Assembly (NCBI GenBank): GCA_947179485.1
Contig: OX359250.1
Span: 12,816,539-12,880,538 of the forward strand
Source of the DNA: Allacma fusca
Taxonomy: Eukaryota; Arthropoda; Collembola; Symphypleona; Sminthuridae
Length of the DNA stretch: 64,000 nucleotides
Direction: 5' to 3'
The notes below the pieces were generated by a model, which was not told the DNA's origin, made no database searches, and saw nothing but the letters and a program-made list of their open reading frames with translations. The position numbers and the translations under genes were made by a program. Each line of letters opens with the position of its first letter. Positions within the stretch are counted from its first letter, which is position 1. This document shows, piece after piece, positions 1 to 64,000 of the stretch.

Positions 1-180
1 ACCGAACGGAAGCCTTTCCTGCAGGTTTGTAAGTAGTCAAGGAGTAATTTACTTTTAGAAAGAAGATGTACATACATACTGTTAATTACAATGCCCCATG
101 TTGTTATTATACCGAACGGAAGCCTAGCCCTGCAGTTTGGAAGTCAGGTTAATTTACTTTTAGCCAGATATACTGTTAAT
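1..180. repeat. Imperfect direct repeat, about 110 bp period
   Basis: The string ACCGAACGGAAGCCT occurs at position 1 and again at 111. Both copies are followed by a related CCTGCAG segment, TTAATTTACTTTTAG-like sequence and TACTGTTAATT. The copies differ by small indels, so this looks like an old local tandem duplication upstream of the defensin-like gene. The left edge may be cut by the window. Confidence 0.6.
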
Positions 181-228
181 TTGGGTTACCAATTACCAAC
201 AATGTCCAGTTAGAGGTTTGGTGAGATT

Positions 229-241
229 ATATATATATAAT
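229..241 (+). promoter_or_regulatory. Possible TATA element of the defensin-like gene
   Basis: An alternating TA run ending in TATATATAATGG lies about 200 bases upstream of the first ATG of the cysteine-rich peptide gene. Position and composition fit a TATA box, but a simple TA repeat is an equally good explanation. Confidence 0.3.
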
Positions 242-441
242 GGAGAGGAGCAGTCACCGAGTCATTGTGATTATTTTCCTGACACTGCTTATACGGGAAA
301 TTCGCTGTCATGAGTACGAAAATTAATGAGGACTAAGGAAATTCTATAGACTCAAGACTTTGCCAGATTCAAGGAGAATACTCGCCGTATTTCATCAAAG
401 GCAAAACAGTTTTTCTTTTCTGACGCTCAAAATTGGTTTCC

Positions 442-1238
442 ATGATGCATCCTGCATTGCAAATGAAGCATCTTATTATCCCCAACTTGGTGCTAATAGT
501 GCTGAACCTAATCAAACCAATTGTAAGTGAAAGGCTGAATTCGCATAGCTCATTTGGAAAATAATTGCCTGAACAGCATTAAAAGTAATTACATTATGTA
601 CATTATCAGTCTCTTTCATATCTTTGCAGGACAACGCCAATGAAACCATACCTACGGGATTTAGACAAGGACGATGGGGAATGTTTTTCACCTACGAGCC
701 GATATGCACCCTTGCGTGTAGAAAGAATGGGAAATTTTCTGGAAGGATGTATGGTGGCGTTTGCCGGTGCTACTGTCCAAGGGTAAGGCTGCATTTTAAA
801 AGTTAGTAATGCTTTGAAAGTGGATATTATCATCATGAATTTTGACAGAGTGAAAAACTTCCTTGCACCGGTACATACCCATCATGTGAAAGACTGTGCC
901 GACAAAATGCCTATGACTACGGAGGTGACTGTTTGGACGACACGACTTGCTACTGCTATTGCACAGTAAGACAACGGCAAGCACCGAATGGAACTGAACC
1001 TTCTACTACTGGGGCCCCTTGCTCTCCAAATTCAACACCACCATCAGGGTCGGGTTCAGCAAATGCCCCTTCACCTGGTTCACTTGGTCAAACCAGAACA
1101 GGGATTAAATCAAGCAAAAAGTCATCTCGTCGAAGACATAATTCTACAAAACGTCACAAAATTCAGGATATAGAACTACATCAAAAAATGACAACAGAGA
1201 CCCCCGAAGTCCAAAACGCTAAACCTGACATTATTTAG
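442..1238 (+). CDS. Secreted precursor with two defensin-like cysteine domains
   Basis: Three exons join in phase 0: 442-522, 630-782 and 849-1238 (207 aa). Exon 1 encodes a hydrophobic leader ending at a GTAAGT donor, consistent with a signal peptide; an in-frame ATG at 463 is an alternative start. Exon 2 carries the cysteine pattern CxxxC, GGxC, CxCxC. Exon 3 carries C(x6)C(xxx)C, GGDC, then CxCxC. The CxxxC...GGxC...CxC order is that of invertebrate CS-alpha-beta defensins, but the exon 2 copy lacks the usual first cysteine. A Ser/Thr/Pro-rich and then Lys/Arg-rich tail of about 90 residues follows. Each domain matches one exon, which suggests exon duplication. A role in antimicrobial defence is inferred from the fold pattern only. 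The exon structure is well supported; the family assignment is moderate. Confidence 0.6.
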
Positions 1239-1270
1239 TCTAGATTAGATATCACTGTATACTAATTAGT

Positions 1271-1401
1271 GGTACCCACAGATGGGCGGTCAGATATTTT
1301 TGTGGCCATAAAGACAGCATTGTAACACAGATTTTTACTGCAAGGGTCGAAAGTCCATCAGTAAAAAAACAATTATCTCTGACCGCCCATCTGTGGTGGT
1401 A
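1271..1401. mobile_element. Small inverted-repeat element (MITE-like)
   Basis: A perfect 19-bp inverted repeat, CCACAGATGGGCGGTCAGA at 1276-1294 and its complement at 1378-1396, encloses about 80 bases with no coding capacity. TGGTA lies just outside on both sides (1270-1274, 1397-1401) and could be a target duplication. The size and structure fit a non-autonomous DNA transposon; the superfamily is not clear. Confidence 0.45.
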
Positions 1402-2031
1402 TCTCTTGATTGCTTGTTCAGTTCACTCAGGTTTTGACAGACGTAATATATATGCTTAATAATTGCTAATTTAACTGGTATGCAACTTTCATTTACAAAA
1501 GAAAAAAAGTGATACGAGGTTCAAACTAACAATGATATATGACACGACGACATTAGGCTCCGTTTACGACGGACGAAATAGAAATTAACTATTGCATCAC
1601 TATTACAGTAAGTATTTGAGCCTATTGTATTCTAATTGTAGGTTACTTCTACGGTTTGTTTATTAAGTAATTTATATGCTCTTGAATATTGCTTCCTATA
1701 TAAGTCACGGTCACGGACTTAAGCATCGTTTTGAGCACGCTTGAATGGTAAAAATTCGTTATAGTTAATTTAAACGGGCGATGATGGGAGTTCATGTTCG
1801 CCCATCACTTTTGTCTGATCTTAAAGTGGTAATCACAGATGGTTCAGGTAAACCACGAACTGTATGACTCATGCGAATAAAATATAAACAATTTACATAA
1901 CATTAATAGACGACTGGATACCATGTCCATGTTTATTTATCATGACCACAGCCAGACAACCTAACAAAAGCATAAAAATGTACGACAGAGCCGAAGGTGC
2001 ATACAATGCTTATAACATAAGTAACACATTC
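1402..2031. other. Intergenic, convergent gene ends
   Basis: AT-rich spacer between the 3' ends of the defensin-like gene and TSR1. A weak inverted pair around GATGGG/CCCATC lies near 1780-1810. No gene is seen. Confidence 0.5.
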
Positions 2032-5000
2032 TCAAAACGCTGAAAGCACTGATGATCGAATTTCGAAGCTATCGTAGACATTGTAGGGAATAACAGCAGG
2101 ATCGTAATTAAATTTTGGGAAGACGCGTTTGTACAAAGGCATCAACACAGTGTCTTGAGATTTGACTGGACCATTGAATATACATTTCATATGACCATGG
2201 GTACCTGTTTAAACATAAGAGACAGCACCTTAGAATAACTACATCACTTAACAGTACTCCATACGGAAGTGAAAGCGAAATGAAGCATTACCTAAAGGTT
2301 CCTTTATATTTCCTCGTAGACCATAACGTGTTTTCAATTCCACGGGTTTGAACCATTCAATATCATCTCGGTTGAAAAACATAAACCTTACTACGGCTTT
2401 TCTATTGTGCGACCTGAACGGGTAACCACTTAGTAAAACTCTTTTCACGGCAATGCGGGTTGGATCAACGGAAAATACGGAGCCACTACCAGCCGGTATC
2501 TGCAAAGGAACATGTCACTTAATAAATAGCAACTACAATAAGATAAATTACCATCACACTATTTGTAATACTGGGAACTTACCAAGGTATTATTGGACTT
2601 TTTAAATACTAAAACAGATGCCGAAGGAAATACAATAGGCGCAATTATTGTAGCCATACAGCTTGTATTGATTTGACCGAATCGCAGCATCTGCAAAACA
2701 TATAAATTATACAAAAAACGAAGCTTTTTTAGGATAATTATAGGGATAAAAGTCTCACCTTGTGTTTATTGCCTGTAGAGATTTCACTTAGTATAGGTTT
2801 CGCTTGAAACCTCCTGCAACCAATTTGAAATACTAATTCCTCTTTATTTTTGAGAATTTCGGTCACATTCAGCTGAACGTTCATAACTGACATTTTTCCC
2901 TCGTGGCGAAATTGGGAGAACAACACTACAGGCTTTGAAGAATTAATTGCGTTGAATATATTCGCTACCGATCCTTTAGAAAGTTCTGACAAAGGTTGCA
3001 GAATTATGGAAACTCGCTGCCCTACCTGCAAGTAACATATGGCGATAGTTAAGAAATCTAGAAACCGTCAATACATAAGGAAAAATATAGCCAGTAATTT
3101 TGCAGGAGTTTTTGTAAAACTTACAGGAATAAATCCTTGCCCATCTTGTTCCTCTCCAAGTATTTTCTTGTATGCTTGGCGAAAGTTCTGAAACTGAAAG
3201 ATTTTTGCATATTCTTTCGGTAGGTTTTCATACGGATCCCAAGCTGATTTCTTGAAAGACTGGAGTCCCCTATATCGCTGAAACCTAACTTTTGCGGGAA
3301 TATCCATTGGGGTATCTATCCAGTCTGGAAATTCAGCTTCAGTACGAGCAGCTAAATACAAAAAAAACATAATTAAATACCGCGGTCTTTTAAAAGTAGA
3401 CCAATTCTTCTTCCGATGATATGTGACTTTTTTGCTACCAATATACAGCTGAATATATTCAAAAACATATATTTCAATACACAAAAAAATTATTACTGAT
3501 CTGACAGTTTACATGATACGAGCAAGTTAATTAAGTTAATTACCTCGTGCCACCTTAAGTTGTTCTTGCTCATCTTCCCACTCGTCATCATTGTCATCTT
3601 CTTCCATGTTATCTTGGGAATCGTTTCCATCTTCTAAGTCATCATCCGAATTTATCAAACTCCCACCCTCAGAGTCGGAGTCATTTAACCAGTCAGCTTG
3701 ATATGATGAAGTTCCCTTGGGAACCAAACGTTTCTTTGACTGCTCGTCTCTGTAAGCCTGAGCTCCGGGGAAGGTTTGTTGCTCTCCACCATTCCCAACT
3801 GTATAAGTCACTTCAATGTCACTAGGACGAGAACCTTTACCGGGATTGTTTCCGAAGAAACTGTCAATAGCCATATCCATCTCATCCGTCTCGGAAATCA
3901 TAGAAGCTTCATCGTCACTGTCAAACTGTGAATCAGCATATTGCTCTTCTTCAACTTCCTCCTCTTCTGTAGAGGGATCATGAAGAAAACGAGGTGGAAT
4001 ATCGGTGGGGGTTGCCAAAGACTCGTCTTCCATTTGATCCTTTCGTTCAACTGGAGAAATGTCAATTCTCAATATTTTGAAATCTCCGACCCCAGCTATG
4101 TGAACAGTTCTTTTCGGGTTCAAGTTTTGCCTCCTCACAGTACCCTGTACCTGAATAACATTGACAATCTGATCTTGTGGAAGAGTCGGTAGTACCTTCT
4201 TCAGGGAATCGTGTGCTAAAGTGTAGCTCTTCACACTTTCAATTAGCATTCCCGACCTCATTGTCCATGTTCGTGGTACTTGCTGCTTAGATACACTCAT
4301 CATACGGAAAACATTCAAGAGTTGGTTTCTGTTTTGCAAGGGATAAATTTTACTGACATGCACAAATAGTTTGGACGCACTCTTAATGAAATTCTTCTCG
4401 TCAATCTAAAAACCAAAATTATAATGTCAGATGTAAGCCAACGTCATACAAATAACAACCCTCGTCGTCGAATTCAAAACTAACTTTTGAGAACGGGGTG
4501 GTCGTTCCAATAAAGGGTGTTACGATTCCTTGTTCCTTGGCTGCTTTCAACAATGTCATTCCCTCCGGCGAGAGTGGCTCTAAGACCGGCATGTGGAACA
4601 GAGTCACGTCTGACATTTTCATTACGTCCAATAACGACCACAGATCTTTGCTTGGCGGAACGCATAATGTCACATTTTTACCATTGCTCAGCCTAAGAAA
4701 ACAAAAAACATTTAACAAACAACCTCTTAACACACACGTACTATACATATTTCAATTAATAAAATGTCTTCTTTACTTGAGGTACGTGTTATGCTCATTA
4801 GGCTGTCCAGTAATAGTCACATCGTTCTTCAAAGTTTCCAAGATTTGTTTCACAGTAACTCCTGGGTTGGAGCTGCTCGACAAAGGTATCACAGCAATGC
4901 AGATTGGAGCTCCCCTTTGGCCTCCTAGTCTCTTTTTCTGATCCACGATGTCACATATTTTCTTATCCCTTATCGCAGATGCTTGCTTACGTCGATCCGA

Positions 5001-5259
5001 ACGACTTAAAGCATTCTTTTGCTTCTTCGAGATGGACCCAACTGACCCTACTCTTCCTACAAAAGTACGACATGGTGTTAATCTTTCAGTATTTACACTT
5101 CCAAAAAAATTGCTTTAGAAACTAAACATGAATCTTACCTCTGGTTTCAACATCAATAACACCTTTACTCCTATGTCGCCCAGTTTTATGCTTCTTGTTA
5201 GCCTGTTTCAGCGGTCCTGATCGATGGACTTCCTGTTTGGCGTTCCGAACTCGGCCCAT
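2032..5259 (-). CDS. TSR1: Pre-rRNA processing protein TSR1
   Basis: About nine exons on the minus strand encode the whole of TSR1, a BMS1/TSR1-family GTPase-like factor that binds the pre-40S ribosome and acts in late small-subunit maturation. The start at 5259 opens with a basic segment beginning MGRVRNAKQEVHRSGPLKQ. Family signatures then follow in order: VPKGTSSYQADW near 3700, an acidic stretch near 3560-3660, RFQRYRGLQSFKKSAWDP near 3250, IFQFQNF near 3200, then KPVELKTRYGLRG, IKEPLGTHGHMKC and SQDTVLMPLYKRVFPK near the C terminus. The stop is at 2032-2034. The G1-type loop is not obvious, as expected for TSR1. The junction between the exons at 4.46 and 4.40 kb is uncertain because two donors are possible. 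The gene looks intact. Confidence 0.93.
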
Positions 5260-6559
5260 TTCTCCTTAGTCGTAATTATCCAGAAATAATACTATAATTT
5301 CTCTCTAAATCAAATCAACTAATGAAACTATTCAGTGATTGTTGACTATACACTTCCAATATGCCGCTTGGATATACAAGAGGCATGAACTCCATGTGGT
5401 TTTGGTTTCTCTCGGAGCGTATATTAAAACACGTGCTTTGCTACGTGAGTACTGAAATAAGGTAAAGTTCCTGCTCGCGCGTGTTAAGGTTGCGTTCCAA
5501 AGAATGGATAGCCGACACCTGACATTTATTGGGCCAGACTCACTAACCAGACGTACGTAACGTATAAGGGATAAATGGATCCTTCAATAATATCGTACTA
5601 ATAACGCTATGCCTACAAGTAGGCACTTGCCGCTGGCTACATTTCTGCCTATATAGGGGTAACGGAAAGTCTGAGCCCCTTCCTACATGGGGATGGGACC
5701 CTAAACTGTAGAATGAAATTATATTTTGATTAAAATTCATAATTACATTTTACCGTTTTTATTTTAGCTTTATGTTGGACATATAGCATTAGTTTAGAAA
5801 AAATTTAGTACCTCTTCAAAATTAGTGTACTCATGCATTTTGTGAAAACTGGTATTGATTGGTCGTATTGCATTACAGTAAGTATAAGCCATCGAGCAAT
5901 CACATACAATATATGTAATTATATGTACTTAGTTATGTATGGATGGATAATATTTTGAATGGGAAATCTCAGATGTACCTGCAGTAGCCTGATATTCCAA
6001 CTTTTAAAAATCGTTTTGGTCTGCATTGAGATAAAACTTCCATAATGTGACAATAGTTATGTATATATGTACATCCTTAATTTTTGCCTTCATTTAAGCG
6101 TGTTTTCGTGCTGCCTACATATATAACCCATAATTTTTTCTGCAAATAGCTCGCACCCTATAAATAGGCCTACATCTAGGAAAGGCTAACATCTTTGGTT
6201 TGGACAGTATTTATTTGTGATTCTGTACTTGTCTTGTTGTGTTTGGTTTTGCTTTTACAAATCTGGTGTGTTGTAGTTCTGTGATTGTGGTTGTAACATA
6301 ATTATTTAAAATCCCGAAACTCATACTGCATTACAGCACATATGTACTTTAAATGGAATTCGCTCTGCTAGTGCTAGGACGCAATAATTTTGATGATTAT
6401 GGAAATAGGTGTTTGTTGCGAATTGTAAAACTTCCAAAATTGGAAAATTATTTTAATAATGCTCACACGATTTAGTACTAGTTTATTGTAAAGATTGTGT
6501 CCTTAATCACGGATAATTCTAGGATATTTTTGACATTTAGAATAAATCCAATGGACTCT
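5260..6559. other. Intergenic, nothing coding seen
   Basis: The first 200 bases probably hold the TSR1 promoter and 5' leader on the minus strand. The rest is AT-rich with short ORFs that have no coding character. Confidence 0.5.
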
Positions 6560-7855
6560 TTACTGGGGTAAGCTACCCTGATCAAAGGCTGCGGCATTTT
6601 CGGGCAGGGTTGGAGAAAAGGGAGCAACCGCAGACTCCTTTGAGCTTTCCCAATCAAAGGTAGCTTGTATTGTCTTCTCTTTCCCGTAGTTCCGAGTGAA
6701 GATATTAAAGCCACAAAAAGTAGCGTAAAGAGCCCCCGGGTAGAGTAAAATGTGGAAAAGTTGAAGCCAGACCGGCCAGGTGAGGCTGAGTCTTTCGAAG
6801 GCATCGTTGCTGCGGTCGGGTGTCAAGCTCTGCTGCCACGTCTTCAAAGAACTCATCATTTTATCAATTATTATGACAATGTAAACGAAGTACACGATGA
6901 TGGACGTTGAGGCTAGTCCATGAAGGATGCCGGAGATAAAACCGATGCAGGAATTGCTCTGAAATATTCATAGCCTTCTATGATGAGGAAATACTGAAAA
7001 CGTCATATTCCAAATAGTAATTTATTACCGTTAGGGCTGCAATTATCAATGCAAAGGAAGCAACGAAAATAGTGCCGCAAAGTACAAGCGGGTAAATCAC
7101 TGTAATTGTAGAGACTGAAAGGGAATATCAGAAGGGTTATTAGTGTAAATCTCACATTAGTGGGTCATGGCCTCAAGAGTTGTATTATATCAACGCACTG
7201 TCTTTTAGTTCTTCGTCTGTCAGGCCTACTTTCTCTATATCCAGCCTTATAGCATCCTCTCCCACACCCATTATCCTCTGACCTGGGCCCGAGGTTGGTT
7301 GCAGTTCCGTTCCAAGAACGTACATTTTTTCTCCGTGTAACATTCTGGCCTCGTAAACAACCACTTGCTCAACCCACTTTGATCCGTATATTACTTCATT
7401 ATCATCAATTTTAGAATTTGTAAGGAAATGGGGTATGGTACTATGAGCATAAAAACCTTTCAGGCGGATAAAATATGCACAATTAAATATGTACCTCCAC
7501 CCGCTTGATCGCCTACTTCAGCAGCAAGTCCTTTGAATTCACCCAGAATTAAAAGTATTGGCCAAGTAATAAAAATCGCCACTCCAATCTGGAATAATTA
7601 AAGGAAAGAAATCAGGAATGCCAAGACCCACTAAAGGTAATGACAATGAGGGAGCCATTGCACATAGTACAGACATTTAATCACCATTTCTATTATAGAT
7701 AATGTAAAACTTCCAACAGCCAAAGAACGTCTTCCAAAGCATATTTCTAGACAGCAGCAGAAGTTCACTAACTTGCTGAAGTCTTTCGTAACTTCCCTGG
7801 GCATATTTGGCGACACCGACGGACCCGATCCCGGGAATGGCGCCACAGATGCCAT
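6560..7855 (-). CDS. Multi-pass membrane protein, family not recognised
   Basis: Five exons on the minus strand: about 7855-7685, 7589-7499, 7459-7199, 7117-7029 and 6962-6560. The start MASVAPFPGSG is followed by a cysteine cluster (FCCCLEICFGRRSLAVG) and a first hydrophobic stretch continuing as IGVAIFITWPILLILG. Exon 3 encodes a hydrophilic loop rich in Glu and Gly. Two exons then give hydrophobic helices (VIYPLVLCGTIFVASFALI; IIVYFVYIVIIIDKM) and a further one near WPVWLQLFHILLYPG. The architecture, with a cysteine-rich N terminus and about four helices, recalls small lysosomal or tetraspan proteins, but I see no diagnostic motif. Exon edges are approximate. No function is assigned. Confidence 0.55.
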
Positions 7856-10799
7856 TTTGGAACTTGCGGTAATTGTAAGCGATACTTGATTATGCCTGGA
7901 ATCACCATAATTATAAGTCCATTTTTGGTTCCATTTATTGCAAGCGTAAATTAATACATAGCGATGAGTGTGCAGTCAAAATAATAATCATTCTATAATC
8001 ATTGTTGCGTACATACCTATAATACCTAAGTGAAACATTGTCAGCCAGCAGAGCAAGCTACCCCACACTTTTTCAAACGTATTAATAAGTGATCAATCAT
8101 GTCTCTTTTTACTTAGAACTTTATTGACTAGATTATAATAATTTGCAAACTTTCGGTACCTAAGCAAAAGCAATATCTACCGTCAATAGCAAACCGTCAG
8201 ACAGCACAAATTTAGTTTAATAAGAGTTGCTACAATTGACACTTGCTATTAATACTAATAAGTATTGCATACTAGTTCTGGCGATGACATTTGAGTATTT
8301 GCTTGCCCCACCCCCATAGTAAGCGAGTGAAACGTCGGTTCGATTCCCATGTGCTATCCTACTATCCTACTGGAAACGGAAACCCGAAGCTACTACTGGA
8401 TTTAATAATTTTATTATTGCAGATAAAAAGAAATTTATTTTAAATTATTTGAACAATCGATAAAAATTGGTCTGTGATGAAATTCAAACGATCGCAAAAT
8501 AAACCAAAATAGCATGTGTCTAATTTCATCCTTTTTTCCTGTTCAGTTTTTCAAATGCCCTAAAATATCCATTAGATGCTGTGTTTTAAAAATTAGGAAT
8601 TCCCGGCAGCCATAAATTCGTCCATCAAAAAATTGTAAGATAAATAATTTACTTTCGAATTCTCTTTACAAGAGAATTGACGATAGGTCTAACGCAGAAG
8701 TGCAATTTTGCGTTATATATAAAGCAACTGATTTTCGTTTTACCCATTTATGCCAAAGTAGTTTGGGGATTATTTCAATACATTATTTATAATAAAATTA
8801 TACTTAATGTATGAATATACCTTCATCTCAGTTTAACAATACGACTTTGGCAGGTTATTTCTTGTCGTAGCCATGAGGATACATTCGAATTTCCTGATTC
8901 CTGGAGCCGCAATTTGTGAGTTGTGCTCGTAAAATAAAAATTGAACAAATCCCCAGTAAAGCTAATAGAAGCTCAGCATTTTAAAGTTTAATCGCAGACA
9001 CAGTTTGTTCATAGTACCCTTAGAACTTCCACCTCCTCATTACCCACGCTCTTATTTGGGACGTGAAATTCCCCCAAATTATCTCCCATTGTTTACTGAC
9101 CATATTTACTATTCCCAGCACCAGAAACTATCAGATCATTCTTTGGGAAGCTCTCAAAATTTCCTAGAAACTCATCAAATAATGTTTAAAAAATTGTACT
9201 CGTCATAATGAATTTTTAAATCCTTCAACAATTCCGACATCACATTTGTGACCGCTCTGACACCAAAAATTGATCCATAATAACAATGAAAAAAATAAAT
9301 AAAGGAATACTGGCAAAGAATTTGCTTGAAATTTAGGAAAAACATTTTATTCGTCACTCTTATTTGGGCTAGATAAGGAAGGAGAAGGAGACCAATTTTT
9401 TGAGTCACTCTATAAAACTCGACTTACCAAAATATTTTTTGTATCATTATTGATTGATTTATTTATTGATTTATTTATTAGTGTTTTTTAGACATATCTA
9501 CAACACATCGGGACAATCTCCCAGTATAGAATAATTAAATCAGCGATTAGCAGTGATTAGGAAAGGGCTTACAATGTTATTAGCGCATTATCTTATAACA
9601 TTATAATCAATTGATTTTAATATTTTGATTACTTCATTGCCTCGAGGTTTCAGATACTGGTTAGCATTATTCACCTTTTTGGTCTCTTCTATAACCACAC
9701 GAGTCAGTTATCGGCTTTCCACGTACGCCTGGACGTGAGTCAAAACAAGTATGACTTTTAACACCAGCTTTTTGACTCATTGGAAATATTCGAATGCTCG
9801 GAATAGATCCTTGGATTCTTGGACTCCCTTGCGTAAGCCCACCGCTAGCATTCAAACATTCGGACGTTAATCTGTCTGTGAATGAATTACCATATTAACT
9901 CAATGCGTAATTTTGCAACGTGTGTGTTCCAAAGTAACTGCAGTTACAAAAAAGTGACCAGATTAACTAGCAATTGTTAGTAGAAGACGTTTCAGTGTAA
10001 TAGATTGTGCATCTTTGGAGGATACTCTGGTAAGACAGTGGTTACAAAGTCAGTGTTGTAATATCAGTAGTGGTGTAACTCAAATGCGCATTTTAGGTAA
10101 GCACAAGCGGTTATTGTAAATAACATCCCTGACTGAGATTGATTAATTATTTTGAACTACCGGAACCCTTCCAACCGGTCTGTCAGGCTTTAGTAATCAG
10201 ATTTTTGCTCTTGGATGGATTACCTTCAGGAAGTCACCCAGTCCATTGGAGCTGTAGGACGGAAATTAGTTGGAATTAATTTAGAATCATCAAAAGCTAC
10301 CGTACGGTCTCATGTCCATGTGAAGTTCCTGTGATTATGTATCTGCATTTGTGTGTTATGTAATTGATCAAAAGGGCTGCTTTTGTTGTATAATTTTAAG
10401 GATAGATTTTTGAATTCTATAGTTGAAAAATATGTCATGGTCAGTTTGGAATGTTCGCCGTATTGTAAGAAGAGGAAAAAGTCTGGATTTGTATTTGATT
10501 AGGAATAAAGTCATGGGGAAGGGAATTTAGTGTGATTCATTGAAAGTGAAGGTGGCTTCATTAAAAAGTGATAGTTAGTAATAATAAGGCAGTTTGAGTG
10601 AAACGAGGTTAATTTTCAAATTCGTTTATTATGTGACTACAGCTGAACAAAATATTAAAGTTGGCAAGACACTCTCCACAAAATATTTATATATGCTAGA
10701 AAGCAAAATGAAAACACATAATGTGTTAGAAATATCTTCTATGGCCGGATCCCAGGGTCCGAGAGTAAGTAACGCACCAAAAATGTTCTACAAAGTGTT
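7856..10799. other. Intergenic, AT-rich
   Basis: No ORF here shows family resemblance or clean splice structure. A (TTTATTGA)-like low-complexity run lies near 9445-9480. The 5' part presumably includes the promoter of the membrane-protein gene ending at 7855. Confidence 0.5.
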
Positions 10800-11636
10800 T
10801 TAGTCTTGTTGGGCTTTCAAGAATTTATCATAGGCGTCCTCATCCATTAGATCCTTGAGTTCTTCGGGTTTGCTTAACTCCAGTTTAAACAACCAACCTG
10901 GGAAGAAAAACATTATTTATAAATGGGAAATTAAGGATATAAAGCGTAGAAGTAGGCATATATCCCCAGCTCTTACCTTTATCATAACAAGATGAGTTGA
11001 TGAGAGCTGGTGTACTTTCTACGTCAGCATTTTTTTCCACCACTTTGCCGGATAAAGGGCAGTAGAGCTCGCTGGCAGCTTTGACACTTTCTAGAGCTCC
11101 ACACTCGTCTAGTAAAGGAAGATTAAGATAAAGATATTTATTGTTATAAAAAATCTAGACCTATCACATTTCAATTTTTTGAGCCTGAGAACATAAAATT
11201 TCTTTGCGGTGTACAGAGTATTAAAGTAAGTAATTATTTACCCATGATGGCAAAGTCTGATCCCACGTCAGGAAGCTGGGCATACACAATATCCCCGAGC
11301 GAATCTTGAGCATAATTAGAAATCCCAACAGTTCCAACATTCCCGTTCATATCGACCCACTCATGCTTGTCAGTGTACTTCCTTGCTGCGAAATTTTAAT
11401 AATATCTATGCAACCTCTCATTTTAAACAGTTCAATTCATTGGTACTAACGCACTAGGGAATTTCAGGATATAAATTAAAATTCATGTTCTTCCATACTA
11501 CTCTAATTAACTTACCTTCAAGCATGGTGGACGTCGAAAATCTGAAAATTTGTTGACCCTTGCAAAGGCCATCTGCAGCTTTGAAGGAGATGGAGCTTGA
11601 TCTCGCGAGGGAGAATATTCTTGTGATCCACACCAT
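10800..11636 (-). CDS. GCSH: Glycine cleavage system H protein, mitochondrial
   Basis: Four exons on the minus strand, 11636-11516, 11385-11242, 11108-10977 and 10897-10800, all joined in phase 1, give 164 aa, the usual length. The first about 40 residues are rich in Arg and Ser without acids, as in a mitochondrial targeting peptide. The mature protein starts near [10 protein letters not shown] and contains [22 protein letters not shown]. The lipoyl site is the Lys in [11 protein letters not shown], followed by [10 protein letters not shown] and the C-terminal [14 protein letters not shown]. The protein shuttles the aminomethyl intermediate between the P, T and L proteins in glycine breakdown. 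All key residues are present. Confidence 0.95.
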
Positions 11637-12781
11637 CTCGAAACTGGGGTGGCTTGGTATCTCCGACGATACAGATAATATGGAGAGATTTAAACTATAA
11701 TTAGCACCGTTTAAAAAAATTTTTCAAGAAATTTTTCTCGATCCAGCTCAATTCACGAGGGAGACGTAGAAAGTGATGAGTGAAATTAGGACAGATCCTT
11801 CTTGACGCTATAAGATAGACATATGACGATAAAACAAAGCACGTTGAGTAATTAATATGGTGATTCTCGTGAGATAATTGTAACAAATTATCATTAAGAC
11901 TAGTACCAGCTGAAATTTTTCTCGTGAGTATGGAAGTCAGGGATGGTAGTTTAGTAGTTTATGTGTCCAAATCCCTTCCCTTCTCCCGTCTCTTCTGTGG
12001 ACTTAGTTTAGGATTATCACATTAAAATATTCCTTATCAACAAAAACCATGACTTCTGTCATGACCCTAGTAAGGGTCACACACGAACATGCTCAGTTTC
12101 AGTAATCTTATTTGACTTGATGTTGCTTACGCTGTAAACAGTGAAACGTATATATATATATATATATACTTAAATACTTACAATTAATTCAGTGAGTGAA
12201 ATAGCATCTATGTAATGGCTGGAACACCAACTTTGTTTATATAGGCTCAGCGTGAACGAGTTTTAGTGCTAAATGTAGTGATTTGTTAGTGTGAAGATAA
12301 TATTTGAAATATTTTTGTTCACATGTACAACTTAATTATTAAGTTATCATGCCAGAAGAGCAGCCTAGACATGAGATAGTAGAAGTGCCCTAAAGAGCTC
12401 TGAATTTAGTAATGTGCCGCTTCAAATATTTGAGACCAAGTGCATGTGAAAGTGGTATTTAACATTGAGGGGTTTATATTCTCGTGTGTACATATGTTTA
12501 GTTCAGTTGGTATGGTATAGATCGCAGGTCGTAGTCTTTCAAGAGATGCCAACTCAAGGGAAGGATCTCAATTAAATTACATACTTTGCACGCACGCAAA
12601 GATTCTTACAATTAGTTGTAGAAGTCTGTTGTAGTAAAAGTATTGGTAGGATGAAGGATGAATGTTAAAGTGAAATATTATTCTATGGGATTATGTGGTA
12701 ACCAACATTTTTAGGAACTGGGAATTAAATGTGTATGATTATGTTTTTGCAGGTATTCAGAGGAACTAATTGTAAGTACAA
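11637..12781. other. Divergent promoter region of GCSH and AAMP
   Basis: The 1.1-kb spacer separates divergently transcribed genes. A (TA)n microsatellite of about 20 bases lies at 12149-12169. A pyrimidine run ending in GCAG at 12747-12752 is a possible acceptor of a 5' untranslated exon of AAMP just before its ATG. Confidence 0.45.
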
Positions 12782-15070
12782 ATGGATATTGATTCCAAAG
12801 AAGTCTCTTCACACTCACACAGTCACAGTCCAGACAGTGACGAAGGTGATTTGGATGAGGATCTTATTGAGATAATCTATGACGACGACATTGACGACGA
12901 TGATGATATTGATGACGGCAATTATGGAACAGACCAAGGGGATTTGGCAGACATAGAGGACGAAGGGGATGACTCGGATTCCCTTGGAATTGGGATTGAC
13001 GCTTTTTCGGGACAGAAACCAAACATTGTATTAAAAGGTCATCAAGGTGAGACGGAGTTCGTTCTTTGGTCTGATGATAAAATATTTTGAAGATTTATTT
13101 CGAGAAAAATTGGAGTAGATGGTGGATTTTTGGATTGGGATGAGAATAATTAACATTAATAATAATTAATTTTGGGATTGGTAGACGCCGCGGTTTTCTG
13201 CTGCTCGTTTGACACAACTTGTCAGAGGTTAATTACTGGTGGAGAGGACGACGTTGCGAATATATGGGATTCGACTTCCATTGAGTCCCGCTTTCCTGTG
13301 TATAAATGCAGGGGTCATAAAGTAAATTTTTCGGAGATCATCGGAGTTTTCGTATTCTCATTTTTTAAGGAAGAAGAATTTGATGTAATAAAAAATTTAT
13401 TTCTTAGGATTCGGTCATCAGTGCATCTTTTAGCTACGATTCGTCGTTTTTCTCCAGCGCTGACTTGTCAGGAATCGTAAAAGTGTGGAGGTCGAGCACT
13501 TTGAAGAGTACCATTCCTGTTCTTTCTTTGGAAACTGGTGATTTAACTGTAAGCACGTATTTAAAGTTTGTAATCTAGGGCACTGTGAGTTGTGGGGCCA
13601 GACAATAGGCAAAGTACCATTTTGTTTGTTATATTTATAATTGGATTTTTTTGATTGAATTATTTGATCACAGTGGAGCTTCTGGCATTTTGGAAGCAAT
13701 GTACTATTTGCTGGATGTGAGGATGGGTCGATTTACATGTGGAAGGTTCCAAGTGGGGATTGCAAAATACTGACAGCTGTGGGTTCCAAATGTGAATGTG
13801 CCACTCTGCTTCCGGATGGTAAGTTAGACAGTTGTATAGCTTGAAAGATCAATATTGAGATATTCTATTGTACAACAAAATTTTGTGACTTTAGGCAAGC
13901 GTCTTGTCGCTGGTTATGAGAACGGTGCAGTTAAACTTTTTGACCTCAAATCTGGACAAGTTCAGCATAATTTGTACATACCAACACCTCGATCTTGTGC
14001 CGTTTTATGCATTGACAAATGTCAGAACCATGATATTGTCGCTGCGGGCAATTTCAGAGGTCGTGTCCACATTTACAATACCAAAACAGGGAAGGTAAGT
14101 CATAGTAACAAATGTTCAACATGAGCCAGCATTTTCTTTTGTGTGGGCCATTACATTCATTTACGTTTATTCTGCTTTCGTTAGATTTTGAATACTCTCC
14201 AATGCAGCCCTAACGGGGGTCGACAAGAGGATGATGAGGACGGCAATGCTGATAGTGTGGAAAGTCTTGCGTTTTGCACAAGTGGAAACGTAGATTACTT
14301 GGCTGCTGGAACTGTTTCCGGTAATGTTGCTGTGTGGGATATCTCAACCATGGTAAAATATTGATCATTATATTTTTTATCTTAATTTGTGTTTTTCAAT
14401 AACAAAACATTTGATACGGCGATATGAGTGGGAATTTCTAATTGTTTACAAATGCAAATGGTCCAGACTTGTTTTTGGTATGCTGATCATAAGCCTCGTA
14501 TTTGCATGTTTTTTGTTGTTTATTTAATATTTTGCTGCCCATAAAACTTCATTATGCTTATGTATTTTTAGAAGGTTATTTCTCCTATCCTTTTAAATGC
14601 ACTCATGTCATCATTAGGGTTTTCCAAAAGAGGGCAAGCAAGTTTAACAAACTGGTTTCTCAATGATGAACCCGAAAGGTATTTATTTCTCGTTTTTCAA
14701 CAGTGTGAGCGTATGCGATTGAAGCAAGATGCTGGGCTGACTAAACTGGTGTGGGACTCGAAAGTACCGGTATTTTATACCGGCGGTTTGGATGGAGTAG
14801 TTCGTGCCATTGATGCCCGAACATGCAAAATTGAGAGAGTGATGGGCAGACATCGCTCAGAAGTGTTGGATTTGTCTGTTTCCAAGTAAGAGTCTATATA
14901 AAGTCGTAATCATAACGGTTTGCTATTACTACTTGGCATCTTACTTTACTACGTTGGCAACTTCAGTTTTTTTTATAGAAATTTTTTTAATATTTTGCAG
15001 GGATGGGACAAAGTTGGTGTCAGCCTCTGAAGATGGCTCAACCTTTATTTTCAGTCTTGACCAGGCCTGA
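12782..15070 (+). CDS. AAMP: Angio-associated migratory cell protein homologue (WD40)
   Basis: Eight exons join in frame: 12782-13046, 13185-13321, 13408-13548, 13674-13818, 13895-14094, 14185-14352, 14704-14885 and 15001-15070. They encode 435 aa, essentially the length of known AAMP. After a His/Ser-rich start comes a strongly acidic segment (runs of Asp and Glu, residues 20-70), then a beta-propeller of seven to eight WD repeats. Typical strands are LITGGEDDVANIWD, DLSGIVKVW, LFAGCEDGSIYMWKV, LVAGYENGAVKLFDL, VSGNVAVWD, FYTGGLDGVVRAID and LVSASEDGSTFIFSLD. The acidic leader plus propeller is the AAMP layout. AAMP has roles in cell migration and has been linked to ribosome biogenesis; its role here is inferred by homology. 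An AATAAA follows near 15255. Confidence 0.9.
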
Positions 15071-18000
15071 AAATGTGCTTTAAATTTTGAAACCAACACG
15101 CAGCGCACTGCTCACTCAACAATGCCTTAATATGCTATCATTTGTGAAGACCTTGTGTAAGTTCAATGTATATTTCCCGCCACGATCCGAGCTTTATCCG
15201 CAATAATGTATTATTCGGAAAGGCACTAACTAATTTTAAGTGTTTAGACACGTCAAATAAATAACGTATTCTGTCGTTTATCATTTATATTATTTCTATT
15301 CTATTCCAATCTGCCTCTGTCCATGAGCATAATGGTTAGCATTTTTGACCAGTCATTTTAGAGATGCATTAAACCCATTCCAGTGTTATTCCTTGATGGC
15401 TTTTCAATCCGTTGAACTTCATACATTCGTACTTATTAATTGGGTGCGTCCGGGAACTGTCTGCTATTGATGCAACGCTCAAATTAATAGATTAAAACTA
15501 CGAAATTCGATAACTCGTAACTAATCACTACGTGTGTCCAAAACGTCCTTGTGCTGTTACTGCTGTATATGTTTCAATGACAGTATATCAATTATCAATA
15601 ATTACTTTGAAGGAGATACTGAAATGGAAATTAAAAGCCTGGTAGGGTTTTTTCCCACGTTCACCACGGAGTAAATATATGTATTTTGTAGAAATTTCAT
15701 AACAAATTTTACCAACCCATAAAATATTAATTTACCAAAAATAATACATACCAATCAATATTAATAAATGATGTCATCTCTATAATCTAACTGATAACGG
15801 AAAAATACAAATCACCGTTGGAGCACGTATGAATGTTGAAAGTGTTCAAGCTAAATATTTTTCGAACCCTTGTACCGGGTTAATTGTACATATTCCCCTC
15901 AAACTTTTTGTTTGAGAATGCTTAGACTAAATAGGAAATTGAGATCTAAAGTTCAGGTATCAGTATGGAGTATCAGCACACACGTGAAACTACTACCACT
16001 AATTATATACTTGTACGTGGGTTCATATACCCTGTTGTCCTATGGAAAGGTTGCGTACATATCCATATTATGAAGTCTTGCTTACAGTATAGGAAATGAA
16101 TGGACATAGTATGTGCATTTTTAATGCATTCCCTCAAGCGCTTTTGGTTATTCCAGAGTCAGGAATTGAGCTTCCCTGAGATCTTCTCCCTTGAAGCCAG
16201 GATGAGTTTTGCTGTCCAACCAAAACTTGTTACTGCCTGCAGAAATACAAGAAAAAAAAGAAATAGTTTGCGTTCCCGATCTCAAATACAATCCACTGCA
16301 AATGGGTGCGTTCGTTCACGTATAGGCAAGTTGCAGTAGTATGAAACTGTGCAAGAGATTTTTTTAAATGCATAAAAGGATGGCAGCAATTAACTTTTAT
16401 GCTTATTCTTGAGCTTATTACACATGTATACAGCCTGGCGTTACATTTAAGAATACTGAAGTATTGCAGAAAATTGTTAGGTAAAACTGCTTCCTTAGCT
16501 TCTCCTTACATTCTATCTGTGAAGGTTTTTTATTCTGCAAACCCATTGTAGAATTGTAACTGCTTGCTTCAAAACTCTAAACTGTGTATTTCTTATAATG
16601 CTAATGGGTGATTCCATACATACATATGGATACATGTCATTTTCTTGTACAGACATACCGTGTACTTACTATGAAGGTATTTTCATTTGTGGACAAAGAT
16701 TATATAAAGAGGAAAATAGATATGGTCGAGTCATGTGTGTGGAAGATTTGTGTAACCTCAGCACATGGAACTCCGTGTGTATAGTCTGGACTGTGGTCAC
16801 AAACTGATGTAAAAAACTAGATGCTCATGTCTTCATTGAGACATGTTGCAGCAATGAAGATATGGGTGTGGGTGTCGAACAAAGATTCTGGATGAACTTG
16901 ATTAACGAGTCAAACCAATATATGAACAAGTGTGGTTCCCCAAATTTCCTTAGAACCGCCGTGGCTGGCTCGTTGACAACACTGATTCCCCGTGTTTAAC
17001 TATCTTTTGGACGACATGTAAAGAGACAGAATCATTTTTCCCCCATGAGTTTTAAACAAGTCTCAGCTTCATAACTTGAGGGAATTGTGCTCAGCTTGCA
17101 GTTTTTCCAGTAAGAGTCCAACCAGATTCCAGAGAGAAATAGACCATAAAACATTTTCACAGATTCAGCATTCTTTAATGCTCTCTACAGTTAAAACTCC
17201 TCTAGTCTAAATTACTAAAAGTTAATAATGTAAAGCCGACATACCGTAGGCATTGATTTTGTCATATACAAAGTTTCTCCTATCTGATAAGTTCTCAATT
17301 TAAACTGACACAAAAAACTGACAAATCCAATCAAGGTGTGTAACTTCAGAATAACAAGGAAAGGAAAAAGAGAAAAAAAAACAGAGTCGTATTTTATTAA
17401 CGCCAGTTGGGGGAGTAAATAAGGTCTGAAAAAGGTTGGAGTTTTATGTCCAAGACTCAAAAAAACAGCACCAATTAAAAGCTTGGTGAATATTAATTTT
17501 TGTTTCTTCGATGGTGATATTGAACACCGAATTCACTCATTTGTTGGTGTAAGTATCTTACTACACGACGGAATCAGAGATTCTCCCACGCTTGTGAAAT
17601 ATACGGAATACCGGTCGAATCTGCGGGCATACAAAGTCAGGTAAGGACAAAACATTCACGTGTTTCACATTTACTGTATGTAAGTGGTAATCTTCTTCTG
17701 TCTAATTAGGCAAAATTTTTGCAGCAGGTTGTTCAGAAAATCAGAACATGTGGCTGTCGTTGATATCAGTATTAGTATTTTTTTTATCATGTGGCAATTT
17801 CATGGGAATGGTATTTTAAGATGGGGCAACGTACGAACTACAAACTATTATGCGTGCAAAACTGACACAAATTAGTCTCATGCTCTCAGCCCTATAAATT
17901 CTGACTGTATGTTGCCTTTACTTAATTTGAGTCTTGAGTTGTTTTTATGGTAGTAAAAATTGCAATAAGGTGGAACACGTGTATATTCCGTGTAATTTAA

Positions 18001-21000
18001 TTTGTACAGCCAGTGAATATATGTTTCTGTGGTGCTTGAATAATTGTATCAACACAGTGCCTACATAAGACTTATGACAGAGGAGGAAGAGTTAGTTGCC
18101 GGTTGAGGAATGTGGGAGCGAGAAGCAACGATAAATTTGTTCTGCTACATCTTCATAAATGTTGATTACTTTGTTTGTTTTCTTGCACTCTATTTAATAG
18201 ATCTGTATTAACCTTTACCTATATTTACTCAGTAAATCCAATTAACATGATAAGCCTGCCCTTATTACTAACTAGCTAAGGAAAATTTTTAAATGACTGG
18301 GGTGTTGTACTTGTTTGACCTTATCACTATCATAAACTCGTGTTAACCCCATACGGGGATGGCAACCAGCTGTGAACTAAAGATAGCATGGAATATAATA
18401 ATTGAAGTTACTGAAATAACTTACGGTACATTTAACATATTAGGACTGCCGAGTAGGCAGAAAGACTAGAGAATATTAGTTATGTATATATAGTTTATTT
18501 TAGTTCTGATATTTGACAGTCTTCGTGTGTGACTCTGGCTACATACAAAACGGAAATTTTTCAATCTGTAGTCATTAATATTCTATATTTGCAAATTATT
18601 CACAACCTAGCTCCGTACCCTGATAACCTCACTGGAAAGTTAAGTCATTATACCGAATATGTTGATTTCAATTCCATCAATAATATAATTTGTTTTTACT
18701 AATAAGCTGCGAAAACTAAAGAGAGTTTATTGCTAACCTACTTGGAGTAGACATAATTTTTGCGACAGATAATTTCAGCTGTCGAAGTACATTTCTTTTG
18801 ATTTTTGCAAATCAACTTCTGCGTAATTATTGCACACATAAAATAAGTGTGTTAATTATGGTGGCAATTGTAAGATAATATTTTGGTCTCTCCTGAACAG
18901 TATGCTCTATTTCACACACTCACACATGAGATGATTCTATGCTGACAAATAAAATTTTATTACATGTGTGAGTGTTTCGGATTGTTGCCTCTCAACATGA
19001 TATTTGAGCATCGACTGTATTATTATGTTTTGTGCTTGAGTATCTATAGTTATGGTTATTTTAGTAGCTGGAAAAGTTTATTGTCCACGTCCACAGTATG
19101 TAGTTATTTTTGGGACAGCATGGACGAGACACGGCTTACAATTATTACAGCGTGCTTCAGAGTCCGAAAGAAAGAAATACGTTAGATTACGTAATGAATT
19201 GAAAGGGGAAGTGAATTACATAATGAGATTATGTTCAAGTATTCATGCTCATAGTGCTAATGCTAACAAGTATGAAGCATTTGAAAGATTTCTAAAGGAT
19301 ACTCCTGCAAACTTCACGTGTTTTCCCAAGAGTATGCACAAGCAAGGTTCACAGGCTGGCTAGGATTTTTTTTTGTCGTCGAACTGTCAGTAAATACTCA
19401 AGTAGTTTTTTTTTTTGTGAGAACAAGTTAAGCTGATACGACCTTAGTTTTAACATAACTATAACTTGTATACGAGCACAATTTACATATAACTTGTTCC
19501 TGCAAAGGGAAGGCAAAAACAATCTTATTGTACCTTGTAAGACCATCGCATATTAAATTCTGTAGTTGGAGCTGGGGCTCCACACTGAGACAACTTACCC
19601 CCGGGTTATGAGTCCGAGATTACCTACAAGTACAAATAATTATGAGTATACATTACATACATATGCATACGTTTCCTTGTAGAATACAAAATATCCGTCC
19701 CTGCCCTTGTAAAATGTCTAGTTCTTGTCTGAAAGGCAAACGTCGATCTGATGCGCATCTATTCCTAGTTTTGAATGCAGTCAGACCCAGACTGTATTAA
19801 AATGAATGAGGCTATAAAACAGCAAATAAAGCTTAATAATACAATTGCATCTGGTGGTTAGATAATTGATGGATATATACATAAATACTACGTAGCTGGA
19901 GTGGATCCGAGGGAAGCTCTTATCAAAAAGAATTTCATTCATAATAATCATTATTACAACTATTTTTCCCATTAACTATTTCCAGTCTGACCGTTGTGTA
20001 TGCATATAGATAATTCTAAGATGGTCGGAAATTGTGGTTGACATTTACAACTTATAATTAAATTCTGCCACATGGCTCGGAGATAACTGGGAGCATTGTA
20101 CAAATAGCATGCCTACTTTGTATGTATGTATGTATATGCTCACTTCCTTTCCTGGAAAGCACAACAGTTGCTAAGGTTTCCTCAATAATCCTTTTACATG
20201 AAGCTCCGTTTCTCGAGTCTCTTTTTTTCTGTTTACGAGTGTAAGCAATTAAAATCGAGCACATATGTATATAGTATAGATGAAGTTACAGTACAAGGAA
20301 TCTTAGGAACGCTCGATTATAGACAGGTGGGCTTAAAATGTCAGCGGAAATTTTGAGCAATTAGTAACAGCTTTTTTTTAAACTGTCACCTTGCAATATC
20401 AGGACAACTTAGTAACTGATAGAGAAATTTTTCCGTTGGAATTTTTGTCAACAGTGATATTGAATCACTCATTTGTAGTCTTAAACCAAGTATAAGCCTT
20501 AAATATTCCATAATTCTGTTTAGACTCAATTTTTATCTCAACTAAAATAAATATTGGGAAAAATGCTAATACTGGAGTATCATTTACAGCTTGACGGAAT
20601 CCAAGCTAAGCATGCAGCTGACTAAAATAGGCTAGTGTCCTATCCTATGCAAGCAGAATTTTGGTCAAAGAAAATTGTCACTCAGCTCAATACCAGAAGC
20701 AGTACTTGCTATCAGTTAAATTTACAAAGAATGCTATATATTCAAAATGTATGGCATTATTAGCTGATGAGCAAGCAAAGAGATACAGATAGCAACCAGT
20801 GTGTATGCTGGGGATTTTTTATTTACATACTTATCTCCTGTCCTTTTTTTCCTTTAAAAACTGCATCTAAATTAAATATTTGTCATCTCAGGGACAAAAA
20901 TTCCCATGTTTTTTAGTAACAGACTTAATGTTTAAAATAATAACACCAATTGTAAGATTTAAGTAAAATCACGGGTGTCCAGATTAAGTCTGTTGATCGT

Positions 21001-21445
21001 ATCTGCCAAGAAATCCAAATCCCAAAGATTAATAGCAAAATATCTAAATGCTATTTTAAGAGTAAGCAATTTTTCAAGTGGGTGTTCACCCATTCCATAT
21101 AAATTTTATACTTAGGACTTTGAAACTTATAAGTTGTGCATCCATTTAAAATCCAAGCTTAGTATATATTAAGTACTTCTAGCCTGATAATTTCCAACTT
21201 TGGATTTCTGTACGCTACTGGTGACACTCAACAAATTAGGAGTAACGATAAATTCTCATCAAAGTTCCTTTTCATTTATTTATCAGCCAATATTTATCTT
21301 GGCAATTGATATCAAAGTATATCTTTGTTTTTGGTGAGATGGAATGGTTACATTTGAAAGATTTATTTGTTTTGACATAGCACCGCACAGAATCTCCGGA
21401 GACGATTAGTGTCTATTTCTCGGACATCAATAATTACGAGACGAC
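15071..21445. other. Long intergenic region, no supported gene
   Basis: About 6.4 kb of AT-rich DNA. The longest open frame with some coding-like composition is 19052-19363 (+, 103 codons), which I cannot place in any family and which has no splice or promoter support. The last part before 21446 should contain the promoter of the amino-acid transporter. Confidence 0.45.
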
Positions 21446-24400
21446 ATGGGGAGAAATAATGTGAGGTCGGACGGGAATGCGGAACCTTCCGCACCAGAAA
21501 GTCAACCTTTGAAGGATGACAGACCACAGGTATGATTTATTTCAAAAATAACTTATTTTAAATCTAAAGGATTCTAAACAATATTATTTCTTTGAAAATA
21601 ATTTTTAAGGATATTTATCCCATGTGTATAAATGTCTATTGAAATAGAATCCCAATGCGGGAGGAACCGTTGAGCTGAAGAAGGAGCTGGGACTTATGAA
21701 TGGAGTGGGAATAATTGTGGGAGTGATAATTGGAGCAGGAATCTTTGTCTCTCCTGTTGGAGTGATACAATACTCAGGATCAACGGGCTTAGCACTAATA
21801 GTATGGGCCATGTCCGGCCTTTTGTCCATGGTCGGGGCTCTGTGCTATGCTGAACTGGGTTCGTTTACACTTTTTACCAGAATTAATCACCCAATAAATC
21901 ATAACTGTGCGCATTGGTTCTAGGAACGTGGTTGCTTAGAAATCAAGTTTTCTTATCTCGTTAAAAGTTAAGCTCCAGATAAAAAAAAAGACTAAATTGC
22001 TTGTCCTTGCCGTCTGGTTCAAGAGAATTTTAGTAGCGTATAATTTCTTGATATTTTTGTCATTTGTAGTCTCCACGTCTAATGGAGCAATCAGTACGAC
22101 TGATTGTGAGTTAAAGTCAATGCCAAGTCTTCACTATGTTGCAGCTATCCAACTGAACTGGTTGACTCTGATATCATTAATGAGTATCATTCTTGGATAT
22201 CATTCATGGGACTTAGGGATAAACCATTATTTTTAATTTGTAGTACCCAAGGCCTATTATTGATAGTACTAATATCCTGTTTATTAACTCAAAAAACTAA
22301 GAGTTCCTCCAGGTCACTGTGATTTACACTTAATGCTATAATCATGTCTCAGGAGTTGAATGCTCGTGTACAAGGGTCTACTTATTGATGGATTTTAGGT
22401 ACAATGATACCCAAGTCAGGAGGAGATTATACTTACATTATGGACTCCCTCGGAGCCCTCCCGGCATTCTTGTATCTTTGGGTGGCGTTGATGATCATTG
22501 TTCCCACAGGGAATGCCATCCTAGCCTTAACTTTTTCTCAATACATTTTGCAACCCTTTTGGCCCGAGTGTGTTCCTCCAGATGCAGCCGTCCGACTCCT
22601 TAGCGCCGTTGTCATAGGTTGGTTGAAAAAAAAATATTCCTCCTCGTTTACTTTCCAATGTTGTTGGGATACTTATGGGATGCTATATAGATACTCATAA
22701 GGGAGCAGGAGGCACTGCACACTGCCTTGATGAGATGGAGTTCATTTATAGTCATTTATGTTTATAAATGAGTGTAGCATTATTATCGTGATTCCATTCA
22801 TGAGCTCGTGTGTACACGAACTTTTTTGTACGTCGTCTTTGATAAAGCTTTGACAAGCCAACTTTAAATTAAACTAAATCATCTAATGACTGTCCGTGTA
22901 AATGCCGAGGCTCATTTGTGTTCTCTTTCAAGATGTGATTAATATTAACACTAAATGCTTGTCTTATGTATGATCACTATCCAAACAGCTCTTCTGACGG
23001 CTGTCAATTGCTACAATGTTAAATGGTCTGCTCGACTCCAGGATTTGTTCACAAGTATGAAAATTCTGGCGTTGGTTATCATCGTTATTGCCGGTCTGGT
23101 CGTCCTTTGCATGGGCACCACGGATAATCTGGCAGAGCCTTTTGAGGGGACAACCACTGAACCAGGAAATATTGCCAAAGCATTTTACAGCGGCCTCTTT
23201 ACTTATGCCGGCTGGTTAGTGTCTTAATCAAATGGGAACGTATAACTCCATTGTAAATGGTCTTTCAATTGTGATACATGAGGATTCTCATTTTGCAGGA
23301 ATTATTTAAACTTTGTCACAGAGGAGATCAAGAATCCTTTTAAGTAAGTTCATCTTTCACGTAGCCGACGGTTTACTATGATCATTGCAATAAAGAGCAA
23401 TTGAAGGAACTATTTTATGTGGACTGTAGGAATCTCCCAAGAGCTATTTGGATATCTATGCCCGTTGTAACCATTGCTTATACTTTAGCAAATGTGGCTT
23501 ACTTTGTTGTTTTGACAAAAGTTGAGATTCTGAACTCAAATGCTGTGGCTGTGGTAAGTTTTATGTGATTGCTTGACGGTCGTATGTATTAGATAACGTG
23601 CATGCCATTTATTAATGTTGTGTAATTTAAACCTTGGAATATTATTTGTAGTTCCTATAGCGAGCAATATATAATATTATAGCCTGTGTATCTTGCGTCG
23701 GACTATTTGAATGGATTTTTGCACTCACTCAGTGGGATCCAGTTAAATATTGAATTTTGAGTATTGATTGATGCTTATCTTCCAGACATTTGGGGATAAA
23801 CTTCTCGGCGTGATGTCCTGGATTATGCCTGTCTTTGTGGCTTGCTCTACCTTTGGAGCTCTCAATGCGTCCATTTACGCACCGTCCCGTTTAGTCTTCG
23901 TTGGGGCTCGAGAAGGACATCTGCCTCGTGCTTTGGCTCTCATCAACGTTGAAACATGTACACCCATCCCAGCTTTAATATTTCTTGTAAGATCATTAAG
24001 TGTATATCTTATCTTCATATGATTTCAATCCTACACCATCCACTTGCAATGACATGTATGAGTATGTCCAAGCTGGAGGGAGAAGCTACAATTTAAGTGT
24101 GATTTATACATAATCTTTTTTATATAGGGGCTACTGTCCATCTTCATGTTGATATCAAAAGACGTCCAAGCCTTAATTGACTACTTATCGTTTGTTGAAG
24201 CCTCTTTCTGGGGCATGTCCATTGCAGGCCTTCTCTGGCTCAGATATAAGAGACCAGACTTAGAGCGACCAATCAAGGTATTTACATACTCTTATTTCCA
24301 GTAATTTCCCCAAATAATACTTATAGACTCAGGGCAGATGCATTTGGGGATAGTTTAGGTGACATCATACATGCAATGTGTCACATAATCTTTGACGATA

Positions 24401-25593
24401 TGCAGTTTCCAACTATTGCTGCAGCTGCTAATAGAGCAAGGGAGCATTTACAATTTAATGATTTATTAGGTATCTACATGTATTGACCATTTGTAAAGAT
24501 ACAGAAGTGCTGGGATATGAACCATACAAAGTGTCACCCAAGACACTCTTTGCTCTTGTAATGTATAATTTTAGGGTTTACCAGATATATATGGGTCATA
24601 TTGGAAAATTTTGAACGGTACTGTTAATACATTTTGTCAGAATGTGCAATCTTTTGATTGTCTGTTGCAAATTCTTATTGTTAGCTCAAATGACTGTCTG
24701 TCTTGCTTATTGGTCATTAGGTATCTGGAATAAAGGGGATTTATTAATCCTATCGTATGCGTTTCTTAACACTGACCGCTCCAGCCTTGCCTGACCCTAT
24801 TATAGTTTATGCATGCCAGGATCATTTCGCAATATATGACTTGAACTTGTAATGTGAAAATGTGTTATGATGTAATTAGGTAAGTCTGGTGCTCCCCATC
24901 CTGTTCCTCCTCGTGATAATCTTCCTCATCGTTGTCTCAGTTATTGAAAATCAAGACTCGATTGGGATTGCACTAATTATTGTAGCATCTGGAATTCCTG
25001 TGTACTATATTTTTATTTATTGGGAAAATAAACCACAATTCCTCAAACGTCTTGGAGGTAAGTTCCTATACTTTTTAATAATAGCGGATGAGTACGTGTA
25101 TGTGTGGCTATTGTGAATGTCTGCTCAATTGACGTCATTCGGTCCGAACATCCAGTCTGTATAGTTTGTTGTAGTTGTAATAAAATTATTAAGTACTAAT
25201 ATCTACAACTAACAATAAGTACTTACAGCTGGTGTGAATTGTGTCCTAGTAGTCTGTCTTTATAAGTAGCATTTACAGTGCTAAACTAATTTATTATTGT
25301 TCCCCATACTGTTGCTTTGCTCGTTGTTTCTTGAATCCAGTGATTTCATGTTCAATTATGAGATCTATGAACGGGTTATTGAAACATACTATCTCTGAAT
25401 TCGGAGCTTTACCTGAAAATCACTGAAGTATTCTTGTTTGTTCTGTCTACTTTTTACAGCTTATAATGGTACGTCAAACCCCATCCATGACGGTGAAGAC
25501 GCGCCGCTTTTGCCCAATAATAATCCTCGTTTAATTCCACCTCTAAATGCATCCGAAAAAGATCAAAATGTAAACGTTTCGCAAAATCCTTGA
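21446..25593 (+). CDS. LAT-type amino-acid transporter light chain (SLC7 family)
   Basis: Ten exons join in frame (21446-21529, 21648-21858, 22399-22617, 22989-23214, 23299-23343, 23430-23553, 23786-23986, 24128-24277, 24880-25057, 25460-25593), giving 523 aa with about twelve hydrophobic helices. The first helix carries the substrate-binding loop [10 protein letters not shown]. Conserved blocks are [57 protein letters not shown] and AREGHLP. The Cys in FWPECVPP sits where light chains form the disulfide with the CD98/4F2-type heavy chain, so the product is probably half of a heteromeric plasma-membrane exchanger for large neutral (LAT) or cationic/neutral (y+LAT) amino acids. The tail is short and hydrophilic. 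The sequence fits SLC7A5-8; the exact subtype cannot be fixed by eye. Confidence 0.93.
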
Positions 25594-28500
25594 AAAGTAT
25601 TTTTTCATGGGAAAGGAAGGGAAAAAAATCCGTTTTCTTTGTGCATAACTTATTTTTATACTGTATTGTAATCGTTACAATAGATTGTTCACACGTGAGA
25701 CTATATCTCATTTGGCATGGAGAACCCTAACTTTCACTTATGTTCATAGCAGGGGATCCATATGCCGAATATTTATGCATTATGCTGTGATAAAAGGTAC
25801 TGTAGGTTTTGAAATCTCAGAATCAGTTTTCAGGGGACTTAAAATGCATGACTCATTCAACTTCTTTTTTTTTCTCAAACCGCCCTTTCGGCAACTAGTC
25901 CCAATTTAATGTTTAAATCCCAGCCACCGAACTTTCAACCAAACGTGACGTAAATATTATGTGTGTTCTATTTGAGTTACATCAATGTCTTGTTAAATAA
26001 CGATACGAAATACAACCAATAAAAAAAGATAAAGCAGAAAATATTTTTTAATGTTGGGGTAGGTACATTTGTACATTGCGTATTGTACAGTAAAAAAGAG
26101 CCAAAAGTTCTGATTGTTAGTTTCTTTTATTTCATGTTTAATGTAAGTGTTTAAGGCAGACTATAATATTTTAATTTAAATATTTTGCAAACGAACAAAC
26201 AATGTTTGACTATAGTTTTGAAACCTAATAAAATTCTAACTTTTCTTAATGACCACTTAATACAGTTTAGCATAATTCCTGTAATGTAAAGATTTCTCAG
26301 CTGTACATACAATTTATTGCATATTTTATCCCGTATGATGTGACTATGAGTTCTTTACCTTGTTGTTATCACCCTTGTACTAATGAATCACAACGGTAAC
26401 CGCTGTAGTGTGATGCGTTTTGATGTTAACACCGTCGTTCCAAGGTCTGTTTAGTGTATTTATATGCTGCCCCTTTTGTGCTGTCAAACCTTCTTTCTAC
26501 TTGTACACTGGTTCACCTTCTTGTTATTCCAGATAATCTGACACAAATTTTCTCTGCTGGTGAGAGATCATTTTAATATTATGTATTCTGAATTTGCAGA
26601 ACAAATGTACCGCACAAGCGCAATATTTTTCAAAGGTGTTCTTGCGGACAGTCATCAAGAATAGGACATCTGTAAGAGTTTCCGAATTCCAACAAAACCA
26701 AGTGCTTCCAGTGTTTCTTAGAATCATGTTTGTACCATGTATAAATAATAAATACACATGTAGCAATGGCTTTGTATTTATGCTTGTTGAGCTTATAATT
26801 TAAAAGTTTTTAATTAAAAGTATTTAAGGCAGCTGAAAGTTTTAAAGTCATTTTTATATCATATCTGATATTTTAATCCATAGTTTAGACTGAAAAAGTG
26901 GCTTGGGTTGTTACCAAAAGCGAATCATTAAAAAATGATTTTATTTCTGTGTGACCTCGTGTAAATATACATTTTTCTTGATATATTTGCCCGCAGAAGG
27001 GAGGCAATTACAATCGTGACAAAGTATATCTTTTTATTGAAATTCAACAAAATCTTTTAATAACTGCCATTAGCAATAATATTTTGATGATAAGAATCTA
27101 TTTGTAATAAATTATATGATGTACTAAAATATTATTGAGAATATAATTAGTTGAGAATATCATTTACAATATATTAGCGTACTTTTAAGAAAGTTGATGA
27201 AGATTAATAATTATTGTAATATTTCAAAATTAATATCTATATAAACGTTGCAACCGACTCCAAGCTCAAGGTTGGAGACGTTTGTCACATGGCGGACAAC
27301 CCAAGGTGAAAAGGTAAAATTTAATTGGAAATTACTGTCCAATTACTTCTAAGTTCAATTTTATATAAAATCGGAGGGTTGACTATATATTAAGCTAGTC
27401 AGAGCTAGCTAGCTTAATGTACATTTTAATACTTAAAATATTCAGAATTTAGTTGAATTTACAAACACTAGTAATTACTGTAAAATTAATGGAGTCGCCC
27501 TTACATTACTAATTTGATGACCTTATTTATTGTTGCTGAGATTTGAGTAAAATATTTATAAACTTTGAAATAGGTGCAAATATTTTTATAAAAAGTCATG
27601 CAAGACAGATTTTCAGACTTTATTGCTGCTTTTGTAGTTATTGGTTTCACAGCTAATTCAATTCAAATCAATGGGCACAGTTAATTTATGTCGTTTGTTT
27701 AGCCATTACGCTACATCATATTTATTTGACTATTTCTTTTATGAGAAATTGACGGCTTTCAAATTACTCCCGAAACGGATAAAAGTGCTAGAGCTGCAAT
27801 CTTGGAAGATAACAACATTTTCTTCTAGCTAATCTGATCATCTGTAATCTAAATATAATATCTAATTAATTACATAAAATGAAAGTTCAACTAACAATAA
27901 CGGAAAGGATTTACAATGATTTAACATTTAAAAAATATATTTCTTTTGAGCTTCCAGACAAATGGTCAAGGTGTTCGTAATCAAGAGGTATACATTTGAT
28001 CTCTAATAAAGATTATATCACCGTTGAAGATACAAAATGATCTAAATGCATTTTTGATTACAGTCATTACAATCAATGCGGTTTCTCTAAAAGCAAAATG
28101 ATATTTTTCCATGCTCTTGTGTAGAATATTTTGAATGAGCATTACGATTATTACCATTAATTTTTTAAAATCACATTGTGATATTATACATTTCGTGTTG
28201 TCATGTTGATGAAACTTTGTGTCTATCATTTTGCTTTTACTGAAAAATGCCTCTTCACCGACTATTCTTTGAAATTGAATAATTCATAGAATACAGATAG
28301 CTGTCGTTTACAACACATTCTAACATATTTTTATCCCAAAATCTGCTCACCCCACAATTACGGAAATTCGTTAGAGATGCCTCCACTTAAAGCCAGGCGC
28401 TACTCATAAAGTAGAATTATGAGTGATTCCGATTAATTTCAGTTTTAATCAATTTCCTCCTAACTTGGTGACTTCAATCTAAAACGTAAGTGAAGGAGCA

Positions 28501-30491
28501 CCGCAAGTTTGCATAAGAAAAGAGAAGCATTCACGTATTGCGGTTATACACTCATGCATATACAGTACTCCCGGATGGAATAATTAATTCTCGTGAATTT
28601 AGAATCAGACGGTGAGCCCGTTGGAAATTTGTCTATGTTATGAATTATTAAATAAGGGCACTCATGCGAAATAAGTTTAAGAAATGAAAGACCCAAAGAT
28701 ATCGAAATTTTGATTCCTTGTGAAGAAGCTTCCCCAGAAACAGGATGTCATTCGAGTGAAATGAACTCCCTAATTCCACTTAACTGTATCTATACATACG
28801 CAGATATTTATATAAACGTACAAAAAGGAACGTATAAAAACTCCACCTTTTCCCTCTCATCTATAATGTACTCCAATTTTGACCTGACAGAAATTTCATT
28901 TTCTGAAAACAGAACAGGATGTGTAATAATTCTGCAAACGACTCAAACTCATTGAAGTGGCCAGCGTTTCAGTTTCAGAACAACTTCACAACTTTTAATA
29001 TTTGCAGATACAACGTTAATAACAAATAAAAACCACCTAACTTGTTCCTACACCTGCACCCTAAGGCCTGAGTGAAACTCTATTTCCGAAATCGATTTAA
29101 TTTTGCAATATATATTCTATATATATATGTATATGTTTGTGAATTAAAGTAAAGCTTGACTATAAATTGTACACATGCGTGCGACCTGCAATAAAAACTC
29201 AAACAAATGCCGCATTACAGAATTAATTATTGAATCGGATGTTTCTCTGCTCGGATATTTTCTTGGAATTACTTCCCTCCAAGACTACCAAGGCATGAAT
29301 AAGGGATCCTTATAGAATATGAAATATTCAACCAATACGAAGCGCAATTCTTCTTCCATCAAATTATTTTTAACTTAATGAAAAACCATGGAATTCATTA
29401 TCTCATTTACACTCACGGTCAAAGTACAAAGTAATTGCACTCAGGAAAATCAATTTTGTTTGCACGAGGCGCTTCCCCCCTAAAGCCTTTCTTGTTTAAC
29501 TTGCTCAAAAGGGAATTAGTCCTCTCGGAAATACACTTGTGCACCTTTGTGTGTACATGCACAATATTCGTGGAAGTTTATTGGCTCATTATACAATATA
29601 TTCTCTCTTCTCTACGAAATTGTAACTCTTGGTAAGGTACTCTGTAATATGCACACTCGCTGTTCTTACTTTCCCCAGACTTGGTAGTAGAGTTGGTAGA
29701 AGGTTTCAAAAGGCTCTTGGCTGCAATAGCTGCTAAATTGTTGGTCTACTGAAGGGATTCTGCTGTTTGGTGCTTCCACTTAATACTAAGTCAACAATTT
29801 GCACATGTTCGATTTTTTTCCCCAAATTACAGTACCTACCTCTATATGTAATTATATATAACCCAGTATTTACATACACAACTGTTATCATGTTTACTCT
29901 TGAGCTTTTCGGATGACTAATTAAATCTTGCGGGGAGAAAGCTGAAATGCTCAAAACTTATGAGAAGTGAAAGAAGGCTGTGCTAGAAACACTTTTGCTT
30001 GACAATAATACTTACTGCTACATTTCGATTTCAAACTAGCCAATGTACAATCAAATGAATCAATAACAAGGCTTTATCACCACACGATCATCATATAAAT
30101 GTGTGTTAGTCAAATCAATATAGGATTTGACTTGTATAATGTTAAGCTATGTATGTATCTACGTCTACCTATTGGTATTTATATAATATATTTGGTTGAA
30201 TGGGTCTTACCTTTCCACAGTGCCTATTCCAATGAGTGTGGCTAATAAATTTTGCTTAAAATAAATTTATTTAGAATTGTGGGCTACACTACTGTAAGAA
30301 CTTTATGCGTAGTGCTCATTGGGGAATTATAGGAGCAAAATGTAAGAAACCTGCTTGAGCACTTTCTTATGTAAATATAGTGCCTCCAAATTGAGGACAC
30401 ACAGTTCACCCAGCCAGGTTTGTCCAGTGAGACGCACCAACTACACAGAGAGTGTGTAGGGATTACATAAATAATTCCCGTCTTGAGTTTC
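25594..30491. other. Intergenic, very AT-rich
   Basis: About 4.9 kb between the transporter and the left end of the Polinton. It contains the transporter 3' UTR (AATAAA-like sites near 26018 and 26228). No ORF has recognisable similarity. Nothing at the left boundary matches the GPCR-like fragment found outside the right boundary. Confidence 0.45.
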
Positions 30492-30737
30492 AGAAGAGAA
30501 ATGTCGACGCAAAACTGAGAGCTTGAATGACTCAGCAAAAATCTCAAATAGGTTTGATGCGCTTCAGCGCATCCTATGATTTTTAATACTATATACATAT
30601 GTAGTATTAAATTATTTGTATACTGCATATTAAAATGGCATATGCTATATATCATCCAGTAGTTTTTAATATTATATATGTAATTACATTATGCATATAC
30701 TGCATTTAAAACTGCATATGCGATATGACATATGTGA
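30492..30737 (+). repeat. Left terminal inverted repeat of the Polinton
   Basis: The segment matches the reverse complement of 56314-56560 at roughly nine bases in ten. The match starts at AGAAGAG and fades after GATATGACA...TGTGA. It includes an inner near-palindrome GATGCGCTTCAGCGCATC and several CATATG motifs. Apparent ORFs across it are shadows. Confidence 0.92.
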
Positions 30738-31089
30738 GCTAGTAATATTAAGCATATTATTGGCAATTCTTTAAATACTAAAATCGTCCATTAGTTACGA
30801 AGCATTACGAAGTTGCAGGTAAACGTTATGGTGGCGTTGAAGGTGCGTGCGGATTGGCTCTGCCTGGAGCCTTAAGGAACGGGAATGAAGACGGGCGTTA
30901 ATTGGCTCTCACAAAAAGGTATTGTAATGTCGTAACTTGATCGTAATGCTTTGTTAACGTTCCGCTTTGCTTCATTTTACTAGGCCCAATTCTTTTGTGT
31001 ATGTTGCTAGACCGTAGACACTTAAATTATTCTCTCATAGTCTAATTTTTTTTGAGTTTTATTGATTGTTTTTTCTTTGTTTGGTGGTC
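30738..31089. promoter_or_regulatory. Subterminal region, probable promoter of the left membrane-protein gene
   Basis: Noncoding DNA between the left inverted repeat and the first ATG of the plus-strand gene. Part of it, about 30815-30900, is GC-richer than the surroundings. No clear TATA box was found. In Polintons this position would also be next to the protein-primed replication start at the terminus. Confidence 0.3.
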
Positions 31090-32463
31090 ATGGATAATTG
31101 TAAGTAGTGGCTGCAAATATAAATATTGGCTTGTGTTTGAGTGTAAGAGTGTAATTGTGTTAATTAAATAATTTTTTAAATATTTTAGTATGTAACTTGC
31201 TGCGCTCATGCAGTGACTGTACCACAAACCCAAATTGTAATTGGGGAATACTGTTCCAGCAAGCGGGGCAATGCGTACGGGATATTGCTGAAATTGGCGA
31301 GGAAGTGCTCGGAATTGCTCGATCTCCAGCCGAGTGTGGAGATCCTCAGTGCCAGAGCACGGTCGTGCGAAAAATCTCAATTATTGATTGGTCGGTTACT
31401 GGTAAGTTGTTTATTAATCTTGTTGTCAAAACCAATGTCAGTCCTTGTCGCTCCTTGTGACTCCTTGTGGCTCCTTGTGGCTCCTTGTGGCTCCTTGTTG
31501 GTCCTTGTGGCTCCTTGTCGCTCCTTGTGGCTCCTTGTGGCTCCTTGTCGCTCCTTGTGGCTCCTTGTGGCTCCTTGTCGCTCCTTGTCGCTCCTTGTCG
31601 CTCCTTGTCACTCCTTGTCGCTCCTTGTCGCTCCTTGTTGCTCATTGTCGCTTCTTGTCGCTCCTTGTTAGTCTTTGCGTCAACTACATTGTTGTCAATC
31701 CATTAATTACCCGTGACTTAAAATAAATAATTTAATTTCAAATTACAGTTAATTTTCCAGGTGCACTTAGTGTTGTGGGAGCAATTTTGTTAGGAGGAAT
31801 TGGGTTTGCTGTATTCTGGCTGCTGCAAAGACGAGCTTCAGCACAGTACAGGCCCCAATTGAACGAACAGGAAGCTGCCAGAGTTCGAGGGTTCGTCCCT
31901 GCTAACAACCGATACGCTCGACGGAACACCATTCGAGCATGGCTTGAGGACGTGATGCAGCAGGAAGGGGATGCAGAGGACGTAGCTCTTGGGCGTCAAG
32001 GTAATATTTATAAATGCAATACGCCAATGTGAGGCAATTTAATAATGTGCGTAAGATACATCACTAATAAAAATTTTGTGCTCATACAGTTTTGGATCAA
32101 TTACGAGCAAATCTTGCAAACGACGCGCTTGACCAGCTCCGTCGTCAACAAGTCCGTGCTGACCGCTACAATGAGCAGCTTGACCAACAAGTCAATAGGC
32201 CTCACGGAAATCCATTGCTTGACCCAGCATTTCAGCCCCCCGAGGATTTGGCAAATCAGCCAGCTTTGCTGGTTCTGAATGATCCAGAAGCGGTCGTTGT
32301 CCAAGATAATGGTGTAGGAGGTTTGTTGGCTCAAGAGGTAGAAGTCCCTCCTGCAAATCAGATGCTGGTTGAGGAAGTCAACCGTAGTCCCCGTCGAGTT
32401 GCTCTTCCACGACAAGCCAAAGTTGTTGCAACTGAAAGACTGCGTCAATTCTTTCGCCGTTGA
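31090..32463 (+). CDS. Single-pass membrane protein with PSI-like cysteine ectodomain
   Basis: Four exons join in phase 1: 31090-31099 (a 10-base micro-exon with the ATG), 31189-31401, 31761-32000 and 32090-32463, giving 278 aa. Residues 5-32 carry the spacing C-x5-C-x2-C-x5-C-x-W...GQC, with the string CSDCTTNPNCNW. This resembles the plexin-semaphorin-integrin (PSI) cysteine module, although the Cys that normally follows the Trp is Gly. A helix at about 75-96 (VVGAILLGGIGFAVFWLL) is followed by RR and a Gln/Asp/Arg-rich tail with coiled-coil character (LDQLRANLANDALDQLRR). No cleavable signal peptide is seen, so the helix may act as a signal anchor. The architecture is shared with the gene at 50.6-51.8 kb near the other end of the element. 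An entry, attachment or host-membrane role is speculation. Intron 2 holds a 10-bp tandem array. Confidence 0.6.
31441..31664. repeat. 10-bp minisatellite in an intron
   Basis: About 22 tandem copies of CTCCTTGTNN, mostly CTCCTTGTGG and CTCCTTGTCG, fill the second intron of the membrane-protein gene. The CG variant creates TTGTCGCTCCT, the same 11-mer that forms the arm of the 48-bp repeats at 52.3 and 54.7 kb. The lack of stops across it on both strands follows from the repeat and is not coding. Confidence 0.93.
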
Positions 32464-32789
32464 TTTCTTTTTTCTTTTTGTATAGTTGTTCAAAAATAAT
32501 GAATTACTAAATGTCTTATAACTCTATTCAAATCTATGGTGCTTGTCCTTATGAATTTTATATGACGTTCCAAGGCATCGCTGCCTTTTTTCGAGTGCCA
32601 TGCGGTAACATTGTAGTCATTGTAGCAATGTTATTTGATATATTTGTATTTTTATAATCGTTGTAATAAACGTTGTTAACACACATTTTGTATGGAAGCG
32701 TATATACTAGTGTACATGACCATCAACCACATCAGTCAGGTCTTTTCATCTGTACAGTTAGCTTGCTATAATCTCGCACGAAGGTAATC

Positions 32790-33287
32790 ATGAAAGTAAA
32801 TCAGTTGAGATGCCACTCTTGCCGTTTTAGTTACTTGTATAATTTAAAAGCAAGGCATATGGTTAGGTTGCAAGTACACGATACCAAACAGTATTGTAAT
32901 CGGTGTTCAACAATACTTTTAATTAAAAAAACAATTTCTGAGATTTACAATACATCTAGGGAACTCGCAGTGTCTTCTAGTGGCAGTTCAAAACTAGATA
33001 AGGCTTTTGTTCCCGCCTATTGGGTCAAAACGTTCAAGTCATTTTGGAACTCTAAATGCCAGTTTTGTAAAAGTGACTCGTTAGAAGAGGATATTACAGA
33101 GCGCCAGTTCCATTTAGAGACCTATTCGGATTACAAGCAACTGTGTAAAGGCATTATTGTGTACGAATTTGCTCTACAAGACTCTATTAGGCTGTGTGAA
33201 ACTTGTTTTGCAACATTTGTTCTCAATACAAATTGCCCTCAAGAAGTAAAGAACAGTTTTACAAAGGTGCTTAAAACTATTAAATGA
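32790..33287 (+). CDS. Cysteine-pair protein upstream of the integrase, unknown
   Basis: A single-exon ORF of 165 aa with four CxxC pairs: CHSC, CNRC, CQFC and CETC. These suggest two zinc ribbons or one treble-clef-like fold, separated by a Ser-rich linker. Basic residues are common in the first half. The stop overlaps the integrase start in an ATGA (33284-33287), so the two are probably expressed from one transcript or were once one frame. Many retroviral-type integrases have an N-terminal zinc-binding domain; this ORF could supply an analogous function in trans, which is inference. I do not recognise the family. Confidence 0.65.
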   Translation: MKVNQLRCHSCRFSYLYNLKARHMVRLQVHDTKQYCNRCSTILLIKKTISEIYNTSRELAVSSSGSSKLDKAFVPAYWVKTFKSFWNSKCQFCKSDSLEEDITERQFHLETYSDYKQLCKGIIVYEFALQDSIRLCETCFATFVLNTNCPQEVKNSFTKVLKTIK

Positions 33288-34545
33288 ATTCTGGAGAAAT
33301 AAGGAGAAGTTACTTAAACCAGCGTCTTTCGGGTTCATTTTCGGGCCTTGACGGGTTTTTGCGCCAGCGAAGAAAATGGAATGATAAGAAAGCAGTTGAA
33401 GCGGAACTTCAAACAATTCAAAGCTACAGTCTCCATAAACCAATTAAAAGAAAATTTAGGCGGCGAAACGTTCAAGTAGGACTCATAAATTCCACTTGGT
33501 GCGCTGATTTAAAAATCTTATCGGACAAGTGGGTTCCATATAACAACTGTAATAAATGTGTATTTGTATGCATGGATTTTTTAAGTAAGTATGCGTACTG
33601 TAGAATGCTAAAATCAAAAAGCTCGGAGCATGTCATCAAAGCATTTAAATCAATTCTAAAAGAAGCAAGCCCTGCGAAACCAGACTATTTGTGGACAGAC
33701 GAAGGTCAGCCATTTGTCTACAAATATTTTGTAGTAAAGCTTATAACTATAATGTACATAGTGTTGAAATGTTGTTAAATTGTAGGAACGGAGTTCCGGT
33801 CACGTGCGTTTCTAAACCTTCTGGACGATAATAAAATTGTGGCATATTCTACTTCCTCTCCAATTAAGAGTAGTCCGGCTGAACGACTTATTAGAACCCT
33901 ATTTACAAGAATTCAGCGCTACTTGACACACAATAATACATTTAAATTTGACGACAAACTCCAAGAATTTGTCACGAGTTACAATCACACGGTACATAGT
34001 TCAATCAAAAGGACTCCTGCCTCGGTCAAGGTTGAAGATAACTTTGATGTGTGGTGGGAATTGTATAAAAAGTATATACAGGAACAGTCTTTACCCAGAA
34101 AGCCTTCTCGGCTCCAAGTTGGTGATAAGGTCCGCATTGGAAGACATAAGATCATTTTTGAAAAAGGTAATCTATAATGTTTTAATTAGCTATTATTGAC
34201 ATGTATATTAGCCGTTATTTACATTTAAATACAGCTTTGCACGCGTATTTTAAGATTAAATTATATATTTTGAATACAGGATACAGCGAGAATTTTTCCC
34301 GAGAGATATTTGAAGTGGGGTCTGTACATAATACCCATCCGTATACATATAGCTTAGTAACTTTGAGGACCGCGGAACCACTCCAAGGAAAATTTTATTT
34401 TGAAGAGTTGTCATTGGTGGAGGAACAGGCGCCAAGGACAAACCAGGACGTTTTGGAAAACAAGAATGTCGACATACATACTTCCCGACCACAAGCCAAT
34501 ATGGATGACCCTGAGCAGCAAAATGAACGAAAGTTCGACTCCTAA
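33284..34545 (+). CDS. Polinton integrase (retroviral-type, DDE)
   Basis: Exons 33284-33704, 33786-34166 and 34280-34545 join in phase 1 to give 355 aa. The rve core starts after SYSLHKPIKRKF and shows the three catalytic acids: Asp75 in TWCADL, Asp139 in WTDEG and Glu173 in SPAERLIRT. SYNHTVHSSIKRTPA follows, typical of Polinton integrases. The C-terminal part has the beta-barrel signature GDKVRIGRHKIIFEKG, then FSREIFEV and GKFYFEELS, matching the SH3/chromo-like tail of the family. The enzyme inserts the element, normally producing 6-bp duplications. Its last 41 bases overlap the next ORF. All catalytic residues are present, so activity is plausible. Confidence 0.95.
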
Positions 34546-36028
34546 TAATTTAGTTGCGACTTTTAAAACGCCACTGCTCTGCCCGCAAAACGCATATGAA
34601 ATTGGTCTGGTCAGCCTAAGATTTACATTGAGAGACCCAAGCCAAGTTCAACCTAGCCCAAGTCCAGCAGTACCGCCAAATGATCCTCCAGAACCGCCTC
34701 TCTTTCCAAATATTCAGTCACCGGTAATAAGAAAATTCACTCAAGAAGTTTTGGGTGATGACCTCATGTCATTCGTCGGAAATCTTAATGACACATTTAA
34801 GGATAACAAAATTCCGGTTTGGTTCAAATCAACTATAATAGCAAGTCTACCCGAAACGGAATTGTTGGTCGATATAACAGTTGGGGAACTAGGGCAAGAC
34901 GAACACCTAAGAATTCCAAATAAACTAGCCAAGGTCCTGGGATTTGAAAGACTGCATTTTTATTTGGGTTCTAGTAATGCAAAGGAAACCTGCAAGCAAA
35001 GTACCTTCAGCAAATCATTTTCAAAGGGGGAGAATGTTGAACTTGAATTGGTCAAATTTTCGAGTGATAAAACCGCTTCAGAAAATATAATATATGTAGA
35101 CAACATATTTGAATCGCTGTATGCACACAAATTTGAAATTCATAAGAACCTACACTCGTTCGTTAGTGCGGCCAATGCGAGTTTGAATAAAAACGGATAT
35201 GACTTGGAATTTACATTGCTAGCTAATGGAAAAACCCAGTTGGAGTTTAAAAGCTTTACCAAAAAATCAGGCCAGTTTGTTTACATTCCCCCAAAAGTTG
35301 CTGATGCGTTGGGCTTTTCGACTGTTAAATTTGATGTAGGGATACACTTGAGTGAAAATGAGGCAAGTGACGTTCTTCTGAAAAAAATTGCAAAGTACGA
35401 GAGATTATACTTTACGTTTGGTCTATATAGCAGACAGCTGTATTATATGAAAGAGCCCAAGAGCAGGGACGCGGACGATGTTATTTCAGAAATTAATAAG
35501 ACATTCAGCGACCAAAAGTTTAAGGAATATGATATCACCTTTCAAATTAAAAATGGTGAAATATTTGTGCGTGAGTTACCACCGTATGCAACAATTTTGT
35601 TTTCGTCGACGTTGAATAATTTTTTTGGAATCGCTGAAAATGCTGTATTTAGGAAAGGAGCACGGTTCACCGTTTCTCAAGATATTATAGCGGAAGAAAG
35701 CCAAGAAAATTTTACTGACGACAATCATGGCATTTATTTTCCACCTCAAGATGCGGGGGACGCTAAAAGGCTTTTGGTTATAGCTGATTGTGTTCAAAAT
35801 CAATACTATGGCAATTTCACCCTCCCCCTTCTCAGAGATTTGGATTTATCAAGTAGGAACTATAATACGCCAATCATAATCAATTTTGAACCAGTTGTTT
35901 ACTTGGGATTGACAAGCGATGTAGTGCAGAAACTTCGCGTGAGATTCTTAGACGAATTCTTAAGAGACAGTGAATTTTCATCGGATTCTGAAACAATCGT
36001 TAGTCTACACTTGCGACCAAAATATTAA
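34505..36028 (+). CDS. Penton-like minor capsid protein candidate
   Basis: A single exon encodes about 507 aa from ATG 34505; in-frame ATGs at 34466 and 34523 are alternatives. The start was chosen because it gives MTLSSKMNESSTPNN directly before NLVATFKTPL and YEIGLVSLRF, the usual opening of the Polinton minor capsid (penton-like) protein, in which a Ser/Asn-rich start leads into a first beta-strand and an (E)xGLxxLxF motif. Two repeats of a LG[FW] pattern (LAKVLGFERLHF; VADALGFSTVKF) fit the same family. It overlaps the integrase end by 41 bases and is followed one base later by the core-like gene. The assignment rests on the N-terminal pattern, size and position between integrase and major capsid gene; a fold prediction would settle it. 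Confidence 0.7.
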   Translation: MTLSSKMNESSTPNNLVATFKTPLLCPQNAYEIGLVSLRFTLRDPSQVQPSPSPAVPPNDPPEPPLFPNIQSPVIRKFTQEVLGDDLMSFVGNLNDTFKDNKIPVWFKSTIIASLPETELLVDITVGELGQDEHLRIPNKLAKVLGFERLHFYLGSSNAKETCKQSTFSKSFSKGENVELELVKFSSDKTASENIIYVDNIFESLYAHKFEIHKNLHSFVSAANASLNKNGYDLEFTLLANGKTQLEFKSFTKKSGQFVYIPPKVADALGFSTVKFDVGIHLSENEASDVLLKKIAKYERLYFTFGLYSRQLYYMKEPKSRDADDVISEINKTFSDQKFKEYDITFQIKNGEIFVRELPPYATILFSSTLNNFFGIAENAVFRKGARFTVSQDIIAEESQENFTDDNHGIYFPPQDAGDAKRLLVIADCVQNQYYGNFTLPLLRDLDLSSRNYNTPIIINFEPVVYLGLTSDVVQKLRVRFLDEFLRDSEFSSDSETIVSLHLRPKY

Positions 36029-36029
36029 A

Positions 36030-36389
36030 ATGAGAGATATTTTGTGCAACGATAGTAGCGAAGCCTGCACTTTGGAGCCTCCTCACGTCGTCGACGATGA
36101 CAGTACAATTAATTATCAAGTGGGTGGTCGAATTGACACCCATATTACGGGCCTGGGCGGGGGCACTGGACTGTCCACAGATTCATCTTCTTATCTTGTG
36201 CCCTTGACTCAGTCGCGTAGGCAATCCGCTTCCGGACACCGACGTAGACGGAAACAAGTAGGCGGTCGTGTGCATAAGCGTAAACCCAAAGTCCCGAGGA
36301 GAAGGAGGAAAAATCCAAAGGCAGTGCAAAGCGGTGGGGCAAGACGTAGAAGAAAATTAGCAATTAAACGAAACTGTGCGAAACGTTAA
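36030..36389 (+). CDS. Arginine-rich core-like virion protein with GG sites
   Basis: A 119-aa single-exon ORF starts one base after the previous stop. The N-terminal third is acidic and hydrophilic, the last 60 residues are dense in Arg and Lys (HRRRRK, KVPRRRRK, ARRRRKLAIKR). Three QxGG strings occur: QVGG at residues 30-33, QVGG at 76-79 and QSGG at 100-103. They resemble the xxGG sites cut by adenovirus-type proteases, and the element encodes such a protease 1.5 kb downstream. The layout recalls adenovirus core proteins processed during maturation. A DNA-condensing role inside the particle is inferred from charge and position. Confidence 0.75.
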   Translation: MRDILCNDSSEACTLEPPHVVDDDSTINYQVGGRIDTHITGLGGGTGLSTDSSSYLVPLTQSRRQSASGHRRRRKQVGGRVHKRKPKVPRRRRKNPKAVQSGGARRRRKLAIKRNCAKR

Positions 36390-36404
36390 GTAACGCCGGT
36401 TAAT

Positions 36405-37874
36405 ATGGAGACTTCCGTGTTTCAAGAAGATCCAACGGTATTTTCTGGTTCGCAAGAATCCATTAGAAGTGAACTGTTGCCGTTTCAAAATTTTCCTACA
36501 GACGTCAGTACCTTAAATAGTGTTGACTATGTCCCATACTATCCTGTTGAATCTTTTACAGATAATTACCAACCAATTCAATTTGTAGTCAGTGGGGACT
36601 CTAGCAGCTACTTTGACCTGGCTGACAGTTTTCTTAAGATTAAAGCAAAAATAGTGAGGAGTGATGGAAACGTTTGTGACTCCACAGATTTGGTCTGTCC
36701 AACAAATTTGTTTTTTGACGCGTTTTTCAGTAACGTGCAAGTATTTCTGAATAACGTCCAGGTTTTTGACAGCTATAACAACTACCCCTTTTTAGCGTAC
36801 TTCCACAAAGTGTTGTCCACTAGCCCAGAGGAAAAAAACGGTCGACTTAAAGATTGTTTTTATTACCCCGACGATACGTTTAATGACTACGCAAGTAGTG
36901 ATGCTGGGTTTACGAAGCGATACGAAATTACCAAAAATTCCCAGCAATTTGTATGCAGTGGTAATATAACTGCAAATTTGTTTATGCAGCAGCGCTATGT
37001 CCCCTCAATGACAGAACTGAAAATAGTTCTTCGAAGGTCAAATCCAGAATTTTGCCTCGATTGCAAAACCGATGTTAAAGCGTCTATTTCCGGCTGCCCA
37101 TACAGTGTAGTTCTAAACGAGGCTACCTTGTTTATGAGTCGCAAAGTGGCTTCAAATGGTGTTCTCCAATTGCACCGAAGACTTTTGAATGAGGGAAAGA
37201 CCTTTAAATTGCCATGCCCAGCAGCCGATCTCAAATGCATTAATATTGCAGCGGGACTTTCGGCATATCACTCTGACGCCATTATACTGCCCAGATTACC
37301 AAAGTGCATTGTCCTGGGATTCGTTCCGACTTCAGCATACCTTGGAAAGCTGTCATCTAGCCCTTTTAATTTTGAACCACATGGTATTTCTAGCGTGACG
37401 TTCCAGTGGAGCAACGACACACAAGAATCCAGAGAATTTACGTATGACTTTCAAAACGGGGAAGCTGGGGTGTTTGACGTCACACTTGCATTGAGGTCCT
37501 TGAGGAGACTAGCTGCATCACAGATTGTTGGCAACGGCATAAACATTGAAAATTGGAGAAAGGGTAAACCGCTTACAAATAATGATTTAATATGTACATT
37601 AAGAAATTAACTCATGCAAGTCTTGCTATCAAAATATATAATTATTATTGTTGGAAGTAATATGGTATCCCTTTATTTCTCCACAGGTTATGCGCTTACG
37701 TGCATTGAGTTACTTCCGTTGTCGTCAAACAGTCTCTCTCTCAATAAGAGTGGACAAATGAAAATATCTCTGAGATTTTCTGAAGCCCTCAAGCAGAACA
37801 CCTCAGTACTTATGTACAATCTGGGTCAGCAGTGCGTGGAGATTGACAAAAACAGGCTTGTCACAGTTGACTGA
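36405..37874 (+). CDS. Major capsid protein (F54H12.2-like)
   Basis: Two exons, 36405-37563 and 37687-37874, join in phase 1 (G|GT) to give 448 aa. If the intron is missed, the frame ends early at 37610. The N-terminal motif YQPIQFVVSGDSSSYFDLA and FLKIKAKIV is the signature of the Polinton capsid family annotated in many animals as F54H12.2-like. The sequence ends with the conserved block LKQNTSVLMYN and VEIDKNRLVTVD, encoded by exon 2, which supports the splice. A double jelly-roll fold is expected for this family. The length is on the short side of the range. It should form the hexameric shell of the particle. Confidence 0.85.
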
Positions 37875-37891
37875 ATTCTACTGTATCCCAA

Positions 37892-38558
37892 ATGAACACG
37901 TCGAGCATTGAACGTGCTCTCAACATTCTTTATGGTTCCAAAGGTGTTGATATTCCCGTGGTGGTCTGCTCTGCTGATAACGTAAATCCCTTTTTATCGC
38001 CTGAAAGTTTCCCTATGGCCTTGGTAATTAATACGTCCAGAGGCTTTGAGTCAGGTATAGTTTAACGCTTATGCTACATTTTATGCCTACTTTTATAAAA
38101 CTACCACGCGGTCGTTACTATTGATGGTTGACGGTATGTTTTTGTTTCGTATGTGATATGCAGGTGAACACTGGATAGCTGTATATATAAAAACTGCGGA
38201 AAGCGGCTACTACTTTGATTCCTTTGGGCAACCTATTCAAACTTATCAGCATGTCAGACTTCCGAGGCAGATTAAAATTATCAAAGAAAATTGTAAAATA
38301 CTGCAAAGTAGTTCCAGTAATTCCTGTGGTTACTACTGTGTTGCCTTCCTTTATTTTATGGGAATTGGACATTCGTATCAACAGTTTATGGACAAATTTA
38401 GTAGAAACAGGATGCACAATGATTTATTGGTTACTAAATTTGTAAATAAAATCAAGGGCTTTAACCCTTTAGGCTTATATAATAAAGCTAAAGCGTGTCA
38501 AGGGAATAAGGCAAAGTGTTTCTGTAGCAAAAGAAACAAATATTATTTGGGAATGTAA
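37892..38558 (+). CDS. Adenovirus-type (Ulp1-like) cysteine protease
   Basis: Exons 37892-38054 and 38164-38558 join in phase 1 to give 185 aa. The catalytic set is visible in order: His57 in EHWIAVY, Asp73 in YYFDSFGQ, Gln102 and Cys109 in SNSCGYYCV. The Gln-to-Cys distance of seven matches the adenovirus protease, as does the overall size of about 200 aa. The acidic residue is Asp rather than Glu, common among Ulp1-like members. It is expected to process capsid and core precursors, with candidate QxGG sites in the products at 36030, 39702 and the polymerase N terminus. An AATAAA follows at about 38567. Confidence 0.93.
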
Positions 38559-38649
38559 TAATTACTTAATAAAAACTCATTGGAATTGGTGATGGGAAAC
38601 CAGTCTTTACTTGTGCTTGCTTGCGTCACCACACACATGATTTACCCCA

Positions 38650-39303
38650 ATGGATTTTGAAAATCTTATCCCCATGTGCATACCAGTTCCTAGTACAATA
38701 CAAATACTTGGTCAAAGTTTTACCGGGAAGACCCATTGTGTTTTAGAACTTATAAAAAGGCGGGATGACATCTTTTCGGAGCGCATCGAAAAAGTAATAT
38801 ATTTGTGTGATTACATACAAGAAGATTTTACGGATTTTCAGTTGAACGATTCTGACGTTTCATTTGTCACGTCCCTCACAGAGTCTCAAATAGTACCCAA
38901 ATCATTCATCGTAATTGACGATCAGTTGGGAGTTTTGAAGAAACGTTGTGATTTGACTGATCTCATTAATAATCTTTACACTAAAATAAGCCACCATTTA
39001 AAGGTGTGTGTAGCATTAATTCTCCAACAGCCCTTTGTTCCATCCATACGAGAAGCTATAGTGAATACACAAATACTACTACTCTTCCCTTTCAACAGAG
39101 ATAAAAGAATTATCCGATACATTGCCAGCCAAGTGTGTCCAGATAACAGTGAATTTATTAAAGCTGCCTACACTCGGGCATTGAATTCCAGGGATTTTGG
39201 CTATCTGGTACTGAATTTTCATCCATTGCACCGTCGCTACAGACTTTTTGCGCGGAACGAATTATTTCCGTCTGACAAAACAGAGGTGTATGGACCAAAA
39301 TAA
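38650..39303 (+). CDS. Genome-packaging ATPase (FtsK/HerA, A32-like)
   Basis: A single-exon ORF of 217 aa. Walker A is GQSFTGKTH at residues 21-29 and Walker B is SFIVIDDQ near 85-92, followed by a polar stretch and the sensor-like LILQQPF. LLLFPFNRDKR follows, typical of A32-like packaging ATPases. The protein would pump DNA into preformed capsids. Size, motifs and position after the protease fit the Polinton ATPase exactly, and no break is seen. Confidence 0.95.
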   Translation: MDFENLIPMCIPVPSTIQILGQSFTGKTHCVLELIKRRDDIFSERIEKVIYLCDYIQEDFTDFQLNDSDVSFVTSLTESQIVPKSFIVIDDQLGVLKKRCDLTDLINNLYTKISHHLKVCVALILQQPFVPSIREAIVNTQILLLFPFNRDKRIIRYIASQVCPDNSEFIKAAYTRALNSRDFGYLVLNFHPLHRRYRLFARNELFPSDKTEVYGPK

Positions 39304-39331
39304 ATGCTAATGCAATGTGTTACGGTATGCA

Positions 39332-39715
39332 ATGCCAGCTACAAGATTAGAGTCACAGTGTGAAAACCTATATAAAATACTGTTTGCAAGTCCGGGGAAG
39401 CATTATAGAAACGTGATTAAGCAGTCTTCTCGTGAGACATTGCTGGCATTGTGCGATATTTTTTGCAACTTTGAAATTTTTTCAAATAAAACGTGCACAC
39501 GCCGATTACGTCTGCGTATAGGTTTATTGTTGAAAAGGATTTGTAAGAGTGTGAGTGAGCTGAACAAAAGACATTGGAAACAATTGAGATTGCTGAAACA
39601 TATTCTTGTAAATGAGGGGAGGTTAGTCAAGTATATACTTGCAACAGTATTTCACAATATTATAAACGCTGAGTCACTGATTGCCGTTTATTGTTTACAC
39701 GATGGAAGTGAATAG
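39332..39715 (+). CDS. Small basic Polinton protein
   Basis: A 127-aa ORF; the first true ATG is at 39332. The helical, Arg/Lys-rich centre (SSRETLLALCDIFCN; then RRLRLRIGLLLKRI; KQLRLLKHILVNEG) resembles a small conserved Polinton protein of the pattern S-x(3)-L-x(2)-[IL]-C-(D/E). That protein usually lies beside the capsid module and ends in a hydrophobic tail, as here. Its function is unknown; a minor virion or DNA-binding component is likely. The 3' end overlaps the next ORF by 14 bases. Confidence 0.65.
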   Translation: MPATRLESQCENLYKILFASPGKHYRNVIKQSSRETLLALCDIFCNFEIFSNKTCTRRLRLRIGLLLKRICKSVSELNKRHWKQLRLLKHILVNEGRLVKYILATVFHNIINAESLIAVYCLHDGSE

Positions 39716-40256
39716 GTCATCAGCTTTAAACGTATATAAGGTGATGCCCCCTGAACTTTATTTTAAACTAATGCAAATGTATAATTCGGACAACGCAAAA
39801 AAACTACAGGAAAGGGTAATAAAAAATGAAGACATCCCAGAACAGAAACAAGAGGACCGCATAGAGCCTGAATCTGGAGTTGCCTCGGAGTCTACAGTCT
39901 CAAATAAAAAGCTAGCTTCAGAATATTTGTCAGCCGTCACAGATACAAGTCCACAAATACAGGCAGGTGGTTATGCCCAAGCCGCGCAAGCGCCGGTTGT
40001 AGCCGTCAGTAAAGGGGTAGTGCATGTTGATAATATAAAAAGGTACTCAAATGATCGAAACCATAACATTGTTGGTGTAGATTGGAGGCCTGTCGAGTCA
40101 AACGTACAAAAGACATTACTTAAACGGGCCAAAAAGTACAAGAAACTAACCCCAAAGAAGGAAACACGTTTTGCTCCTACTCCTAATAAGAGAGTAAAAT
40201 GCAAGAGAGCACAAACTCGCGCAAAGGGCAGGGGAATTAATTATAAGAGATATTAA
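39702..40256 (+). CDS. Polinton accessory virion-protein candidate with QAGG site
   Basis: A 184-aa ORF starting at ATG 39702. The N terminus (VYKVMPPELYFKLMQMY) is a short hydrophobic helix, followed by an acidic Gln/Glu-rich stretch, the string QIQAGGYAQAAQAP around residues 85-97 and a strongly basic end (KRAKKYKKLTPKKE, KRVKCKRAQTRAKGRG). The helix, protease-like GG site and basic tail resemble other small Polinton proteins at this position. Cutting at QAGG would release a basic C-terminal half. The function is inferred from composition only. Confidence 0.65.
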   Translation: MEVNRSSALNVYKVMPPELYFKLMQMYNSDNAKKLQERVIKNEDIPEQKQEDRIEPESGVASESTVSNKKLASEYLSAVTDTSPQIQAGGYAQAAQAPVVAVSKGVVHVDNIKRYSNDRNHNIVGVDWRPVESNVQKTLLKRAKKYKKLTPKKETRFAPTPNKRVKCKRAQTRAKGRGINYKRY

Positions 40257-40318
40257 ATGTGGAAAATGGCCAGTCATTTAAAATACTTTGACCAGTGCGA
40301 ACGTTGCGTTTCGGCAAA

Positions 40319-40933
40319 ATGTTTACCTCAAATCATATCTGCTTTACAATTTTTGCTATTGGAATAAATGCGATAGTTGCAGCTGTGAATTCTATTCCAA
40401 CTTTGCAAAATGCAGGTAACATCACTTTTGGTAAAAATTGGGCTGGTAATGTCAACATAACTACCAAGGAAATCTTTGCAAAAAGCTTTTTAAACAAACT
40501 CGTTTCACGTGCTGCTAATCAAGTAATGTTTGAAACCTTGGACAGTGAAGAATCTATAGTGAAAGTTTTTCATACTCTACTACACGACGTGGCACATGAC
40601 AACATTGGATTTGGGGGAAATACTCGTGACAACAAGACATCTTTATTTGATAACGGGAAAACTTTCCAAGAAGATTTGTTTGGAGGCTTTGATGAGTGTA
40701 TCAAGTTTACGAATAAACGTAATGACTACAGAATTTACAGATTTTATTTTCCCAATAAATATTGTATTGGAAAAGTGTATCTCAACTTTAATGTAATGCT
40801 TTTTAATATTTCAGTTTTATATATTTTGTGTGGGCTGATGTCGACTCAAGTTGTTCTCAAGGCATTTAAGTACATTCAATCCCGACTGTGCAAAAGTAGA
40901 AAAAGGTTGCAAGCAATAAGCGAACTAGTGTAG
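40319..40933 (+). CDS. Membrane protein with N-terminal signal and C-terminal anchor
   Basis: The true start is ATG 40319 (204 aa). Residues 6-25 (ICFTIFAIGINAIVAAVNS) form a signal peptide or anchor. A hydrophilic region with several potential N-glycosylation sites follows (GNITF, NVNIT, NKTS). A second hydrophobic helix near residue 165-185 (ISVLYILCGLMSTQVVL) precedes a short basic tail (RLCKSRKR). The topology of a type I membrane glycoprotein is inferred. It lies between virion-type genes and the polymerase. I do not recognise a family. It could be a particle or cell-surface protein. Confidence 0.6.
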   Translation: MFTSNHICFTIFAIGINAIVAAVNSIPTLQNAGNITFGKNWAGNVNITTKEIFAKSFLNKLVSRAANQVMFETLDSEESIVKVFHTLLHDVAHDNIGFGGNTRDNKTSLFDNGKTFQEDLFGGFDECIKFTNKRNDYRIYRFYFPNKYCIGKVYLNFNVMLFNISVLYILCGLMSTQVVLKAFKYIQSRLCKSRKRLQAISELV

Positions 40934-40984
40934 GTTTCCCTTCTTGGGAATATTTCAAATAAAAATATTTCTGTTATATAAATA

Positions 40985-43900
40985 ATGGACAACCCCGTAG
41001 AATACCCGACCAGAAATTACCCTGTTGCTACAATGACTGGTGGAAAACAATTTGTAAGTAACCAATAAACTTATATTAAATTAACTGCCAGGTTACAATA
41101 CTGCCTGTAGACAAATTTGTCGTTCCCTGTCCCAATTTTTTCTATATGCGCAGAAACAATTTGATGGTGATGTATTGAACACTGCTTCTTTTTATAATTA
41201 CAGATTTTGCGATGTTCCGTTCCAAACTGCTCGTTCTTAACTCGTCGTTACATTACATACGATGACCATATACGTGCACGTCATTTGTGTGCACCCTGTG
41301 AAGAGTATCATCTCGATCTTGACGAACACGCTTGTACTCATTCCAACAGGCAAGTGGGCGGCGCTGAAAGGAGAAGTGAGCTTGACCTGACCAAATTCCG
41401 GGAATATTCAAGGAGTCATTATGGAGCGATTGTAACATATATTTATAATTTTGAAGAGGAAGTAGTAGAAATTGATCAAGCTTTTAGTAGTATGTACGTA
41501 AGCATTAAGAAACTCTTGGAGCAGATTTTAGTAATACGTGGTTCAATTAGGGTAGCGTTTAAATTGGGAGTGGACATGGAAAAATTAATTGTTCAAGACA
41601 ATGAGGTTGTTCAGCAGAAAGTCATACTTTATTTTTTTCAAAGTGAACACCACGTTTTATTTACCGGGGAAAATATTTTAAATATGACTATGAGCTGTGC
41701 AGACGAAATAGATACGAAAAAGTCACTTTTTATTGAAAACGGTAGTAACTTCCGTGTTATCAAACTAAAGTCAATGGAAATTAAAATTGGTGAATATAGG
41801 CCATTAGCAAATGTTCGAATTAAGCAATTCCTAAAAATGCCGATAAGTGCCCAAGGCATAGTTAATTTTAAAACAATCACAGACTGTTTTAAAACGGCCG
41901 TGTCAGCGGGAATATATTGGGAAGACGCTGCTGCCACAAATAAGCTGCTCCCCAAATACAAGAGAAGAAACCTGAAAAATTGCAGTACATGGCGTCGGTA
42001 TTACTCAAGACTTAATTTTTCAGGCGTGTGTACGGATTGCGATGGTCTTTCAGGCATATATGAAAGCATTAGCACGTTCGAAAAAAATAATTCTGTAAGC
42101 ATTAATATATTGTCTCATAAGGGCAAACAAGTTTATGTAGCCCGTAGGAGTTCCTTCTCGTTTTCCACTAAAATTAGTTTATTTCTCATTCAAAGAAAAT
42201 CCAATGTTGACACAGAACCCGAAAAATTTCATATTGTTTTAATACGTGATTTAAACAGGTTCTTAAGCCATCATAGTGCAAGCAGGCATGCTCGCTATGT
42301 ATGTAACAATTGTATCTTGTATTTCTCGTCGCAATTAGTGTACCAGAACCACATTAGACAATGTTGTATTACGTCGGACACAAGCATGACAATCGGAAAT
42401 GATTTATTTTCAAATACAAGATGCATAATTGACAAGCCTGTTGAAAATGTCATTTCGGAAGGAGCAAAGATAAAGTTTAACCGATATGATTTGACACTTC
42501 ATTTTCCGTATGTCATCTATGTATCCTTCCAACATTATGGACACGCCGACGAAAATGAGAACAAGTCGACAGTCACAGCAGGAGGAATAGCAGGTGGTCA
42601 AAAGGAATTAAAATTAAATGGTTACTCGTTTGTCATTGTGCGTAAAGACACAATGAGTGTGGGCAATGAAATCAAAAATACCAGTATTATTGCAGTTGAA
42701 CGACATTCTTCTGAATTTGGTATCATTGAACAATTTTTCAATCGTATTTTTTATTGGGCAAAGGAACTTTTGACAGAGATAAGGAATACAAATACGTTTA
42801 GAGTGCCTACTCTGGAACAGTTAATAGAATTTGAAAGCGTAACTAATTGCCAATTTTGTAATGCCGAATTCACTAACATTAGTAGCACAAAAAAATGTTT
42901 AGCCACCGAGTACCATGGGATTACCAGTCTTGGGACGAGTCTTTATCAAGCGTAGTATTAGACGATGAGGAGGGGGAAGATTTTGGCAGTCAAGAAGGCA
43001 GTTCCAATGAAGCAAAACCTATTTTAAAATGTTTTCACCACAATCATTTTGGTGGCAGTGGGGGTGGTGGTGGTAATATAGAAGCGATTATTTGTCAATA
43101 CTGCAATTTAAAAATCCTATCAAAAACACACATACCAATATTACTTCATTCACAAAGAGGTTTGGATTTTCGACTTATTGTTAACGGACTTGAAACTGGC
43201 TTATATAATGCACCCGGAATTCGGGTTTTAGCAAAATCGCCTTCAGATATTGTCCAAATAGAAATTGCATCCGATGTCTTGCATATTCCCAAGACTGGCT
43301 TGGCAGACAATGACTCAGTTTTGACAAATCAAAAGAATGGTTTTAAAAGGTCACGAAAAGCCAGGATACGATTCACAAATACTTTAAATTTTGTAAACGA
43401 ATCTCTGCAGAATATTATTGCTTCTTTAGATCCTGCTTCTGGTTCATCCCATATTTTAATTGAGTGCCTTAATTTATTTTTTAACGATACTCCCATCAAA
43501 ACAAACTTTCAGGAAATTATTGAAGTTATGACTAAGTTGCCCTCAATTGATATCTTGATTCAGTATGACTTTAAAAAATGTTACAAAGGTTCGGATATAA
43601 TAATATCGGATAATGACAACACAATATTTACTGACGAGGAAATTATGGCATTCAACAAAATTTCTAATTTATTTTCTTTGAAAACTGTCGCTTCTGTATA
43701 TAGCTTATATTGCTGTATTAATTCGGCGCAACTATCTGCGTTCTGGGAAGGTTACAGACAAAGAGCATACAATTGTTTTCGGCTGGACCCAACGGGTGTT
43801 TCAACAGCTTCTGCGTTTACATTTCAGGCTTTCTTATTTTTTAGCAAAGCAGAAATTGATATTTGCAGAGACCCTTCAATTACAAAATTGATCAGGTCTA

Positions 43901-45309
43901 ACCTCCGGGGTGGTATTTGCTACTCTAGCTCTAAAGTTACAAGAGCTAATAATAAATGGAATGAGGCAAACGGCGGCTACAACCCAAACAATAAAAAATC
44001 GTTTTTAGCTGCTTTTGATATAAATTCAATGTATGCTTACACTATGCAATATTTCTCTTACCCCACAAGTAATTTTGAGTGGATGAATAGAAACGAGTTA
44101 AATGCACTGTCATTTCCGCCAAGGCAAAATTGGAGGAATATTTCGTTGGTTGAGGAGCCTAGGGCATATGATTACATTCTTGAAGTAGACTTGCTTTACA
44201 ATAAGGATTTGTTCAAAGACACATCCGATTTACCATTAGCATTTGAGCATTTAATGCTGTCATATCTTGTACCAGGAAGCAATTCCAAATCTATTTGGCA
44301 GGGTGAAAGGAAATTACTGGGTACTTTCTATAATAAAATAAAATACGTTGTACACGGCAGACTTTTGAGATACCTAGTGTCATTTGGTATGGAAATTCAG
44401 CAGATTCATAGAGGGGTCAAGTTTGCCCAAACCCAGCTATTTAAAACTTATATTGATTTTATACTATCCCAAAGAATTGCCGCCACGAGTCAAATTGAAA
44501 GCAATCAAGCAAAAAGTTATGGAAATTTTCTTTCAGGAAAGTTCGTCTCTGCAAATACATTCTGTAATTCTTCGACATTTTGCTCCAGCAGAGCAAATTG
44601 TCATAAACTAATTGCGTCAACACACTGTAGAGATTTTGAGTCCTTGACACCAAACTGCAGTGTCTTTACAATGGCCCCAAAGAAAATTAATCCCAACCAT
44701 GCACAAATTATTGGGTTTTCAATACTTGAACAAAGTAAACTAGTTCTCTATCATTCTTACTACCAGGTTATTAAAAATGTATTCGATGCGCACCTCAAGT
44801 ATATTGATTGTGATGGCTACTATCTGGAAATATTTTGTGATTCAGAGGTACAATTTTTGGAACAAATTGCAAAAAATCACGAACTATTTGACTTGTCAAA
44901 ATTGCCAGAGTATCATTTGCTGTTCAAATTGTACGGGTCCCAGTATCCAAATTTGCGACAAGGGCGAGGTCAAATAGCTGGTAAAATTAAAATCGAAAGT
45001 TTGAATATTGGCGAACTTGTAGCTTTAAGAGCTAAGGAATTTTCAGTGTTGACATTTAGTGGTCAACAAAAGAGCCAATACAAATCAATCCCAAAAATTA
45101 TTTCCCGTAATTTTACGCATGAAATGTATAAAAAAGCAGTCACAAAAAATGGAATAATTAAGGTAAAGTATGATGAAATTCGAGTTGTTGGAAACCAATT
45201 AAAAATTGTAACCGTTGAGCGATTAGGGTTTAAACATATAAATCTTGCAAGAGTATTTCCGGATGAAAAATACATGAACTATAGTATCCCATATGGTTTC
45301 AATGGATAA
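40985..45309 (+). CDS. Protein-primed family B DNA polymerase, frame broken at A7
   Basis: A 69-base first exon (40985-41053) joins in phase 0 to 41204. This frame stays open to 42955; a second frame, one base back, runs from 42886 to 45309. Together they cover about 1390 residues. The N terminus has a C2H2 finger (CSVPNC...HIRARH) and QVGG at 73-76. A Cys/His block follows RYVCNNCILYF. The zinc pair CQFC lies just before the shift and HHNHFGG...CQYCNLK just after it. Polymerase motifs are intact: FDINSMYAY near 44018 (A), KSYGNF near 44515 (B-like) and YIDCDGYY near 44803 (C). Exonuclease motif I reads YVIYVSFQ instead of the usual acidic DFE pattern. The terminal protein is probably in the N-terminal region. 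The shift may be programmed, a mutation or a homopolymer error. Confidence 0.9.
42889..42895 (+). promoter_or_regulatory. A AAA AAA slippery heptamer at the polymerase frame switch
   Basis: Seven A residues are in the upstream frame as A AAA AAA, the correct phase for a -1 slippage heptamer. The downstream frame opens only at 42886, just after an in-frame TAG at 42883-42885, so the two frames overlap for only about 70 bases and the heptamer is in that window. The last A is also the first base of an ATG in the second frame. A stable downstream pseudoknot was not evident by eye. Confidence 0.5.
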
Positions 45310-45464
45310 AATAGTTTGCATTGTAGATAATCGTAAATACATTTTCAATAATAATTAGCGTAAAGAATTTATTATAGTTTACTTTTATGTACAGTTGAAA
45401 TGTCAATTTATTGAAATAAACATACATTGTTAAAACATATTGAATTTTCTAACAATTAAATTAT

Positions 45465-47176
45465 TTAGCGTTTCCTATAAAGCTTTTGCAGTCGCATCAT
45501 TTCATATTTTTGTAGGTTGGTGGCATGAATGATCTCGTCAGTTTTTTCTGTAAATCTGTCATAAGCAATTGAGTCATCCGTAAACATTATCTGGTCCCAA
45601 CGGGTTACTCGAGACATGCACAAGTAATCTACTTTGGCCCATATTTCGCGAACACCCAGATTTACTGCTAAGCGATTGAGTGAAAGTCCTTGTAGTTTAT
45701 GCTTCGTCGTTGCCCATCCCAGTTCTAAGGGAAATGCTTGCACCTGCACAAAATCCATTGCAGCATTACACCAAGTTTTTTCAGTGTACCTAAAGATAGG
45801 AAATCCACTTCCACGCTTCGTTGAAATTTTTGGACCTAAATAATTTTCAATGTCCACAACAATGCAATTGACATGGCGAGGGTAAACCCCTGGCTTATCC
45901 AGCTGTTCGTCAAATATAATTTCAACCACGGTTCCTCTGGACCCGTTCAACACACCCATAGATGTAGCCAAATTTTTTGTTAAAAAGACAGGAGCCGAAA
46001 TGGCAATGTGCAGTGGACGAGTACCATTAGAGGTTACAATGATTTCGTCATCAGTAAACTCCTTCCTCAGCATCTTTCTATAAAAAAATGTAATATAGAG
46101 TAATACACTGTTCAAGTGTAAGGCAACTAACCAGACGATACAAAACTCAGTAAACAATAATTATTACAACTTACAAGTTATGCATTCTAACTTCACATCT
46201 CAATGAAAATGTGTGGAGCGCTTTTTGAAATAGTCTCTGCTCACTTTCTGGCAGGTTTCTTTGTAGTCTAGTACGGACAAAGTCGACGTCTTCTGGCAAC
46301 GTTTGGTTGTAACGAAGCCTTGTAAGAAACCCTCGAAATTTTAATTGTTCAGGACAGTCCCCAAATTGGCGCAATGGTTTTGTTAGCCGAAACACGTCCT
46401 TAATTTCCCAATAAGAGCGCGATGTGTCATAGTGCATATGCTTTTGATTTTGATAAGCAGGGAAAAAAATGGCGTGGTCGCAAACAGGTAAAGGCTGTAA
46501 ATAACACCAATAACATTAAACTCAATTTTTCACGATTTTTAATTTTAGTTATTTATACATGTTTTTAAATTCTAACTTGAAGTGGATCTCCACATATTAT
46601 TAGACTTCGTGAGCCAAAGGGCAAATGTTGAAAATCTTGATCGCATGAACGCATTATTAAATCGATCGTATGCAAAAGTCTTAATGATACAAGTGAAAGT
46701 TCATCCAAAATAATCCATCGAATCTTCCTAAATTGTTCAAGTGTAGCAGTACTGTACGCAGTTCGATTCTTAATTTTTTTCAAGAAGTCTCCACTAAATT
46801 TGGCTGGAATTTTGAATGCAGAGTGAATAGTCTGTATTTTTAAATGGAACGCACACATGCCTGTCAACACTGCACAACGGTAGTCAAAATCTGGAATACT
46901 TTGTTTCTTACACTCAAGCATGTACTTTAAATGGTTTAAAACGCAAGATTTTCCGTAACCAGCTGGCGAAAAAAGGATAATCTTAGTCGGCTGGTCATGC
47001 ATAAGATTAATTGGTGTCTCCAACCGTTTGCGTACGAAATTAACCAATATTTGTTGCTCTTTTGTCAATTGGTCAAAACAAATTTCTGGCTTTGGAATTT
47101 CTTTGAGTAGAGAATTCTGTTGAAAATTCCTTTTCCATCGCTCAATAGTTGCGGGTGTTAATTTTTTATGTTCCAT
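45465..47176 (-). CDS. Pif1-like superfamily 1 helicase
   Basis: Three minus-strand exons, 47176-46577, 46494-46175 and 46077-45465, join in frame to give 510 aa. Walker A is FSPAGYGKSCVL (residues 69-80), Walker B IILDELS near 155-161, motif III CGDPLQ|PLPV across the first splice, and the C-terminal motifs are WATTKHKLQGLSL and YLCMSRVTRW. The LNGSRGTVVEI block is a Pif1 feature. Compared with the consensus, the first Gly of Walker A is Pro and the Ser of HKSQG is Leu; the ATPase core looks usable. It lies tail-to-tail with the polymerase, 155 bases apart, so unwinding for element replication is the likely job. Confidence 0.88.
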
Positions 47177-47538
47177 GACTACAAGTTCTTACAAAAATTG
47201 CTTTAGACACTGTTACTCGGACTGGGGAAGTATTACACACTGTTCCAACTTTGCTCCGCATCTTCACACTTAACAAAACTCAACGACCAATCAGATGACT
47301 GACAAAAATACATTCTAGCAAGGGGAATAAAATTAACGCCAAAAATGGCATTACACGTACAATAATGATAGAATTAACCCCGTTGGGAGTAAAGTCTGTA
47401 GCCCCCTTCAGGGCTTCAACGCTGACATAAAAGTGCAAATCAATATGAATTCATGGCAGTTTAAAGTTCGCCGTCAACGAGTTCATTTATTCGCATTACC
47501 TACTGTCGCTTTTATTATACCTGCAGTTTATTTGCAAA
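47177..47538. promoter_or_regulatory. Divergent promoter region inside the Polinton
   Basis: A 362-base gap separates the minus-strand helicase start (47176) from the plus-strand unknown gene start (47539). It must hold promoters for both. The sequence is mixed in composition and no clear TATA box or repeat was recognised. Confidence 0.35.
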
Positions 47539-48486
47539 ATGGACAAATTTCATTCAAGCAACACCAATGAGAACAGTGGGGACAAACAGTCCTCACAAGG
47601 TTTTAAAAATTCAAATTATTTAAACAATTTTTAAATATCAAATTTATGTGTACATGATGGCAATAGTAGTCGAGTGTGATGAAAATTAAATATACATAAC
47701 ATTAATTTTGCAGCATGGGGAAGTTTAAAACGGGATCATGGGTCACAGCCAAAGCATATTCGCAAGGTCAAACTTGCACGGTTTGACCCAAATAATCCTC
47801 CAAAAGCACCAAAGCTTGCTGGGGCCATGTCAAAGTTCTCCCCGTTTGACCCTAACTTCTGGGCTACCCCTGATGTTTACATTGTTAGTTTTTCTGTAAC
47901 ATAAACTTACCAGTTGATGTCAATGTTTGGGGTTATTTAAGATTTTGTGAATAGCTGGACGACGAGCAACAGTACTTTGCAAAGAAGGTCTACAATGAAG
48001 CAAGTCGGTGTGTCTTTCTTCACGTTGGAAAACAGAATCCGAAATCAATTCAGCGGATCCGTTTTACTCAGTACGAAGGCCAAAAACTTCGTCCGTTGGT
48101 CGAAAAAGTGTTGGAGCAAATTGATCGCCACGAGAGGGCTGGGAAATCTGAGAGTGACCCATTGGACTTCTTTAAAGAGAATCCCGACAGGGCCTTCTCG
48201 TTTAACCCCAAGAAAGTCAAAGAGTTTTGGAAGGAAGAGGCTGACTTGGAAACATGCAACTTAAAGATCCGCATTCATTTCAATCAGCGTTCTGGAATTT
48301 TTGAGTTTGGATTATTGAATCCCGTGTCGGAGGAAGCTGCCGAGCGATTTGATAATTGGGCTGTAGGTGCTAATCAATTAAATGGTTTTCTATCTAGACC
48401 TGTTGGGTAATGCTTTGAACATTTTATTTTAGGGACCGTGTTTGTTTTTCTCCGCACCACTGATGACAGCCCTGCTGACTTTCATT
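47539..48486 (+). CDS. Spliced Polinton cargo gene, unknown
   Basis: Exons 47539-47599, 47714-47883 and 47955 to about 48401-48406 join in frame; a last short exon from 48433 is likely, but two donors (48402 and 48407) give different C termini, so the end is uncertain. The product is about 235-250 aa. It starts with a Ser/Asn-rich segment and has two FDPN motifs (ARFDPNNPP and PFDPNFW) in a Pro/Lys-rich linker, then a mixed alpha/beta part with DDEQQYFAKKVYNEASRCVF and EKVLEQIDRHERAGK. No catalytic motif or family is recognised. It is divergent from the helicase and convergent with the RING-like gene. Confidence 0.55.
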
Positions 48487-48932
48487 GACGAGCCTGTTCC
48501 CGTCTAAACTTTGGACATGCAGTACTTCATTGAGTTTAATACGCTAATGAAATGATTTTTTTTATTTGGTTGTGGGATACTATTTTTATTTTCTATTATA
48601 AAATATGATTTTTACTTAATCAACTGACTCATAACGTTTGATACATACTATATAAGATTTTGATTGGGTGTTGGATTTCATTTATTAATAAATCAAGGGG
48701 TTCATATCATGCAAATGTTTTCATCGATAATTTATTTTTACCATATGCATTTATGATAAAAAAGTAAATACATGCAATGATTTAGATTTTAGCCCACCAC
48801 ATTATTTTATTTCACCATAGAAGAACAAATAAAATGTTATTGACATCAATGCAAACACCACCACATACATCATATTAATTGCCCCCGCCACCACCATAAT
48901 TAGTATTAATTTTTTGTCAATAGAAATAAGAT
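48487..48932. other. Noncoding spacer between convergent cargo genes
   Basis: AT-rich, with a CCACCACC-like low-complexity patch near 48855-48900. AATAAA-like signals occur on both strands. No gene is seen. Confidence 0.45.
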
Positions 48933-50239
48933 TTACAATTCATCATAGAATTTGGAAATATCAGTCTCATTATTATCTGGAGATTCTGGTGATTCTCTTA
49001 TTTCCAGTTCATCAATCCGGTCTCCGTCATCATCATCATTGTCATCAGTTGAAGAACCAATGTTTTCATCAACTATAGCTTTGGTCTCCAAACTGACACA
49101 GTCATCACTATCATTTTCATTATTGTCGCCACCAGAAATGTCCGAGTAATTTTGAGACAGTCTTGACGTTGAGGGTATGCACATTGATGGAGAAGTTTGC
49201 TGTTTTGCTTGCGATTCCAGTGGAACGTCACAGGTCCTGGTCTCCTCCACAAGGTCCACAATTGGAATTGCTTTACTGTCTCTTTCCTTTAGCTCATCCA
49301 GAATATCAGCGACTTCGTGCATTCGCTTCTGAGATAAATCAAGCTCGTGGCCAGTCAATGGGAAACAGAAACTGGACTTTTCTGGAATTTAATAATGGCA
49401 ATTATAAATTGTCTAGAACAAAAACAATTTTAGGATAATTCCCCATCACCATTTTTATTCACAATATAACATTCAAAATCGTTACCTTGCTTTTTCTTGT
49501 GGTCATCTGCCATTTTTTTAAGCATCTGGTAAACATCCCGAAATTTTTCTGGCTTCTTGCCTGCTGAGTTCGTCGGCCCGGATTTAGTTTCCCGTGGGGT
49601 GCATAAAGTTGTCTTGGGCTTTCTATGTTCATCCGTAGGCTTGGAATAATCGACTGGGTGGAATCGCGGCCATTTGCTAGTGGGTTGTTGATCAATTTCT
49701 GAATTTTCCCATCGACGACGATATACTGCCATTCGAGTCTTGTGGTCAAGGTAGATTTCCATGTTTATGCGACATTTTTCAGCCGGAGACTCCACCGGGC
49801 CTCTATACTGACACCAGTGTGACTTTGTATCAAACTCTTCGAATTTTGAAAATCGTAAGTCTTGGACGCTTCTGAATTGCCTCTTGCAGTATGCCCCTTG
49901 GCTGAACCCTGGACAGTACAGATTGATTTCTTCATCTTCCGGTACACTACCTTTGAATTTTGGCGACCACATTGTCTGCGCATAAGTTGACAGACAATTT
50001 AGGTGGAACATATGAAAACAGTTTGTTGGCATTGCTGGGTCTTCCAAAATCGACACGACGTAACCAATTGCAAATCTATGCAAATCCCGGGACTCATACT
50101 GTTCCAAAAATGTCGCTGTTGAAAACCGAGTCGCGGATTGTGCCAATAGCAACTCTTTGTCTAGCACAAAGTCAGGTTTGACGTCTTGAAATAGGTCTTG
50201 TGCACAAATTGTACACACTAGCACTTGCGACTGAGACAT
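48933..50239 (-). CDS. Divergent RING-H2-like protein with acidic tail
   Basis: Two minus-strand exons, 50239-49450 and 49381-48933, join in phase 1 to give 412 aa. Candidate zinc ligands follow the RING-H2 order: Cys9 and Cys12 (CTIC), Cys74, His76, His79 and Cys82 (CFHMFHLNC), then Cys109 and Cys118. Two loops are longer than usual (61 residues between the first pairs, eight between the last Cys), so this is a divergent RING or related zinc fold. The second half is Lys/Pro-rich and ends in a long Asp/Glu/Ser tail with DDNDDDDGD. If it is a ubiquitin ligase, the tail could recruit substrates. No closer family is recognised. The upstream ORF start at 50245 is not an ATG; 50239 is. Confidence 0.6.
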
Positions 50240-50626
50240 ATTCAATGCTTTGATGTATACAGTTCAAAGTGGAAAATAAAACTAATTTTAGTAAACGAAT
50301 TCTGTGAGTAGCGAGAGTGAGCAACAAAGAAATGTAGAGTATATTTTCTTTATTTTTAAAATACCAGTCATTATTATTACAGTATGAAAATAGGCATGCA
50401 TCTACAGAACTACATATGTTAAAAAATCATTCTTCAGGGTCCAATAACTACCTGTCCGGAATGAACGGAAATAAACAGTGCTTTATGTGTTTGCACTCTA
50501 GGGTAATTGTTTTGGAATACCAGAATTAGCCATACAATTATCTATGGATGTAAATCACACACTTGTGTGAAATCAAAAACAATAAAATAATACAAGTATG
50601 AACAAAAATCTCCAAAGTATTGTTCT
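50240..50626. other. Noncoding spacer between minus-strand genes
   Basis: AT-rich DNA between the RING-like gene start and the 3' end of the membrane-protein gene; it should hold the RING gene promoter. Nothing specific was recognised. Confidence 0.4.
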
Positions 50627-51824
50627 TTAGAAATTTGTGGTAGCTTCCCATTCACAAAGGGACGAAGAATCGTTCCGCTTCTTGATAAACTTAACCCTTC
50701 CACCCTGGGTCCAAGCGGAGAGTTTTTGAAAAACTCTCTCGTCATCAGCCTCTTCATCATTGACACTGCTGCTGCTGGTATTTGGTGGCAGGAACGGATG
50801 CACTCCGGTGTGATAATTTGCCGTGACTCTATTTCTAGAACTTCCCTCCGAGCTTCTTTGCAGGTAATCTGATGCCTTACATTCACTCCTCGGTGGTGGA
50901 GTCGGAGGAAGTTCAGACAAATGAACTTGACCGAGCGGCACATTTTCATAGACTTGGTCATACAACGGATTTCGCACAGTAACAACTGTAGGTTCGGCAA
51001 CGTCATGCAAACCTCCGCCAGACGCAGTTGACCAAGCCGGGATCTGGTGTCTGTCGTCATTGCAACCACCGGAAGTTTGGTTTAGTTGTGTAGCTGCCTG
51101 CCTGGCCGGCTGATTATTCTCCATTTCGTCCCCGTCCAACTTAACCAATGACTCCAGCTCAACTTCCTCACGGACCAACACGCAGCTGGATGAGGTAGGA
51201 TTCCAGCCGTGACGATTGCACCTGGAACGAATGAATTTCCAGAGGTAGTGCCCAACAACAAAAAACCCGGTCGACAATACAGCACCTACAAATAATTTGA
51301 AACTATACATGTAGAGAACTGCCTTAAAAAATTCGATTGTGCAATTTCACATTTCACATAATATGTAATTCCCAAAAGCAAAATGCAAAAACAACAGTAT
51401 ACCTACTGCTGCAGGGAAAATTGAAGCAAGGCTAAACTGAAATCCAGACTCAATAATAGCTGGCTCATTTCCAGGAGAGACGGATGACGGTGGACAGCTT
51501 GATACATTTTTAATGAGCTTGACAATTTCCTCATTGACATTCTCCAGATCGAAGGCACAACAATAGGAGTCATTGGCCAAGCGGAAAAAATGCCCGCCAT
51601 CACCCAAACATGATGAGCAGTGATTCTCGCCTGCATACCTGTAGCAATCTAAAATAATTCAAGACGGAAAATTTATTTCTTAACCAAACTCACAAGCGTG
51701 TCCAACGATATACGTATACTATTCAAAATGACAACATATAAACCACATATAGATATTATATCGTAAAATAAGAATAAGAATTTAAGAAAAAGCCTCACTC
51801 ACTGAAATCTGGTAAATCTGACAT
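50627..51824 (-). CDS. Single-pass membrane protein with Cys ectodomain and signalling-type tail
   Basis: Exons 51824-51803, 51648-51403 and 51285-50627 join in phase 1 to give 308 aa. A short first exon, MSDLPDF, leads straight into a cysteine module (C9, C18, C21, C37, C38, C59) that resembles a PSI-type domain, as in the gene at 31.1 kb. The helix spans about 79-104 (PAAVGAVLSTGFFVVGHYL), followed by KFIRSR. The 200-residue tail has NPLY (195-198), YENV (202-205) and PPTPPPR (216-222), which match NPxY/PTB, YxNx/SH2 and class II SH3 ligand patterns. It has no clear cleavable signal peptide, so type III topology is possible. A role as a surface receptor or signalling decoy is inference. Confidence 0.6.
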
Positions 51825-52293
51825 TTCGGCAGGAGTCTATTGTCAATTTGTCTGAATTTGGAATTTCAAATTGAACTGAAATTATTTGTTCACTTAAATT
51901 CTTTATGGAAAATTACATGTATGGAAAGAACAAGTAACGATCTGAATAATAAACGAAGAATATAACAGATTCGTGATTGACACTTGTCAAAACTTTGTGA
52001 AGACGTTTTGACAGTCTCACTTGTCGTTTTGAATTTTTGCTTTATCAGCGAAATCCGATATTTTCTTCAAGGAGACTACAGGCTTTACAGCTCAGTATTA
52101 TGAAACATTGACACGTGTGCAATAGCACGTTGCTTATCAATATTTTTAAATAAGCTAGAGTAACCATCTCATAAATACAAAATTCTTTAAATTATTTTTA
52201 AATGTAAACACTTGTGAACAAATACTTCTGTTCGTAAATACCAAGCCATAAATCATTATTTTGTAGAGAAGAAATGTGTATGTGAAAAAATAA
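51825..52293. other. Noncoding region upstream of the minus-strand membrane-protein gene
   Basis: AT-rich. It presumably contains the promoter of that gene and borders the first 48-bp array. No gene is seen. Confidence 0.4.
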
Positions 52294-52938
52294 AGATGTA
52301 AAACCATAGAGACCGACAATTATTTATCCTCGTTGTTGGTCCAATGTAAAATCATAGGGAGCGACAATTAAGTATTCTCATCGTCGCTCCTATGTAAAAT
52401 CATAGGAAGCGACAATTAAGTATTCTCATTGTCGCTCCTATGTAAAATCATAGGGAGCGACAATTAAGTATTCTCATTGTCGCTCCTATGTAAAATCATA
52501 AGGAGCGACAATTAAGTATTCTCATTGTCGCTCCTATGTAAAATCATAGGGACCGACAAATACATACACACTCAGTGTCGCTCCTATGTAAAACCATAGG
52601 GAGCGACAAAGACTTACACTCAGTGTCGCTCCTATGTAAAATCATTGGGAGCGACAAAAACTTACACTCATTGTCGCTCCTATGTAAAATCATAGGGAGC
52701 GACAAAGACTTACACTCATTGTCGCTCCTATGTAAAATCATAGGGAGCGACAAAAACTTACACTCATTGTCGCTCCTATGTAAAATCATAGGGAGCGACA
52801 AAGACTTGCACTCAGTGTCGCTCCTATGTAAAATCATAGGGAGCGACAAAGACTTACACTCGTTGTCGCTCCTATGTAAAATCATAGGGCCCGACAAATG
52901 TATATACTTATTGTTGGTCCTATGTAAAATTACAGGGA
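52294..52938. repeat. Array of 48-bp palindromic units, first copy
   Basis: About thirteen tandem 48-bp units. Each has a GTCGCTCCTATG arm, a TAAAAT spacer and a CATAGGGAGCGAC arm, giving a 12-bp stem with one bulged base, then a 15-16 bp variable spacer (ATTAAGTATTCTCAT type in the first units, AAGACTTACACTCA type in the rest). The arms also pair across neighbouring units. The two outermost units carry altered arms (GACCGAC with GTTGGTC). Open frames on both strands result from a multiple-of-three period and are not genes. Confidence 0.95.
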
Positions 52939-53509
52939 GTATTTATTTTTATTTAGAGTGTCATTGCGATGCGTATTCATAGGAGATGGATACAGTTTCA
53001 GTGTTTATGGTAATTCATCCTAATGTCATAGACACTTAGTTTTTTTGCTCAGACAGTCAATTAGCAAATTAAGTTTGTGGTAGGAGATGCCGCCACTTGT
53101 AGCTATACTCAATTGCTACTGATGCGGGTGGCTCCTAATTTTAAATACTCTCCTCTGTATCTGAAAACTGTGTGCAAGTATTTTTTACTCCGGGTTTTAA
53201 ATTATAAATTTCTATTTTTCAACTTACACTTTGAATCGCTTTGAAGTTTACAACTAAATTAACTTAATTGGCAATTTAAAAATCTTGAACGGTTGTATTA
53301 TTAAATCAGTTAAAGTCATTTCACAGCATATAGTCATTTGGCGTGGTTTCTGGCATCACTCGTCCGGTTGGTAAGTTTTTTCCTCATTTACATATAAATT
53401 AAGAGTATGTATTTATAGATTTGAATTTTTTCGTGTGGAGTGTTTTACACATACATTAAAATGTGTGCATTCTGAATATGATTGTTTTGTAAATTTTAGT
53501 CAATTTAAA
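52939..53509. promoter_or_regulatory. 5' region of the JmjC gene
   Basis: Noncoding region between the first 48-bp array and the ATG at 53510. A TTTTAG acceptor-like string just before the ATG (53494-53499) suggests an upstream untranslated exon. No clear TATA box was found. Confidence 0.35.
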
Positions 53510-55762
53510 ATGAATACATATGCCAAGTTAAGTGAGCTGTCTTGGTTGTGCCTGCCCAAGCAAATGGCAAAGGAAGAATTCCAAGAGCTCGTGTCCGCTC
53601 CACTACCCTTCCACCGAACATCCATTGACCTCAACGCGATATCCGTCTTTAGATTCCCCGATGAGTATCAACTAAATGAGCAGAAAATCTTTAATCTGGA
53701 CAAGATTCGACAACGGCGAATCAAAACCACAGACCAGTGCGTCTATAGACAATTAAAAGAAGGAATTTACCAACGAATACCCACTGAGAGAAATTCAAGC
53801 TCATCCAAAGTGATTCAAGAGTACCATCCAAAGAAGAATTTTTATGGGAGAACCATTACTGTGGATGACATCATGTGCAAGAAAATAGACATTTTGGATT
53901 CTTTGGGGAAAGTCTTTGAACAGACCTGCACGAAGAAGCAAGAGTATGTAAATGATTTCGAGCTGTTTCCAAATCAAACCAAGAATTATTGGCATCCATT
54001 CGCCCTGGATACGCTGGAATGTCCCCTTTATACCGACCAATCCCTGAATACCTTAGACGGAATCAACAGGCCATGGAATTACTTTGGCAAATTTGGGACT
54101 TCATGTAAGTGTTTGTTTTTGTAAATATAAATTTTATTAAAGAGAAAATAATTTGATACTAACACACGTATAGATATATGTTTATAAGGTTGTGGTATGT
54201 TGTTTATTTGTATGTTTTAGCACCGTTCCACATTGATGATTTTAATTTGTCATCCGCCATTTTTCATGTGGCGGGTTGTACCAAAGTTTGGATAGTGATC
54301 CCCTCAACCTATACCAAAAAATTTGAAGACGCTTTGGGCAAAAATGTTCCAAAAGAAGCCCTTGCCAAGGTTGCCACAAATTGCAAGCGGAAGTGGACCT
54401 GTGCAAAAGTTTTGGTCACCCCAAAAAACCTAACTGAGTGGGGAATCAGACACGTAATTGTCTGCCAAAATCCAGGGGACTATATAATGCTCATGGGAGG
54501 CTCATATCATGCCGTCTTCAATTACGGGGGGAACATTGCCAGATCGGTAAATTATAATGATGATAGATATTTTGAAATGGAGAATAATGAGTGTACTTGC
54601 AAGCCAAAGAACCAAATGAAATTCCCATTCAACATTCATACTATGCAACAACATTGGCACAAGTACCAGGAGGAAAGAATAGGTAAGTATAACAAAACAA
54701 TTAGTAAAAAACTTTTAATCATAGAGTATAACAAATATTTTGTCTGGAGTGTCGCTCCTATGTAAAATGATAGGGAGCGACAAAAAATTACACTCATTGT
54801 CGCTCCTATGTAAAATCATAGGGAGCGACAAAAAATTACACTCATTGTCGCTCCTATGTAAAATCATAGGGAGCGACAAAGACTTACACTCAGTGTCGCT
54901 CCTATGTAAAATCATAGGGAGCGACAAAGACTTACACTCAGTGTCGCTCCTATGTAAAATCATAGGGAGCGACAAAGACTTACACTCGTTGTCGCTCCTA
55001 TGTAAAATCATAGGGAGCGACAAAGAATTACACTCAGTGTCGCTCCTATGTAAAATCATAGGGAGCGACAAAGACTTACACTCAGTGTCGCTCCTATGTA
55101 AAATCATAGGGAGCGACAAAGACTTACACTCAGTGTCAGTCCTATGTTAATGCATTCTTTTTAATTGTTTTTTCATTAAATTTTAGATTGGGCAAAGAGG
55201 CTTCGAATGGAATTTCCCTTCATGCAGCAAACTTTGTTTCCAGTCAGTGCCAACGAGAGTGTTTTGCCCTGCTCTTCTGCCATCGCTTCCGGGAGTGGAT
55301 CAGCCGATACACAGACTCCCCAAGTTCAAACCATCGAAGAGCCATCAACTGGGGAGCCCTCATCACATCCGAGGACCGGAAAGGATGATTGTAAGAAGCA
55401 GGGCAAAAATTCTAAGCGACCTCGTGACGAGTCTCCTCCCAAAAAGGACATCCCCTGTAAGAAAACTTTTAACTGCACTGTAGAAGGATGCACAAAGGTT
55501 TTTCCGTTTTTGTGTAGGATGAATGCTCACGTCCGGGAGTTCCACAACAAAGAAGCTAAAGGTATGTATATATTAGAATAATTGCCTTTAGTTTAAAATT
55601 GCTTAAATTAAAATGATTAAAAATATAATCATAACAATTTTATTTTTAGTGATGTGCGAACAATGTGGCCAAAGCTTCTGCGGCTTCAAGAATCTGAAGC
55701 GCCATATGCAGAATGGGATATGTTTGGGAAAGGGCAAGGATGGTCAGGGAAGCTCCAAATAA
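53510..55762 (+). CDS. JmjC-domain protein with C-terminal zinc fingers
   Basis: Exons 53510-54104, 54221-54682, 55187-55561 and 55650-55762 join in phase 1 to give 514 aa. The JmjC core starts near WNYFGKFGT. The Fe(II) ligands are His202 and Asp204 in PFHIDDFN and His295 in SYHAVFNYG; the 2-oxoglutarate-binding Lys is probably 220 in CTKVW. These are the residues of KDM4-type histone lysine demethylases. A Ser/Pro-rich linker carries a basic cluster (KNSKRPR...PPKK, near 426-439). Two fingers follow: C2H2 at 449-472 and C2HC at 480-502. Intron 2 carries the second 48-bp array. Catalytic residues look intact, so a DNA-targeted chromatin dioxygenase is the favoured reading. Capture from a host genome is inference. 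Confidence 0.85.
54749..55146. repeat. Array of 48-bp palindromic units, second copy, in an intron
   Basis: About eight units of the same 48-bp repeat as at 52294-52938 fill most of intron 2 of the JmjC gene. Here most spacers are AAGACTTACACTCAG-like. The last unit is degenerate (GTGTCAGTCCTATG). Open frames on both strands are periodicity artefacts. Confidence 0.95.
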
Positions 55763-56313
55763 TTTTTTAAATAATTTTTTAAGACTGATTGTTTTTTTAA
55801 AGGTGCAAAATGGTACTATTTATATTGATAATAGTAACTGAATAATTAATAGTCTGACCTTATAATGTGCTCAATTATTTTTAAGCAACTGTGATCTCAA
55901 TTTGTATCTGAACAATTACAGACTGATTACATGAATCTCAATGGACTGAATAATTAGTATTTTTAAATACTAAATAATATTAATGGTGCTCAGAGAGAAA
56001 GAAATAATTTATTTCACTGATACCACAATAGTATTTGCCTTACGACACAGTACATACTAATTTCAAACATTTTTAACACAAAAAATATTTGTTATAAACT
56101 TGGTTATAAACATACTAATTGTACAAGTGATGAAATGCTATCCTGTAAGATCCACGAATTGTGGTAATAATTACATCGTTTATAAGCTGTTTAGATAAAT
56201 TAAATCGTTGTCTAAATTGTTCATAATAATTTAGATAAAAGATCATCACAATTGAAATTAAATTGGTGTGTTCATGCATAAATTACTTGACATTTTAAAT
56301 AATTAATTGAACA
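55763..56313. other. Noncoding region between the JmjC gene and the right inverted repeat
   Basis: AT-rich DNA with the likely polyadenylation region of the JmjC gene. No coding capacity. Confidence 0.5.
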
Positions 56314-56560
56314 TCACAATTGTCATATCGCATATGCAATTTTCACATACAGTATATGCATAATGGAATTACATATATAATATTAAAAACTACTGGATGA
56401 TATATCGCATATGCCATTTTAATATGCAGTATACAAATAATTTAATACTACATATGTACATAGTATTAAAAATCATAGGATGCGCTGAAGCGCATCAAAC
56501 CTATTTGAGATTTTTGCTGAGTCATTCAAGCTCTCAGTTTTGCGTCGACTTTACTCTTCT
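56314..56560 (-). repeat. Right terminal inverted repeat of the Polinton
   Basis: Inverted match of 30492-30737, ending in CTCTTCT. It includes the GATGCGCTGAAGCGCATC near-palindrome. The match starts after TCACA at its inner side. Confidence 0.92.
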
Positions 56561-56850
56561 CTGGATGACCCTCGCAAAAACAAATTACATGAGTGTCATG
56601 ACTCGTGGAAAAGTTCAAAAACTGGTTTGCATGATGTGGCTTGCTGTGATTGTTGGAACATTGTCTTATTTCTTTGTATCTGAAATCTTCACTGTACGTA
56701 AGAAGTGTTTGGGTCTTGATGCTTTAAAAAGACTGCTGTGGAAAATTATTTATTTTCTCTGCTGCTTCGGTTCCTTCATAGCAACACTTGTATTTTTTTC
56801 CCAACTGCAAAAACTTTTGAGGCAACGTTCAAGGACTACTGCCCGCTTTC
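56553..56850 (+). pseudogene. Fragment of a rhodopsin-like GPCR, next to the element
   Basis: An open frame begins at the right edge of the inverted repeat (the same frame runs on from inside it). It carries hydrophobic segments resembling helices 3 to 5 of a seven-helix receptor: LLWMTLAKTNYMSVMT, with a basic loop KVQKLVC, MWLAVIVGTLSYFF, and WKIIYFLCCFGSFIATLVFF followed by LLRQRSR. The DRY-like site is not conserved. No matching helix 1-2 segment is seen outside the left end, so this is not a clean split by the insertion. The frame continues into non-receptor sequence. Low confidence. Confidence 0.3.
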
Positions 56851-59580
56851 ACATAAACCTTTTTTTCAGGCTGAAGATATTGGGAAATCCCAGAAAATAT
56901 TCCCTCGCGTCCACCCCACCCTTAAACATTTTACCCCTACTTTACTTTACCTATACCTGTCGGCTCAGTTATTGGGGGAATTTTGGTGTACAGACAGGAT
57001 TCCAATTTCTATATTTGTCCCATGACCAAGAATTTTCAAGTGTCTCATCCAAGAACGTGATTCCTGTTCCATGGTCCAAATCCCTATAATTTTATAGTGA
57101 TGGTTCATATTTTTGTTGAGCAAAGAACAATTCCTGTTTTTGAAAAATCTTTGTAATGACAAATGATAATCCTTGGGCAGGCGGTCCCATAGTCCCACAG
57201 AAGTCGAACAGAACTGGGCACAGTCACTATGTTTTTAAACAAAGATCAAGTTGCTGTAAGTATAGGTTTGTGGGTCCAGGAACAGGTTGAAGGAAAAAAT
57301 GTTTCCACAACTGAGGGGTACTTTCTATTCTAATGACAATTAATTTTTTTGGGGTTCTTATATAAGGAGCACGTTTTACATAAATATTGACCATTATAAG
57401 TACTAACATTTATGATGACTCTTTGTATGACACTTGCAGAGTTCTGGGACTCCAACCAGACGGATGTACGGCAACCTAAATTTGACTTGTGGTTTACTTC
57501 TCCTAACGTCTGGAATTGGAATTCCGCCGGAATCCCTTTGGAATTTGCTTATTTGCGAGAATTGTTTGTTTTACCATTAGCAGGTGAGAAAATTGACAAT
57601 TTGAATTATATTATTTGTAATTACCAATAATTTGAGGCGCACATAATGTGATGGAATTAACTGTTCGGAGCTATTATTCGTTAGATTCCTGTGGGGGTGC
57701 AACAATTTTCAGTTTTAATTTTTCAAACAATCCTGATATTGAAGACGTTGGCAGTTCCTGTTATATTTGCAGTGCAAGTGTCCGAAATTGCGGTGGGTTT
57801 TCAAATATTTATGTTTTTCTTCCACTACGTATCTGACAGTATTTATGCACCTGAAAAGCAGAGTTATGGCGTATTTGCAAATACAGTAGCATAGAGTATA
57901 TATTTTGAGAACACGAAGTATTTTGAAGTCAGCAATCAGTATGCAAGAATTTTGTACTTCGTAATTTAAAGGCCTGTTATTACAAAAGTATTCGTTGTTT
58001 ACTTACTGTCAACGACGCTTAAAATGTCTTTCAAATAAAGTATTCCCCTAAAAATTCTCCCCAGCATGATTATGGCTTTGTCATTATATTGTAGAAAACG
58101 AAACGAATGAACATTACGTGGGTATTTCAGACTGGGAGGGTTTTTACTTAAGGGTGAATTTGAAACCTAAATTAGAACTAGAATTGTTATTCAACTTAAA
58201 ATTTAAATTTAAACTCAAATTAATATACAAATTGAACTTAAAACTCAAATTATTACTCAAATAGACCTTAAAACTCAAATTAATACTCAAACTGAACTTA
58301 AAACACGAACTTAAATCAAAACTAAAGCCTGAACTTGATTTTTACTGAGAATTGAGTTTGAATGTTAGTGTAACTTGTAAAAAATGACTTTAAACTCCTT
58401 GTGAAGTTTCAAACATTACTTGCATCTTGGACACCAAACTTGAAACTCGAGTTTGAATTCGAACAAAACTTGAGTCTTCAGTTTGAAGTCCAGTGTAAGT
58501 TTGGTCATGACTTTGAACGCGGGGTCCAACTTGAAGCATGACTTGAAACTCGGAATCAAACTTGAAACATGACTGGAAACTTGAATATAACTTGATTCTA
58601 ACTTGAATCTTGACTCTTTCCATGGAAGTGAAATACGAGACTGAAGTTGGGAAATTCAGAAAGAGAAAGTTTATAATTATGAATAAAAATGCCACTTCGG
58701 AAAGTTTATCCATTCTTGGATACTGCATTTGCCATAGAAATAACAAAATGATAATTTATGATTACCTACAGGTTGGTCTTCGACAGATGGCATGTGGTCT
58801 GATACCTGGATTATGCAGATCATGTGCATCAAAAAGTCCTCCTTTAATTAATATCTGACCGTGAACATTTCGAGATACAGTGGATGAAATTTAAAGAAAA
58901 TCAACGAACGACAAACTGTTTCAATTTAAAAAATACTTTAATCCATCGTGTTCTGTTTATTGTATTCACTTATGTATGTACACTATTATGGTCAGGTTTA
59001 AAGTCAGATTAAATTGTAATTTAGTTATCAAAACGTTCTCATCAGGCATGCACCAGTCCAGCTGTAATTTAATAAATGGAAGTAACAGGTGTCGGATTTT
59101 TGTAAATCCCTGGAAGATAATTTTGAATTTCCCATGCTGAATGTTATTATTTTGGTGGTAATAATTATTATAAAGATGGGCATTTCGTAAAGCTTCAACA
59201 AATTAAAAAATCTCTATTGTTAAAAAAATTTCCCTACATGATGTTCACATTTTTTAAACATAGCAAAAAAATAGCTTCATCCTAGAAAGACTTCAAGCGT
59301 CAAGTTTATTGCATTTACTTGTGCAAGGTTTATATTGTAATGAGCATTTAAACTTTATTGTACTAAATTGTAAGCATGTTATCAAAATTTACAAAATCAT
59401 TCATTTTGAAACTCTCTGCCAAAAAGGACAACTTCAAAACCGTCACCAAAAAAGGATTTTCGTTTGAAAATTTCCCAGCCTGAACTATCTCCAGTCATAT
59501 TTTTCCCTTGGAAGAATCTTCCCGTCTTTATATAAATATTCCTTCCGTTGGACGTAGTACTCTTTGATTGAACCGAAAGT
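56851..59580. other. Intergenic region right of the Polinton
   Basis: AT-rich, mostly noncoding. Fragments near 57412-57630 and 57648-57836 are short frames with no recognised family. A degenerate tandem repeat lies at 58150-58610. Confidence 0.4.
58150..58610. repeat. Degenerate tandem repeat, AACTTGAAACTC-like
   Basis: Variable copies of AACTTAAAACTCAAATT and then GACTTGAAACTCG-like units run through this region with a loose period of roughly 12-30 bases. The first half is AT-richer than the second. Old minisatellite decay explains it. Confidence 0.6.
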
Positions 59581-59983
59581 ATGGCTAAGACACGTATGTA
59601 ATTGTAACTGTAGCTTTCATAGTAGCCGCAAGTTAATCGTGTTTATGTTAGCACACGTATATTTGATTGCAAGCAATGCCAATTGGAAGTAATTGAGACA
59701 GATAATTGTGTCGCTTCCAAAAAAAATAAATTCATCCAGATAGGTTTTCTTTGATTTGTCCTTCATGAATATTTTTAAAACGTGTCTACCGATTTCTAAG
59801 TACTTACTACTTTTTACAGTTATAGATATTATTGCCTTACGGTGTGCCCAGTTTACTTGTCTGAGCTTTGGTTCTAATAATCATTGGAACATGAATTTTG
59901 GTAAGAATATAGGCAAGTCAATTAAAAATCGTAAGGACATACATATAAATTGCGCAATAATTTTGAACTCGCTGAAACTGTGA
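59581..59983 (+). CDS. Possible short spliced gene, weak
   Basis: A TATAAAT lies about 50 bases upstream of ATG 59581. The ATG is followed by a GTATGT donor (exon 59581-59593), and an ACAG acceptor at 59816-59819 joins in phase 1 to a frame ending at 59983, giving 58 aa with a few Cys residues. No family is recognised and no signal peptide is clear. The promoter and exon geometry resemble the short first exon of the knottin gene downstream, which is the only reason to list it. Confidence 0.2.
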
Positions 59984-61436
59984 TCGTATTAACGCAACAA
60001 GTAACAAGTTCGGCCCAAAGTTGAAATCCCATTGACTTAATTGATTTTTATGATTTATTATATAATATTTACCCGACATACAGCTTCTTTGAACGTTTCT
60101 TGTTCTAGTTACTGTTTTCGGGCGACACAACATATAGCTGTACTTGTGTAGTTAAAGTTTGACGGCTTCGTGTGACGAATTCTCAGAAAACAAATAAAAG
60201 ATACTGGAACATTTCAATCAAAATATAAACTACCGCCCCTCGGGTACGCAAAAGTCAAAATCCTGGAATGCAGCACCTTGCCCCAATCGATTAACTTACA
60301 ATGTTTTCAAGTTCCAGAAATCCAAAATGTATTTTAAATGTCCCCGACAGTCCGTGTAATGTCGTCACTTATGTAACAACTCCCCCAGTGCTCGTAATAA
60401 ATCTACAATCCTTGTTGTGTTTTTGTGTACTTTCTTACTTTATCCCATGTTGTGGTTAGCTTGTTAGCTACGATCACAACTACTAAAAGGGATGATGTAA
60501 TTATATTTTCAACGTGACCTGAACACAGGAAATCGTATGTTACAATGTCCGATACCTGAACAAAATCCGTTAATGTGCCACTTTCTTACTCTCAACCAAT
60601 GTGGATACATCATTTTATCAGGACAGTTGATTAGCCAATTGCTAAATTGGATCATTTCTCTCCGAGATAATGGAACCCGATCATTAGTCGTAATTACTAT
60701 CAAGCTACTACACAAAAGTAAAAGATGAATACATTCTGCTCATATGTTGTTCGCACAGTTTATGCATCTCTTTATAATATAATCCTTCATGTATTTTATT
60801 TGGCTTTCTAGGGTTCTATTAGAAATAGGTTACCGTCGGTACTACCATCTTTTGGAGTAGATATGTTCTAATAGTAATTGGTTTCTTATATACCATTTTG
60901 CAACTACAACTATGGTTAAATATGTGTGCACGCCAATTCATGTTTATAAAAGAAACAAATATTGTTTTATACAGTAAAGTCAGTCTTAGATCATGTAACC
61001 TTGTATTCTAGATGCTTCTGCAAGGAGTGTTTTGTAACACCGATTATATGCGATATTTATGATTTGTTTAATCGTCGAGTCAAAATGGACCAACAATAAA
61101 GTAATTGTTATAGTTAGTCTTGGCATTGTACACATATTAGTGTTTTATTCAATTTTATGAAATGAGAATCTTCTAGCCAATCTTAAAAAATATTAGTTCG
61201 GGAAGAATGGAAGAATGTGTTTAAACAATGTGTTTATTTTGTAATTAATATTCTTATTGTTATTCTTACAAGGATTCTTTTTGCGTGGCTCACAAATCAT
61301 CAGTACACTAGTAGAGTGGAATTTAGTATTCTTAATTTCAAAATAACTTCTTGTTCTCACTGTGTATCATCAATCTGTTGGTTGTAAGAAAACCGAGTAT
61401 TTTGAGCGTTTAAAGAAATTTTGAAACCGAAGAAAT
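59984..61436. other. Intergenic, upstream of the knottin gene
   Basis: AT-rich with no supported genes. It should include the knottin promoter. Confidence 0.45.
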
Positions 61437-61903
61437 ATGCCAAACAGGTACTTTAGGGAAACTATCTGCGTTTTGGTTGCTTTCTGAAACGTTGCTAGTA
61501 TTTCCAATTTCAGACAATATCAATTAAAAACATTACAAAGCAAATTACAAAGGTGCAACGTTTGTTACGTTGTATTGTGTATAATTTTCATAATAATTTG
61601 TTATTACTTTTTAAATTCTAGACTACTATTTGTAATATTTGCGGCTATGCTAATGGTTGGAAGCAACGTGGCATCTCCACCAACACCAGGGCCACCTATT
61701 GGCGGTGTAATTTGATAATTTTAAGAATAACTATTGGAAACAGATTTTGAAGTGCATGCTTACTTAATCACAATAATATAGTTTTCAATAATAAAGTTTG
61801 ATTTCAGGGACCATGCAAACCTGGAAGTGAAACTTGCTTTATACATTCCGAATGCTGCAGTAGAATTTGTGATAGAGTTTCTTACCACTGCGTCGGAGAA
61901 TGA
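61437..61903 (+). CDS. Secreted knottin (inhibitor cystine knot) peptide
   Basis: Three exons, 61437-61447 (11 bases), 61622-61706 and 61808-61903, join in frame to a 63-aa precursor. Residues 5-22 form a classic hydrophobic signal peptide. A short Pro/Gly-rich propeptide-like segment follows. The last exon holds the whole mature domain with the six-cysteine pattern C-x6-C-x6-CC-x3-C-x6-C, the inhibitor cystine knot spacing. The pattern is shared by arthropod antimicrobial peptides, ion-channel ligands and protease inhibitors, so activity cannot be assigned from sequence alone. The tiny first exon and phase pattern make it easy for gene finders to miss. Confidence 0.75.
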
Positions 61904-64000
61904 ATAAATTAAAGGAGCAAGAAACGACATTCCGATTTTTCAACCTAGAATGGAATTGGTATACAAAACATTATATATACATACATATTCCAAAACATGA
62001 AGGCACAAAGTAAGCATGTAATTCAATGAATGGGTGATTAGTTGTATCGGTTGCAGGATACATTGTGCTAACATTTAAGGATTAGCAGAGCACGAGATGA
62101 AATTTATTAACAAACAGTTCATTCTGAAATTTTCTTTAGAATATTTGCTGATAGTTGTATGTAAGAAGAAATTATTATATTAATTTAAAATTGATGCCTC
62201 GTAAGTCATATTTGCTTCGTTACTGCTACTTTAATATCATGTTAAATGTAATTATGTCATTCATTTTTACATTCTTTACATGTATTAATTTTAAGTTCGC
62301 AAATTGAAATTAAAACCGTTTACAGGAAATTTAGTTGTTTTGTAATGGTAGATGAATTATTGATTTATGATTTAATTTGTAAAATTTCCACAGGAATTAT
62401 ACAATCCGTGTTCAATTATGGTGATGTGATTTTGAACTACATTATTGAACTACTCTAGATGTACTCAATAAAAGGATTTCATTTTTTTCACACCACATTT
62501 TGTCTATTTTTGTGAGCCATACCCGTATAAACTAGTGTTCTTCATGGATTCAAAAATGTTGTACCCGGACCCCTTACGTACTTGGACCGTCACGACTCTC
62601 CTTAGTTGGACAATCTCTATAGCGGCACATTAGGGTCCGCCCTTTTTACATTTTAAATCATGTCCCCGTAACAGAATAAAAAGATACTTCCCCTTTAAAA
62701 CCACGTTATTTTTATCCCCTCCCTATTCTTTCAATAATATTTTATAACGGCAATTAATTATTGCGACAACTTTTCTTATCAAACGTGACCTATTTTTAAG
62801 TTCTTAATGCACTTTTGGATTTGTACATAATCGTTTGGCTATCGGAATCGGAATTAAAAATTATGTAAAATTAGGTATTGGAATTATAATCAGAATTGGA
62901 AAGTAAGTATCGGTATTGGTAATAAAATTTAATGATATTCCGATTAATTCCGATTCCATTTCTGTCATTGCATTATACAGCCATAAAGAGCTCTTTACGG
63001 TCTTTTACATAGAACCTTTACCTTCTACCCTTTACACTTCTACATGGTTTTTGCGAAAATAGTTCTTTATGGTAGTAATAAAAATTGAAAGAAAGGCAGA
63101 ATCATTTGTTCATCATTACTACGACTACAATAGAAATTTAGAAATACAAAAGCAATAAAAGACATGTTCCAAAGTATTCTGTGGAACAACCGCACAAGGG
63201 ACAAATGAATTAATTTGTTCATGTGGTTGAATGATTCAGAGTTTTCGGAAATTCTCCAGCAAGTAACCTTTGTAATCTTGAGCAATCGAGTAACTTATAA
63301 GTTACTGTGGGAAGACTTTTTTTTGCATTACATTGAATTTAAAACTATAACCAAGGTCGATTACCGGAGGAATCCCTGCAAAACATGTTATTTGTTCGAG
63401 TAAACAAACTGGTCAGCAATTGGTCAAATGACTTAAAAATGACAAAAATAACAATAAATTATAGGTTGCATGTATGGAATTGGAATCGGAAATATGTAAA
63501 AGTATTTGAATTAATTAGTATCGGAATTCAAAATTAATTATTTGGATACATCGGAATCGGAATCCAAATCGAAATTAAATTTAGGCAGGTATTGTAATTG
63601 GAATCAGAATTTTTATTTTTCTGATATTTCATCCCTGAATTTTACTGGAAACTTCATTCCGCACAACAGTCTTGGAAATAATAGACTAATAACTACGGTT
63701 CCAGCCTTCCAGCGGTAGTAGATTAATCAAACTAAATAATTACCAGAAAACTTACTGGAACTTTGAATGTTTACACAGGAAATTTAATTGGAATCATATA
63801 GGTCTTCAGTATGATGCCGATGATGCGGATGATGATGCCATGATATCAATGATGTGCATATCATAGTATGTCCACATGTATCTAATGTTACATACAGACG
63901 TGTAAATATTGGTGCATGTAATAGTTAAGAATTTATTTTAATTCCACAACAAGTCTTTCAAAGCATCCAAGTCCATACACGTAGGACAAAAATAATAACC
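61904..64000. other. Intergenic with GGAATC-like degenerate repeats
   Basis: After the knottin 3' region (AATAAA-like at 61906 and 62468) the sequence is AT-rich. Scattered GGAATCGGAATT-type motifs at 62838-62960 and 63470-63620 occur on both strands and look like decayed tandem or transposon-end repeats. A GATGATGCGGATGATGATGCC run lies near 63810-63840. No gene is supported. Confidence 0.45.

Follow-up and report, generated by a model that had tools for sequence, protein, structure and literature searches.

A KDM4-like JmjC gene with two zinc fingers as a recurrent component of a Polinton family in Allacma fusca

Results

A JmjC-zinc finger gene lies inside a Polinton

The window, by which we mean the whole stretch of 64,000 nucleotides of Allacma fusca DNA that was analysed, contains a Polinton spanning positions 30492-56560. 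The last gene of this element, ending 0.55 kb short of the right terminal repeat, occupies positions 53510-55762 and is predicted from the sequence to consist of four exons, namely, 514 codons plus a TAA stop codon (55760-55762). Inspection of the splice sites in the sequence showed GT-AG borders at all three introns, which preserve the reading frame. A preliminary description of this DNA had placed the gene inside a Polinton, and this position is confirmed for the JmjC-zinc finger gene reported here, since terminal repeats bound an element that carries Polinton genes. The features of the element are the following.

30492-30737, plus strand: left terminal inverted repeat, beginning AGAAGAG; 236 of 247 positions identical to the right repeat (96%)
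33284-34177, plus strand: integrase (rve) in two frames with a probable intron; PF00665, E=1.5e-6, 28.8 bits, cut-off 32.6; second frame by eye
36405-37610, plus strand: major capsid protein candidate; two unnamed metagenomic relatives with 42% and 39% identity, 96% of length
38157-38558, plus strand: adenain/Ulp1-type cysteine protease candidate; PF00770 E=0.013 and PF02902 E=0.015, below cut-off; motif by eye
38641-39303, plus strand: packaging ATPase candidate; Walker-A-like GQSFTGKT by eye; no match in Pfam
42895-45309, plus strand: family B DNA polymerase; PF03175, E=5e-12, 45.9 bits, cut-off 25.8
45465-47188, minus strand: PIF1-type helicase in three frames; PF05970 E=2.2e-16, PF21530 E=1.1e-5
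49430-50263, minus strand: RING-like protein; several RING families, all below cut-offs; kept in related elements
52296-52939, no strand: 48-bp tandem array in 13.4 copies, preceding the JmjC gene, with a break in the identity between elements along its span
53510-54104, plus strand: JmjC gene, exon 1; read from the sequence
54221-54682, plus strand: JmjC gene, exon 2, with JmjC core, iron ligands, Lys and Cys zinc site; PF02373 E=2e-20, KDM4A E=6e-11
54748-55147, no strand: second 48-bp tandem array, within intron 2, 8.3 copies
55187-55561, plus strand: JmjC gene, exon 3, with basic linker and C2H2 finger; read from the sequence, finger by pattern
55650-55762, plus strand: JmjC gene, exon 4, with C2HC finger and stop; read from the sequence, finger by pattern
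56314-56560, minus strand: right terminal inverted repeat, beginning AGAAGAG

The Polinton hallmarks found in this element are its inverted repeats, an integrase scoring slightly below the cut-off and a family B polymerase, whose N-terminal part is presumably encoded by the frame at 41198-42955. The capsid candidate gave no match in Pfam and was named by eye, from what we take to be a resemblance to Polinton capsid proteins. The PIF1 helicase is split over three successive minus-strand frames, owing either to introns or to decay. A 6-bp target-site duplication was not found at the window copy, which is bordered by AGTTTC on the left and by CTGGAT on the right; it was either lost or never present at this copy, and the repeats and genes still fit a Polinton. 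Near the left end, at 31442-31668, there is a 10-bp array of TCCTTGTCGC in 22.7 copies, which has the word GTCGC in common with the 48-bp arrays. The flanks of the window outside the element carry animal-type genes, including an amino acid permease (AA_permease_2, E=2e-10) and, by eye, AAMP-like and TSR1-like frames. In the host flank, at 573-1238, inspection by eye also showed small frames rich in cysteine that look like secreted, defensin-like peptides.

The JmjC core is closest to KDM4 enzymes

A profile search with exon 2 matched the Pfam JmjC family (PF02373) at E=2e-20 with 73.8 bits, for a cut-off of 24; with a score 50 bits above this cut-off, chance resemblance was ruled out. Among JmjC proteins of known structure, the best PDB matches of exon 2 were KDM4A (E=6e-11), Rph1 (3e-10) and KDM4C (1e-9), followed by KDM4B and KDM4D, and the weakest was KDM5C (E=2e-4), KDM4 and Rph1 ranking above KDM5 in both PDB queries. 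The JmjC core that had been read from the sequence beforehand thus stands, with KDM4-type proteins as its nearest structures.

Alignment with KDM4A, at 29% identity over the core, placed H3, D5, K21, W23 and H96 of exon 2 opposite KDM4A H188, E190, K206, W208 and H276; S108 and N110 opposite S288 and N290; and C54, C60, C124 and C126 opposite C234, H240, C306 and C308. We take H188, E190 and H276 to be the iron ligands of KDM4A, K206 to be its 2-oxoglutarate lysine, Tyr132, Asn198 and Lys206 to be its contacts with 2-oxoglutarate, and C234, H240, C306 and C308 to be the KDM4 zinc site. The window gene therefore has what marks a JmjC oxygenase, namely, the JmjC profile, the HxD/E...H iron ligands and the lysine for 2-oxoglutarate, and the KDM4A positions G170, Y177, S288 and N290 are conserved in it. 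The catalytic set had been described as matching that of histone lysine demethylases. It is indeed KDM4-like, but not identical, as HxD replaces HxE and, whereas the Tyr132 and Lys206 residues are kept, the Asn198 position is occupied by Ile. At the four zinc-site positions, Cys3His in KDM4, the window copy has Cys throughout.

Comparison among copies showed Ile at the Asn198 position in 16 of the 18 that are readable there; this residue is a mark of the family and not the decay of a single copy. At the Tyr132 position, 10 of 19 copies carry Thr, Ala or Phe, and, with both of these positions altered, 2-oxoglutarate binding may differ or be weak. At the H240 zinc position, Cys is found in the clade of the window copy, and Ala, Ser or Gly in divergent copies. 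No JmjN domain was detected by Pfam; exon 1 had no match in PDB, and its sole Pfam match, to DUF5772, was sub-threshold. The structure predicted for the JmjC exon from one sequence (pLDDT 46) was too poor for use, and a tree of JmjC exons with KDM4A, in which KDM4A, L041 and L020 form long branches and the majority of forks are poorly supported, carries no claim. The copy L041 (C10:42.51M) carries a JmjC variant with HxE, in a continuous 428-aa frame that runs from the N-part into a C2H2 finger.

The basic linker followed by C2H2 and C2HC fingers, which the preliminary description had also claimed, is confirmed in exons 3 and 4, the fingers by pattern. The C2H2 finger of exon 3 reads C-x4-C-x12-H-x4-H, and an intron separates it from the C2HC finger of exon 4, which reads C-x2-C-x12-H-x5-C. 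With exon 3 of the window copy as query, Pfam called no finger; in a relative, it gave a C2H2 match below cut-off. Both fingers were found by pattern in 13 of the 16 loci scanned, at a spacing of 176-198 bp in the loci checked by eye, as expected with an intervening intron. Exceptions are L015, which counts among the 13 and has an altered spacing, and L018, with finger 1 only; neither finger was found by pattern in L007 and L019.

JmjC copies lie beside element genes elsewhere in the genome

The genome (392.7 Mb) yielded 68 JmjC-exon matches, or about 54 places after merging pieces within 10 kb. We read the flanks at 20 places besides the window, 33 further places falling outside this sample. 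The preliminary description had left it to other copies to show whether the gene also lies outside the element. Element genes or an element end were found beside JmjC at 17 of the 20 places, namely, at all ten best-matching places and at seven of the ten more distant ones, and the remaining three showed no element gene within the 6-kb stretch read. As a control, element-gene hits were obtained in none of six host stretches of 6 kb within the window. A single accidental capture was ruled out by these related copies beside element genes.

At nine of the ten best-matching places, element proteins lie upstream and, wherever present, follow the order of the window (PIF1, orf479, orf489, RING-like, membrane protein and orf513, then JmjC), with JmjC exon 1 identities of 33-99%. 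Among these nine, orf489 is missing in two and the membrane protein in one, and PIF1 was not hit in two within the stretch read; the right repeat follows downstream in six, and the three most divergent gave no match to the repeat of the window. The tenth place (C8:62.09-62.106M) holds two JmjC copies, L031 and L032, 5.5 kb apart, together with a terminal repeat; the stretch read there contains no further protein of the element, and the place is perhaps a short derivative element. At the seven more distant linked places, the element genes lie 1.5-7.5 kb upstream of JmjC. Overall, the link consists of polymerase, helicase, or ATPase plus protease at nine of the 17 places, of the repeat only at one, and of accessory genes only at seven, including L047, where it is orf513 alone, a single short gene.

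Some copies differ in their gene content. L042 (C8:67.42M) has ATPase- and protease-like genes upstream of JmjC, and not the RING or membrane genes, in a differing gene order. L022 lacks the part corresponding to 48979-50153 of the window, the flanking parts aligning at 98.5% and 94.7%, and the same loss is found in L023, where most of the RING-like gene is gone.

Catalytic exons are under purifying selection and many copies are decayed

Among the exon 1-2 comparisons with computable dS above 0.15, the others being saturated or too recent, dN/dS was 0.06-0.16 in 13 of 14 and 0.26 in the remaining one (L013-L019 exon 1); the value of 0.06 comes from L001-L007 exon 1, whose dS is saturated at 3. 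Fisher tests gave p <= 3e-7 in all 12 exon 1-2 tests over six diverged pairs. Between diverged copies, purifying selection thus acts on the catalytic exons. Exon 3, which encodes linker and finger, showed weak constraint (Fisher p 0.014-0.12, three pairs). Recent pairs had dN/dS values from 0.26 to 0.80, based on very few changes, and exon 2 of L005-L006 shows nine amino acid changes against one silent change.

Sixteen of 20 copies retain the H/D/H iron ligands, and 16 of 20 have the lysine, all four residues being present together in 14. H/D/H is lost in L005, where two iron ligands are gone, and in L011, and it is unreadable in the best match of L008 and L016. Only 11 of the 20 lack stops where exons 1 and 2 were matched, and many JmjC copies are decayed or dying. 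As a whole, the JmjC gene recurs in a Polinton family as a part kept under selection, rather than being a single cargo.

Tandem arrays and exchange of the JmjC end

The units of the two 48-bp arrays contain an imperfect inverted repeat of 12-13 bp, GTCGCTCCTATG...CATAGGGAGCGAC, whose left arm has 19 hits in the window, all of them within these arrays, for 0.07 expected. Four copies (C1:65.9M, C1:79.3M, C8:69.0M and C10:6.5M) are 96-99% identical to the window up to the array at 52296-52939, and 74-89% from this array onwards, over the JmjC gene and as far as the right repeat; in two of the four, exon 2 lies outside the compared flanks. Two other copies show the reverse pattern: their identity to the window is 99% before 47400, falls to about 95% where 47400-52290 can be aligned, and reaches 97.5-100% in the segment that begins with the JmjC gene and ends at the repeat. 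These opposite patterns show that the JmjC gene and the element end were exchanged by recombination between near-identical elements, and the alignments place the break within the span of the array at 52296-52939. Moreover, in the exchanged part of L001 as compared with L004-L006, exons 1-2 have a dS of about 0.8-1.3 versus about 0.3 in exon 3, which, together with the second array in intron 2, suggests that a second exchange may have taken place.

The divergent copies L035, L037 and L039 have different arrays, made of 20-bp units that share ATACATTGG in 12-25 copies, and situated some 2.5-3.6 kb upstream of the JmjC gene in the 10-kb flanks scanned. From the position of the arrays and their difference between lineages, it is tempting to guess that they might be the target of the zinc fingers.

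Discussion

Possible functions of the JmjC-zinc finger gene

Hosts silence transposons largely through histone methylation. The retention of working parts in many copies suggests that the transposon uses its JmjC gene, perhaps resisting this silencing, and a counter-silencing role would be plausible. The reading that we favour, and which we hold to be somewhat probable, is that of a working DNA-targeted lysine demethylase of the KDM4 type by which Polintons would relieve silencing by the host. The two zinc fingers would bring the JmjC oxygenase to DNA; the oxygenase would most likely strip histones of repressive H3K9me3 or H3K36me3, mostly in the chromatin of the element itself, and the element would stay transcribable. 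We infer the demethylase activity, the histone substrate, the DNA target and the benefit to the element, and we count against this reading the altered 2-oxoglutarate contacts, the missing JmjN, the variation at H240, the decayed copies and the weak constraint on exon 3. A more elaborate version is doubtful: the fingers may bind the adjacent array, where JmjC would clear H3K9 methylation, with finger and array co-evolving by lineage while elements trade enzyme-plus-end cassettes that recombine at the array.

The altered 2-oxoglutarate contact positions would also suit an element-encoded transcription factor, with fingers that bind promoters of the element or the host and a JmjC part that serves as a scaffold or as a non-histone hydroxylase; such a factor would control gene expression of the element without erasing histone marks. 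It could have its binding sites in the arrays that precede the gene in the window and in three divergent elements, and yeast Gis1 is reported to activate transcription without needing its JmjN/C part (PMC7140707). However, constraint is stronger on the catalytic exons than on the finger exon, and the iron ligands, which a mere scaffold does not need, are kept in 16 of 20 copies, so we regard this explanation as rather unlikely. It seems very unlikely to us that a host family of KDM4-like JmjC genes, useless to the element, was joined by Polintons that inserted beside its members or captured them by chance. Introns typical of hosts and some 54 related places would agree with such an origin, as would the three of ten stretches that lack an element gene and the seven of 17 links that rest on accessory genes only, but the gene sits between terminal repeats, is accompanied in nine other elements by the same genes, whose order is unchanged wherever they are present, and evolves under purifying selection between element copies; the element genes or ends beside 17 of the 20 other places read put a further strain on it.

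The enzyme might otherwise demethylate mainly the chromatin of the host, opening genes useful for virus-like replication or creating integration sites, a variant of the demethylase reading that we consider improbable. For giant-virus KDM4-like enzymes, chromosome breaks that aid integration are one of the options proposed (PMC11244446), whereas the change of array next to the gene from one element to another would sooner suit self-targeting, without amounting to a test of it. If a self-targeted demethylase is indeed what the gene encodes, a transposon family would be keeping its own DNA-targeted methylation eraser under selection, and counter-silencing by virus-like transposons would become directly testable in an animal, the array DNA offering a candidate target and the swapped alleles a set of natural experiments. 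Polintons would then join giant viruses as a kind of DNA element in which KDM4 was captured.

Comparison with known systems

Our search of the open-access literature, which leaves aside preprints and most subscription journals, found no report of a JmjC or demethylase gene in Polintons or Mavericks. In viral contigs, scanned in a way that needs short near-exact stretches, none of the queries had a confirmed relative, be it the JmjC exon, its alignment with KDM4A (16 stretches matching a pattern), the polymerase (one stretch) or the capsid candidate (four stretches). No relative was found in phage records and no match in Rfam, and the JmjC exon had no match in the protein database, in a search that can miss distant and intron-split proteins.

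With Polinton/Maverick elements, the window element shares terminal repeats, integrase, family B polymerase and capsid-like and protease-like genes, but it adds the JmjC-zinc finger gene, a PIF1-like helicase and a RING-like gene, and is devoid of the 6-bp target duplication. The animal KDM4A-D proteins are the nearest solved structures, at 29% identity to KDM4A over the core; unlike them, the window gene has HxD rather than HxE, Ile in place of Asn198, added fingers, and no PHD or Tudor domain that we could find. Rph1, which is among the best PDB matches, also has zinc fingers, and the combination of a JmjC part with two zinc fingers is common to Gis1, Rph1 and the window gene, although the latter has no recognisable JmjN, has a C2HC second finger and is carried by a mobile element. 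Gis1 of yeast is described as having JmjN/JmjC and two C2H2 fingers that bind DNA (PMC7140707).

Among viruses, the giant virus CpV-BQ2 of Chrysochromulina is reported to encode a predicted histone demethylase, for which host chromatin remodelling was suggested, and the Polinton-like viruses of the same study are described as encoding a DNA methyltransferase, with no demethylase named in the parts of that article dealing with them (PMC6459981). This demethylase and the window gene both belong to virus-type elements, the carrier of the former being a giant virus. A close parallel comes from the endogenous giant viruses of Amoebidium, whose KDM4-like genes are described as JmjC-only, multi-exon and present in many copies, and were proposed to avoid silencing by host chromatin (PMC11244446; Sci Adv 2024); adintovirus insertions, which are Polinton-related, are described in the corresponding part of that paper without JmjC. 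Given this precedent, the counter-silencing idea itself is not new. Both systems have in common a KDM4-like multi-exon gene in many copies on a large carrier derived from DNA viruses, but, as compared with the JmjC-only genes of Amoebidium, the carrier here is a Polinton and its JmjC gene comes with two zinc fingers.
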